A DNA stretch of 64,000 nucleotides from Mesostigma viride (taxonomy: Eukaryota > Streptophyta > Mesostigmatophyceae > Mesostigmatales > Mesostigmataceae). Position numbers and translations under genes: made by a program. Below the pieces are notes generated by a model. That model ran no database searches. It worked only from the letters and a program-made list of their open reading frames with translations, and had not been told where the DNA came from. Position 1 is the first letter of the stretch. Each line of letters opens with the position of its first letter. Where the stretch lies: positions 138,501-202,500 of the forward strand of contig RPFO01000595.1 of the NCBI GenBank assembly GCA_009746045.1, written 5' to 3'. Below, piece by piece: positions 1 through 64,000 of this stretch.

Positions 1-52
1 GCTGCTGCTGCTGCTGCTGCTGATGCTGTGGCTGCTGCTGCTGCTGGGTTTT
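1..52. repeat. (CTG/CAG)n trinucleotide run
   Basis: Near-perfect CTG/GCT trinucleotide repeat at the window edge, interrupted by a GATGCTGTG block. It lies 3' of the ORF at 135-1,676, downstream of its stop codon, so in the transcript it would read (CAG)n in the 3' region. It may continue beyond the window. Confidence 0.85.
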
Positions 53-134
53 CGCTCCAGCGTTGCTGCCGCCCGCCATACCCCCGGTGCTTGCTGGTGC
101 CCCTCCCCCTGGTGCTCCCCCGTCCTTCCCCTCG

Positions 135-1676
135 TCACCATCCTCCTCTGGATGCGACCGCTGGGGTAGACGATGGTCCACACCCCTCCTGCCACTTTCC
201 TTGGCGGACCCGCTTGGCGGCCCTCAGCAGTTGCTCGATTGCCTCTGCTGCCCGCGCCCGCTTGGTCGGGTTGGCCTCCGCTGCGTCCAGCTCCTGGTGG
301 AGTAGTGCAGCGATGCGGTCCAGCTCCAGGTCCGTGTCGGTCTGCATGGTGTGTTTGGGTGTGGGGGGCGGGGGGTGGGGTGTGTCTGCGCCAGCGCGAA
401 CACGCTCACGCGCGTTTAACAAGGCCGTTCCTCGCTGGGCCCTTGCTGGCTGTGGGGTACGCATGAAGTCCAATACAGCGTCCTCCGGCAGCGGCTCATG
501 TGGCGCCAGACCACGCTCAAACCGGATTGCGTCTCCGAATTCTCCCTGCAGAGCCCAGGTCCTGGCCGCCTCCTGATACCTGCGCAGAGCCCGCTCCTCC
601 TTGCGCATGCGCCTGTCTAAAGCACGAGCATTCCTCCTGCTCTTCCTTGCCAACCGAGCCTCCTGCTCACGCCTCGCCGGGCCCACCATTGTTGCCAGTG
701 TCGCCTCTGACCTCTTCATCGCCGCGTCCAGCCTCGCCTGGTGACGCCGGGTCTTCTCTGCTGCGTCGTGCGCCTTCGCACGGAGTCGCTTCATCTCCCG
801 ATGCTGCGCCTCCCGTGCTGCGCGCTCCCTGGCCAGACTGTTCTCCGCCATGGACCTCACCATTGCCCTCTTGGCCTTCCGCTGGCAATGCCTGGCGTAC
901 TCTATCTTGGCCAGACGCTCTGCCTCCACCATGGCCGGGTCCATCAAAACCAGCACCTCGCCCTGGTCTCCGGGCTGCATCTCCACCGACGAGTCGGTCT
1001 CCTGCAGCACATCCCCAGCCCTGCGCCGGAAGTTGCGCGCTGTGCGCCTGTGCGCAAAGGTGTAGAGTTCGTTCTTCTTGCGAAGAACGTAGGGAGGCGC
1101 TTCGCGCGCACCTTCCGCGCGCAGGCCTGCCCTGGCCACGCGATCCCGCTCCTGCTGCCGCTCCGCGAGCAACCGGGCTGTCCTGTCCATCTCAGTCTCC
1201 GCCCGCAGCTGAGCCTCGCGCTGAGCCTCCAGCTCGCGCTGCTGCTCCGACTCTCTGCGGAGCTGGGCCTCCTGCCGAAGGCGCTCTGCCTCCCGGCGGA
1301 GCATCGCCTCTCTCTGCTCCCTGTCCTCGGGCAGCTCAAGATCGACTAGGTCTTCGTCCTCGTCGTAGCCATCCGACGGGACATCCCCCAACACCTGCAC
1401 CACCCTCCCCGGCCCCGTAACCATCTCGGGTGCCGTGGGCTGCCCTTCAGCCGGTGGTGCGTTGAGGCGCCAAACATTGAATATCGGCGTCTTCACCGCC
1501 AGCCGAGCCAGGTACCGCGGGTCCTCGTCCGAAGACGAGCGACCACTGCCGGCATCGCTGCCAGCGTGATCATCCCTCCCCTGCCGGCCCCGCACTGCCG
1601 CCCGGTAGTCCAAATCTTCGGACGATGGGGACAGGCTTGACTCCGAAGAGTCCTCACGACCAGAAACGTTCGACAT
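135..1676 (-). CDS. Intact 513-aa charged coiled-coil ORF, unknown
   Basis: Single uninterrupted reading frame with an ATG at 1,674-1,676 and a TGA at 135-137. I do not recognise the family. Residues ~1-60 are Ser/Asp/Glu-rich and probably disordered. There is an acidic patch around residue 105 (YDEDEDLVDLELPED), then a long Arg/Glu/Gln-rich helix (about 115-190) that looks like a coiled coil. A conserved-looking core follows (PPYVLRKKNELYTFAHRRTA), then a second basic helical region (about 260-400) and a Pro-rich linker (PHPPPPTPKH). No signal peptide or membrane segment is visible. The lack of introns contrasts with the two spliced genes at 50-64 kb, so it could be a structural (gag- or ORF1-like) protein of a mobile element, a retrogene, or a genuine single-exon gene. 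The intact 1.5-kb frame argues that it is not an old relic. Opposite-strand ORFs here are shadows. Confidence 0.6.
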   Translation of the reverse strand: MSNVSGREDSSESSLSPSSEDLDYRAAVRGRQGRDDHAGSDAGSGRSSSDEDPRYLARLAVKTPIFNVWRLNAPPAEGQPTAPEMVTGPGRVVQVLGDVPSDGYDEDEDLVDLELPEDREQREAMLRREAERLRQEAQLRRESEQQRELEAQREAQLRAETEMDRTARLLAERQQERDRVARAGLRAEGAREAPPYVLRKKNELYTFAHRRTARNFRRRAGDVLQETDSSVEMQPGDQGEVLVLMDPAMVEAERLAKIEYARHCQRKAKRAMVRSMAENSLARERAAREAQHREMKRLRAKAHDAAEKTRRHQARLDAAMKRSEATLATMVGPARREQEARLARKSRRNARALDRRMRKEERALRRYQEAARTWALQGEFGDAIRFERGLAPHEPLPEDAVLDFMRTPQPARAQRGTALLNARERVRAGADTPHPPPPTPKHTMQTDTDLELDRIAALLHQELDAAEANPTKRARAAEAIEQLLRAAKRVRQGKWQEGCGPSSTPAVASRGGW

Positions 1677-2490
1677 TTTGGAATGATATAGATGAAAACT
1701 GTGAGAGTTTTATAAATGCAAGTTAATGCACTCGTGCAAATGGATGCGAACGTGTGTTGGATTATGCAATGGCTGGCATAATATCAACCCATGCAAGCTT
1801 GCCAAGCTGGATTGCATGGGCACGTAGGTGAGGGTAACCTAGCTATCCTGCACTAGTGCTAACCAATGAGGTGCTGGCTCCGTCCAGCTAGATCTACTCC
1901 AGCTAGGACTGATACGATGCCAGCAGGCAACGACTGCCTAACAGCACTACGTGGACGGTCCTGGACCTCCCCTAGGACCTCCGTACAGGACTAGCACTGC
2001 AACCACCTTGTGGTCTGCATCACAGCTCATAAACCCTACCACGTGAATACCCACGTGCGTGTGCACTACATATCTCAGTGCTAATATCTAGCACCCACGT
2101 GCCCAGCATGGCACGTGCGGATCTAAATCCTAGTAGAGATATGTCCAGTGTACTACACTACCGTCCATATCCGTATCCCACTTGGGAGACGGGGACAACG
2201 CCACGTGTACTGATAGTCTAGGCCTGAAGCCCTAGAATAACTGACATCCCCGCCTTCGCCTCCGGAGGACGAGCTGCCTCCTCCGAGGGACAACCTTCCA
2301 CCGCCTGAGTTGGAGGGGCGGGCAAGCCATCGTCGTAACAAGGTCATGTACGACGACGAGGAGGATCGAGGACGTAGAGGATGTTCCGGATGATCTACAA
2401 GATGTGTCAGACGAGGATGTGCCAGTGAGTGTGACGCTTGAGTCCTACCATGAGCCCCAGGTTGATGTAACGTCCTAGCCCCGGCGGCAT
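1677..2490. other. No gene recognised
   Basis: This stretch would be upstream of the 513-aa ORF. It holds short direct and inverted words around CACGTG (for example near 2,040-2,115) and, at about 2,262-2,480 on the + strand, acidic codons (DELPPP, YDDEEDRGRR) broken by stops. That looks like a remnant of an unidentified protein. Nothing else is supportable. Confidence 0.4.
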
Positions 2491-3449
2491 CTAATTAATT
2501 AATTAATTAAACTCGTGCTCCCGTTGGGGAGTCACGGAGCACCGAAGTGCTTTTAATCCCTGTGTGTGCACTACAGGAGAAAGGGCAGAGACCCCCAGTC
2601 TCCTTCATGCCAAAGGCATGCCACAGCTGCAATCGGGCGCGGCTAGCTAAAAGGACAGGCTAACGATCCGGCAAACTGTGGGTGCAATAAGACCCATGTG
2701 AGCATATCATAGCAAGGAGCGTGGGCAAGTAATCTGAACATAGCCATGCAGGGCGTAGCATGGCTGTACTAGGACTAGGCTAAGGCTATGGCTGCCGTTG
2801 TGTACCGTGCGTTGGCGGCACGTGACTAGGTGTGTTGGCACAGCTAGGCGACATTCTAGGCATGGCTGCCTTAGCGGCAGTGACGTACGCCAATGGTTAC
2901 AAGCTAGGGCTATTGCTATTCTAGCCCGCTGGGGGCGTCCACATCTTGTGGTTCAGATCATCAGGTCCCCGCCCCTCCAGTACACCTTGGGCTTCTGGGG
3001 GTCCTGCTTATGGCGGAGGTATTCCGGCCACAGCTAGGTCGCGTCGCTGCTGTTGCTGAGCGGGGGTGAGGTCGTCATCCAGCGTCCAGGTGAGGTCGTG
3101 CAACCGCTTGCGACGAGAGAGGAACTAACCGCTGCTTATCCTCAGGGGAGGGGAAGGTGAGTAGGACTGGTGGGGGAGCCGCCTTGTCCCGTGAGTGGGG
3201 AAGGCGGTGGCACCCACGCAGTTCTACCTCACCTACCAGGCCCATGAGGGTAAGAAGCTGGTTCTTGAGCTCGTCAGCAAGAGAGGTTGACGTCTCACCT
3301 GGCTTCTGGGGGAAGCGACGTAGCACCACTCGGCACTCGCGGCGAGCGCGGTCGGTGACCTCCCGTTGCTGGGCCTGGCGGTGGTCCTCCAGCTCCTGGA
3401 GCTTTGTGGCGATGGCGTCGGTGGTGGAGGCGGTCGCTGACCGCGGCAT
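2491..3449 (-). mobile_element. Degenerate ORF1-bearing retroposon with LINE-III-type tail
   Basis: Read on the - strand, an ORF1 remnant (3,449 to 2,953) is followed by about 390 bp of non-coding sequence. It ends in a LINE-III-type 3' terminus: GTGCTCC...GGGAGCAC, which can pair as a hairpin, then a (TTAA)n tail at 2,491-2,512. No reverse transcriptase lies between ORF1 and the tail, so this looks like a second, divergent ORF1-only arrangement. The 5' limit and TSD are not visible. Confidence 0.6.
2953..3449 (-). pseudogene. L1-like ORF1 protein fragment, divergent family
   Basis: The frame from 3,449 reads a helical N-terminal piece, then the RRM-type core (GLVGEVELRGCHRLPHSRD, VLLTFPSPEDKQRL). 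After a frameshift near 3,100 the C-terminal part continues (RKRLHDLTWTLDDDLTPAQQ, then VYWRGGDLMI) to a TGA at 2,953-2,955. The order matches L1 ORF1p: the RRM, then a C-terminal domain with the 'DLTPAQ...RR.LWP' and 'YWRG' signatures. These proteins bind nucleic acid and form retrotransposition RNPs. It is clearly diverged from copies A-E, and frameshifts make it non-functional. Confidence 0.7.
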
Positions 3450-3474
3450 CTAACCTCGGGCCGAGGTAGCGCCT

Positions 3475-5392
3475 AATTCAAATGCGAAAGATCTTTTCCT
3501 ACTGGACAGGGGATGCAATGCCACTTTACAATATCGTCATTAATACAATTAAGTTTATTGTCAATCATGCCACACATTAAAATATTGCCGCGCGTTGCCA
3601 GCCAGGAAACCTCTTCACGGTACCAAATGATCTGGACGGTACGGACCGAAATTTCAGTGCGTGGAAAAGGTGAAAAGTCTATGTCGACTGAATTAATTGC
3701 GACGACCTTGATCATCGACTTTGGTGCACGATATGGCTCGGGAAATGTAAATGCCCTGGGATGTGCTGACTCTCGTAATATTTTTTTTTCCAATTTAGCG
3801 AGAAGCATATTCCGCGGAAAAATCATCGCTGCGGGGGGGGGGTGGCGCGCGCACTGTGCGCTTTGTCCCGCAAGTGTAGCAGGTGTCAAAAAGTAAGCCG
3901 TTGCATTAGCGCAGCCCGCATGGACAATTTACTGACCCATGGCAGATTTTTAATCAATAACTCTCATATTTTAACGTTACCGTTCGCTTTTTTTGATTTC
4001 GGTTTTATTTTTTCCTACATGTCGCATAATCTGCGAATGGTTGCTGCGTAGGTGGTAAAACCCTGGATTTCGGGTGTCACTATGCCCGTTCTTTATCGCT
4101 CAGAACAGATGGATTAGACCGAGGACAAGCTTTGGCGTTGCTTCAGTGAAGTGTTGCGACAATGAGCTCAGGCGAAGGACTGGAGAGAGCGATCTGACCT
4201 ACGTACGGCGGCATGCCTCGCCAGGTTTCTTCCATATAGGCGACAATCGTGACGTGAAGCACCCGGAACCAATATGCGATGGCAACAAACGCCTGTGTTG
4301 GCGGGGCCATGCTCAGCGTCTTGGTAAGCGGCAAAGAGTGCCTGGAGGCTTGGGGCCTGCGCGTGGCTCAAGAATACAGAAAGTCAAAGCTGTGGCTCAT
4401 CCAGTTCGGCAATGTCGTCCACTGGGATGGTGTTACCTGGCCTGCATGCCGGGAGCGAAGAGCTCGATGTCTTGGGCGGCCATGTAGCGCAGGATGGCCT
4501 GCGCCTGCTCGGCGGTAGGCGAAAAGAACTCGTGTTCGGATACAGCATGCGTGGGCGTGAAAGACGCTGGGTTAAAGGCAACGTCGTCGATAGCGTCGTC
4601 CATGCAGGGGGGCGTCCTCACGGATTACCTCGCTAGAAAATGCAGCCGATGGCGGGGGGATCTGGCTATCCATCTTGTCCCCAGGTCCGGTGCAAAGCCA
4701 CTTGGAGGGGGCGATGATGGCCGCCGCGTCAGCCTCGGGCTGCGTCGCTAAAAAAGCTTCGGCATCTGCGAGCAGCTACGAAATGGTGGTGGGCGCGGTT
4801 TCCTACCCATCTGCGTGAGGATGGGAGGCTGCTGGCTGGGATTCCGCCATAGCTCGGATCCGGAAAAGACGAACTCCGCCTGAGCCGAGTTTTCTGATAG
4901 CTTGCGAAATCTGGGGCGATGGCTGCCGGAAATGTCAGATATCAACGTGTTCGTCTTGAAGAGACGATTCTATTGCAACCATTTTGGTGTAATTTCATTA
5001 CCTGAATCAAAAGTTATGAGCATTCTCGTGTATTGTGCACATTCCGTCACCATATTCCGGCCATGCCTTAGCTTTCTCTCAATGTTTATTAACTAATTAA
5101 TGGTATCATAAAGCTTGTCTTTGTTGTCCATTCATAAGAGCCCTTTGATACTAGACTGCTTTCAGTTCCACAGAAGACGTCTAGGGCACAACTTGTCTTT
5201 GTGTCTACAAGGGGTGTGGTTCCCTAAATCAACGTGCTGTGGAATCTCCATCTCAACGTTGCCTGGATACTTGAAGATCTGTGACTCGGGAAGGCATTAT
5301 TGAACCCAGGTAAAAGATCTTTCATACTTGGACTATGGATGATGTTGATGACATGATATGATGATGACCATTCAATTTAATTGACATTGAAC
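3475..5392. other. Unclassified stretch, no defensible gene
   Basis: No recognisable gene or repeat end. A run of G at 3,831-3,841 and AT-rich blocks are present. Between 4,143 and 4,621 the - strand has overlapping open stretches (for example FFSPTAEQAQAILRYMAAQD, and AYWFRVLHVTIVAYMEE) that read like pieces of one degenerate protein in different frames. I cannot assign it. Confidence 0.4.
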
Positions 5393-5408
5393 AAGTTAGA
5401 CCTGTCAT

Positions 5409-5936
5409 GACCACCGCCGCTGGTGGAGCAACCCCGCCCTACCCCGGATCGTCAAGCGTGACCTCTTCAAGGTCGTCATTCTGACGATCCTGACCTACGG
5501 CGCCGAGACGTGGACACTGATGCAGGAGCTGGAGCAACGACTCGACGGCGCCGTCACCAAGATGCTGCGCAAGGCCCTTAACATCCCCTTTGGTTTGCAC
5601 ATTAGTAATGAGGATTTGTACGCTGATTTGCCCTGTGTTTCCCACATTATTAGGCACAGGCGCCTGGGCCTAGCCGGGCACCTGGCCCGCACAGATCAGG
5701 TAGATACATCAGATAGACTAGCTGGCACCAAGCCCGCCCAGCCTGGGCGATATGTCCTCACCTGGCGTGCCCCCGGCCGCGCGCGGCAGGGCCGCCACCC
5801 GTGGACTTTTCGTGATAGACTTGGCATGGACATGTGCTACACTAGACGTGACGGGCTCACCCCCGGGCAGCCTCCTGGTTTGTCTGTAATATGGAGGCAG
5901 ATGGTGCGCAAGGATAGATGGCACGTAGTGAACTAG
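5409..5936 (+). pseudogene. LINE-I ORF2 C-terminal fragment
   Basis: An open frame starts at the 5' truncation point and runs through VVILTILTYGAETWTL, NEDLYADLP.VSHIIRHRRLG and GHLARTDQV, typical of the region C-terminal to the RT domain in many non-LTR retrotransposons. It ends at a TAG at 5,934-5,936. Relative to the copy at 57 kb, extra bases near 5,930 create this stop, after which VMKETTPKPVG follows in another frame. The RT catalytic region is absent because of truncation. Confidence 0.8.
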
Positions 5937-6131
5937 TGATGAAGGAGACCACCCCCAAGCCTGTGGGGGCTCCGCATGTGACCAAGTATGGCATTCATAG
6001 CGATTCGGGCCGCGGTGCCCACACGTCCCAGTAACTAGCTAGGACCTAGATAGCTTATACCATCCATTCCATCCCATGTTCCCCTCCCGCTGCGGACTTA
6101 TGCTCACGTGACGCAGTCACGTGTCTATTAA

Positions 6132-8398
6132 TGAGGGGGACATGACACCCGGGACTTTTTTGGCGCCAAAAAAGTCGGGACGGTACCGACGGACCGTGAA
6201 ATTGTGGTGCACAGTGCGCGCACCGTGCGGAGGTGGCCATGGCAACGTGCGTTCCGTTAAAATATGGCTAATCCGGCGGGCGACAGGCCGAAAAATTAAG
6301 CCGATGGTTAAAAGTGATGTTCTATTATGATGTTTCATAGCCAGATCTGCACTAATTGCAAATTCGCTGCCTTTGTTGGTACAGATTTGCACGGGGGTCT
6401 CATCCAACAATTTGGCCGCGATGAATAATCTAGCATGCGTGCCTGCGACGGTAGAACTCGATATTCGTGGGTTGTACTGATGCAGTAAGAGCCGTTTAGT
6501 AACGGACACCATGAAAATAACCTAAGCGTCTTCGATCTGCGGCCATTTCCTGTCATTTCTAAAATGATTTCGTTCAGGCCTGCGCGATCCGCGGTTAATC
6601 CATCCATGGCTGGCTGGCTTTTCTTGCGCGCCTGGGTAGGAAATTTAATGCCGGCCGTGGTACGTTGATTTGCCGCATGTCACCGCCCAGTCTTTTTGCG
6701 CTCTTAGTGAACCTGGCATGAAACTTTTGGCGCTGTTTCTGGGTTCTTCTTGCTATTTTGTTCTCCACTTGTTGCAGTTGTGCTATCAGATTTTCCGCAG
6801 CTTTCAATGGTTTTCCTTACGCTGCGTATGCTTCCTAAAGCTACCCAGAATTGATCGAGCAGTTATCTGGCTTTGCTACGCTTCCTGTATGGCCGGAGGT
6901 TTTCACACGGTAGACATTCTATATTGCGTAGTCAAGGACCCTAGCTGCCTGGGAGCGGCATCACCGTTGTAAGGAGCTGGCGAGCTCATAAACGCCTGTC
7001 ATGGCTCTTCAGCCTGCTGGAAAACACGGTTCTTGTATGGAAGGTGAGAATATGTGAGTTACTTATCACATCCCCACCTGTTTAGCCTCCATTAATTAAA
7101 CATGGCTTGTACTTCCTAGATGACAGGGATCAGGTCGTTATGGCTATGAAGGATGCACCTTTTATCCATAAGCGTCATGACATGGTGTTGGCTATGAGTG
7201 ATTCCCGCAAGCGGTCATACCTGCTCATAATGGTTAAAGAGTTGGTGGTTGTTTTCTTCAAGCATCTAGCATTTGTTTTTCGTGGTTCTGCCCCATTTGC
7301 AGGGGGCAAGCTTAGGAATGTGCTCATGGTATTGCCTCATGTCATGGTGCACCAAGCATGCAGGCTGGCAGCTATATAACAAGATGTAATATGGGCAAAC
7401 TAGGTCAGAATGACCTGTAATTTGGTGGCAAGCTTCGTGATACATTAATTTAATTAATTGCACTTGTTTTGGCCCAGTTTGTGGTGGGCAAGGGTGCCCA
7501 CATGCTCTGCCTTGGCCTGACAAAGAAAACCATGCCGGTGGGTGCCTGGTATTGCCCCAACTGCATGGGGGACGGCGATTCCGACGAGGGCTAAAGCCTT
7601 CCTGTGTGTTATCAAGGTGGCAGGACAGTGCTTGTATTATTTGGCCATCATAAGACATGATGGGACTTGCTTGGGTGGGTCATATGCATGTGTGCCCCCT
7701 CATGCCATGTTGTACCAGGAACGCAGCGTGGCAGCTATAATATGATGTAACATGGCCATACTAGCTCAGAATGACCTGGGATTTCATAGCAAGCTTCCTA
7801 ACATCATAAATAAACTAATGGCTGTTGTTTTGGCCCAGTTTGTGGTGGGCAAGGGTGTCTTTGTGGTGGTGTTTGAGCTCCAAACCACAAAAAGCGATCA
7901 TTTTTTTGTTGCACATGACCATATTTCAATGTGAGTAAACGCGTGGTCAGAATGAGCTGAAACTTTGGGGCTGTGTGATTGCAACCCTGGGCCAATTTTG
8001 ATTATATGATTTGACCCCATTGCATGTGTCTATGATTTGATATATTTTTTTAGGCACCAAAAAATACGTGTTTTGGGGTAAATTATTTCAATGTGTCTAA
8101 ACATGCTTATTCTGACCTGCAAACTAGCTGGAATCAATGGCAAGGGTTGCAATTAGATGGGAATATATGATTTGGCCACAATGGGTTTGCCCATTGTCCT
8201 AGGGAAAATCGGCCAAAAATAGCGTCTTTTTCTATTTTTAGCACATAACGGTCACATGGTGGGGGGTAGTACACCCCCAAGTGGTTGGAAATTTTTTTTT
8301 TATCATATTTATGGTCCCCCATCATAACTGGATTTTTATCACATGCCTAGGTGAGGTATGGTTTCCAGAAAAGTGCCCTTTTGGGGTGTCATGTCCCC
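6132..8398. mobile_element. TTAA-flanked DNA element, family X/Y (copy Y)
   Basis: A 2.27-kb insertion in the TTAA tail of LINE-I, flanked by TTAA at 6,128-6,131 and 8,399-8,402. The ends are inverted repeats: left GGGGGACATGACACCC, right (reverse complement) GGGGACATGACACCCC. The subterminal palindrome TTTTTTGGCGCCAAAAAA lies at about 6,155-6,172. It is related, end for end, to the element at 31,652-34,817. TTAA duplication is the hallmark of piggyBac-type transposition. No transposase is recognisable; the interior is AT-rich with only short ORFs, so it is presumably non-autonomous. Confidence 0.7.
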
Positions 8399-8603
8399 TT
8401 AATTAAGTTAGACCTGTAAAAAGTTGCTTAAACGTTTTCATAAGGTAAAGCTTTCATTGGCCATGCACCAACTGGATGTGTAGAGCTCGCTCGGCTGAGA
8501 CAATCATTTTTGCTCCCTAGGTCGACCCCTAGAATGACCCCTGGGACCTCAGGGTTTTGCTAGGTATAGTAGCGCCTACGCCTACAGTAGGTAGGTAGGG
8601 TCC

Positions 8604-8735
8604 TCGTGCTCTTTTGGGGAGTCACGGAGCATTAACCCCGATGGATGGATGGATGCAAACAGTCCTAACGGTATAATCTATCTACAACCGACATCTAGGT
8701 AGGTAGGTAGGTAGGTAGGTACTGTAGGTAGGCAG
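8604..8735 (-). mobile_element. LINE-III 3' end fragment
   Basis: A 132-bp fragment of a LINE-III 3' terminus (hairpin GTGCTC...GGAGCA..., then GGGGTTAATG and (CCAT)n on the - strand). It is bounded by the 17-bp direct repeat GTAGGTAGGTAGGGTCC at 8,587-8,603 and 8,736-8,752. The repeat is low-complexity (GTAG)n, so the TSD call is a little weaker than elsewhere. It serves as the unbroken comparison for the LINE-III tail split around the big nest. Confidence 0.65.
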
Positions 8736-8752
8736 GTAGGTAGGTAGGGTCC

Positions 8753-9087
8753 AATGAGCCGGGCGGCCAACTTTTGGAAAATTTCAGCGTTCGTGTCTGA
8801 TATTTTTGTTTCGGACACCCCCCATGATTTGCATGTCCGCTGTTGGAAAAATAATGAAAAAAAATCTGTCGGAAAAATAATGAAAAATCAAAAAAGGAAA
8901 AATCAAGGAAAAATAATGAAAAAAAGCATGATACATCAAGGATACCGACACAAAACCTAGCGCCCGTCACAAGCAAAGTCGTGCCTGGAATTGCCACATG
9001 GCATGACGTGACGAGTTTGTGATTCCATCATTCATCATTCTGCCTCGCAGGTCGCGGTCGCTCCAGGCCGAAAGGGCCCACTGCACA
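8753..9087. other. AT/purine-rich spacer
   Basis: It contains a purine-rich stretch with repeated GGAAAAATAATGAAAA-like words (8,845-8,930). No gene is seen. It ends where the large inverted repeat begins. Confidence 0.5.
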
Positions 9088-12000
9088 GGCGAAAGAGTTT
9101 TTGTAAACAACAGACACTGTTCCGAACAGACGATGCGCAAGGCTGGGCGCGGCGCAGAGTGCGCAAGGCTGGCGTGCGCAATTAAGGCTGGGGAGTGCGC
9201 GAGTGTCGAGGCTGGGAGTGCGCAAGGCTGGGCGCGGCGCTCGGGCGTAACAACGTTAAGGCAGGCCAGGCGCAGGCACGTAAAAACACGGGCGACGGGC
9301 CATGGGCCACGGGCCACGCGTCGGCCGTCGGCCCAGCCATTCCTGCATTTTAGGAACGTTGCCGGGCACAAAATTCAAATTCTGGTGCGGCATGGCTGCG
9401 GCAGCTACCTGGCCTGGGCTGGCCGACGTTGGCATGGACGACTGTCAAGAAAGAGTTCATCTCGCTTGGGTAAGCTGCGGTTGTTTCGTCTGGGCGCTCT
9501 TCCCATTTTATTGCTAACGGGTCGATTTACTTACCCAACGTTTCCATCCAGGGCAGAAATGCCAGCGACTTTTCAGTCGGCCACTTCCATTTTTTACCCA
9601 CTTCGAGTCGTAACGTCATCCAAGGAATACTTTACCCTCTGTATTCCGGCCTGTCTCCTTCTATTTCGCAGGAACCCTTCGCTTCTGGTTGGCGTTCCTG
9701 CACTGCAGGCAGGCTGCAGTCTCTACCGCTGCATTTTTTTGTAAGTACTTCGGTTGGGAAGTTCGTCTAACGTTTTTCCATCGACTGTCCTGCTTCCAAG
9801 CCAGGCCGCGTCTCTACACTGTGTTTCCGTCAGCAACGGGATGGAGGTCCGGTTTTTCATGATCGGCAACCGTTTTGGTCACGTCATTTTCAGCAACACG
9901 CAACTGCCTCTGCCTTACACGCTGCGCTTTGTCGTCCTTCCGTCGGTTCGGGAAAGCTTCTTACGTCTTTCCATTACATCATTACCGTCCAGGTAGTTTC
10001 TTACCATTTGCTTTCGGTCGGCAACGGGTCGGGAGCATATACAGTGGGTCATTATCCGCAATGCAGCTTCCCCCCTGTTTTCCCCACAGGCTCTCCCTGT
10101 ATTTCCTTGGGGAACATCTTTGGATTAGCTCCCGTGCATCAAACGTGCATCAAGAACACATTTTTTAGGGAGACTTTGGCTGTTCGTGGGATGGGAAGCA
10201 CTACTGTGCCCATGTTTTCCACTGCTTGATCTTGACTGCATACCCCACGCACCTGTCACCCACCTGACTTTTGCTAGTAGTTGCTGGATTTTTTCTTATA
10301 GCAGGTGCTGCGTGCTGGTGATTGACATTACGGTCGCCATTGCTTGCCAGTAATTCAAAGTTGCTTGAAATGGTCAGCATCACGGCCAAGTCTACGTTCA
10401 GATCCTGCTTGGAATTTGTGGCGGGCGTTTTCTGTATTGGATGAACGCCAGTTTTTGTGACAGTGTGATTGTGTATAGGAACAAGTTTGAAGCAACAGCA
10501 CACGTAGCATATTCATACTCATATACATGCGCTTAATGTGAACGATGTAGCCTAGGGCGAAGAGCGTTGGTTTACACGACGACGTATTCAAAGTATAACT
10601 TCTGTAAACAAGTATCCATCTGCGTGTTTTAATTCATTTTGGCAGCCATGCATGTGCACAAGAGTACCAATTAATTATTCCTACACTAGGGGTCGATGTA
10701 TTTAGCATTCACTTTGGCATTTACTGCGGCAATGCCATTACTCCGTGGCTCCCCAATGGGACATGTACTGTGTCTTGTTGTGTTGACAGCGTGTAATAAG
10801 TGTTGCAACGAACTAGGCAAGGGCTAATGGACTAAACTGTGAGGGGCAGCACATTGATTGCCGCATCGAAGCCAAGAATCATTTAGCACTCGCAGTTAGG
10901 TATCGCCATGATGCAGAGAAATTGTTGTGGCCTGACCACTTGAGGCAGTGAGACAAGGTTGGATGCCCTCCCAATCAGTGTATAGGGGTTGAAGGTTGTT
11001 TTATTGCCACCCATGTGACGCAATATACGCGTGCTTGATGAGTGGATGGATGGATGGATGGATGGATGGATGGATGGATGGATGGATGGATGGATGGATG
11101 GATGGATGGATGGATGGATGGATGGATGGATGGATGGATGGATGGATGGATGGATGGATGGATGGATGGATGGATGGATGGATGGATGGATGGATGGATG
11201 GATGGATGGATGGATGGATGGATGGATGGATGGATGGATGGATGGATGGATGGATGGATGGATGGATGGATGGATGGATGGATGGATGGATGGATGGATG
11301 GATGGATGGATGGATGGATGGATGGATGGATGGATGGATGGATGGATGGATGGATGGATGGATGGATGGATGGATGGATGGATGGATGGATGGATGGATG
11401 GATGGATGGATGGATGGATGGATGGATGGATGGATGGATGGATGGATGGATGGATGGATGCATGGATGCATGGATGCATGGATGCATGGATGCATGGATG
11501 CATGGATGCATGGATGCATGGATGCATGGATGCATGGATGCATGGATGCATGGATGCATGGATGCATGGATGCATGGATGCATGGATGCATGGATGCATG
11601 GATGCATGGATGCATGGATGCATGGATGCATGGATGCATGGATGCATGGATGCATGGATGCATGGATGCATGGATGCATGGATGCATGGATGCATGGATG
11701 CATGGATGCATGGATGCATGGATGCATGGATGCATGGATGCATGGATGCATGGATGCATGGATGCATGGATGCATGATGCATGGATGCATGGATGCATGG
11801 ATGCATGGATGCATGGATGCATGGATGCATGGATGCATGGATGCATGGATGCATGGATGCATGGATGCATGGATGCATGGATGCATGGATGCATGGATGC
11901 ATGGATGCATGGATGCATGGATGCATGGATGCATGGATGCATGGATGCATGGATGCATGGATGCATGGATGGATGATTGGCTAACAAAGTGAGTGCTTGC

Positions 12001-12292
12001 GTGTCGTGCGCATGGTCATGTTAGTCCTCCTTGCCTCCCTATGAAACGAAGGGTTGAGAAAGCATGTTTGGGCTCGGCGGCTGCCATATTGTAGTGGCAT
12101 GCACACACGGGCTGTTGGGAGCCACGGGGAAGAGAATATGAGAAATCGGGTTAGCCAGCGCTTTGATTGCCAATTTGTAGCCATCCACTAGGCTGCTGTT
12201 TAGAATGGTAGGTACTTTTACACACTTTATACAGACGTCCACTTAAGCTAAATTTGGACTAATTGAGCTCTGAGACATCATGGTGGTGCCGG
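9088..12292. repeat. Left arm of a ~3-kb inverted repeat
   Basis: The sequence from GAGTTTTTGTAAACAACAGA (about 9,088) to GGTGGTGCCGGT (12,292) recurs in reverse complement at 39,676-42,575, continuing at 49,450-49,545. The arms differ by scattered substitutions (for example G/C differences near 10,345) and by the internal layout of the microsatellite, so they are real diverged copies. No gene is recognised; ORFs at 9,019-10,230 have no family signature. This arm preserves the empty target site of the Copia element found in the other arm. Confidence 0.9.
11040..11972. repeat. (GGAT)n then (GCATGGAT)n microsatellite
   Basis: About 420 bp of uninterrupted (GGAT)n, ending at 11,460, is followed by about 510 bp of (GCATGGAT)n, with one 4-bp slip at 11,773. 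All six frames are open only because neither unit contains a stop, so the long WMDG/HPSI reading frames here are not genes. Confidence 0.98.
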
Positions 12293-12645
12293 TGCCCTTG
12301 GTGCACCTAGAGCAGGTGTAGTTTACATCCTACCCTTGCAGGATTCAAGTAGCCCAGAATGTATTAAAAGGCCAAATCAAGGAGACAACCATATGCCCCT
12401 TCTCAGGCTATGAGCCACATGTACTCCCAACGTAGTCGTGTTCCTAATTAATAATTTATTAATGCCTCTTGTCAGGGATATGTGCTACATGTGCTCCCAA
12501 TGGAGATGTGTTCCAATTTAATTTAATTTAATTTTTTCCTTGAGAAGGGGGATATGGTTTTTAATTAATTCTTGATCTTGCTCAGGGATATGTGCGACAT
12601 TTACTCCCAACGGAGTGATGTTCCTAATTAATTAAATAATAGTGG
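12293..12645 (+). repeat. Three successive retroposon 3' tails
   Basis: Three 3' termini in the same orientation: about 12,293-12,462 (ORF1-only family 3' UTR end with TACTCCCAACG), about 12,465-12,535 (CTCCCAATGGAG, then (AATTT)n) and about 12,580-12,650 (CTCCCAACGGAG, then TTAATTAA). Each ends in a CTCC-loop-GGAG hairpin followed by an A/T tail. They look like heavily 5'-truncated insertions stacked in one place. Confidence 0.65.
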
Positions 12646-12871
12646 GCTCAGGTCATGTAGGACTACACTACCGACTCCAGTTGGGAAGGGCCGGCGTGTT
12701 TGCAAATGCCGGATCGAAGCATGCTAGCTAGAGAAGACCCCTGGGGTAGAGCTAGGGCAAAATCAAATTAAAATCTGATAGGGCAAAATAGATATAGAAT
12801 ATATGATTGTTTTTTTTTTTTATAGGTGGACCCTTGTGCACACTTAATCTGTGGCCAACTCAATTTGATCA
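12646..12871. other. No feature recognised
   Basis: A unique-looking stretch with a poly-T run near 12,810. Its right edge is the LINE-II target-site duplication. Confidence 0.5.
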
Positions 12872-13059
12872 ATGCAAGCTATTAAATTATAACATGCCTC
12901 CGTTGGGAGATCATGTAGCACATATTCCTTGATGGATGGGTGGGGTGGAAGGAGCCGCGTAATCGAACTAACCTAACTCTAATCTAGCTAGTCTAGAAAA
13001 GTCCTAACTACCCTACTCATCAAAACGCCTCCGCTTAGGGGGGAGGTTTTAAGAGTAGG

Positions 13060-13492
13060 ATATGCTGCTCATGTCCGCAACGAGGACCTGTACCAGGGCA
13101 TGCCCTATATCACCAGCACCATTAAGCAACGCCGCCTGCAGCTAGTAGGGCACCTAGCTCGCACCAACCAGGTAGACACCTCACGTGGCCCCCCCGCAGG
13201 ACTGCGACCAGCCCAGCCTGGCCGGCACCTCCTGACGTGGGCTGGGCCCAGTGATGTTAGACGCCGCAAGGCCCGCACCTTCAAAGAACAGCTAGTAGAG
13301 GACATGGGGGGCCTAGGCCTCTCCGTGATTTGGAAGAAGATGATGGACAAGGCCAAGTGGGCCCAGGCCGGTCATAGAGGACAACGAGCCCCCCCCAGTG
13401 GGGAAGCGCCCGCGTGTGCAATCCCGCGGGAGGCACGCCAGATAGCTCCCCCTAGGGCAGCGTGCGGCTGCCTAGATAGATGCTGTAGTTAG
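13060..13492 (+). pseudogene. LINE-III ORF2 C-terminal fragment
   Basis: The frame reads NEDLYQGMPYITSTIKQRRL, then GHLARTNQVDTS, then LSVIWKKMMDKAKW, to a stop at 13,490-13,492. The layout matches the C-terminal region of the LINE-I ORF2 but with clearly different residues. The RT catalytic part is missing because of 5' truncation. Confidence 0.75.
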
Positions 13493-13558
13493 AATGCTGC
13501 TAGATAGATGTAGTATGTAGCCCATGTAGATAGATTAGACCGGTAGGAATGTTTGCAC

Positions 13559-14063
13559 AGATTTTGACGTTGATCGGCTTTTTGCCACCTTCGACATCAA
13601 CAGGCTTGCCTTTTTCGAAATGCCATGCTCCAAGTTACTGGAGCTCGTGTTTTACGGGTCCCACGCCTCACTGCTGGCCCTGTGCGAGCAGTTCCATTCC
13701 AGAACCCTTTTCCGCAACGGAGCTGACGGCCGGTTTTCCAACCGCCCAGCTGACGCCCCTACCTCGGCCAATATGGCCGGCTGGCCTCGCCCCCGCCTTC
13801 AGCTCGCAGCTCTCTTTACCATCACTAAGCGCTCGGCCGACGACCTTTTGCAACCCTGCCCCGTTACCGAATCCACCTTCCTCCGCCACCTCCACGACGC
13901 CTTCTACCAGCACGTGTCGCCCATTGCTGCCAATGTGCGCACGCTGGCTGCTGAGCTCCCCACCATCCCCACCGCCACCGCCGCCCTCCTCGCCTCCACC
14001 CCCCCCCTCCGCCTCCACCGACTCCATCACCGCCCAGCTCCGCGACATCGACCAGCGTCTTAA
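13559..14063 (+). pseudogene. ORF1 of copy A, N-terminal half
   Basis: Codons match copies C and D (DFDVDRLFATFDINRLAFFE, LELVFYGSHASLLALC, SRPRLQLAALF-like PRPRLQLAALFTITKRS, AAELPTIPTATAALLAS). A run of nine C at about 14,000 puts the following codons (STDSITAQLRDIDQRL) in another frame. The block ends at the TTAA where the DNA element inserted. The 5' end is lost by truncation. Confidence 0.8.
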
Positions 14064-15781
14064 CTCGTCGTCTGTCCCAACTCAGTCCTAATAATAGGAC
14101 TGAGTTGACCTTTTTCAACCGTGTGTAGTGACTAGGTGGGGGGTCCATCCAAGATGCTTAGACGTGGGTCTATGGAGTATTTGATGTCCTCTTGCTGGCA
14201 AAAATACTACATCAGTGAAAACTTGACCCAAACTCCTAAAAATTACATGGATGTATGGCACCGTCGGCGAATTTGCATTTTTGTGTGGAAGCATGAGTGG
14301 CAAAAATTGAATAAATTCCATATGCATGTTAAAAAAATACAGGCATGTAAACAATATAGTTCTTGACCTGTGGCAAAAAACTGGACTCAATTTGGCCACT
14401 GGCACTGCCTGAAACACGCCAAATACTGCCAGTCCTATACATAGGACTGGGCCATGCTAGCAATTGGCAAGCATGTAAGTGCGGTCATACTTCATAGTAG
14501 CGTGGCCACAAACCATGTCAATCAGCCCATTTCCCTTCAGGCATAATAGGAAAACATACTTGCATCATCATATTGCAGTTATATTGTACCTTAGTATGTG
14601 TAAAAGCCTATGCATACATATAGGGAATGCGTATGGATACGTAGCTACAAAGGGATGTATTATAAGTAATAACCACCGATATAATGGGTAGGTTAGTCAC
14701 ATTTAATTGTTCTTTACAAGAATGGACATGGATAAAACTGTATTACCTTGCCATGACATGGCCAAGATACCTGCTGGCACATGATGACAGTGGTTTATCA
14801 CCAAGATTTTTCACTCACCCGTATAAGCTTGACAGTACCCTTGACGCAGCCCATGACCACACAATCATGCAGTATGAACATAGCAAGAGAATAACTAACA
14901 TCTATGAAAGCGTTTTAACCCATTCAGCACCTAAAACCTTGTACAGCCACGCTACGGTAAGGCAAATGCCTGGTCAGATCATCTAAAAAGATGGTTTTAG
15001 AGAGGGGCAGGCAACGGTCAAGAAAGAGCAGCAAGACTCAAAACTGACAGCGCATCGCAAGCTTAAACTCATGTAAGAATACCAAGAAACGATGAAGCAG
15101 CGATATTCCAGCTTTACCTGGCACGGCTGGCGTTACCTTGGCCCAGGCGGTGCCTGCAAAAGTGGCACTTTGCGGCACACAAACCATGACGTGACAGAGT
15201 GGTCGAAATCATCAAATCTTTACTGCCACTAGACTTAATCTACGACAATACATGATAAAAGGTAGAAAGAAACCTATAAACCCTTCGATTTGATCCGGGA
15301 ATCAATTGTAGTAATCCATTCCGTCGACCTGTCTAATCGCAGATTTTTCCAGCAAGAACAGTGCCGACACCCAGTAAATCGCATCCCCGCGAGGTTAAAA
15401 TTCACTTGTATCATCTTTAGGACATAAAAAATCTATTTCCTGGGTTTGGCCCGCAAAATCGTCCGAAAACGTAAACTGCATGCATGGGCGCAAGCCGCCA
15501 TGGCTAGGTCGTGCATTTCCGGAACTCACGTTTCGCGTGAAAATGTACCCTTACCATCTGTACTTTCACCGTACGGTTAGCCTCCCAAACCAAATCCAAA
15601 AAAATCCCAAAAATATGTCCAAGAAAGATCTTTTCAAGTAGTATTTGAATAAATTTTGAGAAAATTTTTCTGCCAAATATTCCGACCGGGGCGAATTTTC
15701 TACAAAACCTCAAAATTAGGTCCTAAAATTAGGACTGAGTTGAACTCAGTCCTAAAATTAGGACCAGGGACAGACGACGAG
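14064..15781. mobile_element. TTAA-specific DNA element with palindromic ends
   Basis: A 1,718-bp insertion in ORF1 of copy A. TTAA occurs on both sides (14,060-14,063 and 15,782-15,785), and copies C and D show the uninterrupted CGTCTTAAGGA site. The 15-bp TIR CTCGTCGTCTGTCCC is perfect. Just inside lie palindromes built on AACTCAGTCCTA / TAGGACTGAGTT, once on the left and repeated on the right, with a related one (AGTCCTATACATAGGACT) near 14,433-14,450. This is a piggyBac-like target signature. No transposase is visible, so it is non-autonomous. Its ends differ from those of family X/Y. Confidence 0.88.
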
Positions 15782-15785
15782 TTAA

Positions 15786-16209
15786 GGATAACGCCATCGC
15801 TATCGAGGTTCTGCAGAACACCGCAGGCCTCACCGCCCAGGCGGTGAAGGACATTGCCGCCAAGCCAGCCCCGGCTGGCCTGGTCGGCGATGCTCCTCCC
15901 ATCACCACCTGGGCGGACATGCTTAAGCAACACACCACCTCCACCACCACCGCCGTCGCAGCCCAGCTCCAACGGCAGACGCTTGACCTCCGCGAGGAGG
16001 CCGAGCTCGCCAAGCGCAGCCTCAACGTCATTGTCAAGAACCTCAAGATGGAGGAAGGTGATGAATTCCGAGAAGCTTGCGCGTGCTTTTGAGAAAGAAA
16101 TCCTTGATCGCATGGGCCTTACTGGTGAGATCGACCTGGTCGCCCACCGCCTTCCCCGCGCGCGGGGTAAGGCAGGGGCGCCCCCACTCCTTCTCACCTT
16201 TAAGACCCC
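15786..16209 (+). pseudogene. ORF1 of copy A, middle part
   Basis: Continues the copy A ORF1 directly after the TTAA element: NAIAIEVLQNTAGLTAQ, VKDIAAKPAPAGL, the helix TWADMLKQHTTSTTTAVAAQ, then LNVIVKNLKMEEG at the start of the RRM. A frameshift occurs at the GAAGGTGATGAATTCC stretch (16,055-16,070). The RRM continues (RMGLTGEIDLVAHRLPRARG) until the reading breaks at AAGACCCC, where the 11.9-kb element begins. Confidence 0.85.
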
Positions 16210-17252
16210 CCCTAAACACCCGTAGGTTTGGTAAATTACCACATTTTTGGTACAATTTTAAAAACTGAATATTTTTGCTTGTCTGACTCATACTTGGTGC
16301 AGGATGCCTCGAGAAATGTATTTGGACCAAAAAACCTTACCCCCCCCCCGACGAAATTGACGTGAAGGTGCTTTTGAGGGCATTTTGTGCCAAATATGAC
16401 ATGTCAATTTTTCCTGACTGCAGTTTTGCTCATACAAAGGCCCATATGTGGTGGTTAAGGTCTATCTAGTGCCCCAAGAGGGATTGCAAAGTTGCACATT
16501 TTTTGGATACCTGCAGGGGTCCCAACGGTGACGTCAAGTAGCATAAAAACCGCATTTTTGCTCGGTTTTAGCCCGTTTAGGCACCCTAGACCATGCAAAT
16601 GAGCTCAGATTGCAGCCAAACTTGGCAGCTGCCCTTGCCATGCTGATAAAAGAACATGTGCAAAGTTGCACATGTTTTGGATGCCTGCAGGGCACCCTGG
16701 GTGACGTCAAATAGCATAAAAACCGCGTTTTTGCTCGGTTTTAGCCCATTTAGGCACCCTAGATCATGCAAATGAGCTCAGATTGGAGCCACACTTGGCA
16801 GCTGCCCTTGACATGCTGATAAAAGAACATGTGCAAAGTTGCACATTTTTTGGATGCCTGCAGGGCACCCTGGGTGACGTCAAATAGCATAAAAACCGCG
16901 TTTTTGATCTGTTTTAGCCCATTTAGGCACCCTAGACCATGCAAATGAGCTCAGATTGGAGCCAAACTTGGCAGCTGCCCTTGCCATGCTGATAAAAGAA
17001 CATGTGCAAAGTTGCACATGTTTTGGATGCCTGCAGGGCACCCTGGGTGACGCCAAGTAGCATAAAAATAATTGACGTGAAGGCGCAAATACGACATGTC
17101 AATTTTTTCTGGCTGCAGTTTTGCTCTAAACATGGCCCATATGTGGTGGTTAAGGTCTATCTAGTACCCCAATCTTGAGGGATTGCAAAGTTGCACATTT
17201 TTTGGATACCTGCAGGGGTCCCAACGGTGACAACAAGTAGCATAAAACCGCG

Positions 17253-19140
17253 CTGATATAAGGGCTAAGACGCACACGCTGATATAATTTCCCAAAGCTA
17301 TTACGCAATATACGATGAGCAAACGCCTTTCGACGCAACGCAGCCTGGCGGCTGCGCTCGGCACTGAAAATACGCCTGCAGCTTCGGCTGCAGCTTCGCC
17401 CACCGGCCCAGATGGCAACGGTGACACTAGTCGTGCGCTGGTGCTCGCCCAGCCTCCCGGGCTCGCCTCGATCGCCCTCTGCATCGCCTGAACCTAAGCG
17501 CAGTCGCTCTGCTGAGCCGCCCTGGGAAGAGACCTCCTTTGACGTCAACAGCTCCGGCTTCTGGCGACGCAGCCCCGCAGCCTTCATGGAAGACGTGTTT
17601 TCCGGCAATCACGCCTCGCTTCTAGCCCTGTGCGTGTACCTCACGTCCCACAACCGTGGCCGCTGGCCTGGTGACGGCAAGCTTGTCGACCCCGCCGAGG
17701 CTCTCCCAATCATTCACCGCATGAGTCGCCCCAAGCTCCAACGCTTCGCCCTCTGCTCCCTTGTTGGACGCTCCGAATCCGAGATCTGGGCTTCCCAACC
17801 GCCCCCCCCCACCTTCCCCACCGAAGCCACCATCCGCACCCTCCTCAAGGAAGCTTTCGAGCAGCATGTGACCCCTCTTGCCGCAGATGTGGCGGCACTT
17901 GGCGGCACGCTGGCTGCTGAGCTCCCCACCATCCCCACCGCCACCGCCACCCTCCTCGCCTCCACCTCCCCCCCCCCTCCGTCTCCACCGACTCCATCAC
18001 CGCCCAGCTCCGCGACATCGACCAGCGCCTCAAGGATAATGCCATCGCTATCGAGGTTCTGCAGAACACCGCAGGCCTCACCGCCCAGGCGGTGAAGGAC
18101 ATTGCCGCCAAGCCAGCCCCGGCTGGCCTGGCCGGCGATGCTCCTCCCATCACCACCTGGGCGGACATGCTTAAGCAACATACCACCTCCACCACCTCCG
18201 CCGTCGCAGCCCAGCTTCAACGGCAGACGCTTGACCTCCGCGAGGAGGCCGAGCTCGCCAAGCGCAGCCTCAACGTCATTGTCAAGAATCTCAAGATGGA
18301 GGAAGGTGAGAATTCCGAGAAGCTTGCGCGTGCTTTTGAGAGAGAAATCCTTGATCGCATGGGCCTTACTGGTGAGATCGAGCTGGCCGCCCACCGCCTT
18401 CCCCGCGCGCCGGGTAAGGCCGGGCCGCCCCCGCTCCTTCTCACCTTTAAGACCCCGGCGGACAAGATTTCTTTTCTCAGACGCCGCAAGCGGCTCGAGA
18501 AGACTCTCTTCACCCTTGACGACGACTTGACCCTGGCACAGCAACAACGGCGACGGGAGCTATGGCCGACCTACCTCCAGCTCCGGCAGACCAAGGCGGG
18601 CCAGCCGGTGTACTGGAAGGGGGCGGCCATCTACGTCGGCCACAAGCCCTGGCAAGCGACCCCCTCAACCACCGCGGCCCCAGCAACTCCAGCCCCAGCC
18701 TAGGGGAATACAGCAGTGTAGACTAGTTAGACAGTGGCCTTGTACATGCCCGCCTACTACAGGCACTATACCAGCTGAGGCCTAGCCTTTTTAGTCATGT
18801 ACATGTGTGCCTATGATGTGCCACACTCCAGACGATGCCTAGCCTTATTTAGTAATGTTGTGCCCATGCAGGGAGTCACTCTCTGCTGAGAAGCCATGCC
18901 ATAGCTCTTGTATAGCCATGATGATCTTCCCCCTCACAGGCATGCTCCCCCCTTACCCGGGCATAGCGTGATAGACCATGAGGGTGCGGGTGCCCTGGTG
19001 CACCTAGAGCAAGTGTTGTTTACATTCCCACCCTTGCAGGAAGTAGCTTAGAATGTATTATAGGCTCATATGCCCCTTCTCAGGGCTATGTGCTACATAT
19101 ACTCCCAACGGAGTTATGTTCCTAATTAATTAATTAATTA
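17253..19140 (+). mobile_element. ORF1-only retroposon copy B (complete insertion)
   Basis: A 1,888-bp unit inserted in a satellite monomer. The TSD ATAAAACCGCG is at 17,242-17,252 and 19,141-19,151. Order: a 62-bp 5' UTR remnant, ORF1 (17,315-18,703), a 3' UTR of about 420 bp with the hairpin ACTCC-CAAC-GGAGT, then a (TTAA)n tail. There is no reverse transcriptase and no sign of internal deletion inside an ORF2. The clean TSD shows that this short form moves as a unit, presumably with RT supplied in trans. Confidence 0.9.
17315..18703 (+). pseudogene. ORF1 of copy B (L1 ORF1p-like), frameshifted
   Basis: The start ATG at 17,315 reads MSKRLSTQRSLAAALG. After a frameshift near 17,470-17,490 the frame at 17,412 mod 3 continues (PSASPEPKRSRSAEP) with a distinctive N-terminal domain only distantly like copies C and D. 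A C-run at about 17,968-17,977 requires a -1 shift into the C-terminal frame (18,092-18,703). That frame encodes a coiled-coil-like helix, the RRM (LNVIVKNLKMEEG, RMGLTGEIELAAHRLP, LLLTFKTPADKISFL) and the C-terminal domain (LDDDLTLAQQQRRRELWPTY, GQPVYWKGAAIYVG). These are the L1 ORF1p signatures: an RNA-binding chaperone packaged with element RNA. The C-terminal frame is fully open for 203 codons. Confidence 0.85.
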
Positions 19141-20599
19141 ATAAAACCGCGGTTTTGCTCGGTTTTAGCCTGTTTAGGCACCCTAGACCATGCAAATGAG
19201 CTCAGATTGGAGCCAAACTTGGCAGCTGCCCTTGCCATGCTGATAAAAGAACATGTGCAAAGTTGCACATTTTTTGGATGCCTGCAGGGCACCCTGGGTG
19301 ACGTCAAATAGCATAAAAACCGCGTTTTTGCTCGGTTTTAGCCCATTTAGGCACCCTAGACCATGCAAATGAGCTCAGATTGGAGCCAAACTTGGCCGCT
19401 GCTCTTGACATATGCTGATAAAAGAACATGTGCAAAGTTGCACATTTTTTGGATGCCTGCAGGGCACCCTGGGTGACGTCAAATAGCATACAAAATGCAT
19501 TTTTGATCGGTTTTAGCCCATTTAGGCACCCTAGACCATGCAAATGAGCTCAGATTGCAACCAAACTTGGCAGCTGCTCTTGCCATGCTGATAAAAGAAC
19601 ATGTACAAAGTTGCACATCTTTTGGATGCCTGCAGGGCACCCTGGGTGACGTCAAATAGCATAAAAACCGCGTTTTTGATCTGTTTTAGCCCATTTAGGC
19701 ACCCTAGACCATGCAAATGAGCTCAGATTGCAACCAAACTTGGCAGCTGCTCTTGCCATGCTGATAAAAGAACATGTGCAAAGTTGCACATGTTTTGGAT
19801 ACCTGCAGGGCACCCTGGGTGACGCCAAGTAGCATAAAATTAATTGACGTGAAGGCGCAAATACGACATGTCAATTTTTCCTGGCTGCAGTTTTGCTCTA
19901 AATATGACTCATATGTGGTGGTTAAGGTCTATCTAGTACCCCAAGAGGGATTGTAAAGTTGCACATTTTTTGGATACCTGCAGGGGTCCCAACGGTGACG
20001 TCAAGTAGCATAAAACCGCGGTTTTGCTCGGTTTTAGCCTGTTTAGGCACCCTAGACCATGCAAATGAGCTCAGATTGCAGCCAAACTTGGCAGCTGCCC
20101 TTGCCATGCTGATAAAAGAACATGTGCAAAGTTGCACATTTTTTGGATGCCTGCAGGGCACCCTGGGTGACGTCAAGTAGCATAAAACCGCGGTTTTGCT
20201 CGGTTTTAGCCCATTTAGGCACCCTAGACCATGCAAATGAGCTCAGATTGCAGCCAAACTTGGCAGCTGCCCTTGCCATGCTGATAAAAGAACATGTGCA
20301 AAGTTGCACATTTTTTGGATACCTGCAGGGCACCCTGGGTGACGTCAAGTAGCATAAAAACCGCGGTTTTAGCCCATTTAGGCACCCTAGACCATGCAAA
20401 TGAGCTCAGATTGCAGCCAAACTTGGCAGCTGCCCTTGCCATGATGAAAAAAGAACATGTGCAAAGTTGCACATTTTTTGGATGCCTGCAGGGCACCCTG
20501 GGTGACGTCAAATAGCATAAAAGCCGCATTTTTGCTCGGTTTTAGTCCGTTTAGGCACCCTAGACCATGCAAATGAGCTCAGATTTCACCCTAACTTTC

Positions 20600-22219
20600 C
20601 ATATTGCAAAAAGAACACAAGTCCATGCATGCTCAGTACTGGCCAATCAATGGATTTCACATATCAGTTATCTTTGCGTAATTGACACATGGCCCCGTGC
20701 CAACCATTAATTGATATATTGACATGACATGACATGACATGAAATCAATAAATCAAAAACGTGTGTGCATGAGGTATAGGCACATTAAAAAACATGGATA
20801 GGCAGGGAATCATGACGACACCATTACCAAGGCGTGCGCATGCTGCGCCACCAGCCTATTATGATCAATCGCGCTCCGCCTCATCCGCCTCATCATCACT
20901 GTCTACACTAATGTCATCAATGTTTTCCATATCCGATTCATCGTCACTTGAGTGGACATCGTGGTGGATGTCGACTGTGGTGGCATTACACACCGGAGGC
21001 ACAGCAGGAGCTCCCGTAGAACTGCCAGCACCATTGTCAACTTGGTACTGCTGCAAGACTTGCTCACGGCCAAAAGCATTTACACCGTAAGGGCACCCAC
21101 ACACAAATTTCAGCACGTCCTCTAGCTTGCTATACTCCTCATACTGCCCATCACTCCATACAAGTTTGAAAGCATGGCCCACCTTTGTAACCCACCCATG
21201 GAACCTCTTTTGCCTTCTTGGCTTGCCCGCTAAAAAGAGTGCGCATTTCCGCATGCCTATAGCAATGCAGCACTCCCTCTCTCACGGAAGTAAGATTCAC
21301 ATGCCACCTGGGTCGTACGTTCTGAGGCTTGCACTGTCTTGTACCCCTCAAAGTCAATGTCAGGATGAAGCTTCAAGGCATCTAGCGTCCCTTGGTTGAG
21401 CTTCCTTGCCCCCGTCAGCTTTGGCGTATGGACTACCGCCCCATTTCCAACGGTCCAGTGTTGCAAAACAATGTCGTTATATGGAACAACTAACCCCTGG
21501 TTGCTTTGCCCACTGGCCGACCCTGCCCCCAGGTGCACCTTATTGAACTGCCCGGTCCACGAGCTGGCGTGATATGGCGCAACCACGATGGAATCTGGGG
21601 TTGGCCCATCCAAGTCAATAACCTGCGCCAACATGTGGCCCATCCAAAACACGTGCATCGCAAAATCCCACCAAAAGCAATATTAAGTATTATCAAGGAG
21701 ACAACCAGCGCAGGCCAGAAATCGGGAGAATCCGGACCATGGTAGCTCGAGCCTGCCGTTATCTTGTCCGCGTGTTCGAGTCGTTCAGGATGATGAAGAT
21801 GAATGGTGATGGAAATGTGTTGCCTTGTGCATTGAAATAAAGGCTGGCTTACGTGTAGAGCGACTAGATTACCTAGACGGTGGGGCCTAATTAAGTATTA
21901 TGATCACAACAGAAATACTGCGACGACAGCGGCCGGCAAGACCGCTATCACCCAAGGTTTCGGTGACTGCGGCCATTCGGAGAATTCGACCGATCGCGCG
22001 CATCGTACGCCTTCTGTCAGCAAGGCAACCGCCATCAATATTAATCGAATGTCTAGCATTCTCGCTCAGCCTCGCGTGTCGCTTATAGAGCACCTTTAAC
22101 TTACGACGGCTATGCGAGAAAATTGCTGCCCGAGTGCTGGGATGGTATTGCAGGCTGCATAATTCACACCAGCCCCGGCACCTTCTGCATACGCAGTGCC
22201 CGTGCACGCTGGCACGCAC
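20600..22219 (-). pseudogene. Degenerate gene inside the 11.9-kb element, unknown
   Basis: Three - strand open stretches appear to belong to one decayed gene. 22,219 to about 21,890 has a Cys-rich piece (CVCRRCRGWCELC, then H). After the SINE at 21,694-21,889, 21,658-21,257 reads MLAQVIDLDGPTPDSIVV and NQGLVVPYNDIVLQHW. Then 21,254-20,865 reads FHGWVTKVGHAFKLVWSDGQ and YEEYSKLEDVLKFV, resembling a Tudor/chromo-like barrel, and ends in an acidic tail (SSDDESDMENIDD). The frames do not join cleanly. It could be the remnant of a transposase-associated protein, but I cannot name the family. About 265 bp of AT-rich 3' sequence follows (20,600-20,864). Confidence 0.45.
21694..21889 (+). mobile_element. 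SINE copy 1 (short form, 196 bp)
   Basis: The TSD ATTAAGTATTAT lies at 21,682-21,693 and 21,890-21,901, so insertion was by retroposition. It begins CAAGGAGACAACCAGCGCAG. It contains GTTCGAGTC (21,774-21,782), a perfect match to the RNA polymerase III box B core, and TAGCTCGAG (21,743-21,751), resembling box A, 31 bp upstream. It matches the first ~196 bp of the 330-bp copies at 30.3 and 57.8 kb. Confidence 0.8.
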
Positions 22220-22228
22220 CGCCTGGTT

Positions 22229-22495
22229 GGCCAGCCTGTCAATTATGTCAATTATGTCAATTATTTGTTTGGGAGCATTTGTAAAGTATTAGAATCTTAC
22301 GTAGTTACATGGTCAAAACTACATAGTCAAAATTACTAGGTCTTGGTATCAAAGCCCTTAGAAAGTGCAGATTTTAGTGATTTTCCTTGGAAAATAAAAC
22401 TTTAACATTGAAAGTCTAGCAAAAGTTTACGCAAACAAATAATTGACATAATTGACATAATTGACATAATTGACATAATTGACATAATTGACAGG
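22229..22495. repeat. Inverted pair of (TTGACATAA)n runs
   Basis: CTGTCAATTATGTCAATTAT... with ATTTGTTTG at 22,229-22,272 is matched in reverse complement by a longer run (six units) at 22,430-22,495. The 160 bp between may form the loop of a small foldback element. No TSD was recognised. Confidence 0.6.
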
Positions 22496-22634
22496 TCGGA
22501 CGAGGACGAGGCCAGGCCTCGGCCTGGTGAGTCGAGACAAAATATAGCCAGCATTGTACGATACCTAATAATGACAGACTGTACAAACAAATCAAGTAAC
22601 GTGCGTGTTTGCAACTTGCCCGTTGAAACTCTAC

Positions 22635-22835
22635 GGCGGAGCCAATTTTCGGAAGAACCTCACCCTTATGCTTGCAAATTCGGGACAAATTCGGTGGATG
22701 GATGGATGGATGGATGTATGTATGGATGGATTGACGGATTTTCATCCCCTATTCCTATGTTTTCTCACGTGTACGGCCTTATAAGCTTCGCCAATTCTGG
22801 CGAACCTAACGGTTCTTCCGAAAATTGGCTCCGCC
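22635..22835. mobile_element. 201-bp foldback/MITE with 25-bp perfect TIR
   Basis: GGCGGAGCCAATTTTCGGAA... at 22,635-22,659 recurs exactly in reverse complement at 22,811-22,835. The interior contains a short GGAT run. No convincing TSD was found, so mobility is inferred only from the perfect inverted ends. Confidence 0.6.
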
Positions 22836-22839
22836 TGAT

Positions 22840-24130
22840 AATTGACATACTCGTGATGCGACACGAGGACACAGTAAACTGGACAGGACATGCACGTGGT
22901 CGCAGTGGCCCCTGCCCAAAAGCCGCCATTTCACAAGCAGCCAACTGCCAAGCAACGTCGAAGGATTGTTCGTCGCAATGCTATGAATCTGTATAGTCGT
23001 ATAGACGGCAACATGCGAATTCGGCAGAGGACTACCCATTCCGGCTCAAACCATGTCTATTTTATTTGCCATCAATGAGTAATGCCGAATTGGTCGTTGG
23101 TCAACGGTTTAGTTTTCGTTGCTCAGTCGTTTCGAAGAGGTTTTATTTATAGGCAGCTGGCAGAATGACATACTTCGGAGGTCCTGGGGTAATGGGTTCT
23201 CTTGCGTCCTGGAATGTTGCTATTAAACATCTAGAGACACTGCATGACGGGAGAAAGTCCGGTTGCTGGCTTGGCTAATACCACACCGCGGAAGTACGGT
23301 GAAAGGTAGCGCGCTGACCAACCGAGAGTTCGAGTATATTTACAGATCTGCTGTTATAATAATAATGAATGTTTTGGCATTTTCTCAAGGGGAAATTCTT
23401 TTTTTCCCGTGCGAGCACGAGGACTGGCTGCTGATCAATTTTGCAACTCGTGCAGGCCCTTGATGAATCGAACTTGAGCAGCTGAATACTGCAAGCTGCT
23501 GGTGATGCTCACGAGAACGGCTATGTTGGCATTCTCGGCACCATCCATTGGAAACGTGCAGTCGCGGAACCTATTCCTGGTGAAATGAAGTTTCGGGCAA
23601 TGGGATTGCAGACTGGACCGGAAGTGGTCGAACCTTGACCCCGATGGCGGTGATGACCAGTTGTCCTATTGTGACACGCGATCGAGGCAATCAAAAGGTA
23701 AGAAGGGCGGGTGTTGTTGAGGCTGAAGCTGTTAAAAAATATGGGCTTAAGTGCGCATGCAGCATGACCAGGCGTGGACCCTGAGGAGGAAATCAAACTT
23801 AGCCCTGCACTTTCTTGGCGTACTTTTGGTTAAGCATTTGGCTGGCCGAGTGGCCGTTACCACAGTCCGTTGCTTACCACAGTGGCAGGAAGAAATTCGC
23901 TTTATTTGCAATGATGAACATGTTAATTGATGTGGGGAAGCATTTTTAGGTGATAGTACATTGCAACATCTTACTAGGGCCTATCTATAGATTTATCGTT
24001 GTGTGAGGCACACCAATCCCTATCCACAACTGTAGCGGCCATCCAGCTGTGTGAGACTCACTCATGCGAGCACATATGCTCGATTGGGTAATGCGTAGAC
24101 TAAGTACTAACAGAGGCAGGCCTCCCGACG
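22840..24130. other. Interior of the 11.9-kb element, no clear gene
   Basis: Short open stretches occur (for example + strand about 22,890-23,078, rich in basic residues), but none has a family signature or a convincing splice structure. It may contain remains of the element's own coding region. Confidence 0.4.
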
Positions 24131-24133
24131 GCA

Positions 24134-24812
24134 CCCACCCACCCACCCACCCACCCACCCACCCACCCACCCACCACCCACCCGCCCACCCGCCCGCCCG
24201 CCCGCCCGCCCGCCCACCCGCCCACCCGCCCGCCCGCCCACCCCCGCCCGCCCGCCCGCCCGCCCGCCCGCCCGCCGCCCGCCCGCCCGCCCGCCCGCCC
24301 ACCCACCCACCCACCCACCCACCCACCCACCCACCCACCCACCCACCCACCCACCCACCCACCCACCCACCCACCCACCCACCCACCCACCCACCCACCC
24401 ACCCACCCACCCACCCACCCACCCACCCACCCACCCACCCACCACCCACCCACCCACCCACCACCCACCCACCCACCCACCCACCCACCCACCCACCCAC
24501 CCACCCACCCACCCACCCACCCACCCACCCACCCACCCACCCACCCACCCACCGGCCACCCACCCACCCACCGGCCACCCACCCACCCACCCACCCACCC
24601 ACCCACCCACCCACCCACCCACCCACCCACCCACCCACCCACCCACCCACCCACCCCCACCCACCCACCCACCCACCCACCCACCCACCCACCCACCCAC
24701 CCACCCGCCCACCCACCCACCCACCCGCCCACCCACGCACCCACCCACCTGCACCTACCCACCTGCACCTACCCACGGGCCACCCACGTACCACCCACCC
24801 ACCCACCCATTT
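24134..24812. repeat. (CCCA/CCCG)n microsatellite
   Basis: About 670 bp of CCCA repeats, with a CCCG-rich block at 24,181-24,300 and scattered one-base slips. It is strongly strand-asymmetric: G-rich on the - strand (TGGG)n, a pattern able to form G-quadruplex structures. It abuts the right satellite array. The long Gly/Val/Trp and His/Pro frames are artefacts of the repeat. Confidence 0.97.
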
Positions 24813-24827
24813 GAAATGTCGTATTCG

Positions 24828-27800
24828 CGCCTTCACGTCAAATAATCTTATGCTACTTGGCATCAGCCAGGGTGCCCTGCAGGTATCCAAAAATGTGCAA
24901 CGTTGCAAATGTGCTTTTTGCAGCATACCAAGGGCAGCTGCCGAGTTTGGCTGCAATCTTCAGGAGCTCATTTGCATGGTCTACGGTGCCTAAGCGGGCT
25001 GAAATCGTGCGACATCGTGGTTTTTATGCTACTAAACGTCACCGTTGGGACCCCTGCAGGTATCCAAAAAATGTGCAACTTTGCAATCCCTCTTGGGGTA
25101 CTAGAGAGACCTTAACCACCACATATGGGCCTATGTATGAGCAAAACTGCAGCTAGGAAAAATTGACATGTCGTATTTGCGCCTTCACGTCAATTATTTT
25201 TATGCTACTTGGCGTCACCCAGGGTGCCCTGCAGGTATCCAAAACATGTGCAACTTTGCACATGTTCTTTTATCAGCATGGCAAGAGCAGCTGCCAAGTT
25301 TGGCTGCAATCTGAGCTCATTTGCACGGTCTAGGGTGCCTAAACGGGCTAAAACCGAGCAAAAATGCGGTTTTTATGCTATTTGACGTCACCCAGGGTGC
25401 CCTGCAGGCATCCAAAAAATGTGCAACTTTGCACATGTTCTTTCTTTAGCATGGCAAGGGCAGCTGCCAAGTTTGGCTGCAATCTGAGCTCATGTGCATG
25501 GTCTAGGGTGCCTAAACAGGCTAAAATCGTGCCACATCGCGGTTTTTATGCTACTTGACGTCACCGTTGGGACCCCTGCAGGTATCCAAAAAATGTGCAA
25601 CTTTGCAATCCCTCTTGGGGTACTAGATAGACCGTAACCACCACATATGGGCCATGTTTAGAGCAAAACTGCAGCCAGAAAAAATTGACATGTCGTATTT
25701 GCGCCTTCACGTCAATTATTTTTATGCTACTTGGCGTCACCCAGGGTGCCCTGCAGGTATCCAAAACATGTACAACTTTGCACATGTTCTTTTATCAGCA
25801 TGGCAAGAGCAGCTGCCAAGTTTGGTTGCAATCTGAGCTCATTTGCATGGTCTAGGGTGCCTAAATGGGCTGAAACCGAGCAAAACTGCGTTTTTTATGC
25901 TATTTGACGTCACCCAGGGTGCCCTGCAGGCATCCAAAAAATGTGCAACTTTGCACATGTTCTTTTATCAGCATGGCAAGGGCAGCTGCCAAGTTTGGCT
26001 GCAATCTGAGCTCATGTGCATGGTCTAGGGTGCCTAAACAGGCTAAAACCGAGCAAAACCGCGGTTTTATGCTACTTGACGTCACCGTTGGGACCCCTGC
26101 AGGTATCCAAAAAATGTGCAACTTTGCAATCCCTCTTGGGGCACTAGATAGACCTTAACCACCACATATGGGCCATGTTTAGAGCAAAACTGCAGCCAGA
26201 AAAAATTGACATGTCGTATTTGCGCCTTCACGTCAATTATTTTTATGCTACTTGGCGTCACCCAGGGTGCCCTGCAGGTATCCAAAACATGTGCAACTTT
26301 GCACATGTTCTTTTATCAGCATGGCAAGAGCAGCTGCCAAGTTTGGTTGCAATCTGAGCTCATTTGCATGGTCTAGGGTGCCTAAATGGGCTGAAACCGA
26401 GCAAAACTGCATTTTTATGCTATTAATGACGTCACCCAGGGTGCCCTGCAGGCATCCAAAAAATGTGCAACTTTGCACATGTTCTTTTATCAGCATGGCA
26501 AGGGCAGCTGCCAAGTGTGGCTCCAATCTGAGCTCATTTGCATGGTCTAGGGTGCCTAAACAGGCTAAAACCGAGCAAAACCGCGGTTTTATGCTACTTG
26601 ACGTCACCGTTGGGACCCCTGCAGGTATCCAAAAAATGTGCAACTTTGCAATCCCTCTTGGGGTACTAGATAGACCTTAACCACCACATATGAGTCATAT
26701 TTAGAGCAAAACTGCAGCCAGAAAAAATTGACATGTCGTATTTGCGCCTTCACAACAATTATTTTTATGCTACTTGGCGTCACCCAGGGTGCCCTGCAGG
26801 TATCCAAAACATGTGCAACTTTGCACATGTTCTTTTATCAGCATGGCAAGAGCAGCTGCCAAGTTTGGCTGCAATCTGAGCTCATTTGCATGGTCTAGGG
26901 TGCCTAAATGGGCTGAAACCGAGCAAAACTGCATTTTTATGCTATTTGACGTCACCCAGGGTGCCCTGCAGGCATCCAAAATATGTGCAACTTTGCACAT
27001 GTTCTTTTATCAGCATGGCAAGGGCAGCTGCCAAGTGTGGCTCCAATCTGAGCTCATTTGCATGGTCTAGGGTGCCTAAACAGGCTAAAACCGAGCAAAA
27101 ACGCGTTTTTTATGCTATTTGACGTCACCCAGGGTGCCCTGCAGGCATCCAAAAATGTGCAACGTTGCAAATGTGCTTTTTGCAGCATACCAAGGGCAGC
27201 TGCCGAGTTTGGCTCCAATCTGAGCTCATTTGCATGGTCTAGGGTGCCTAAACAGGCTAAAACCGAGCAAAAATGCGGTTTTTATGCTACTTGACGTCAC
27301 CGTTGGGACCCCTGCAGGCATCCAAAAAATGTGCAACTTTGCAATCCCTCTTGGGGTACTAGATAGACCTTAACCACCACATATGGGCCATGTTTAGAGC
27401 AAAACTGCAGCCAGAAAAAATTGACATGTCGTATTTGCGCCTTCACGTCAATTATTTTTATGCTACTTGGCGTCACCCAGGGTGCCCTGCAGGCATCCAA
27501 AACATGTGCAACTTTGCACATGTTCTTTTATCAGCATGGCAAGGGCAGCTGCCAAGTTTGGCTGCAATCTGAGCTCATTTGCATGGTCTAGGGTGCCTAA
27601 ACAGGCTAAAACCGAGCAAAACCGCGGTTTTATGCTACTTGACGTCACCCAGGGTGCCCTGCAGGCATCCAAAAGATGTGCAACTTTGCACATGTTCTTT
27701 TATCAGCATGGCAAGGGCAGCTGCCAAGTTTGGCTCCAATCTGAGCTCATTTGCATGGTCTAGGGTGCCTAAACAGGCTAAAACCGAGCAAAACCGCGGT

Positions 27801-27975
27801 TTTTATGCTACTTGACGTCACCGTTGGGACCCCTGCAGGTATCCAAAAAATGTGCAACTTTGCAATCCCTCTTGGGGCACTAGATAGACCTTAACCACCA
27901 CATATGAGTCATATTTAGAGCAAAACTGCAGTCAGGAAAAATTGACATGTCATATTTGGCACAAAATGCCCTGAA
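24828..27975 (-). repeat. Right subterminal satellite array (inverted)
   Basis: The same ~172-bp monomers and their longer variant as on the left, in reverse complement (TTTTATGCTACTTGACGTCAC, CCCTGCAGG, TTTGCATGGTCTAGGGTGCC). They run without interruption for about 3.1 kb. The longer variant (with ACATATGGGCC and GACATGTCGTATTT) recurs every two to four monomers, a higher-order pattern. Both arrays end next to the element's TIRs through a related non-repeated stretch (27,976-28,142; 16,210-16,375). Confidence 0.92.
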
Positions 27976-28142
27976 AAGCACCTTCACGTCAATTTTCTGA
28001 CACAAGCCATGAAAAATTTTTGGTCAGAACATTGTTTTGGTGTTTTTCCCAACCATATGCGTCATTGAAGACCAAAAAACGCATATCTCAAAAAATTTGG
28101 CTTTGGTAAATGCAAATTTACCAAACCTACGGGTGTTTGGGG

Positions 28143-28389
28143 CCCGGCGGACAAGATTTCTTTTCTCAGACGCTGCAAGCGGCTCAAGAAGACTCTCTTC
28201 ACCCTTGACGACGACTAGTTGACCCTGGCGCAGCAACAACGGCGACGGGAGCTATGGCCGACCTACCTCCAGCTCCGGCAGACCAAGGCGGGCCAGCCGG
28301 TGTACTGGAAGGGGGCGGCCATCTACGTCGGCCACAAGCCCTGGCAGGCGACCCCCGCGGCCCCAGCGACTCCAGACGCCCCAGCTTAG
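28143..28389 (+). pseudogene. ORF1 of copy A, C-terminal part
   Basis: It resumes exactly where the ORF1 broke at 16,209: PADKISFLRR, then KKTLFTLDDD, an inserted TAG codon (28,215-28,217), LTLAQQQRRRELWPTY, QPVYWKGAAIYVG, and a stop at 28,387-28,389. The copy A 3' UTR then runs to 28,750, where copies E and C inserted, and finishes at 38,197-38,275. Confidence 0.88.
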
Positions 28390-28750
28390 GGGAATACAGC
28401 AGTAGTAGTGTAGCATAGATAGACCGTGGCCATGTACATGTACGCCTCCTAGAGGCACTATTCCAGCTAAGCCATGCGCTTTATTTAATCATGTACATGT
28501 GTGCCTATGATGAGCCACACTCCAGATGATGCCTAGCTTTATTTAGTAATGTTGTGCCCATGCAGGGAGTAACTCTCTGCTGAGACGGCCATGCCCTAGC
28601 TTTTGTATAGCTATGCTGATCTTCCCCCCCATGACAGGCTCCCCCTTCGCTGGGCATAGCTTGAAGATCATGGGGATGCAAGTGCCTTGGTGCACCTAGA
28701 GCAAGGGTCCTTTACATCCCCACCCTTGCAGGAAGTAGCTTAGGATGTAT

Positions 28751-29380
28751 TAATTAATTAATTAATTAATTATCAACATCACTCCGTTGGGAGTAGATGT
28801 AGCACATAGCCCTGAGAAGGGGCATATGGCTTTTAATACATTCTAGGCTACTTCATGCAAGGGTGGGAATGTAAGCTACCCCTGCTCTAGGTGCACCAGG
28901 GCACCCGCACCCTCATGGTCTATCACGCTATGCCCGGGTAAGGGGGGGAGCATGCCTGTGAGGGGGAAGATCATCATGGCTATACAGAAACTAGAGCGTG
29001 GCATCTCAGCAGAGAGCAGCCCTCTGCATGGGCACAGCATTACTAAATAAAACTAGGCATCGTCTGGAGTGTGGCTCATCATAGGCACACATGTACATGA
29101 GTAAAAAGGCTAGGCCTCAGCTGGTATAGTGCCTGTAGTAGGCGGGCATGTACAAGGCCACTGTCTAACTATTCTACACTACTGCTGTATTCCCCTAGGC
29201 GGGGGCTGGAGTTGCTGGGGCCGCGGTGGTCGAGGGGGTCGCTTGCCAGGGCTTGTGGCCGACGTAGATGGCCGCCCCCTTCCAGTACACCGGCTGGCCC
29301 GCCTTGGTCTGCCGGAGCTGGAGGTAGGTCGGCCATAGCTCCCGTCGCCGTTGTTGCTGTGCCAGGGTCAAGTCGTCGGA
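28751..29380 (-). mobile_element. ORF1-only retroposon copy E (5'-truncated)
   Basis: A (TTAA)n tail at the left, a complete 3' UTR and the last ~60 codons of ORF1 (to about 29,195-29,380). The TSD TTAGGATGTAT is at 28,740-28,750 and 29,381-29,391. With the copy A 3' UTR on its left in opposite orientation, it produces a tail-to-tail arrangement of two 3' UTRs. Confidence 0.85.
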
Positions 29381-29716
29381 TTAGGATGTATTAATTAATT
29401 AATTAATTATCAACATCACTCCGTTGGGAGTAGATGTAGCACATAGCCCTGAGAAGGGGCATATGGCTTTTAATACATTCTAGGCTACTTCATGCAAGGG
29501 TGGGAATGTAAGCTACCCCTGCTCTAGGTGCACCAGGGCACCCGCACCCTCATGGTCTATCACGCTATGCCCGGGTAAGGGGGGAGCATGCCTGTGAGGG
29601 GGAAGATCATCATGGCTATACAAAAACTAGAGCGTGGCATCTCAGCAGAGAGCAGCTCTCTGCATGGGCACAGCATTACTAAATAAAACTAGGCATCGTC
29701 TGGAGTGTGGCTCATC

Positions 29717-30195
29717 CACTACAATACGCTTCCGCGGACACCTTTTTCAGCGGGGAAAGTGCCCCCGGGCTTCCGGGGCAAATTCAGCAAGCGCTGCGGA
29801 ACTTAGATACTAAAAATTCGTTTTTGGTTCGTACCGTACAGCCAATCATTTTGCGCCCGGATCAAATTGTGATCTGGGCACTGAACACGAAAATTTCAGC
29901 GGAACGTACGAAACACCAACGCAACTACAGAAAATTTTCAGTGACGAAACTGTAGTACCGTGTACCAAGCAAAATGTAGTAGGACTTCGCTAAATTCACG
30001 TTCGGAATTTTTCCCCGCAAGATTCCCCCGCAAGATTCCCCCGCACGACTCCCCCCGCTAGGTTCAGGCTCCAGTCGATGCTCGCCAAATGGCGCAAAAA
30101 AAGAAACATATGTTAAAATCAACGGTGCGAATCCTCGTTACCGCTCGGGTAACATTCTCACTCATTTCGCGTCTCCTACGAACCGTATTGCAGCG
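29717..30195. mobile_element. 479-bp MITE in the 3' UTR of copy C
   Basis: The ends CACTACAATACGCTTC and (reverse complement) CGCTGCAATACGGTTC form an imperfect TIR. Removing it joins GTGGCTCA-TC to ATAGGCACACATG, exactly as in copy D, leaving a 2-bp TC duplication. No coding capacity. Confidence 0.78.
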
Positions 30196-30325
30196 TCATA
30201 GGCACACATGTACATGATTACATAAAGCGCGTGGCTTAGCTGGAATAGGGCCTCTAGGAGGCGTACATGTACATGGCCACGGTCTATCTATTCTACACTA
30301 CTACTGCTGTATTCCCCTAAGCTGG

Positions 30326-30655
30326 ACCTTTTCAGTGGTTTTCCATTTGCGGGTATTTCCTCGTAAATGGTGGGAGAGCGATCGCAGCAATGGTGCTCAC
30401 CACTAGACACTCCCGGCCAGTTAGGCTAGAAACACACGCCCTGATCAAGCATGCTGTTTCCGGCCCCACCGTCTAGGTCATCTAGTCGCTCCACACGTAA
30501 GCCAGCCATAATTTCAATGCACAAGGATACACATTTCCATCACCATTCATCTTCATCATCCTGAACGACTCGAAAACGCGGAAAAGATAACGGCAGGCTC
30601 GAGCTACCATGGTCCGGATTCTCCCGATTTCTGGCCTGCGCTGGTTGTCTCTTTG
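30326..30655 (-). mobile_element. SINE copy 2 (330 bp)
   Basis: Inserted in the 3' UTR of copy C just after the ORF1 stop. The 17-bp TSD GTATTCCCCTAAGCTGG lies at 30,309-30,325 and 30,656-30,672, and the duplicated sequence is present once in copy D. On the - strand it starts CAAAGAGACAACCAGCGCAG and ends CCACTGAAAAGGT. It is nearly the same as the copy at 57,767-58,096. Confidence 0.9.
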
Positions 30656-30663
30656 GTATTCCC

Positions 30664-30877
30664 CTAAGCTGGGGCGTCTGGAGTCGCTGGGGCCGCGGGG
30701 GTCGCCTGCCAGGGCTTGTGGCCGACGTAGATGGCCGCCCCCTTCCAGTACACCGGCTGCCCCGCCTTGGTCTGCCGGAGCTGGAGGTAGGTCGGCCATA
30801 GCTCCCGTCGCCGTTGTTGCTGCGCCAGGGTCAAGTCGTCATCAAGGGTGAAGAGAGTCTTCTCAAGCCGCTTGCGG
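30664..30877 (-). pseudogene. ORF1 of copy C, C-terminal part
   Basis: Open frame RKRLEKTLFTLDDDLTLAQQ, RRRELWPTY, QPVYWKGAAIYVGHKPW, with a stop at 30,664-30,666. It is the continuation of the ORF1 broken at 34,837 by the MITE and its cargo. Confidence 0.85.
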
Positions 30878-31052
30878 CCGATTACAATTCGTTCAAGTGG
30901 CCCGCCGGAGCGGCTGTACAATTTTTCCCAGTGAGCGCGCTGCCAAGTGTACTTGTGGGCAAATTTTTAGGTGCCCCGTCACTTCGAGGTACTAAAAATT
31001 AGGCTACGGTACGAATTCAGCGAATTTCAGCGAATTTTCAGTCGAACCAAAG

Positions 31053-31240
31053 GAAGTGACGCCAACTACCAAAAAATTTCCGTTACGAATTTTCAGCCCA
31101 ACACTCGCGCAAAATGAAGTGACGGCAACTACCAAAAAGTTTCCGTTACGAATTTTCACTCCCACACGTTTGCACAAAAGGAAGTGACGGCAACTACCAA
31201 AAAGTTTCCGTTACGAATTTTCAGTCCCACACTTCGCGCA
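31053..31240. repeat. Three ~64-bp tandem units inside the MITE
   Basis: GAAGTGACGGCAACTACC followed by AAAAAGTTTCCGTTACGAAT recurs at 31,053, 31,116 and 31,181. The flanking MITE sequence also has a duplicated CGCAAATTTTAGTAGGGCTG block (about 31,237 and 31,393). Confidence 0.85.
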
Positions 31241-32885
31241 AATTTTAGTAGGGCTGCACGCAAGCTACCTTTCAAAATTTTGCGCTAGTATGGAACGCAT
31301 TTCATTCGTCTGGAGGAACGCTGCCCGCCAACTACCCCCGTTCAGAAAGTTCCGCCGAAATTTACCCGAGATTTGGAAATCTGAACGTCCGCGCAAATTT
31401 TAGTAGGGCTGCACGCAAGCTACCTTTCAAAATTTTGCGCAAGTATGGAACGCAATTCATTCGTCCGGAGGAATGCTGCTCGTCAACTGCCCCCGTTCAG
31501 AAAGTTGCGCCGAACTTTACTTGAGATTTGGAAATCTGAACGTGCGGTTGGAGTTTCGCGGGGAAACCCAAGTTCCCAAGTAATTCACCAATGACGCGCT
31601 TCGAACACTTGTCCGCTAAAACCTAAGCAGCCGCTCCGCCTGGCCACTTAAGGGGAGGGGACACCCCTAAAGGGCACTTTTCTGGAAACCATACCTATGC
31701 ATGTGCTAAAAATCCAATCATGATTGGGGACCATAAATATGATAAAAAAAAATTTTTCCAGCCACTTGGGGGTGGTACTAGCCCCCACCATACACCGGTT
31801 ACGCGCTAAAAATAGAAAAAGACGCTATTTTAGTCACATTTTTCCTAGGACAATGGGCAAACATATTGGGACCAAATCATATATTCCCGCATAGTTCCCC
31901 CACTTTTGAGAAAGCCTGCCTAATTTTGAGCACAAAATAATGATGTTTAGACACATTGATGGATTTTCCCGCAAAAAGGGTCCTTTTTTAAACAAAAAAA
32001 AATAAAACAAATCATAAACACATGCAATAGTGCCAAATCATATATTCCCAAATACTAGAAAGGGGGGGACATGCAGCCCCAAATTTTCAGGTCATTCTGA
32101 CAAGCGCAGCCCTATTTGATGGATATTCCTAGATTGCCACCTGTGACGAAGCTAAGGGAGGTTTTAGCTAGTATTTAACCACACTAACACCCCTTTATAC
32201 ATCTAAGCCTCATGAAAACTGGCCAAACCACATACTACCATTCTCTGCACATATGGTACCTCCTATGTTCAAGGTTTGACGCCATTCTGACAAGAACTGC
32301 CCAAGTTACAACCATTCCAAGACGGCCACCCATGTAGACGCTACAAGGAAATTAGAGTAACCATTTAGCCACACTAGCACCTCCTTCTTCATCAAAGACA
32401 TCTGCAAACTGACCAAAGCACACATAATCAACTCTTGCACGCTGACGGCAACGCATGCTCAATGTGGGGGGTCATTGCGACAAGAACTGCTCAAGTTGAT
32501 GGGTTTCCTATATGACCACATGACAAGGCACTAAGGACCACTCAGTAAGTTAGTAACCCCACAGTGCCACTTAATATGCCATCCAACATGCACCAAAACC
32601 ATGCAGAGTATGTTTACAAAGTACAAAGGGGTGGCCACGCACCTCATATGTCTTCATCATCCCTCCAGCATGGCCAGCCTTGTAAATATGTGCATAGCCT
32701 TGACGATGGTAGCCCCAACATGCCTAAGCAGCATTTCCTATGTTTCTCCCAGGTTAGAGTGTAAGGTTGATGCCAACCAAGATAATCAACACAACAACAC
32801 CTCCTAAACTGTCCTCCCCGGCATGGATGACAAACTGGGACTATGGAGGGCAAGGAACCAAGTAAGAACATGGTATATATAGCTT

Positions 32886-33751
32886 TTAGCTATATAACTT
32901 TTAGCTGCCGCGCCTGCTCGACGGGACGGAGGCCGCGACCGCTTCAAGTTGTTGGGGAGCTGGCTTCCCGACACCGCCGACGATGTGGACACCCGCATCG
33001 GCCTTGCCTGGGCCAAGCTCCGTTCGCTCACACCCTACTGGCGCTCGAAGGGCCTTCACGGGCACCGCAAGCGCATGCTCTTCAAGGTCCTCGTCCTCAC
33101 GGTGCTCACGTATGGCGCCGAGGCCTGGACACTCACACCCAAACTGGCAGCTCGGCTCGACGGCACAGTTTACAGGATGCTCCGGCAGGTCCTTAATGTA
33201 GGTTTTTCCGAGCGTCCGTCATCAGAGTCTTTGTATCATGGCATGCCTCGTGTTTCGGACGAGATTAGGCAGCGTAGGATAGCATTTGTAGGACACCTTG
33301 CACGCACCAGCCAGGTCGACACCACCCTCGGTCTGGCCGGCCCCCAGCGGCTTGGCCAGCCAGGGCGGCACATTCTGACCTGGCCTGGCCCCAAGGACAT
33401 TCCCAAAAGGGTAGGGAAACCTGTCACGAACTACGTTCAGATGTTGCTGGACGACCTATAGTGGTCCCAGCCCAGTTTGAGCACCGCATCCACTCTCTCT
33501 CCCGTCTTTGGACTGCCATGCAGGACAAGACGCGGTGGAAGAAGATTGTCAAGGCGCACACGCCCGACCCTGTGGGCAAGCCACCTCCCCCCAAGCGGAG
33601 GAGGCGTTTTGATGAGTAGTGCAGTTAGGATTTTCTAGATAGAGTTAGGATAGTTCGATCACGCGGCTTCCCATCCATCATGAAATATGTGCTACATGAC
33701 CTCCCCACGGAGGCATGTTATAATTTAATTTAATTTAATTTTAATTTTTTA
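32886..33751 (+). mobile_element. LINE-II fragment nested in copy X
   Basis: 5'-truncated LINE-II with the ORF2 C-terminus, a 3' UTR, the hairpin CTCCCCACGGAG and a long (AATTT)n tail. The TSD ATATATAGCTT is at 32,875-32,885 and 33,752-33,762. It is the innermost element of the nest, and it belongs to the same family as the outermost one. Confidence 0.85.
32942..33619 (+). pseudogene. LINE-II ORF2 C-terminal fragment
   Basis: Reads FKLLGSWLPDTADDVDTRIG, LVLTVLTYGAEAWTLTPKL, SLYHGMPRVSDEIRQRR and GHLARTSQV to a stop at 33,459-33,461. The frame then shifts to VPAQFEHRIHSLSRLW and KKIVKAHTPDPVGKPPPPKR, ending RRFDE and a stop at about 33,617-33,619. It is homologous in layout to LINE-I. The RT catalytic motifs are absent because of 5' truncation. 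Confidence 0.8.
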
Positions 33752-34836
33752 ATATATAGCTTGCATGCAGTCATGCATGTCAACCATGGTTGGCTCAGCA
33801 CATTGTAGTCTTGTCACATCATCATAACAAAGGAAAGCTCAAACAACCATTGGTGCCAGCTATCTACATGCAGTCACACAAATGCAATATCTCCAACATC
33901 ATCATCACTATAACACTTCCATCCATGCACGATAAAATGCAAAGAAACCATTGGCGGCCCTTCACCGCATGAGCGCTGTGATGCCGCTGCGGCCTGTGAG
34001 GAGAGGGTGCGTCACTCTCAAACAACAAGAAGCGTCCATACGCACAACATCCTTGCCAGAACACGTTTTATGAAATGCCTTATACCTTCCCGAAGAGCTA
34101 TAGGCTGCGACTGAAGCGGCCCTGATCACGACATCAACGAAAACAATCTAAAGCTGCCAGGTATTCGACAACACAACGGCAAGCGACGGCGAGCTAGCTG
34201 GCGGAAACTGCCCAAAAAGAACGCAAAAAACCTCGAACGATGAGCTCATAGAAGAAAGCACCGATAGCACATAACGTTCGCGACAAATCTGTACCTTGCC
34301 CTCGTAAATCCCTCGCCCAGGCGCGCAACAACAGCCGTTCTTCCATGGACAGGTCAGACACGCACTGCGCAGGTCTGAACAATTACTTACCGATAATGGC
34401 CGAAAATCTGGCGAAAAGCACCAGCTCGGTTTAGAATTCGATGCAACCGATATTAATGCCTGCTTCAAGGTCAGAACAGCCCCCAAAACCGCTATTTTAC
34501 AGCCGCTATCATGAATTCTATTTCATTCCGCGCGACCAAAAAATTCAGATTACCCCCATGCCGATGGCATAAAAAAACAACAGCGATATTGTAAACCAGC
34601 TGATTTCCGCCACAAACTAACATCATAAACTCATCTCCTTTTAGATTCGAGTAAAATTCTTGCATTTCGCCTGCCCTAGTGTGGTAGTTTCGCCTGAACG
34701 CAGTCGCCATGGCCACTTCCGCAAGGGGTGCGCGCACCGTGCACGTGAAATTTGTGACCTTCGGTTCCGGCGCGAATTTTTTGGCGCCAAAAAATTCGGG
34801 GACCGTGTCCCGTCCCCTTAAACGAAACTTGATGGC

Positions 34837-36036
34837 CGTCTGAGAAAAGAAATCTTGTCCGCCGGGGTCTTAAAGGTGAGAAGGAGCGGGGGCGGCCCTG
34901 CCTTACCCCGCGCGCGGGGAAGGCGGTGGGCGGCCAGCTCGATCTCACCAGTAAGGCCCATGCGATCAAGGATTTCTCTCTCAAAAGCACGCGCAAGCTT
35001 CTCGGAATTCTCACCTTCCTCCATCTTGAGATTCTTGACAATGACGTTGAGGCTGCGCTTGGCGAGCTCGGCCTCCTCGCGGAGGTCAAGCGTCTGCCGT
35101 TGAAGCTGGGCTCCGACGGCGGAGGTGGTGGAGGTGGTGTGTTGCTTAAGCATGTCCGCCCAGGTGGTGATGGGAGGAGCATCGCCGGCCAGGCCAGCCG
35201 GGGCTGGCTTGGCGGCAATGTCCTTCACCGCCTGGGCGGTGAGGCCTGCGGTGTTCTGCAGAACCTCGATAGCAATGGCGTTGTCCTTAAGACGCTGGTC
35301 GATGTCGCGGAGCTGGGCGGTGATGGAGTCGGTGGAGGCGGAGGGAGGGGGGGGTTGGAGGCGAGGAGGGCGGCGGTGGCGGTGGGGATGGTGGGGAGCT
35401 CAGCAGCCAGCGTGCCGCCAAGTGCCGCCACATCTGCAGCAATGGGCGTCACGTGCTGTGAGAGGGCGGCGTGGAGGTGGTGGACGAAGGTGGATTCGGT
35501 AATGGGGGCGGGGTGCAGAAGGTCCTCGCGGCCGAGCGCTTAGTGAGGGTAAAGAGAGCTGCGAGCTGAAGGCGGGGGCGAGACCAGCCGGCCAGGTTGG
35601 TGTCGACTGGGCGGTCTGAGACGCGGTGGGAAAACCGGCCGTCAACTCCGTTGCGAAAAAACTGGGTGTTGTAATTGAGTTGCTGGCACAGGGCCAGCAG
35701 TGAGGCGTGTGACCCGTAAAACACGAGCTCCAGTATCTTGATGGGTGGCATGTCGAAAAAGGCAGGCCTGTTGACGTCGAAGGTGGTAAAGAGCCTGTCG
35801 ACGTCAAAATCGCGCTCAGACCAGCTCGGTTCGGCTGGGCGGCTGCGTTTTGGCTCAGGCGAGGCTGAAGGCGAGGCAGGAAGCCCGGGAGGGTGCTGGA
35901 CGACCACCAGTGCGCGACTAGTGGCAGCACTGCCTTCCGGCCCTGATGGCGAAGCTGCAGCCGGAGCTGCAGACGTATTTTCATTGCCGAGCGCAGCCGC
36001 CAGGCTGCGTTGCGTCGAGGCGCGTTTATTCGCCAT
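34837..36036 (-). pseudogene. ORF1 of copy C, N-terminal and RRM part
   Basis: ATG at 36,034-36,036 (MANKRASTQRSLAAALGNEN). The N-terminal domain runs through DFDVDRLFTTFDVNRPAFFD and LELVFYGSHASLLALC. A frameshift lies near 35,540, and a -1 offset at a G-run (C-run in the sense strand) near 35,346-35,354. Then come VKDIAAKPAPAGLAGDAPP and the RRM core (RMGLTGEIELAAHRLP), up to KISFLRR at 34,840, where the MITE cuts it. Confidence 0.85.
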
Positions 36037-36205
36037 ATAGTGCGTGATAGCTTTGGAAAATTATATCAGCATGTGCGTCTAAGAAAGACGAAGCGATTGT
36101 GATATTCACAGCTGAATTCGGGGCTCAAACGTGAAAGTTATGAGCTCCGACAGCCATGGCTACCTCGTGGCTCGTGGCTCGTGCCCGATACTAACACGGA
36201 TGTAT

Positions 36206-38184
36206 TGAATTGTAACATAACTCCGTTGGGAGTATATGTAGCACATAGCCCTTGAGATCGAGGGGGCATATGGCCTATCATACATCCTAAGCTACTTCCT
36301 GCAAGGGTGGGGATGTAAAGGACCCTTGCTCTAGGTGCACCAGGGCACTTGCATCCCCATGATCTTCAAGCTATGCCCAGCGAAGGGGGAGCCTGTCATG
36401 GGGGGGAAGATCAGCATAGCTATACAAAAAGGCTAGGGCATGGCGTCTCAGCAGAGAGTTACTCCCTGCATGGGCACAACATAACTAAATAAAGCTAGGC
36501 ATCATCTGGAGTGTGGCACATCATAGGCACACATGTACATGATTAAATAAAGCGTGTGGCTTAGCTAGGATATTAGTGCCTCTAGGAGGCGTACATGTAC
36601 ATGGCCACGGTCTATCTATTCTACACTACTACTGCTGTATTCCCCTAAGCTGGGGCGTCTGGAGTCGTTGGGGCCGCGGGGGTCGCCTGCCAGGGCTTGT
36701 GGCCGACGTAGATGGCCGCCCCCTTCCAGTACACCGGCTGCCCCGCCTTGGTCTGCCGGAGCTGGAGGTAGGTCGGCCATAGCTCCCGTCGCCGTTGTTG
36801 CTGCGCCAGGGTCAAGTCGTCGTCAAGGGTGAAGAGAGTCTTCTCGAGCCGCTTGCGGCGTCGGAGAAAAGAAATCTTGTCCGCCGGGGTCTTAAAGGTG
36901 AGAAGGAGCGGGGGCGGCCCTGCCTTACCCCGCGCGCGGGGAAGGCGGTGGGCGACCAGGTCGATCTCACCAGTAAGGCCCATGCGACTAAGAATTTCTC
37001 TCTCAAACGCACGTGCAAGCTTCTCGGAATTCTCACCTTCCTCCATGTCGAGGTTCTTGACAATGACGTTAAGGCTGCGCTTGGCAAGCTCGGCCTCCTC
37101 GCGGAGGTCAAGCGTCTGCCGCTGGAGCTGGGCTGCGACGGCGGAGGTGGTGGAGGTGGTGTGCTGCTTAAGCATGTCCGCCCAGGTCGTGATGGGAGGA
37201 GCATCGCCGGCCAGGCCAGCAGAGGCTGGCTTGGCGGCAATGTCCTTCACCACCTGGGCGGTGAGGCCCGCGGTGTTCTGCAGGACCTCGATAGCGATGG
37301 CATTATCCTTAAGACGTTGGTCAATGTCGCGGAGCTGGGCGGTGATGGAGTCGGTGGAGGCGGAGGGGGGGGGGTGGAGGCGAGGAGGGTGGCGGTGGCG
37401 GTGGGGATGGTGGGGAGCTCAGCAGCCAGCGTGCGACCCACAGCTGCCACATCTGCAGCTAGGGGCGTCACGTGCTGTGAGATGGTTTCTTGGAGGTGGA
37501 GGAGGAAGGTGGATTCGGTCAAGGGGGAGGGGGTCCAGAGGTCCGTGACAGAGCGCTGAAGGATGGAAAAGAGGGCGGCGAGCTGAAGACGGGGGCGAGA
37601 CCAGCGGGCCAGGTTCTCAGGTCGGTGAGTAAACCGGCCGTCAGGTCCAGTGCGGAGGCGGTAATGGCTGTGAAGGCGCTGGCACAGGTCGAAAATGGAG
37701 GCGTATGACCCATAAAACACGAGCTCCAGTATCTTGATGGGTGGCATGTCGAAAAAGCCGGGTCTGGCATCGTCGAAGGTGGAAAATAACCCGTCAACGT
37801 CAAAGTCGCGCTCAGACCAGCTTGGTTCGGTTGGGCGGCTGCGTTTTGGCTCGGGCGAGGCTGAGGGCGAGGCAGGAAGCCCGGGAGGGTGCTGGGCGAC
37901 AACCAGTGCGCGACTAGTGTCACCACCGCCTTCCGGCCCTGATGGCGAAGCTGCAGCCGGAGCTGCAGACGTATTTTCATTGCCGAGCGCAGCCGTCAGG
38001 CTGCGTTGCGTCGATGGGCGTTTGCTCATCGTATATTGCGTAATAGCGTCGGAAAATTATATCAGCATGTGCGTCGTAGAAAGACGCGTCGATTGTGATA
38101 TTCACGGCTAAATTCGGTGCTCAAACGTGAAAGTTATGAGCTCCGCCGTCAGCCATGGCTACCTCGTGGCTCGTGGCTCGTGGT
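36206..38184 (-). mobile_element. ORF1-only retroposon copy D (full length)
   Basis: The most complete copy, 1,979 bp: 5' UTR of 155 nt (38,184-38,030), ORF1 (38,029-36,645), 3' UTR of about 440 nt with an AATAAA-type signal (AAATAAAGC on the + strand view), hairpin and a short tail. The TSD ACACGGATGTAT is at 36,194-36,205 and 38,185-38,196, at the 5' junction of copy C. Five-prime UTR, ORF1 and 3' UTR are contiguous, so the short form is the real structure, not a truncation. Confidence 0.9.
36645..38029 (-). pseudogene. ORF1 of copy D (L1 ORF1p-like), one frameshift
   Basis: Start ATG at 38,029. Frame 1 (38,029-37,247) encodes MSKRPSTQRSLTAALGNEN, a Pro/Ser linker, and a 150-residue N-terminal domain (DFDVDGLFSTFDDARPGFFD, LELVFYGSYASIFDLC, PRLQLAALFSILQRS). 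At the run of ten G (37,365-37,374; C in the sense strand) the natural continuation STDSITAQLRDIDQRL lies at -1. The second frame (to 36,645) gives a helix (TWADMLKQHTTSTTSAVAAQ), the RRM (LNVIVKNLDMEEG, LVAHRLPRARG, LLLTFKTPADKISFL) and the C-terminal domain (LWPTYLQLRQTK, YWKGAAIYVG). Apart from that single offset both halves are open, so with a slip at the G-run this could still be translated as a whole of about 460 aa. Confidence 0.85.
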
Positions 38185-38421
38185 ACACGGATGTATGATA
38201 GGCCATATCCCCCCTCTCAAGGGCTATGTGCTACATATACTCCCAACAGAGTTATGTTACGATTCAATTCAATTCAATGTTTGCACCCATCCATCCATCC
38301 ATCGGGGTTAATGCTCCGTGACTCCCCAACGGGAGCACGAGTCTAATTAATTAATTAATTAATTGGGGGGAGGTGGTTTGCCCACAGGGTCGGGCGTGTG
38401 AGCCTTGACTATGCAAGCTAT

Positions 38422-39045
38422 GGTGAGCAAATTTAATGAAGTAATTAATTATGGCCAGTGCCTTGATCCGCAAGCAAGTCCATTTGTAATTGGATCATTT
38501 ACATGCAGTTTCGGTCAGAAGACGCAAAAAGGGTGGCATCAACCGTGGGTGCATGAAAACCAGTGTGCAAAGAATAAGAGCACAGCATTATGACTGATTA
38601 CACCCCCCCCACCTGCAAGTGGTAGCTAAGGATGTATTAAAACCCATATGCCCACACTCAGGGCTATGTGTTACATAAGCTCCCAACGGAGATATGTTGT
38701 TAATTAAAATTGTTTAATAATTTCAGACTTATGGCAGATGGTAAATGATTAATCATTGTTAGGATACATGCTCACGTGACACAGTTGCGTGTAAATTCAT
38801 GATTCAATTAATTAATGCTCCCATAAATCCATAAAATAATTCAGGGTTAATTAATAGACATAAATCCATAAACCCTTGCATGAAAAAGTCTTATTGTAAC
38901 CTATAAAAACCTACACTAGATGCATTGCCGGCCTCAACAACCTGGAGGCATGGCAAGTCGATATGGAATGAATGGAAGGGAGATCTCGCACAACAAGGAA
39001 CAAAACTTGAGTAGTCTATGCAAACCAACATAACCAGTCAATATT
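38422..39045. other. Spacer with two retroposon tails
   Basis: It holds an ORF1-only family tail at about 38,615-38,712 (AGGATGTATTAAAACCCATA..., hairpin CTCCCAACGGAG, TTAATTAA) and a LINE-I-type tail at about 38,768-38,815 (GCTCACGTGACACAGTTGCG, then ATTAATTAAT). No gene is seen. Confidence 0.55.
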
Positions 39046-39315
39046 AAATTAAATTAAATTAAATTATAACATGCCTCCGTGGGGAGATCATGTAGCACAT
39101 ATTCCATGATGGATGGGGTGGAGGGAGCTGCGTGAACGAACTATCCTAACTCTAAGCTATCTAGAAAATCCTAACTACACTACTCATCAAAACGCCTCCG
39201 CTTGGGGGTAGGGGGCTTGCCCACAGGGTCGGGCGTGTGCGCCTTGACAATCTTCTGCCATGCACCGCTTCTTGCTCTGCATGGCAGTCCAAAGAGGAGA
39301 GAGGGAGTGAAAAAC
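39046..39315 (-). mobile_element. LINE-II 3' fragment
   Basis: The (AATTT)n tail and hairpin CTCCGTGGGGAG at 39,046-39,090, a 3' UTR, then the ORF2 C-terminal codons (KIVKAHTPDPVGKPPTPKRR, FDE, stop) on the - strand at about 39,186-39,262, with a degenerate upstream part to about 39,315. The TSD was not identified. Confidence 0.7.
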
Positions 39316-39675
39316 CAGTCAATATAATTACCATTAACTGCACCAACATTGGTTTGCCCAAACAGGCATCTGCCTCTTGCCACCCATGTAACCCCACCGG
39401 CCAAAGACATGTCTGAGTGCCATGCAGATCCTTGCCCACCCCCCGCCCACAACATCAACTGTCTTACTAGGTGATCTCAACCAATGTCATCAAGCAATAA
39501 AAAATAAAATGGTGTTCACCATGGCGTGAGTGTTGCCAAATGGAGGATCATGGCAGGTGTTTCTTGAATCCATAATGGCCAAATCATAACATAAGTGAGG
39601 TGTCTACACAATATTGATATTGCATCCAACAAAAAATGACAGAATGAGAAAAGCTAGAAATGATCGTGTAGACCG

Positions 39676-42575
39676 GCACCACCATGATGTCTCAGAGCTC
39701 AATTAGTCCAAATTTAGCTTAAGTGGACGTCTGTATTAAGTGTGTGAAAGCACCTACCATTCTAAACAGCAGCTTAGTGGATGGCTACCAATTGGCAATC
39801 AAAGCGCTGGCTAACCCGATTTCTCATATTCTCTTCCCCGTGGCTCCCAACAGCCCGTGTGTGCATGCCACTACAATATGGTAGCCGCCGAGCCCAAACA
39901 TGCTTTCTCAACCCTTCGTTTCATAGGGAGGCAAGGAGGACTCACATGCCCATGCGCACGACACGCAAGCACTCACTTTGTTAGCCAATCATCCATCCAT
40001 GCATCCATGCATCCATGCATCCATGCATCCATCCATGCATCCATGCATCCATCCATGCATCCATGCATCCATCCATGCATCCATGCATCCATGCATCCAT
40101 GCATCCATGCATCCATGCATCCATGCATCCATGCATCCATGCATCCATGCATCCATGCATCCATGCATCCATGCATCCATGCATCCATGCATCCATGCAT
40201 CCATCCATCCATGCATCCATCCATCCATCCATCCATCCATCCATCCATCCATCCATGCATCCATCCATGCATCCATCCATGCATCCATCCATGCATCCAT
40301 CCATGCATCCATCCATGCATCCATCCATCCATGCATCCATCCATGCATCCATCCATGCATCCATCCATGCATCCATCCATCCATCCATCCATCCATCCAT
40401 CCATCCATCCATCCATCCATCCATCCATCCATCCATCCATCCATCCATCCATCCATCCATCCATCCATCCATCCATCCATCCATCCATCCATGCATCCAT
40501 CCATCCATCCATCCATCCATCCATCCATCCATCCATCCATCCATCCATCCATCCATCCATCCATCCATCCATCCATCCATCCATCCATCCATCCATCCAT
40601 CCATCCATCCATCCATCCATCCATCCATCCATCCATCCATCCATCCATCCATCCATCCATCCATCCATCCATCCATCCATCCATCCATCCATCCATCCAT
40701 CCATCCATCCACTCATCAAGCACGCGTATATTGCGTCACATGGGTGGCGATAAAACAACCTTCAACCCCTATACACTGATTGGGAGGGCATCCAACCTTG
40801 TCTCACTGCCTCAAGTGGTCAGCCCACAACAATTTCTCTGCATCATGGCGATACCTAAGTGCGAGTGCTAAATGATTCTTGGCTTCAATGTGGCGGAAAA
40901 TCAATGTGCTGCCCCTCACAGTTTAGTCCATTAGCCCTTGCCTAGTTCGTTGCAACACTTATTACACGCTGTCAACACAACAAGACACAGTACATGTCCC
41001 ATTGGGGAGCCACGGAGTGATGGCATTGCTGCAGTAAATGCCAAAGTGAATGCTAAATACATGGACCCCTAGTGTAGGAATAATTAATTGGTACTCTTGT
41101 GCACATGCATGGCTGCCAAAATGAATTAACACACGCAGATGGATGCTTGTTTACAGAAGTTATACTTTGAATACGTCGTCGTGTAAACCAACGCTCTTCG
41201 CCCTAGGCTACATCGTCCACATTAAGCGCATGTATATGAGTATGAATATGCTACGTGTGCTGTTGCTTCAAACTTGTTCCTATACACAATCACACTGTAA
41301 CAAAAACTGGCGTTCATCCAATACAGAAAACGCCCGCCACAAATTCCAAGCAGGATCTGAACGTAGACTTGGCCGTGATGCTGACCATTTCAAGCAACTA
41401 TGAATTACTGGCAAGCAATTGCGACCGTAATGTCAATCACCAGCACGCAGCACCTGCTATAAGAAAAAATCCAGCAACTACTAGCAAAAGTCAGGTGGGT
41501 GACAGGTGCGTGGGGTATGCAGCCAAGATCAAGCAGTGGAAAACATGGGCACAGTAGTGCTTCCCATCCCACGAACAGCCAAAGTCTCCCTAAAAAATGT
41601 GTTCTTGATGCACGTTTGATGCACGGGAGCTAATCCAAAGATGTTCCCCAAGGAAATACAGGGAGAGCCTGTGGGGAAAACAGGGGGGAAGCTGCATTGC
41701 GGATAATGACCCACTGTATATGCTCCCGACCCGTTGCCGACCGAAAGCAAATGGTAAGAAACTACCTGGACGGTAATGATGTGATGGAAAGACGTAAGAA
41801 GCTTTCCCGAACCGACGGAAGGACGACAAAGCGCAGCGTGTAAGGCAGAGGCAGTTGCGTGTTGCTGAAAATGACGTGACCAAAACGGTTGCCGATCATA
41901 AAAAACCGGACCTCCATCCCGTTGCTGACGGAAACACAGTGTAGAGACGCGGCCTGGCTTGGAAGCAGGACAGTCGATGGAAAAACGTTAGACGAACTTC
42001 CCAACCGAAGTACTTACAAAAAAATGCAGCGGTAGAGACTGCAGCCTGCCTGCAGTGCAGGAACGCCAACCAGAAGCGAAGGGTTCCTGCGAAATAGAAG
42101 GAGACAGGCCGGAATGCAGAGGGTAAAGTATTCCTTGGATGACGTTACGACTCGAAGTGGGTAAAAAATGGACTGAAGTGGCCGACTGAAAAGTCGCTGG
42201 CATTTCTGCCCTGGATGGAAACGTTGGGTAAGTAAATCGACCCGTTAGCAATAAAATGGGAAGAGCGCCCAGACGAAACAACCGCAGCTTACCCAAGCGA
42301 GATGAACTCTTTCTTGACAGTCGTCCATGCCAACGTCGGCCAGCCCAGGCCAGGTAGCTGCCGCAGCCATGCCGCACCAGAATTTGAATTTTGTGCCCGG
42401 CAACGTTCCTAAAATGCAGGAATGGCTGGGCCGACGGCCGACGCGTGGCCCGTGGCCCATGGCCCGTCGCCCGTGTTTTTACGTGCCTGCGCCTGGCCTG
42501 CCTTAACGTTGTTACGCCCGAGCGCCGCGCCCAGCCTTGCGCACTCCCAGCCTCGACACTCGCGCACTCCCCAGC
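39676..42575. repeat. Right arm of the ~3-kb inverted repeat
   Basis: Reverse complement of 9,187-12,292, including the flanks of the microsatellite. Its distal ~95 bp were displaced to 49,450-49,545 by the Copia insertion. There is no recognisable gene in the arm. Confidence 0.9.
39998..40711. repeat. (ATCC)n / (ATGCATCC)n microsatellite
   Basis: Counterpart of 11,040-11,972 in the other arm, but with a different internal order: ATGCATCC units to about 40,200, mixed ATCC/ATGC blocks to 40,375, then pure (ATCC)n with a single ATGC at about 40,492. The two arrays have therefore rearranged independently. Confidence 0.97.
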
Positions 42576-43504
42576 TGTCAGAAGTATCGACACACCTGCC
42601 TGAAACTAGTACTTATAGTTTAGTGCTAGCTCTGGACTACATGGACGGGCATGTGCCGCATGTTTAAGTTCTGTTCCATAAGTGACCCAGTCATTCTGTG
42701 ACTGACCTTGAACTTTGGTTGTGAATGGTTGGCTTGAGATCACGTTATGATTGTAACTGCCACACAGTCAGAAAAGACCCAGTTTGGTGTGGCCACGTTG
42801 TAGGTAGATCATAACTGCTACCGGCCGGGCCCACTTCAAATGTTCCGAAAAGTGTGACACTTTTGGTCGTTTTTTTGACTTTTTCGACGATCGTCACTCT
42901 GCAGAGTGATTCGTCGTGCGAAATCGTGCGAAATTGTGCGAAATTTGCTGAAATCGTGTGAAATTTGCTGAAATCGTGCGAATTTGTGCGAAATTTGCTG
43001 AAATTGTGCGAAATTTCATGTGAAAAATGTCGACGGTAAAAAATTTTGATGTGCACAACGTGTGTGAATTCATGCGAAATTTTGTCAAACGTCACTCCCC
43101 AAAACGACCCTTGGTTGAAATCCATGCGAAATTGTGCGAAATCATGCAAAATTGTGCGAAATCGTGCGAAATCGTGCGAAAATGTGTGAAAATTTTGCGA
43201 AAATCACGCGAAAATCACGCGAACTCGTGCGAAATTTTATTTTTTTTTTGCAAAAAACGACCAAAAGTGTCACACACTTGGCTTGGACGGCGGAACATTT
43301 GAAGTGGGCCCGGCCTACCCAGTAGCTGAGCCTGGAATTGTTTAAAAGGCGAAGCTACGCACCTTGTTTGCTCTCTCAGTACCTCACACCTCACACACTC
43401 CTGTGGTGGAACTAGCAGCCGGCCAGCTGCCGACTGAGACTTATTTTTATCTGAGTGAAATAAAGTAAAACTTTGTGGCAAACATTGTTTTCTCACTCCT
43501 AACA
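42576..43504 (+). repeat. 5' LTR (932-bp class, enlarged by a MITE)
   Basis: 432 bp of LTR sequence plus a 497-bp insertion (MITE and 4-bp TSD). It contains the AATAAA signal in GTGAAATAAAGTAAAAC near the 3' part. It begins TGTCAGAAGTATCG and ends CTCACTCCTAACA. Confidence 0.95.
42823..43315. mobile_element. 493-bp MITE in the 5' LTR only
   Basis: The TIR GGCCGGGCCCACTTCAAATG (25 bp in all) is perfect at both ends, with TACC duplicated at 42,819-42,822 and 43,316-43,319. The 3' LTR supplies the empty site (CTGCTACCCAGTAG). The interior consists largely of a ~10-bp motif (CGTGCGAAAT and variants) repeated in both halves. No coding capacity. It postdates the Copia integration. Confidence 0.95.
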
Positions 43505-43522
43505 TGGCATCGGAGGGCGGTT
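43505..43522 (+). promoter_or_regulatory. Primer-binding site of the Copia element
   Basis: TGGCATCGGAGGGCGG directly follows the 5' LTR. It resembles the TGGTATCAGAGC site complementary to initiator tRNA-Met used by most plant Copia elements, with a few mismatches. Confidence 0.65.
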
Positions 43523-43751
43523 CGCACGCCTTTCGACCTGCTTACCGCTGGTAAAAGTCGTTTCCGGAGGCTCTGCTCGCGGTTGACTTTAGATTTGTGT
43601 ATTTCGGCAAGATTTGCATGACGACAGCGTAGGCGGAGGTTTGATTCCCGTCTGGCGCGTAATACAAAAGGTGCTTGGTTCGATTCCTGGCCGGAATCTA
43701 TTGGCCAACGTTACCTTTTTTTCTGGAGTTTTTTGCTGTTTTTTTGCTGGA

Positions 43752-44075
43752 ATGGCTTCCGGCACTCGCAGCCAGGTCGCTTCCGCGGGTCGCGCTGCTG
43801 GCAGTAACGATTTTGATGCCGATGACGCTGCCGGTCTGGCCGCTTTGACTGCATCATCCGTAACTCTTACCGATTCGGGTCTCCCAGGCGAAGTATTTTT
43901 TGACGCAGCAGCTGGGCTGGCTGCCCTGGCTTTGCACCCGCCAGGTGGTGACGAGGACGCCGCCCACGGTGCTCCCGACGGTGAGAATCCGGCGGTTGAC
44001 GGTGGTGGTTTGAGCCGCGGTACGGCGGGGGGGGCCCCGCCCGAGCCTCCTTTGTGGCTTGCAAGGAGCTTTTGA
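43752..44075 (+). CDS. Copia gag N-terminal segment
   Basis: ATG at 43,752 (MASGTRSQVASAGRAAGSND). It reads about 95 codons before the frame is lost at an 8-G run (44,023-44,032). In the -1 frame the sequence continues naturally as ASFVACKELLKDVRG into the long polyprotein. The frame as written stops at 44,073-44,075. Either a base was lost or gained in the homopolymer, or the junction is a slip site. It is the amino end of the gag region, with no domain of its own. Confidence 0.75.
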   Translation: MASGTRSQVASAGRAAGSNDFDADDAAGLAALTASSVTLTDSGLPGEVFFDAAAGLAALALHPPGGDEDAAHGAPDGENPAVDGGGLSRGTAGGAPPEPPLWLARSF

Positions 44076-44749
44076 AGGATGTTCGTGGGGTCAAGGTTTT
44101 TACCGGCTCAGATTGGACGCTGTGGATCCCTTTTAAGGACCATTTCTTGGGCCTTGTTTCCCTTTATGCTGGCCTCCTTGGAGTGCTGGCAGGTGTTGTC
44201 CAGAACGTGCAACTGGATCGGCTCCTTTACGTTGCCTTGTTGGCCGTCGTCGATGGGCCTGCGCGTGCCTTGATGCAGACGCTCCCCCTGGATCGTCGCC
44301 TGGGCAGTCTGGCCATCACCAAGCTCATCCAGGTCTATGAGCATGGCAAGCTCACCAAGTCCATGCGTCTGGACTTGTGGAAACAAATGGCCCAACTTCG
44401 TCAAACTGCTCGCGAGACTGTGGAGCCGTATGTGAACCGCTCGGAACTGCTGTACGCCAAGCTACAGGCTGCAGGCATTACGTTCCCAGTCGCTGCCTTC
44501 ATTGCCAGCGTCCTCAGCGGTCTGCGCGCCGAGTACAGGCCCGCGCTAATCTCCCTCCGTCTTGACGAGGTCGAGACTGTTCCGGTCCTGCGGCAGCGCC
44601 TGATGGAAGTTGAAGATCTGCTGACGGGTGGCCTCCCGTCCCCTGCAGATTCTGGCTCTGCCTCCAACCACGCATACCATACCCCTGGCCGGGGGCGTGG
44701 CCCACGGCATGGCGGTGCCCGCGGCAACGGCAACGGCAGCAGCAACGGA

Positions 44750-44780
<31 letters not shown>

Positions 44781-44797
44781 ACGGCACCGGCAACGGA

Positions 44798-44839
<42 letters not shown>

Positions 44840-47800
44840 CATGGCAACGGCCGCGCCCACGGCAATGGCCACGGCAACGGCCACAGCCATGGCGGCAGCA
44901 GCGGGGGGCGCGGCGGGCGCGGTGGTGGTCGCGGTGGTGGCGCAGGGGTCGGGCGTGGTCGCGGGCCGCCCTGCTCCGTCTGCGCCAAGCCTGGACATGA
45001 CGCCGCCACCTGCTGGACTGCCCATCCCGCCCAGCGCCCTGCTCACCTCCGCGGTGACGGCGCCGGGCACGCCCATCACACCGACGCAGGCCTGCCTCCC
45101 TTGGAGACGACGTACGCGTTCCACGTGGGTCGAGGCCCTTTGTGTGCTTCCCTGCGCGCCAACCCTTTAGGTGCTTCCCTGCGCGACGGTGTGCAGCCTC
45201 ACGGGCAGGCCTCGCTTCGTCCAGTGCACGGCCTTGCGCCTTCCCCGTCCCGCTCGGGCAGTCGTCTCTCGGCACCCCGCCCCAGCACCTCCTCGGACTC
45301 GACGGCTGGTTCCTCAACCACCGCTCCTTCTGTGCTTCACACGGCCGCAACGGCCTCGGCTAGGTGTGCCCCGGAGTGGGTGGTTGACACGGGTGCCACG
45401 TACCACATGACGCCTCACCGGGCGGACTTTGGCGATGGATTTGATCCCGCCTTCCGGCTGCGCATCACCGGCTCGGGCGGCAATCTGCATGCGGGCGGCA
45501 GGGGCCCTCTGCTTCTCCGGCTCGGCACCCCGGACGTGCACCTCGGCCCAGCTTTGTATGTCCCAGGCCTTCAGGCCCGCCTACTCTCGGTGAGCCAGCT
45601 CTTTAAAGCCGGCCATGATGTGGACTTTAAGCACCTGCGCCTCACTTTGGGGACCCGCACGTTCCCCCTCGTGGAGTGTGACGGCATTTACTTGCTCCGC
45701 GGGGTGGCGCCCCATGCCCTCGCCACATCAGCCGCCCCCGTGGACCTGATGCAGTGGCACCTGCGCCTCGGACACGCTGGCGCGGATCGTATTGCTCGGC
45801 TAGCCGCCGACCCCGCCTCAAACATGGTGACCCACGGTCCCAAGGCTCCCACGTGTCCTTCCTGCCCTGCCGGACACTTGCGGCGGAGCAGCTTTCCCCC
45901 CAGCACGACGCCACGCTGCGCGACCCCTCGCCATCGCCTGCACTGCGACCTGCTAGGTCCCATGCGGACCCCTGCCGTGTTGGGGGACTGGCGGTATGTC
46001 CTGGGCATCACGGATGAAGCCACTCGTTTTCACTGGGTTTACTTCTTGAAGACGAAGGACGCTGCCGTTGGGAGCCTGCGTCACTTCCTGGCCACGGAGA
46101 TCAAGCCGTTCCGGGCGTCCGCGGCCACGGCGCCTGTGGAGCTTCGCTCCGACCAAGACGCGGTTTTCACTGGCCAGGACTGGCGCGCCGTCTGCGCCGA
46201 GTATGGCGTGCGGCAAGAGTTCTCGTCCCCCTATACGCCGGAGCAGAACGGCGTGGCGGAGCGATTCTGGGGCGTCGCAGTTAGCATGACCAGGAGCATG
46301 CTGGCGCATGCTGGCCTCGGCAAGGAGTTCTGGGCTCTAGCCTTTGCATGCGCCATCTACATCATCAACAGGCTGCCCTGCCGCAGCAACCCGGAGCACG
46401 CAACGCCCTACTTCCTCATGTATGGGCGCCCTGCGGATTTATCCGGCATGCGTGTGTTTGGCTGCCCCTCCCACGTCTTGGTTGAGGGGGCAGCCCGTGA
46501 GAAGTTTGATTCTCGCGCTGAGGATGGCCTCTTCGTGGGATACAAGCTTGACTCCCCGGCCTACCTCGTATGGGTGCCCGACAAGGCGACGGGCGGCGGG
46601 CGTGTCATCGAGCGCAAGCACGTGCAGTTCGACGAGACGTGGCGCAACCGGGCCCCGCAGGCTGCGCAGTGGCTCCCGGCGGCCCCCTTTGCGGAGGCCG
46701 ACCTCTTTCCCGCCGACATGCTGACTCCTGCCCCTTTGCAGTTACCCTCTGCCTCTGCCGAGGACTCTGGGGGGCCGGCAACGCCCTCCACTGCCTTGCC
46801 CGCAGGCCGTGAGGACAGCTATGTCAGCATCGGGGGGACTCCTGAGCGTTTCGTTCTCCCCCCGGCCGCCGCTGCGGCCATCCAGGCACTTGTGCGGAAC
46901 GGCCATGCTCCGACGGCTCCGGCTCCTGCCTCGGCGCCGACATCTTACCTCACCGTGTCAGATGCTCGACAGCATGCCCCTCTGTTGCGCGGACAGGCCT
47001 CTGGCCACTCGCGTTCTGCGGCGTCATATGAACACGCCGGGGCGGGGATGCCTCCGCCGCATTTGAGTACCTCGGTTGACCTGGAGAGCACGGCTGACAG
47101 CACCGGCTATTCTCCTCCGGCGTCCCCTGGTGCCTCTGCAGGTCTCCTCCCCGTGTGGGGTTCCCGTGGTGCTGCCTTGTGTGGCGACCTTTCTCATGGC
47201 AGTAACACCCCCGCTCCCCCTGGTTTCGGGGGCGATGATGTATTGGATGACGCACTTTCTTCCTGGCCGGATCAACCTGTCACCAAGGCTGCACGGATCC
47301 ACGCGCATCACTCACTTGTCGCTGACCTGTGCTTCGCTGCTGCTTTTCATAGCCAGCCTGCGTCCGTGCCCTCCTCTCCCGCTGCCGCCCTTGCCTTGCC
47401 GGAATGGCGCACGGCCATGGAGAGTGAGCTGGCCAGCCTCCAGGAGCACCAGGTTTACGAGCTTCTGCATATGCGTGATCTTCCGCGCGGTGCCAAGCTC
47501 CTACCCACCAAGTGGGTCTTCGCCCAGAAAGCTGATGGGCGGTGCAAGGCCCGGTTTGTGTGCAAGGGGTTTGCACAGCGCGAGGGCATTGATTTCGGTG
47601 AGACTTTTGCTCCCACCGTCCGTGCTGCCACCGTGCGCCTGGGCTTGGCTCGTGCTGGCACTGCTGGCCACCCCATCCGGCAGCTGGATGTCCGCACCGC
47701 GTTCCTCTATGCTGAGTTGGAGGAGGACGTGTATGTCCTTCCCCCCAAGGGCTTTGAGGAGCGCGACCCCACTGGCCAAACGTACCTCTGGCGCCTCCGG

Positions 47801-48802
47801 CGGAGCCTCTATGGGCTCAAACAGGCGCCCCGGAACTGGCACCACACGCTCCGGGACTACCTCATCCATGAGACTGGCGCTGTCCAGAGCACCACGGACA
47901 CGTGTCTGTTCCTGTATGTTGGTGGTTTTGCCTTCGTCCATGTCGACGATCTCCTGGTCTCCCACTCCTCGGCGGAGTGGCTATCGCAGTGGACCCAACG
48001 GGTGTCCCAGCGCTTCCAGATCACCGAGACGGATGCCCCCTCCCTCTTTCTGGGGGTCTCCCTGGTCCTCGACCCGCCGGCGCGCACAGTTTTTCTGCAC
48101 CAAGGCCCGTATCTGGAGGCCCTCGCTGAGCGCTTTGGGGTCTCCCCACGGGCGGTGAAGACGCCCGTCGTCCCCAACACCCCCCGTGGTGAGGGGGGGC
48201 TTCTCAACGCGGACGACACTCGCGTCTACCAAGCGATCACCGGGGCACTCCTGTATGCGATGGGATGCACTCGGCCTGACCTGGCATTCGCAGTCAACCT
48301 GCTGACTCAGAATATGAAAAACCCTACTGTAAGCGACCTTGGGCTGGCACGCCGGGTGCTTCAGTACGCGGTACACACCAAGGACCTGGGTCTGTCCTAC
48401 TCGGGGCAGGGGGGGCTGGTGGCCTACTCGGATGCCGACTGGGCAAACGATCCTGTGGACCGCAAGTCAATCACTGGCAACGTGGTCATGTACCGCGGTG
48501 CTGCGGTGGAGTGGACCAGTCGCAAGCAGCCCACTCCAGCCCTGTCCACCTGTGAGGCCGAGTACATGGCCCTGTGCGGTGTCACGCAGCAGGTGGTCCC
48601 CTTCTCACCATCACCAAGGAGTTGGGTGACCCGGCCTCAGGGCCAATTCAGGTGTTTTGCGACAACACTGGTGCTGTGGCTCTGTCACGAGACCCTGTTC
48701 ACCCTCGGCGTACCAAGCACATCGACGTCAAGTACCACTACATTCGCGCGAAGGTCGCGGATGGCACCGTTCAGGTGTCTCACCTTCCTGGGGCAGCGAT
48801 GA
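44054..48802 (+). CDS. Copia Gag-Pol polyprotein
   Basis: 1,582 codons in one frame. Gag (UBN2-type, residues ~1-200, e.g. SMRLDLWKQMAQLRQTARET) is followed by an unusual Gly-Asn tract (about 230-275). Then come a zinc knuckle CSVCAKPGHDAATC (C-x2-C-x4-H-x4-C; nt ~44,970-45,015), an aspartic protease (WVVDTGATYHMTP), and the integrase with its HHCC region (HLRLGHAGADRI ... CPSC) and DDE core (CDLLG, RSDQDAVF, EQNGVAERF). The reverse transcriptase has KARFVCKGFAQREGIDF, QLDVRTAFLYAELEEDVYV, LYGLKQAPRNW and the YVDD-type box FVHVDDLLV. RNase H has AYSDADWANDPVDRKSITGN and STCEAEYMAL. INT precedes RT, the Copia order. The frame leaves the true RNase H path at about 48,600. Confidence 0.96.
44725..44900 (+). 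repeat. In-frame (GGCAAC)n hexamer tract in gag
   Basis: A GGCAAC/GGAAAC repeat coding for alternating Gly-Asn, then Gly-His-Gly-Asn. It sits between the gag helix domain and the zinc knuckle and lengthens the flexible linker without breaking the frame. Confidence 0.95.
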
Positions 48803-48876
48803 TCGCCGACATGCTCACCAAGGCACTACCTGAGCCACGTTTTGTGGAGCTCAGACACAAGTTGTTGGGTATTTGA
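48574..48876 (+). CDS. Copia RNase H C-terminal segment (frame-shifted)
   Basis: From about 48,605 the reading continues in a second frame: LLTITKELGDPASGPIQVFC, DNTGAVALSRDPVHPRRTKH, IDVKYHYIRAKVADG, LPGAAMIADMLTKALP, with a stop at 48,874-48,876. This is the conserved end of Copia RNase H. The frame changes at a CCCC run (48,597-48,600) where one more C would restore it. Confidence 0.9.
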   Translation: MRCHAAGGPLLTITKELGDPASGPIQVFCDNTGAVALSRDPVHPRRTKHIDVKYHYIRAKVADGTVQVSHLPGAAMIADMLTKALPEPRFVELRHKLLGI

Positions 48877-49007
48877 GTTACTGGCAATTAGTGATGAGAC
48901 AACATAAGGACACACTTGCTAGCCTGTGACACTGGTCCCATACTACAGTTCTTTTAGTGAACATTTGTTCTGGCTTGCTTGAGTTTGTTTTCCGGCCTGT
49001 GTGCCGA

Positions 49008-49017
49008 GTAAGGGGGG
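49008..49017 (+). promoter_or_regulatory. Polypurine tract
   Basis: GTAAGGGGGG lies immediately before the TGTCAG start of the 3' LTR, where Copia plus-strand DNA synthesis is primed. Confidence 0.85.
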
Positions 49018-49449
49018 TGTCAGAAGTATCGACACACCTGCCTGAAACTAGTACTTATAGTTTAGTGCTAGCTCTGGACTACATGGACGGGCATGTGCCG
49101 CATGTTTAAGTTCTGTTCCATAAGTGACCCAGTCATTCTGTGACTGACCTTGAACTTTGGTTGTGAATGGTTGGCTTGAGATCACGTTATGATTGTAACT
49201 GCCACACAGTCAGAAAAGACCCAGTTTGGTGTGGCCACGTTGTAGGTAGATCATAACTGCTACCCAGTAGCTGAGCCTGGAATTGTTTAAAAGGCGAAGC
49301 TACGCACCTTGTTTGCTCTCTCAGTACCTCACACCTCACACACTCCTGTGGTGGAACTAGCAGCCGGCCAGCTGCCGACTGAGACTTATTTTTATCTGAG
49401 TGAAATAAAGTAAAACTTTGTGGCAAACATTGTTTTCTCACTCCTAACA
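49018..49449 (+). repeat. 3' LTR (432 bp)
   Basis: Uninterrupted LTR, same ends as the 5' LTR and visually identical outside the MITE. It is followed by the TSD CCAGC and the displaced end of the inverted-repeat arm (to about 49,545). Confidence 0.96.
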
Positions 49450-49545
49450 CCAGCCTTGCGCACGCCAGCCTTGCGCACGCTGCGCCGCGCCCAGCCTTGC
49501 GCATCGTCTGTTCGGAACAGTGTCTGTTGTTTACAAAAACTCCAC

Positions 49546-50128
49546 AGGCGAAATGCCCTCCCACACAGGTGACTGGCGAGTGAACACGGGCGATCGATTA
49601 TCCATTATCCTGTGCTGCCATGAAGAGCAACGGCCGAATTCTGTACTGTAAGGCAAAAACGCAGGATGACAGTAGCCGCTTGCGCTGCTTCAAACGGCCA
49701 ACAAAATGGTAACAGCTCGAGTTTCCGTTTCATTACAGCGCATAGGACTTACGGCTATGCGAAACTGCAGTACCGTATAGGCAGGTGATATGTACGTGCC
49801 GAGTTATGAAACACGCGGGTTTGAGATAAGAACGGCATATTCCTGTTGGCCATGGCATTTCGTTTTTCCAAACGTATTTATGCGCGAACCTTGGCGATCG
49901 GTATTTTTCGTGATAAGGCTCGATAATTATGAGATGTAAATCCTGCTGGTCAAGACAGAGATTTTTTCCTTGAAAGCGTCCATGGCAAACGGATTTCCTA
50001 TCCTTTCTCATTACGCTCATCTTTGCTTTGAATATTCCGTGCACAGGTTTATTGCTAGTGGTTGGGCTCGTAGGGAAATTGGGCACGTTCTACAGTGCAT
50101 GGAGCGAAGAAGTCGACGTAAGTTCTAA
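49546..50128. other. Upstream region of the five-exon gene
   Basis: No repeat or gene recognised. Just before the start codon a 10-codon upstream ORF (ATG at 50,099; MERRSRRKF) ends in TAA that directly abuts the ATG at 50,129. A GTAAGT lies inside this uORF (50,120), so a non-coding 5' exon ending there is an alternative reading. Confidence 0.5.
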
Positions 50129-53100
50129 ATGGAGCCACTGACAGTCAGGAAACGAAAATTCTGTGTCCCGTTTGCACCAGAGGCTCCGAAGGAAAGCCTC
50201 GCAAAGCCAGCTCACAGCCAATCACTAAGCAACTCAGACGCACTGGGAGACCGCATCTTACTCAAGACAATCGAATCTTCCCGTAAGTTCTCACCATGCT
50301 TTTCATTGTTGATTTGCTGGCTCTGAGTCCCGTGCTTAATTTCGACATGCAATCGTGTGCCGCTGGTCGGAGTTGCATTTCCGTATTTGATTGATGTGTG
50401 GAGATTCCATGCTTTGAAAATTGTTTCGCAAATTGTTTGTCATATCTGGGCCTCTCAGGTCGAGAATTTATACTGATAGTATAGTTAGCCACAGAAGGCT
50501 TACTGTTTGGTATTCTAAGCATTTTCGAGGTACCTCTTGGCATCGTCCAGAGTTTACCTTTCCTGCTGCTTCTTTCTAGGCGGGATAGAAACAAAGCAGT
50601 TATAAATATTTCCATCACTAGCACATACCGATACTGCATTAACCAACCTGACATGTGGTTGCTTCTTATGATCTGGCAATCAATTTTTTAGCCATTTGCG
50701 CATGATTGTCACTCAGATCTGTAGTACTGTACAGGAGCCCTGACCCTGAATAATTATGATGGTATATAGTGCCAAGTTCCATCTTTCCAGGCATCCTTTG
50801 ACATTGTAAGTGTCTTCTATTGATTCAGTGCTAGGGGACTGTTTCAATCTACACAACTCAAAGAACTGGATGTATTAAGGATCCCGGCCTGATGCGTTGC
50901 ATAATATTGCTGGCCGGCCGGGGAAGCTAAGCGCCTTTCCACATTTGCTGCCGCCCAGGCGCAAATTGGGAGGACTCGGATTGGTCCGGTCCGGAAAAAA
51001 ATAGGTTCGACGTTTAATTGGCGCGGCGAAACAGCGGTGAATTGATCGGGAGCTTCTTTCCACAACCAGATCCGATCCGTACCATCCTGGCGCTTCCCCC
51101 GCCGGTTTTTACAACTCAACCTACCTTTCTTGACCCTAATTCTGATCGGAACTGGCCGGAACTGCTTTTTTGCAGTTCTGGGAGTTCTGGCAGTTCCAGT
51201 CGAATTAGAGGTCGTGACCTAATTGGACGGTCAAGTGTGGAAACCTCTAGTTCCGGAACTGGCCGAATTAGGACCCTCGCTGCCCGGAACTGACGAATGT
51301 GGAAAGGGCCTAACCATTCATTTGCTGCACTTCCCGAGTTTTTGGATCATGCACAACCGCAGTTTTGAGGACTGAGGGCCAATGCCTAGATGAGCGAACT
51401 TAAACAATTTTGCTTTCTGCTCCCATTCTCATCAATCCGTTTCCCAATTCTCTATGCCTATAAAAGTTTTATATGGACACTAAATGGCTAGGTTCACGAT
51501 GCTGTAGGTGCTTTGGTATCAACTTTTTCAGGTGGGCCAGCATACTCCTCCCAGGACACCTATCATCCGGCACCATCTGAGCACTCGGAGCAGGCGTACA
51601 CACCAGCCGGGCCACCATGGAAGCGAGCAGCAGGCATGCAAGGCAACTCTCATGCCTTTTCCTTCTCAGCACCCCTCAGGGCTGCAAGAGCAGAGCTGGC
51701 CCCAGTCCTGCAAGCTCCGCAGAAGCTTGTGAGAATCCCGGTAAGCCCCTGCTGGGCTCTCTGGAATGAAATGCAAATGCTGCTAAACAGTGTAGCAGAA
51801 TAACATGCTACTAAAAGTGAGGAAAGCATGGCGCAACTGTGCATTGCTGCAGCTCGACTGCTTTTACCAGGTTCTGTGTGGGCGTATCTGCTTTGCAACG
51901 AGGATGGAGTTTTTTTAACGCAAGATTCCCAAATCTTTGCCAGGTTGCATTTGGCTGATATATCATGTGTATGCTTCTGTGTTGTGCAAAGCCCCTCAGT
52001 ACTCACATCTGCTTCCTTACCTGCCCTGCATGGTTGCGTGTCTATAGTCACTGCCATTGCCCGAATGTCCAGTGCAGCCCAGCATGAACCTCTGCAGCGG
52101 CTGGCTCCCTTTGCTGATGGAGGAGAGCTTGCAGTTCACCACAGGCGGACAAGGTATGAGGCTTTGGGCCTTGGTTTCAAGGTCTTCATGCTTGGCTAAT
52201 TTCTATTTGGGTCCTAGTGGTGATCCACCTTGCTGCGCTGCTATGTCATAACTAATTGTGAAGTTTGTACCCATCACACTGTGAGACATGACCGGCGCGT
52301 ACGTCATAAATGAAATGAGTACTGCTTCTTACAGCATACTGGCTATCATATGCAACACAGTTATAACCCTAATAGGACACTCGGTGGTACGATTAACAGC
52401 AACAATGCAGTGTTTAACAAGATACAGAACAACAGTACAACATCATTTATGAGGCTCAATCAACATCTTCTTACTGCGGCATCATTGGCCCTGGCCGTGC
52501 TTGCCATTGTGTGTGATCAGCCGTCATCCTGCCACCCCAGCCGGTGACCGATCGGCAGGGCCAGCGCGTGCCCCTCCGCCCCTTTGCCCGTGCGCTGCCC
52601 ATCGCCACGTTGATGGGCCAGGTGCTGCCCAGCAAACAGCCACTGCCGCCCCCGGTGCTCTCCACCCCCCACGGCCTTCTCACCAAGCCCAGCAATGCCA
52701 CACGCATGCAGGGTCCTGACGTCGGTAGCATTGCTTGCAGTACTTTAAGCGGGACCAGCACAAGAGGGAGCATGCTCCCCCCTTGCTGCGCGCCCAGCGC
52801 GGTGTCATCCGTGTCAGGGGCGCTCTGCCGCGCTGGGAAAAAGGCCCTAGATGAGGAGGAGGAGGAGGAGGTGGTGGCCAGTGGGAGCGCATGCAGCAGC
52901 CAAGCAGGCAAGAAACTTGCTGGTGGCGTGAATCTGCTCAACGCCCAGGACATGCCTGGCAAGCCTGAAAGCACAGCAGCGGAGCGTGACAAGAGTTCAG
53001 CTGAACCAGGTCGGAGTGTTGCGGAAACGGCCGCATCCTTGCAAGGAGATAAGCATACAGGAAGGTGAGTCTTGACATGCAATTAAAGCCTATTTCATGC

Positions 53101-54087
53101 CCAGCACACCCTGGTGACCTTTGACTAGTCTTCGTTTGTAGTAGACTGTGTACCGTGTATTGGATGTTGACTCTGGCATGCTATCTATGGTTGTTTGGTA
53201 GTTGGCTGGCCAAGCGGAATCTTCAGGTTTATTCCGTGCAGGCATCTTGTTCCATGCATCTCTCCGCATCTGCTTGTACAGTTGTTTTCACCTAGAGCCC
53301 ATTGCCTCGTGCTTGAAAATCCAATTCTTGCTAGTGCCCTGCAAAATTTGAATCTCGATTTATTCTTGCAGTTAGCGCCAACTGATATGCACATTGGCTG
53401 AAGTACTTGAGCCAATTTTGTATATTGACAGCAATAGCAAGGATTAAGACGACATGACACTTTCTACATTCTTATTCACTCTCCTAATTATTAGTAAAAG
53501 CAGATGACCTGCTAGCAGTCTTACGCAAGTTAAGGTTGCAGCTACCTGGTGCTAGTATGCTGCCCGTTGGAAGATCGAAAATTAATGCGAAACACAAGCC
53601 CTTGCACTCACGCACTTTGGTTTGTTTTTGCAGCCGTGAGCCGTCAACTATGCTTGCCGCGACCAGCAGTCAGCGGCATCTCTTGTCAGACCATGGTCGG
53701 CCAGAGGACGTGCCTGCTTCAGGGGCCATGCCCCCGTCCCCGCCACAGGCGCCGCTTGTCCCCCATGCAAGCACGCCATCTCATTCAAGTGTGATGCGAT
53801 TTTCCACGCCGTCCGCCAACCTTCGAGCCCAGCTGGACGCGCTTCACGTAAGAACAGTTGCAGATGCCAAGGCGGTTGGCCTGCCAAAAACGGGAGTGCC
53901 ACAGGGAACGTGTGCCACAGACGGTGCACCAAGGTGTGCTGCTCCTTTGCCCACATGCGCCGACCTCAAGCTGCAACTGGAGCAGCAAGCAGCAGACATG
54001 CAACGGATCATGAGTTCCCTGAGCATGCAAATGCAAGAGTTGTTAACATACCCACGCTTTGAGTTTTTGCCCGTTGAGGCGAGCTGA
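50129..54087 (+). CDS. Five-exon host gene, 488 aa, unknown function
   Basis: Exons 50,129-50,282, 51,532-51,740, 52,048-52,153, 52,521-53,064 and 53,634-54,087. All introns are GT-AG (donors GTAAGT, GTAAGC, GTATGA, GTGAGT), all phases fit, the total is 1,467 nt, and the stop is TGA. The protein starts MEPLTVRKRKFCVPFAPEAP. It has low-complexity Pro/Ser/Ala regions, SLQFTTGGQAVILPPQPVTD spanning exons 3-4, an acidic run (LDEEEEEEVV) in exon 4, and a C-terminal helical part (LRAQLDALHVRT ... LKLQLEQQAADMQRIMSSL) likely to be a coiled coil. No catalytic domain, signal peptide or membrane segment is visible, and I do not recognise the family. Exon 4's acceptor (52,519-52,520) was chosen over the AG at 52,540 because only the former keeps the frame. 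A further exon inside the 1.25-kb first intron cannot be excluded. Confidence 0.78.
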
Positions 54088-54957
54088 TAAATGCATGGTC
54101 ATGCCTGCAGTTACAGCCGAAGACAGCTAGCAGCGACCCCTTGCTTGTCGCTGCATGCCTAGCTGGCAATGGCTTACGTCGTGCAGCAGTACGCTATGCT
54201 CTGAAGGTGTCGGCATCGATCCTAGCCGTGTGACCTGGAGAGATATCTTCTTCGGCAGGTCTAGATTGTGATGAGTATGTGAAGCAGTACCAAGTGCGGT
54301 TGGGCACTGCCAATTCAATACGCTGGGTTATACTGACAAAGATGCAGGTAGAGAGAGAGGTAGAAAGTCTTGTTGATGCAGCCAATCCTTGGGCATGCAG
54401 GCTGTCCGTTGCATGAGTATATGTTTGTATCTGATGCATGTTTTACTGTGTTTAAGGGCTGTGTGCTTGGTGTTCAGGCAACTTCAACATTGAGCTATAA
54501 CGTGCCAATCAGCCAATATGCCAGGCAATTGCCGGTCGTTTTAATTTAAGTAAGACAACTATTCCTGGACGCATGGCGATCCAACGTCGTGGAAGGAATA
54601 GGATAGTTGTCTGATAGGAAAGACGCGAAAATCGTGGGGGCAGCGCGGCTATCTGAAGGAAGACCTGCATGGAGGGAGACAGATGGTAACAAACGTTGAA
54701 AAAGTTAATAGAAAAAAACCAAACTAAGAGGGTAAAAAGAGAACACACACACGTGAAGGGGTTAAAAGAAAAGGAACCGGAAGTATAAACTAAAAATGAA
54801 AAAAAAAATTAAGAAATTAATAAATATAAGAAATTATCAATAAAAAAACAATCATATATAAATAAAAGTAAGCACTTGCGTGTTTAATTTATTACTTTAT
54901 TAATTTATCTATATTATGAGGTTAAATTTTTAATTAAATTAAATTATAACACGACTC
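54088..54957. other. 3' flank and AT-rich spacer
   Basis: No gene. From about 54,770 it becomes very AT-rich (AAATATAAG-like and TTTAATTAAATTAAATT runs) and ends in a LINE-II-like hairpin start (CGACTCCGT), where a LINE-I fragment joins. Confidence 0.5.
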
Positions 54958-54960
54958 CGT

Positions 54961-55470
54961 GCCCTATGTTTCCCACATTATTCGCGGCACAGGCGCCTGG
55001 GCCTAGCCGGGCACCTGGCCCGCACAGATCAGGTAGATACATCAGATGGACTAGCTGGCACCAAGCCCGCCCAGCCTGGGCGATAAGTCCTCACCTGGCG
55101 TGCCCCCGGCCGCGCGCGGCAGGGCCGCCACCCGTGGACTTTTCGTGATATAGACTCGGCATGGACATGTGCTACACTAGACGTGACGGGCTCACCCCCG
55201 GGCAGCCTCCTGGTCTGTCTGTAATATGGAGGCAGATGGTGCGCAAGGATAGATGGCACGTAGTGATGAAGGAGACCACCCCCAAGCCTGTGGGGGCTCC
55301 GCGTGTGACCAAGTATGGCATTCATAGCGATTCGGGCCGCGGTGCCCACACCCCTGTGAACTAGGACCTAGATATAGCTTACACCATCCATTCCATCCCA
55401 TGTTCCCCTCCCACTGAGGACTTATGCTCACGCGACGCAGTCACGTGTCTATTTATTAATTAATTAATGA
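54961..55470 (+). mobile_element. LINE-I 3' fragment
   Basis: 5'-truncated LINE-I: the C-terminal ORF2 codons with stops and shifts (RRLGLAGHLARTDQV, then YTRRDGLTPGQPPGLSVIW in another frame, ending about 55,364), a short 3' UTR, a hairpin CTCACGCGACGCAGTCACGTG variant, and TTAATTAATTAA to about 55,470. It is degenerate compared with the copies at 5.4 and 55.9 kb. Confidence 0.75.
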
Positions 55471-55880
55471 CTCCGTTGGGAGATCATGTAGCACATTGAA
55501 TTGAATTGAATTGTAACATAACTCCGTTGGGAGTATATGTAGCACATAGCCCTTGAGAGGGGGCATATGGCCTATCATACATCCTAAGCTACTTCCTGCA
55601 AGGGTGGGGATGTAAAGGACCCTTGCTCTAGGTGCACCAGGGCACTTGCATCCCCATGATCTTCAAGCTATGCCCAGCGAAGGGGGAGCCTGTCATGGGG
55701 GGGAAGATCAGCATAGCTATACAAAAAGGCTAGGGCATGGCGTCTCAGCAGAGAGTTACTCCCTGCATGGGCACAACATAGCTAAATAAAGCTAGGCATC
55801 ATGTAGCACATATTCCCTTCAATGCTGGATAGATGGAGGTGGGCGAAGCCGCGATACCGAACTAATCTAACTCTAAGCTA
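55471..55880 (-). mobile_element. LINE-II-type tail split by ORF1-only copy F
   Basis: On the - strand a LINE-II 3' UTR (55,880-55,812) continues after the inserted copy F into GTGCTACATGATCTCCCAAC, the hairpin and a TTAA tail. The duplicated ATCATGTAGCACAT (55,483-55,496 and 55,798-55,811) belongs to this tail and is the TSD of copy F. Confidence 0.7.
55497..55797 (-). mobile_element. ORF1-only retroposon copy F (3' UTR only)
   Basis: A 301-bp 5'-truncated 3' terminus of the ORF1-only family, from the (AATTG)n tail and CTCCGTTGGGAG hairpin to CTAAATAAAGCTAGGC. The 14-bp TSD ATCATGTAGCACAT lies on both sides. Confidence 0.85.
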
Positions 55881-55929
55881 ATGTAATCTATATGAGGTTA
55901 ATATCTATAAGATTCATATATTGTATCTA

Positions 55930-57597
55930 CGACTTCCCTGAAAAACGCGCCCACAAGCGCGCCACAGAGGCGTTCGTCGACGCGCTGGACATCCCGGCCA
56001 GCCACGCCCAGCTGTTCGCTGCCGGCCCGGCATCGGCCCTTCGGCACCTCGCTGACAAGCTGCCCGCGGCCGGGGCCCTACTGCCCCCCCGCCGCCCGCC
56101 CCGCTTCACCAGCCTGCACCGGCTCCCCGCCGTCATCCAGGCCCGGCAAGCCCTGCGCGACAACAGCGACCCCGCCCGCTACGCCCGCCTCAAAGCCGAT
56201 TACCCCTCGGCCATCCGGCAGGCGACCAAGGAGCAGGAGGACCTTCATGTCCGCGAGTAGTTCGCCGTGCCCCTGGCCTAGCGATCACGAACGCGCTTGG
56301 GGAAGGGGGGCCGACTCACAAGCAGAATTTACTAGCTGACCTCATTTATGCCGACGACATCACGATTCTGTCCTCTGGGACGCTCTATGGGCTGTACTTG
56401 CTCGCGCTCGCGTCCCCACTCCCCTGATTACCGTCATCCGCACGCTGTATGAGGGGTCCACCACTTCGGTGCGCACTCAACACGGCATTACCCCGCCACG
56501 CCCACTGCACACCGGCGTCTGGCAGGGTTGCGTCCTGTCGCCGTACCTGTTTATTATTGTAGTGGATTATGTTATGCGCCAGGCACGTGCTCGCTTTGCT
56601 AGCATTGCAGGCCGTGCCCCCGGCCTAGCGATCACGAACGAGCCTGAAGAAGGGGGGCTGACTAACAAGCAGAATTTACTAGCTGACCTCATTTATGCCG
56701 ACGACATCACGCTCATCGAGAAGCCGGAGTCTGCCCAACTTTGGCTGGACTGCCTGGCGCTCGAGGCTCGGGCGGCTGGTCTAGAAATCAGCCCCAAAAC
56801 GGAGGCCCTGGCCCTCGGCATGGCAGGGCCCCCACCCACACTCCGCCTCTTAGACGACACCGAGGTCAACTACCCTACTTCAGGCCGCTTCAAGCTGCTC
56901 GGCAGTTGGCTTCCCGACTGCGAGGACGACATGACGACACGGATCGGCATGGCGTGGGCGCACCTCCATGACCACCGCCGCTGGTGGAGCAACCCCGCCC
57001 TACCCCGGATTGTCAAGCGTGACCTCTTCAAGGTCGTCATTCTGACGATCCTGACCTACGGCGCCGAGACCTGGACACTGACGCAGGAGCTGGAGCAACG
57101 ACTCGACTGGCGCCGTCACCAAGATGCTGCGGAAGGCCCTTAACATTCCCTTTGGTTTGCACATTAGTAGTGAGGATTTGTACGCTGATTTGCCCTATGT
57201 TTCCCACATTATTAGGCACAGGCGCCTGGGCCTAGCCGGGCACCTGGCCCGCACAGATCAGGTAGATACATAAGATAGACTAGCTGGCACCAAGCCCGCC
57301 CAGCCTGGGCGTTATGTCCTCACCTGGCGTGCCCCCGGCCGCGCGCGGTAGGGCCACCACCCGTGGACTTTTCGTGATAGACTCGGCATGGACATGTGCT
57401 ACACTAGACGTGACGGGCTCACACCCGGGCAGCCTCCTGGTTTGTCTGTAATATGGAGGCAGATGGTACGCAAGGATAGATGGCAAGTAGTGATGAAGGA
57501 GACCACCCCCAAGCCTGTGGGGGCTCCGCGTGTGACCAAGTATGGCATTCATAGCAATTCGGGCCGCGGTGCCCACACCCCTGTAACTAGGACCTAG
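55930..57597 (+). pseudogene. LINE-I reverse transcriptase (ORF2) remnant
   Basis: The first frame to 56,260 gives a basic helical linker. RT motifs then appear: DALWAVLARARVPTPLITVI, GVWQGCVLSPYLFIIVVDYV and LLADLIYADDITLIEKPESA (the catalytic YADD), followed by FKLLGSWLPDCEDDMTTRIG, LTILTYGAETWTLTQELEQR, and after a 1-base insertion near 57,109 TKMLRKALNIPFG and IIRHRRLGLAGHLARTDQV, with a TAA at about 57,271. The stretch coding ITN...KQNLLADLIYADDIT (56,628-56,711) is duplicated out of place at 56,279-56,365, directly before DSVLWDALW, replacing the expected upstream RT segment. Inactive. Confidence 0.85.
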
Positions 57598-57706
57598 ATA
57601 GCTTACACCCTCCATTCCATCCCATGTTCCCCTCCCACTGAGGACTTATGCTCACGTGACGCAGTCACGTGTCTATTAATTAATTAATTAATTCATTAAT
57701 TAATAT
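55930..57706 (+). mobile_element. LINE-I, longest copy (partial ORF2)
   Basis: Covers the linker between endonuclease and RT, most of the RT domain, the C-terminal region, a 3' UTR (57,595-57,655), the hairpin CACGTGAC-GCA-GTCACGTG at 57,654-57,672 and a (TTAA)n tail to about 57,706. The 5' half, with the endonuclease and any ORF1, is missing. Confidence 0.85.
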
Positions 57707-57766
57707 ATGATCCTAGGTATGTATGATCCACATTTCTGGCCTGCGCTGGTTGTCTCCTTGGTATAT

Positions 57767-58096
57767 CAAAGAGACAACCAGCGCAGGCCAGAAATCGGGA
57801 GAATCCGGACCATGGTAGCTCGAGCCTGCCGTTATCTTTTCCGCGTTTTCGAGTCGTTCAGGATGATGAAGATGAATGGTGATGGAAATGTGTATCCTTG
57901 TGCATTGAAATTATGGCTGGCTTACGTGTGGAGCGACTAGATGACCTAGACGGTGGGGCCGGAAACAGCATGCTTGATCAGGGCGTGTGTTTCTAGCCTA
58001 ACTGGCCGGGAGTGTCTAGTGGTGAGCACCATTGCTGCGATCGCTCTCCCACCATTTACGAGGAAATACCCGCAAATGGAAAACCACTGAAAAGGT
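57767..58096 (+). mobile_element. SINE copy 3 (330 bp)
   Basis: Same length and ends as copy 2 (CAAAGAGACAACCAGCGCAG ... CCACTGAAAAGGT). An inverted fragment of the first ~28 bp precedes it at 57,734-57,761, giving a foldback start. A clear TSD was not found. The box B region reads TTTTCGAGTC here, one or two changes from copy 1. Confidence 0.85.
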
Positions 58097-58539
58097 CTAG
58101 CTAGTCAGTCATCACGTTAGCCATGCCATGATTCCAAACGTCCAAGAACTGCACACGGTGCAAAGGCAAAAAGCCGGAGGACAGCACTTTCAAATGTGCG
58201 GCGGGAACCAAAAGCCCGCGGATGCCAGAAAACATCGTGTTGCGGCAGCGACGCGACGATGTGGACAACGAATCCAGTGCCAAGCTCCTTGGTATATGAT
58301 CCTAGTGTGATCCGTGTTGGAGCTACATGAACTTTCGCATTTTTCACGTGACTCCTGGCGCTCTGCAGCATTTAGCTTACTTTTTGCTGCTTGCTTCGAC
58401 AATATATGATCGACAACTGTGCATCCGTGGTGGCTACTCCAGACGTCTAGACCACGTGTGATCTCGAGACAGCTCAAAACGCTTGCATCGCTGACGGTGG
58501 TGCCAGCTTTTGCACCTGAACATGTACCAGCAAATCCCA

Positions 58540-61500
58540 TCAATGTGCCGAGCTGTTGATAAGTGGAGCAAAAGCGGCTGCCATTTTCTGGTATACGCCT
58601 CTCTTAAAAGGTACCACCTGCAGTTTTACAAGGGTTGCCAAAAGCATTTATCGGGTGGATGAGGTAGGTGAGGCCAACCACATCAAGTAGTAGGCAGCCG
58701 ATGTAAAGCTGACATTAACTTTCGGAGCATGGCAGGAGATTTACCAATAGACTGTTGCAGCTCCCCGAGAAAGCAAGAGAACAGCATGGGCATAAAGATC
58801 ACACAGATGTGTCGACAATCCTTAAAACCATAGCAGTATGACCTTCACATTCCAATCTTCACCCAGGCGTCTTTGTCTGATTTATAACTTTGCAGCGACC
58901 ATGACGAACTGATATCAAGCATCCCTCTATTGCGCTATTTCGGGAAAGGCGGTTGATCACCGATGCTATTCTCCCAAACCGCCGGCGCCTTTAAATGCGC
59001 TCCAAGCCTGTCTGTGGGCTCTGGACCGTGGGGCAGCCTTATGCATCCGGTATGCTTGTTTGCTGTGTCGAAGCCACAGTTGGGCCTGCACCATGATGCA
59101 GAGAGACTCCTCTGTGGCCTGCCCACTTGAGGCAGCGAGAGAAGCTGCGGTGCCCTCCCTCCTCGTTGTGTATAGGGGTTAAAAGTTCCTTTTTTGGCAC
59201 CCACGTGACGCATTCACTTGCTAATTTGTTCTAATTTAATTTAATGCAGGGTGAACCACCCATGGAGTCCACTACACTGAGGCAGCAAGCAACACAAAGC
59301 CCCGTGCACAAAGACATGATAAGCCCTATGTGGTAGCAAAACACATGCATGGGCATTTTGGTAAATCCTGTGCATGTGCCCCGGTGTGCCAGATTTAAAA
59401 ATTAATTGATAATCACCTAGACCGCGTCACGTGTGCCAGATGGCCCATTGTGATGCAGGAAACCGAGCACTAGACTGCATGGACGGGGCACACGACGTAC
59501 CTCGTCCACCGCGGCCTGAAGGGAGCCCCACCTCCACTCGCTGAATTCCGCATCATGGCTGTGGATGTCTATCTCGCTGTCCTGGCCGATGAATCGCATC
59601 AGGTACCTGACAGGGAGGGGACGGGGTTGGGAAGAGGGGGCCAGTCGGTGGGGTTGGGGTGATGCCCTCCCTTGGACTTTGGGGGGAATGCGGAGCAGCG
59701 GGTCTTCCTCGATCTGGGTGGGGTGGGGTGGGACGGGGTCATCTTAATTTGGGGGTCGAGTTGGTGGGGTCGGGCTGACATCCTTTCTTTGGCTTTGGGG
59801 GGAACGCAAAGCAGTAATGGGGGTAATGCAGCATTCCCCCCCCCCGGGCCATGGGAGCATATCAGCAGTGCAAGGTGTATGACGTCTCCTCTCCTACAAT
59901 GTGGGTGCCAAGAAGTTACCTATCTTGCAAACCCGGTACATAAAATCATGTGGTTTATGGAAAAGCCACCGCTCCGCTCACAAGCCACAGCATAGATCAG
60001 ACAATCTTGCGTGCCTTGGCTGGGCTGGCATGTAGGTGGCAGCGTCTTGGATCGAGCAGCGGAGGGGCGGATGCCAGAAAGTGCCTAACTGACCCCCTGG
60101 GGAAGGTCGGTCACAGCAGTTGCGAGTGCTCAGTGGTTGGGAAGCCGCCATCGAACAGGGACTGGCCATCGAACAGGGATCCGGGGATGAGCGGAAATGA
60201 TCATGAAAACGGTGTCCGGCGATGAGCGGAAATGATCATGAAAACGGTGTCCAGCGATGAGCGGAAATGATCATGAAAACGGTGTCCAGCGATGAGCGGA
60301 AATGATCATGAAAACGGTGTCCAGCGATGAGCGGAAATGATCATGAAAACGGTGTCCAGCGATGAGCGGAAATGATCATGAAAACGGTGTCCAGCGATGA
60401 GCGGAAATGATCATGAAAACGGTGTCCAGCGATGAGCGGAAATGATCATGAAAACGGTGTCCAGCGATGAGCGGAAATGATCATGAAAACGGTGTCCAGC
60501 GATGAGCGGAAATGATCATGAAAACGGTGTCCAGCGATGAGCGGAAATGATCATGAAAACGGTGTCCAGCGATGAGCGGAAATGATCATGAAAACGGTGT
60601 CCAGCGATGAGCGGAAATGATCATGAAAACGGTGTCCGGCGATGAGCGGAAATGATCATGAAAACGGTGTCCGGGGATGAGCGGAAATGATCATGAAAAC
60701 GGTGTCCAGCGATGGGCGGAAATGATCATGAAAACGGTGTCCAGCGATGAGCGGAAATGATCATGAAAACGGTGTCCAGCGATGAGCGGAAATGATCATG
60801 AAAACGGTGTCCAGCGATGGGCGGAAATGATCATGAAAACGGTGTCCAGCGATGGGCGGAAATGATCATGAAAACGGTGTCCGGGGATGAGCGGAAATGA
60901 TCATGAAAACGGTGTCCGGCGATGAGCGGAAATGATCATGAAAACGGTGTCCAGCGATGAGCGGAAATGATCATGAAAACGGTGTCCAGCGATGAGCGGA
61001 AATGATCATGAAAACGGTGTCCAGCGATGAGCGGAAATGATCATGAAAACGGTGTCCGGGGATGAGCGGAAATGATCATGAAAACGGTGTCCAGCGATGG
61101 GCGGAAATGATCATGAAAACGGTGTCCAGCGATGAGCGGAAATGATCATGAAAACGGGATGAGCGGAAATGATCATGAAAACGGTCGTGCAGGAAGGGGT
61201 AGGTAGGCATGTGCCCGATCCGCACCACGTCTTCCTTCATGGGTATATTAAAATAATAATTAAATTATTCTTTCAATGTTATTAAAGACTCCAATGCCCG
61301 AGTCTGCACGGTACCCACCGGACTGAACGCACCGGAATTAGAAAAAAATGCACACATCGGCACTAGAAAAGACTGCGCGCATCCGCACTAGAAAAGACTG
61401 CGCGCATCCGCACTAGAAAAGACTGAGCGCATCGGCACTAGAAAAGACTGCGCGCACCGGCACTAGAAAAGACTGAGCGCACCGGCACTAGAAAAGACTG

Positions 61501-62016
61501 CGCGCACCGGCACTAGAAAAGACTGCGCGCACCGGCCCTAGAAAAGACTGAGCGCATCGGCACTAGAAAAGACTGAGCTAGTGCATCGGCACTAAAAAAG
61601 ACTGAGCACACCAGAATCAGAAAAGCAAGACCCACCTCCCATTTATGGATTTCCGATCTACAAGTTGCTTTTGTTACGCGGCAACCAAGACAACTACCCC
61701 GTAGAGTGGCCACGACACGCTATATTGACCAAGCTCGTGGCTCTTCACCACGGTCGCACATGCACACGAACATGTTGCTAGTCAACATTGTGGTATCAGA
61801 CGTGTGGTATTGAACACAATGGGATTTTGAACAGGCATCATGGCGGGCGGGTGGGCGGGCGGAGGGGGGGGGGGGCGGGCAAGAAACAGCTTGAGTCGTC
61901 ACAAGGCAAGAGAAGCTACGAGACCAGCCTTAACTTGTACAAGCGACAAGAGCAGCCTTGAGCTTGCACAAGATGCGCCATGATCGTGGGATATGCCTGC
62001 CTTGCGTCCCTTGCCA

Positions 62017-62072
<56 letters not shown>

Positions 62073-63818
62073 GGCAAGGTTCACAAAGACCAAGGATGAC
62101 TAAGAAGCTAAGGACCCGGCATAGGGCTACTGGATATCAAGGACACACTAGGAGAGGGTTCCCACTACACACGTACAGAACGGCCAGCCGAATGTCACAT
62201 ACCACCGCTGCGTCTGGCCCTTGTAATCCCGCCAGTGACCCGTCAGCCTCGCCCGCACCTCAGGGGGGAAGTCGTAGCTGAGCCACTCGGGGAGCTGGTG
62301 GATGCTAGCATCCGCCACCACGACGGCCAGCCGACATCGACACAAGCACATCGGCCGCCGTTGGGAAGGGAGGCACGACACAGCAGGAGACCGTTAGAGG
62401 CCACATGAGGCAGGCCATCAGAGGCATACAAGGTACCATGCCATTACAGGCACAGGAGGTACTTACTTCCATTGAGGGTGATTCCTCGTGTTCATGAGTG
62501 GGAGAGCGATCGCAGCAGTGGTGCTTACAACTGGACACTCCTGGCCGCTAGTAGGAAGTAGGAACAAAGGCGCTGATCACGCGAGCTTCTCCCGACTTCT
62601 GGCCTGCGCTGGTTGTCTAGTTGATATGAAGTGGTCATTGGAGGCCTATGAAGTTGTGCAGGCAGACGTTCATGGTTGAGATGAGCAACGCCCTGGAGAG
62701 CAAGACAAGTCAAACTAAAAAAGAAAGAAAAAAAAGGAAGCCCCTGCCGCAAGCAATCTGTCGCACCGCCAAGCGAATGCCAGAAGGAGGTTGTGCCCCT
62801 GGAGCCGAACTCAGGATCACAACACCTCAGTACATGGGTCTCACGACGACCAAGTCCTTTACAGCGTAGAAAAAGCATGCGTAATATTAAATAAACAAAG
62901 ATGGGTATGACCCCTGCAAGGCCTTGGAACACTGCATCGATCCCTATTGCCCTGGGCAGTAGGCTTGGTGAGGAAACGCCCTTACCGCGGGGCATCCGCT
63001 GCCCTGGTTGCTCACAAAAGCCTTCGTTAGTTCTACAAAAGCATTCTAGATCCACGAAAGCCTCATAGTTCCACAAAAGCCTCCTAGTTGTACAAAAGTC
63101 TGTGCTAGCTTCTGCTATAACTAGGGAGGGTTCCAGCTGGGGAACCAGCTAGGGAACCAGCTAGGGAACCAGCTAGGGAACCAGCTAGGGAACCAGCTAG
63201 GGAACCAGCTAGGGATCCAGCTAGGGAACCAGCTGGGGAACCAGCTAGGGAACCAGTTAGGGAACCAGTTAGGGAACCAGCTAGGGAACCAGTTAGGGAA
63301 CCAGCTAGGGAACCAGTTAGGGAACCAGCTAGGGAACCAGTTAGGGAACCAGCTAGGGAACCAGCTAGGGAACCAGTTAGGGAACCAGCTAGGGAACCAG
63401 TTAGGGAACCAGCTAGGGAACCAGTTAGGGAACCAGCTAGGGAACCAGCTAGGGAACCAGCTAGGGAACCACCCGTACCTCTGCTGGTTGCATCCCCCGT
63501 ACCTCTGCTGGTTCTGCCCCTAGTTTTTCCACCCGTACCTCTGCTAGTTCTACCACCCGTACCTCTGCTGGTTCTGCCCCTAGTTTTCCCCCACGTACCT
63601 CTGCTAGTTCTACCACCCGTACCTCTGCTGGTTCTGCCCCTAGTTCTACCACCCGTACCTCTGCTAGTTCTACCACCCGTACCTCTGCTGGTCCTGCCCC
63701 TAGTTCTACCACCCCGTACCTCTGCTAGTATCTCCACGCGATTCTGGGGAATCCCCGTCTCCTCAAACAGCTCCCGGAAGGCCGCCGCTTCCACGTCCTC
63801 GCCCTCCTCAACGCCACC
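58540..63818 (-). CDS. Nudix hydrolase, RppH/NUDX25-27 type (3' exons)
   Basis: Four spliced exons on the - strand: 63,818-63,720, 62,294-62,203, 59,606-59,501 and 58,617-58,540, all GT-AG with matching phases (33 + 31 + 35 + 25 codons). The first carries a perfect Nudix box, G-x5-E-x7-R-E-L-F-E-E-T-G-I (GGVEEGEDVEAAAFRELFEE, then TGI), the Mg2+-binding catalytic helix. Then follow LPEWLSYDFPPEVRARLTGH, KGQTQRWYLMRFIGQD, SEIDIHSHDAEFSEWRW and VVPFKRGVYQKMAAAFAP, with a TGA at 58,540-58,542. The order and the motifs WLxYDFP, GQxQxW, DSEI, EFxxWRW and FKRxVY match bacterial RppH and plant NUDX25-27, which hydrolyse diadenosine polyphosphates or cap-like 5' ends. The exons for the N-terminus (before PQ-GG) were not identified; they lie upstream, probably beyond the window. 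A possible piece, RYCMTLLND, is at about 63,900-63,930. All three introns hold repeats or mobile-element pieces. No targeting peptide can be judged. Confidence 0.9.
58925..59215. repeat. Relative of the inverted-repeat arm, inside intron 4
   Basis: About 59,050-59,215 resembles 10,866-11,030 (CCATGATGCAGAGA, CCACTTGAGGCAG, GTGTATAGGGGTT, CACCCA.GTGACGCA), the segment next to the GGAT microsatellite in the inverted-repeat arms. It lies in the Nudix intron 58,618-59,500. It suggests the arm contains a dispersed repeat. Confidence 0.65.
60187..61185. repeat. 35-bp minisatellite, about 28 copies, intronic
   Basis: The unit GATGAGCGGAAATGATCATG plus AAAACGGTGTCCAGC is repeated head to tail with few variants (AGC/GGC/GGG at the unit end, GATGGGC in some). 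Each unit contains the palindrome ATGATCAT. There are no unique spacers, so it is not a CRISPR. It lies in the Nudix intron 59,607-62,202. Confidence 0.97.
61330..61612. repeat. 25-bp minisatellite, about 11 copies, intronic
   Basis: Unit GCGCACCGGCACTAGAAAAG plus ACTGC with variants (ATCGG, ATCCG, GAGC). It lies in the same Nudix intron as the 35-bp array and is unrelated to it in sequence. Confidence 0.95.
62018..62073. repeat. (CCTG)n microsatellite
   Basis: About 13 CCTG units in the Nudix intron 59,607-62,202. Flanking TTGCC... and GGGCAAGG form a short inverted pair. Confidence 0.95.
62493..62625 (-). mobile_element. SINE copy 4 (diverged, internally deleted)
   Basis: On the - strand it starts with CTAGACAACCAGCGCAGGCC and then, without the middle segment holding box B, joins the second half (GGGAGAGCGATCGCAGCA on the + strand). 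It lies in the Nudix intron 62,295-63,719. No TSD was recognised. Confidence 0.65.
63128..63470. repeat. 12-bp minisatellite AGCTAGGGAACC
   Basis: About 28 tandem AGCTAGGGAACC / AGTTAGGGAACC units in the Nudix intron 62,295-63,719. Read on the - strand the array is open (Gly-Ser-Leu-Ala/Thr), which is why a long but spurious reading frame extends from the exon. Confidence 0.95.
63471..63719. repeat. Tandem copies of the exon-intron junction
   Basis: Units of about 24-36 bp on the - strand containing AGCAGAGGTACGGG, the same sequence that ends the Nudix-box exon and starts its intron (AGCAGAG|GTACGGG). Eight extra copies follow the authentic junction at 63,720/63,719, so the array appears to have arisen by tandem duplication of the 5' splice site and its surroundings. 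Confidence 0.85.
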
Positions 63819-64000
63819 CTGGAAGCACCTCAGGAGTCCACGTTAACATCATGGATATAGGAGCATGGATACAGGAGCTAATGCCGGGTAAATAACAACA
63901 TACCAGTATCATTCAGGAGGGTCATGCAGTATCTTAAAAGGGCACCAAGTGTAACCCCAGCGGATCACGGCTGACTGCCCCATGGCGTGCTGATGGTTTG

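Follow-up and report, generated by a model that had tools for sequence, protein, structure and literature searches.

The 64,000-bp stretch of Mesostigma viride DNA analysed here (the window; contig RPFO01000595.1, positions 138,501 to 202,500) contains a transposon of 11,933 bp at 16210-28142, bounded by 28-bp terminal inverted repeats (TIRs) and a CCC duplication, and carrying opposed 173-bp arrays. The original prediction, made from the letters of the stretch, had placed a TIR element at 16207-28145; the element is real, but those limits include both CCC duplications. Its parts and surroundings, in window coordinates, are:

15764-16209, plus strand: host site, a degraded ORF1 of LINE type, of which this is the left half and 28143-28420 the continuation
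16207-16209, no strand: left target-site duplication (TSD), CCC; the joined flanks align to a paralogous ORF1 with a gap-free junction
16210-16237, plus strand: left 28-bp TIR
16238-16353, plus strand: left end-specific subterminal spacer, absent from the right end (end-to-end comparison of copy C335b)
16354-17252, plus strand: outer part of the left array, a B-type lead-in followed by monomers
17254-19137, plus strand: nested ORF1 fragment splitting the left array, boundaries approximate, taken to be LINE-type
19143-20597, plus strand: inner part of the left array, 173-bp monomers
20598-24131, no strand: internal core common to the copies read
20868-21281, minus strand: gene remnant, last piece, in another frame; 138-aa open frame with an acidic C-terminus, 54% identical to residues 476-561 of the family-2 ORF B
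21260-21682, minus strand: gene remnant, first piece; 141-aa open frame, 49.6% identical to ORF B residues 352-476
24132-24809, no strand: (CACC)n simple repeat separating the core from the right array
24848-27864, minus strand: right array, monomers of about 173 bp, orientation opposite to the left
27865-28114, minus strand: right subterminal region, a B-type lead-in, then an end-specific spacer
28115-28142, minus strand: right 28-bp TIR
28143-28145, no strand: right TSD, CCC, defined by the empty-site alignment to the paralogous ORF1

The two TIRs of this copy, predicted at 28 bp, are identical at 27 of 28 positions, and the mismatch lies at the tip (CCCT versus CCCC). The window contains two occurrences of the 24-base inner TIR word, and 100 shuffled versions contain none; the ends of the window family (family 1) read CCCCAAACACCCGTAGGTTTGGTAAATT. 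The interrupted host frame, which we take to be ORF1 of a LINE and for which no Pfam match was found, has a paralog at about 18032-18700 of the window that serves as an empty site. When the flanks are joined minus one CCC, 662 of 698 columns match this paralog and the 17 gap positions all lie away from the junction, which restores the empty site at this one locus. A CCC duplication inside ORF1 is thus borne out. The further claim that reading resumes exactly holds at the junction but not for the frame as a whole: this ORF1 copy was already broken elsewhere, a 1-base indel upstream and a 3-base TAG insertion downstream setting it apart from the paralog.

Tandem repeats of period 172-173 were reported by TRF at 16485-17068 and 19143-20597 on the plus strand and at 25197-27864 on the minus strand, confirming the opposed monomers of about 172 bp predicted near each end. 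Since monomer similarity starts about 276 bp inward of each end, the arrays are subterminal. In C335b the two ends match at positions 1-28 and then again from 145/148 onwards. Monomers fall into types A and B, which have one segment of about 60 bp in common. The fragment nested in the left array, presumably LINE-type, is of the same ORF1 type as the host site, gave no Pfam match, and interrupts the array on the A-rich side of the box described below.

Across the 440-Mb genome the TIR word has 53 matches (25 forward and 28 reverse, 47 of them exact), compared with none for a reversed control, and 19 facing pairs span 8.4-48.4 kb; such an arrangement is not due to chance, and the second copy called for by the original prediction is one of many. 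The rbcL of this assembly is closest to PDB 1gk8, a Chlamydomonas protein, which fits a green alga as host. Ten of the facing pairs were read whole. Nine of them have a 3-bp TSD (AAT, GAG, CAA, TAC, GTC, CAT, CTT, CAA and CCC, without sequence consensus), C1421 being the one copy without matching flanks; at 1/64 per copy, the chance of at least nine matches in ten is 5e-16. Both arrays, each with a fixed outer edge, are present in all ten, and the distance from the tip to the first monomer anchor is 318 or 319 bp on the left (10 of 10 copies) and 313-322 bp on the right (11 of 11). The element is therefore a repeated one whose arrays belong to it, as predicted. An assembly artefact or a chance arrangement of unrelated repeats might be invoked on the general ground that repeats are difficult to assemble, and on nothing beyond this; the ten full copies occupy nine contigs with distinct flanks, and an empty-site paralog is present, so that multiple insertion sites leave this reading a negligible probability.

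Judged from its sequences, the window family is young and recently mobile. Its cores differ from that of C335b by 0.2-1.0% substitutions across 10 copies, while the number of anchors per array ranges from 8 to 31 on the left (10 copies) and from 8 to 28 on the right (11 copies). Within a single array, type A monomers are 92% identical to one another and type B monomers 97%, and set against the divergence of the cores this implies that array diversity predates the copies. A total of 331 monomers were cut from ten full copies and one partial copy (192 of 173 bp, 73 of 176 bp). For 284 of these the closest relative lies on the same side, in 212 cases in another copy, so that each array is passed on together with its element. 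The two arms may have exchanged some sequence, since type A monomers are 92.5% alike between the arms of one copy versus 91.6% on the same side of different copies.

The element was also proposed to be a vehicle that seeds independent satellite. Every insertion does place several kilobases of repeated monomers at a fresh locus, as would be expected had a transposon captured a genomic satellite. Against this, a monomer search in which 40 of 94 candidate regions were scored gave 447 matches, and all 150 of those listed lie inward of a TIR match, 134 in 17 loci with two TIRs and 16 in three loci with one. No free-standing array was found among these 150, monomers mainly outside TIR elements were likewise not seen, and related families have diverged versions of a similar array. 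On the matches listed the seeding proposal finds no support, and we regard capture as highly improbable; the suggested link to centromeres has monomer length as its sole basis.

In the window core the gene is represented only by frameshifted 3' pieces. A search of the genome with this gene (150 rows scored) gave 25 rows, representing 24 loci, at 87-100% identity, one at 71% and 124 at 54-55%, and among its relatives is a second family, whose TIR has 478 matches genome-wide. A complete family-2 copy, L048 (C2:4918685-4927591), has CCCTACCAGCCATTTAGAATGTACTCCAGCAC at both ends, a CGA TSD, a 173-bp monomer array at the gene's 3' end and an apparently intact two-exon protein with a Cys-rich N-terminus, a DUF7869 domain and a conserved C-terminal half; the intron between its two ORFs runs GTAAGA...TTGCAG. 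ORF A matches Pfam DUF7869 (PF25273) at E 4.9e-13 (49.5 bits, cut-off 26) and no other Pfam family, and ORF B has no Pfam match. This copy is thus a TIR-bounded element with a TSD that encodes DUF7869, whereas the window element keeps only C-terminal pieces. C1690, a shorter family-2 copy with an ACC TSD, is an internal-deletion derivative, its gene being without ORF A residues 184-527, the region of the DUF7869 match. In 13 of 14 listed complete-class loci a DUF7869 match precedes the ORF B domain by about 850 bp, the fourteenth locus being absent from the DUF7869 matches listed (150 of 275 candidates). Among those 150, compared by eye with the 19 facing pairs, none lies between window-family TIRs. 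Autonomous relatives, which the original prediction had proposed to seek between the same TIRs, accordingly exist in the related family 2 and were not found between identical TIRs among the matches listed. Taken together, the sequences strongly suggest that the DUF7869 protein is the transposase of this group, and that the window family is moved in trans by an enzyme of this type.

The Pfam title of DUF7869 gives no described function, the name occurs in no paper of the collection searched, and no solved relative of the DUF7869 half was found in the PDB. Neither Pfam nor NCBIfam has a match above curated cut-offs for the C-terminal half (the best match below them being DUF6431, for the family-3 protein, at E 0.0013), and PDB matches were weak, the best at E 0.006 and mostly in low-complexity parts. 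The two window pieces, modelled from single sequences, reached a mean pLDDT of just 51.8 and 33.8, both poor, and no fold in the PDB resembled the better model at E <= 0.001, so that a Tudor- or BAH-like chromatin reader in this half is only an impression. Six stretches of viral contigs fitted a peptide pattern, and none encodes a relative of the DUF7869 protein.

Monomers of the window family, family 2 and family 3 have in common a box, TTTATGCTA-N6-GTCAC, with constant N6 spacing, and the proteins of these three families are 36-54% identical. There are 29 matches in the window, all within arrays (0.02 expected), and six in L048, four at a 173-bp period in the array and two elsewhere (0.04 expected for the locus). 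Family 3 provides an independent test, since the motif was derived from families 1 and 2; its locus L050 has three matches, with 0.01 expected. Family 4 has a 169-bp array from which the box is absent; one weak match, on the other strand and outside the array, was counted as absence. A three-way test of the box on single monomers was modest, the observed value being reached by 1 of 500 controls, and pairwise best monomer matches among families 1-3 were unexceptional (4-19 of 200 controls). Array spacing across families is 164-184 bp. Related families whose transposase appears complete carry similar, though diverged, arrays; such arrays must date far back in this group, and they look like working parts rather than passengers. 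The suggestion that they are transposase-binding regions gains support from the box, kept at constant N6 in two other families with related proteins.

A passive origin is nevertheless conceivable, and we hold it doubtful rather than far-fetched. Tandem duplication in an ancestral end, followed by unequal exchange, may simply have been tolerated, with the box inherited and not selected; comparable expansion and shrinkage has been proposed for the later stages of Tetris (PMC4079207). Monomer number differs widely among copies whose cores diverge by at most 1%, the segment common to both monomer types is what duplication of an end segment would leave, and family 4 does without the box. The maintained spacing argues against it, as does an N6 gap that is unchanged in three families although the remaining monomer sequence has diverged.

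A second alternative, which we rate as unlikely to a similar degree, is that the arrays serve expression or chromatin beside the gene, as terminator, promoter, nucleosome-positioning or silencing sequence, and reached the opposite end of the window family by a later copying event, without a role in synapsis. Each of families 1-4 has an array beyond the 3' end of its gene. For family 2 this is the sole location in both copies read, the left end having neither box nor such an array, and opposed arrays are consequently dispensable for mobility of the group. The monomer length is also near the nucleosome repeat, and a 10-bp AA/TT/TA signal is present in consensus A and two left-array units (0.003, 0.003 and 0.01 of 300 controls) and absent from the right-array unit tested (0.20 of 300 controls). 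In the window family, by contrast, opposed arrays stand at both ends with edges fixed near 320 bp although the gene is mostly gone, and this is easier to understand if the ends need them.

The sequences show that the window element is a cut-and-paste transposon, non-autonomous and foldback-like in build. In the reading we prefer, at a probability of about 0.6, it is served by a transposase of DUF7869 type, and its arrays form a platform of repeated sites for protein binding. A transposase supplied in trans would move the copies; the arrays would offer repeated docking sites for it or for a partner protein, one box per monomer, adding specificity and helping the two ends to pair. With a spacing of 173 bp, the box might further recur at a similar position on one nucleosome after another, an idea suggested by the length and by the dinucleotide signal in the consensus and two left-array units. 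More speculatively, and in our view rather improbably, DUF7869 proteins could be the transposases of an unnamed eukaryotic cut-and-paste superfamily with CCC tips and a 3-bp TSD, whose subterminal arrays, nucleosome-length and with a single fixed box in every turn, have been kept for docking in a chromatin-aware manner. If so, some satellite-like DNA in algae would be selected transposon machinery. More generally, satellite-like repeats of 170 bp in algal genomes can be transposon ends, and call for caution.

TIRs, a TSD of fixed length at many sites and an empty site restored at one place the element in the TIR order (class II). Its long opposed arms with tandem repeats are foldback-like, a structural class rather than a lineage, and the Mutator lineage of foldback-like elements, with TSDs of 8-10 bp, is ruled out by the 3-bp TSD. 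The tips of families 1 and 2 have only CCC and TSD length in common, and Repbase, which compares the first 11 bases of the tips and allows 1 mismatch (PMC4455052), would not join the two.

Tetris, a foldback of Drosophila virilis, resembles the window family (PMC4079207) in being a non-autonomous TIR element with long inverted arms of tandem repeats (about 220 bp, variable in number) inside a flanking end domain, and in having arrays that differ between nearly identical copies. Tetris differs in its 8-10-bp TSDs, in having no conserved ORF and no known transposase, where the window family has a gene remnant and a complete relative, and in repeats that also form long satellite-like arrays, where no escape was seen among the window-family monomer matches listed. 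Galileo, a Drosophila Foldback-like P element, likewise has long, internally repetitive inverted ends, and its tandem repeats hold extra transposase binding sites, the mechanism proposed here (PMC3688188, PMC3573991); binding has been footprinted in Galileo, whereas for our family we infer it. Galileo belongs to the P superfamily with a THAP domain, for which the L048 protein has no Pfam match; DUF7869 alone in ORF A and nothing in ORF B speak against Galileo and the P superfamily. Of the transposons with tandem-repeat arms that we found, the best described thus come from Drosophila: Tetris, which lacks its enzyme, and Galileo, whose enzyme is of the P superfamily. The genome studied here contains several families belonging to a single gene group. 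They include a complete copy whose transposase appears intact and a derivative with an internal deletion, and their arrays are similar in period and share a box. Array function is therefore directly testable, and an uncharacterised protein domain, DUF7869, becomes linked to transposition.

PIF/Harbinger elements have a 3-bp TSD of fixed, TWA-like sequence and a DDE_Tnp_4 transposase; the TSDs here have no consensus and L048 has no such Pfam match. EnSpm/CACTA elements have repeated subterminal binding motifs and internal-deletion derivatives. In this group and its kin 3-bp TSDs occur (PMC12730594). Their CAC..GTG termini are not those found here, which are CCCCAAACACC and CCCTACCAGCC, and Transposase_21 (PF02992) was rejected as the mobilising enzyme, the Pfam scan of the ORFs of the complete relative L048 giving no match to it. 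Transposase_21 genes are abundant in this genome (at least 150 scored, of 239 candidates). Among the 150 places listed, inspection by eye found two within 15 kb of a window-family TIR, on C280 and C1324; of these, one lies past the TIR and the other next to a degraded copy.

The element in the window carries the hallmarks described in the original prediction: 28-bp terminal inverted repeats (TIRs), a CCC duplication inside ORF1, opposed monomers of ~172 bp by each end and a length of 11.9 kb are all present in the sequence. The span proposed for it, 16207-28145, includes both CCC copies, and the element proper is slightly shorter.

16210-28142: window element, TIR-bounded, without its target duplications
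21260-21682 and 20868-21281, minus strand: open pieces of a gene remnant, in different frames, in the core between the two arrays

The duplication does lie within ORF1, as proposed, yet this host copy was no intact frame: a 1-base indel and an inserted TAG had already disrupted it. Host ORF1 has no Pfam match and resembles what we take to be the ORF1 of a LINE. A paralog nested within the left array supplies the empty site: when the flanks are joined with one CCC, 662 of 698 columns match it and the junction is gap-free.

Further copies are present across the genome (440 Mb, 2243 contigs). There are 53 matches to the TIR word, 47 of them exact, forming 19 facing pairs, and the reversed control has none. 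Ten of the 19 pairs were read whole and one further pair partly. TIR identity stops at base 28 in all ten whole copies, and nine have matching 3-bp flanks, with no sequence common to the target site duplications (TSDs); the tenth, C1421, has an altered tip and flanks without a 3-bp match. In C335b, the sole copy whose ends were compared end to end, ~115 bases after the TIR differ between the ends, which are 98% alike again from ~base 145. The 3.2-kb core differs from that of C335b by 0.2-1.0% substitutions, and the copies of this family are young.

Scoring 40 of 94 candidate regions with one monomer as the query yielded 447 matches. Each of the 150 matches listed lies on the inner side of a TIR: 17 two-TIR loci hold 134 of them and three one-TIR loci hold 16. 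Among these listed matches, all in assembled contigs, none is outside a TIR locus and nothing supports a free or centromeric satellite.

Of the 331 monomers cut from 11 copies at one anchor each, 192 measure 173 bp and 73 measure 176 bp. They fall into two types, A (n = 255) and B (n = 76), the latter mostly occupying every third to fourth place. The outer edge of the arrays is fixed, with the first anchor at 318 or 319 on the left and 313-322 on the right, while the inner edge varies (8-31 anchors left, 8-28 right). Within an array, A monomers are 92% and B monomers 97% identical. The closest relative of a monomer lies in another copy but on the same side in 212 cases, in the same array in 72 and on the other side in 47. 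Given these counts, the youth of the copies and the variable inner edge, the arrays are passed on mainly by descent, their length changing fast. Type A monomers are slightly more alike between the two arms of one copy (92.5%) than between the same sides of different copies (91.6%), and some exchange between arms is therefore possible. Passive tandem duplication is one of the main rival accounts of the arrays.

The gene remnant leads to a second family. Searching the genome with it (150 scored of 413 candidates) gave 25 rows at 87-100% identity, one at 71% and 124 at 54-55%, the last group with open frames of 278-628 codons. From this group comes C1690, an 8.3-kb element with the TIR CCCTGCCAGCCGTTAAGAATGTACTCCAGCAC, CCCTA at its other end and the TSD ACC; it has four monomers close to the 3' end of its gene, while its opposite end lacks them. 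The family-2 TIR has 478 matches at ≤2 mismatches (control 0), and the N-terminal exon is 100% identical in 150 scored matches (of 675 candidates). A complete relative is contained in stretches L052 and L048, together C2:4917700-4929200.

C2:4918685-4927591: complete relative element, with identical 32-base ends and the TSD CGA

Its gene has two long exons spliced across an intron GTAAGA...TTGCAG. The first encodes an N-terminus rich in Cys and matches DUF7869 (E 4.9e-13), with the stretch QVDGGGDN...VGHTHIDCDQ; it is the second that survives in the window. C1690 carries this gene minus residues 184-527 of the first-exon frame, ORF A. Among the 14 loci listed with a full gene of this type, DUF7869 lies ~850 bp upstream of the second-exon domain in at least 13. 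The domain is widespread (150 scored of 275 candidates, some frames >1200 codons); by eye, none of these 150 lies between facing TIRs of the window family. The name DUF7869 was not found in the literature searched. DUF7869 is strongly amplified genome-wide: several families have open frames 1200-1770 codons long, and two frames exceed 4000. A near-perfect inverted repeat containing 31-bp units stands just before the family-2 N-terminal exon, or partly within it in L037 (L037:1606-2220, L038:1387-2001, L048:2360-2692); in L037 its 297-nt arms are 100% complementary around a 21-nt loop. It may form a hairpin that gives rise to small RNA, or may act as a promoter.

Monomers of three families, that of the window and families 2 and 3, have a box in common, TTTATGCTA-N6-GTCAC, which within the window family falls in a ~60-bp segment shared by A and B monomers. 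The window holds 29 matches (≤1 mismatch), all within arrays (expected 0.02); L048 holds six (≤2 mismatches; expected 0.04), four in the array at a 173-bp period and two elsewhere; L050, of family 3, holds three, spaced 184 and 164 bp (expected 0.01). Family 4, whose array has a 169-bp period, lacks the box there. When single monomers were compared, one of 500 controls reached the agreement seen among the three families, and agreement between two families by itself was unexceptional against controls. The orientation of the box relative to the gene is the same in the three families, the window family being judged by the array that lies 3' of the gene. The other main rival account gives the arrays a role tied to the gene or to chromatin.

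The window element is most likely an internal-deletion derivative moved in trans by a transposase, most likely of the DUF7869 kind. By analogy with Drosophila foldback-like transposons, its arrays look like a platform multiplying a putative binding site close to the ends; the opposed arrays may also help the ends to pair. Multiplied binding sites have been shown in Galileo, for its THAP domain (PMC3688188), and repeat-borne ones are proposed for Tetris (PMC4079207), whereas here we infer the binding step. By structure the window element is foldback-like; as far as tested, its TSD and protein do not place it in Mutator, P, EnSpm or Harbinger. A list of superfamilies is kept by Repbase (PMC4455052).

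The arrays also seem to be landing sites for ORF1 fragments, presumably LINE-type, which in three of 11 copies (window 17254-19137, C113 and C446; stretches L009 and L015) interrupt the array on the A-rich side of the box (AGTAGCAT/AAAACCGCG). The inserts of C113 and C446 match each other at 95%, and that of the window is only distantly related to them (69% over 190 bases). The family 4 array (L049:2143-2555) itself holds runs of the octamer GGTGTCAC.

Other repeats lie elsewhere in the window. Two inverted copies of another repeat (9007-12015 and 39815-42605), with near-identical flanking ORFs, bear long (ATGGATGC)n / (CATCCATC)n arrays of 116 and 90 units. At 44000-48802, an uninterrupted frame of 1600 codons encodes a retrotransposon polyprotein; its domains are a Copia-type set (RVT_2 at E 1.8e-42, an integrase core and a Pol beta-barrel), and it also has a Gly-Asn repeat. 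Tandem arrays also lie at 60186-61185, 61321-61604 and 63133-63737, their periods being 35, 25, 12 and 60.
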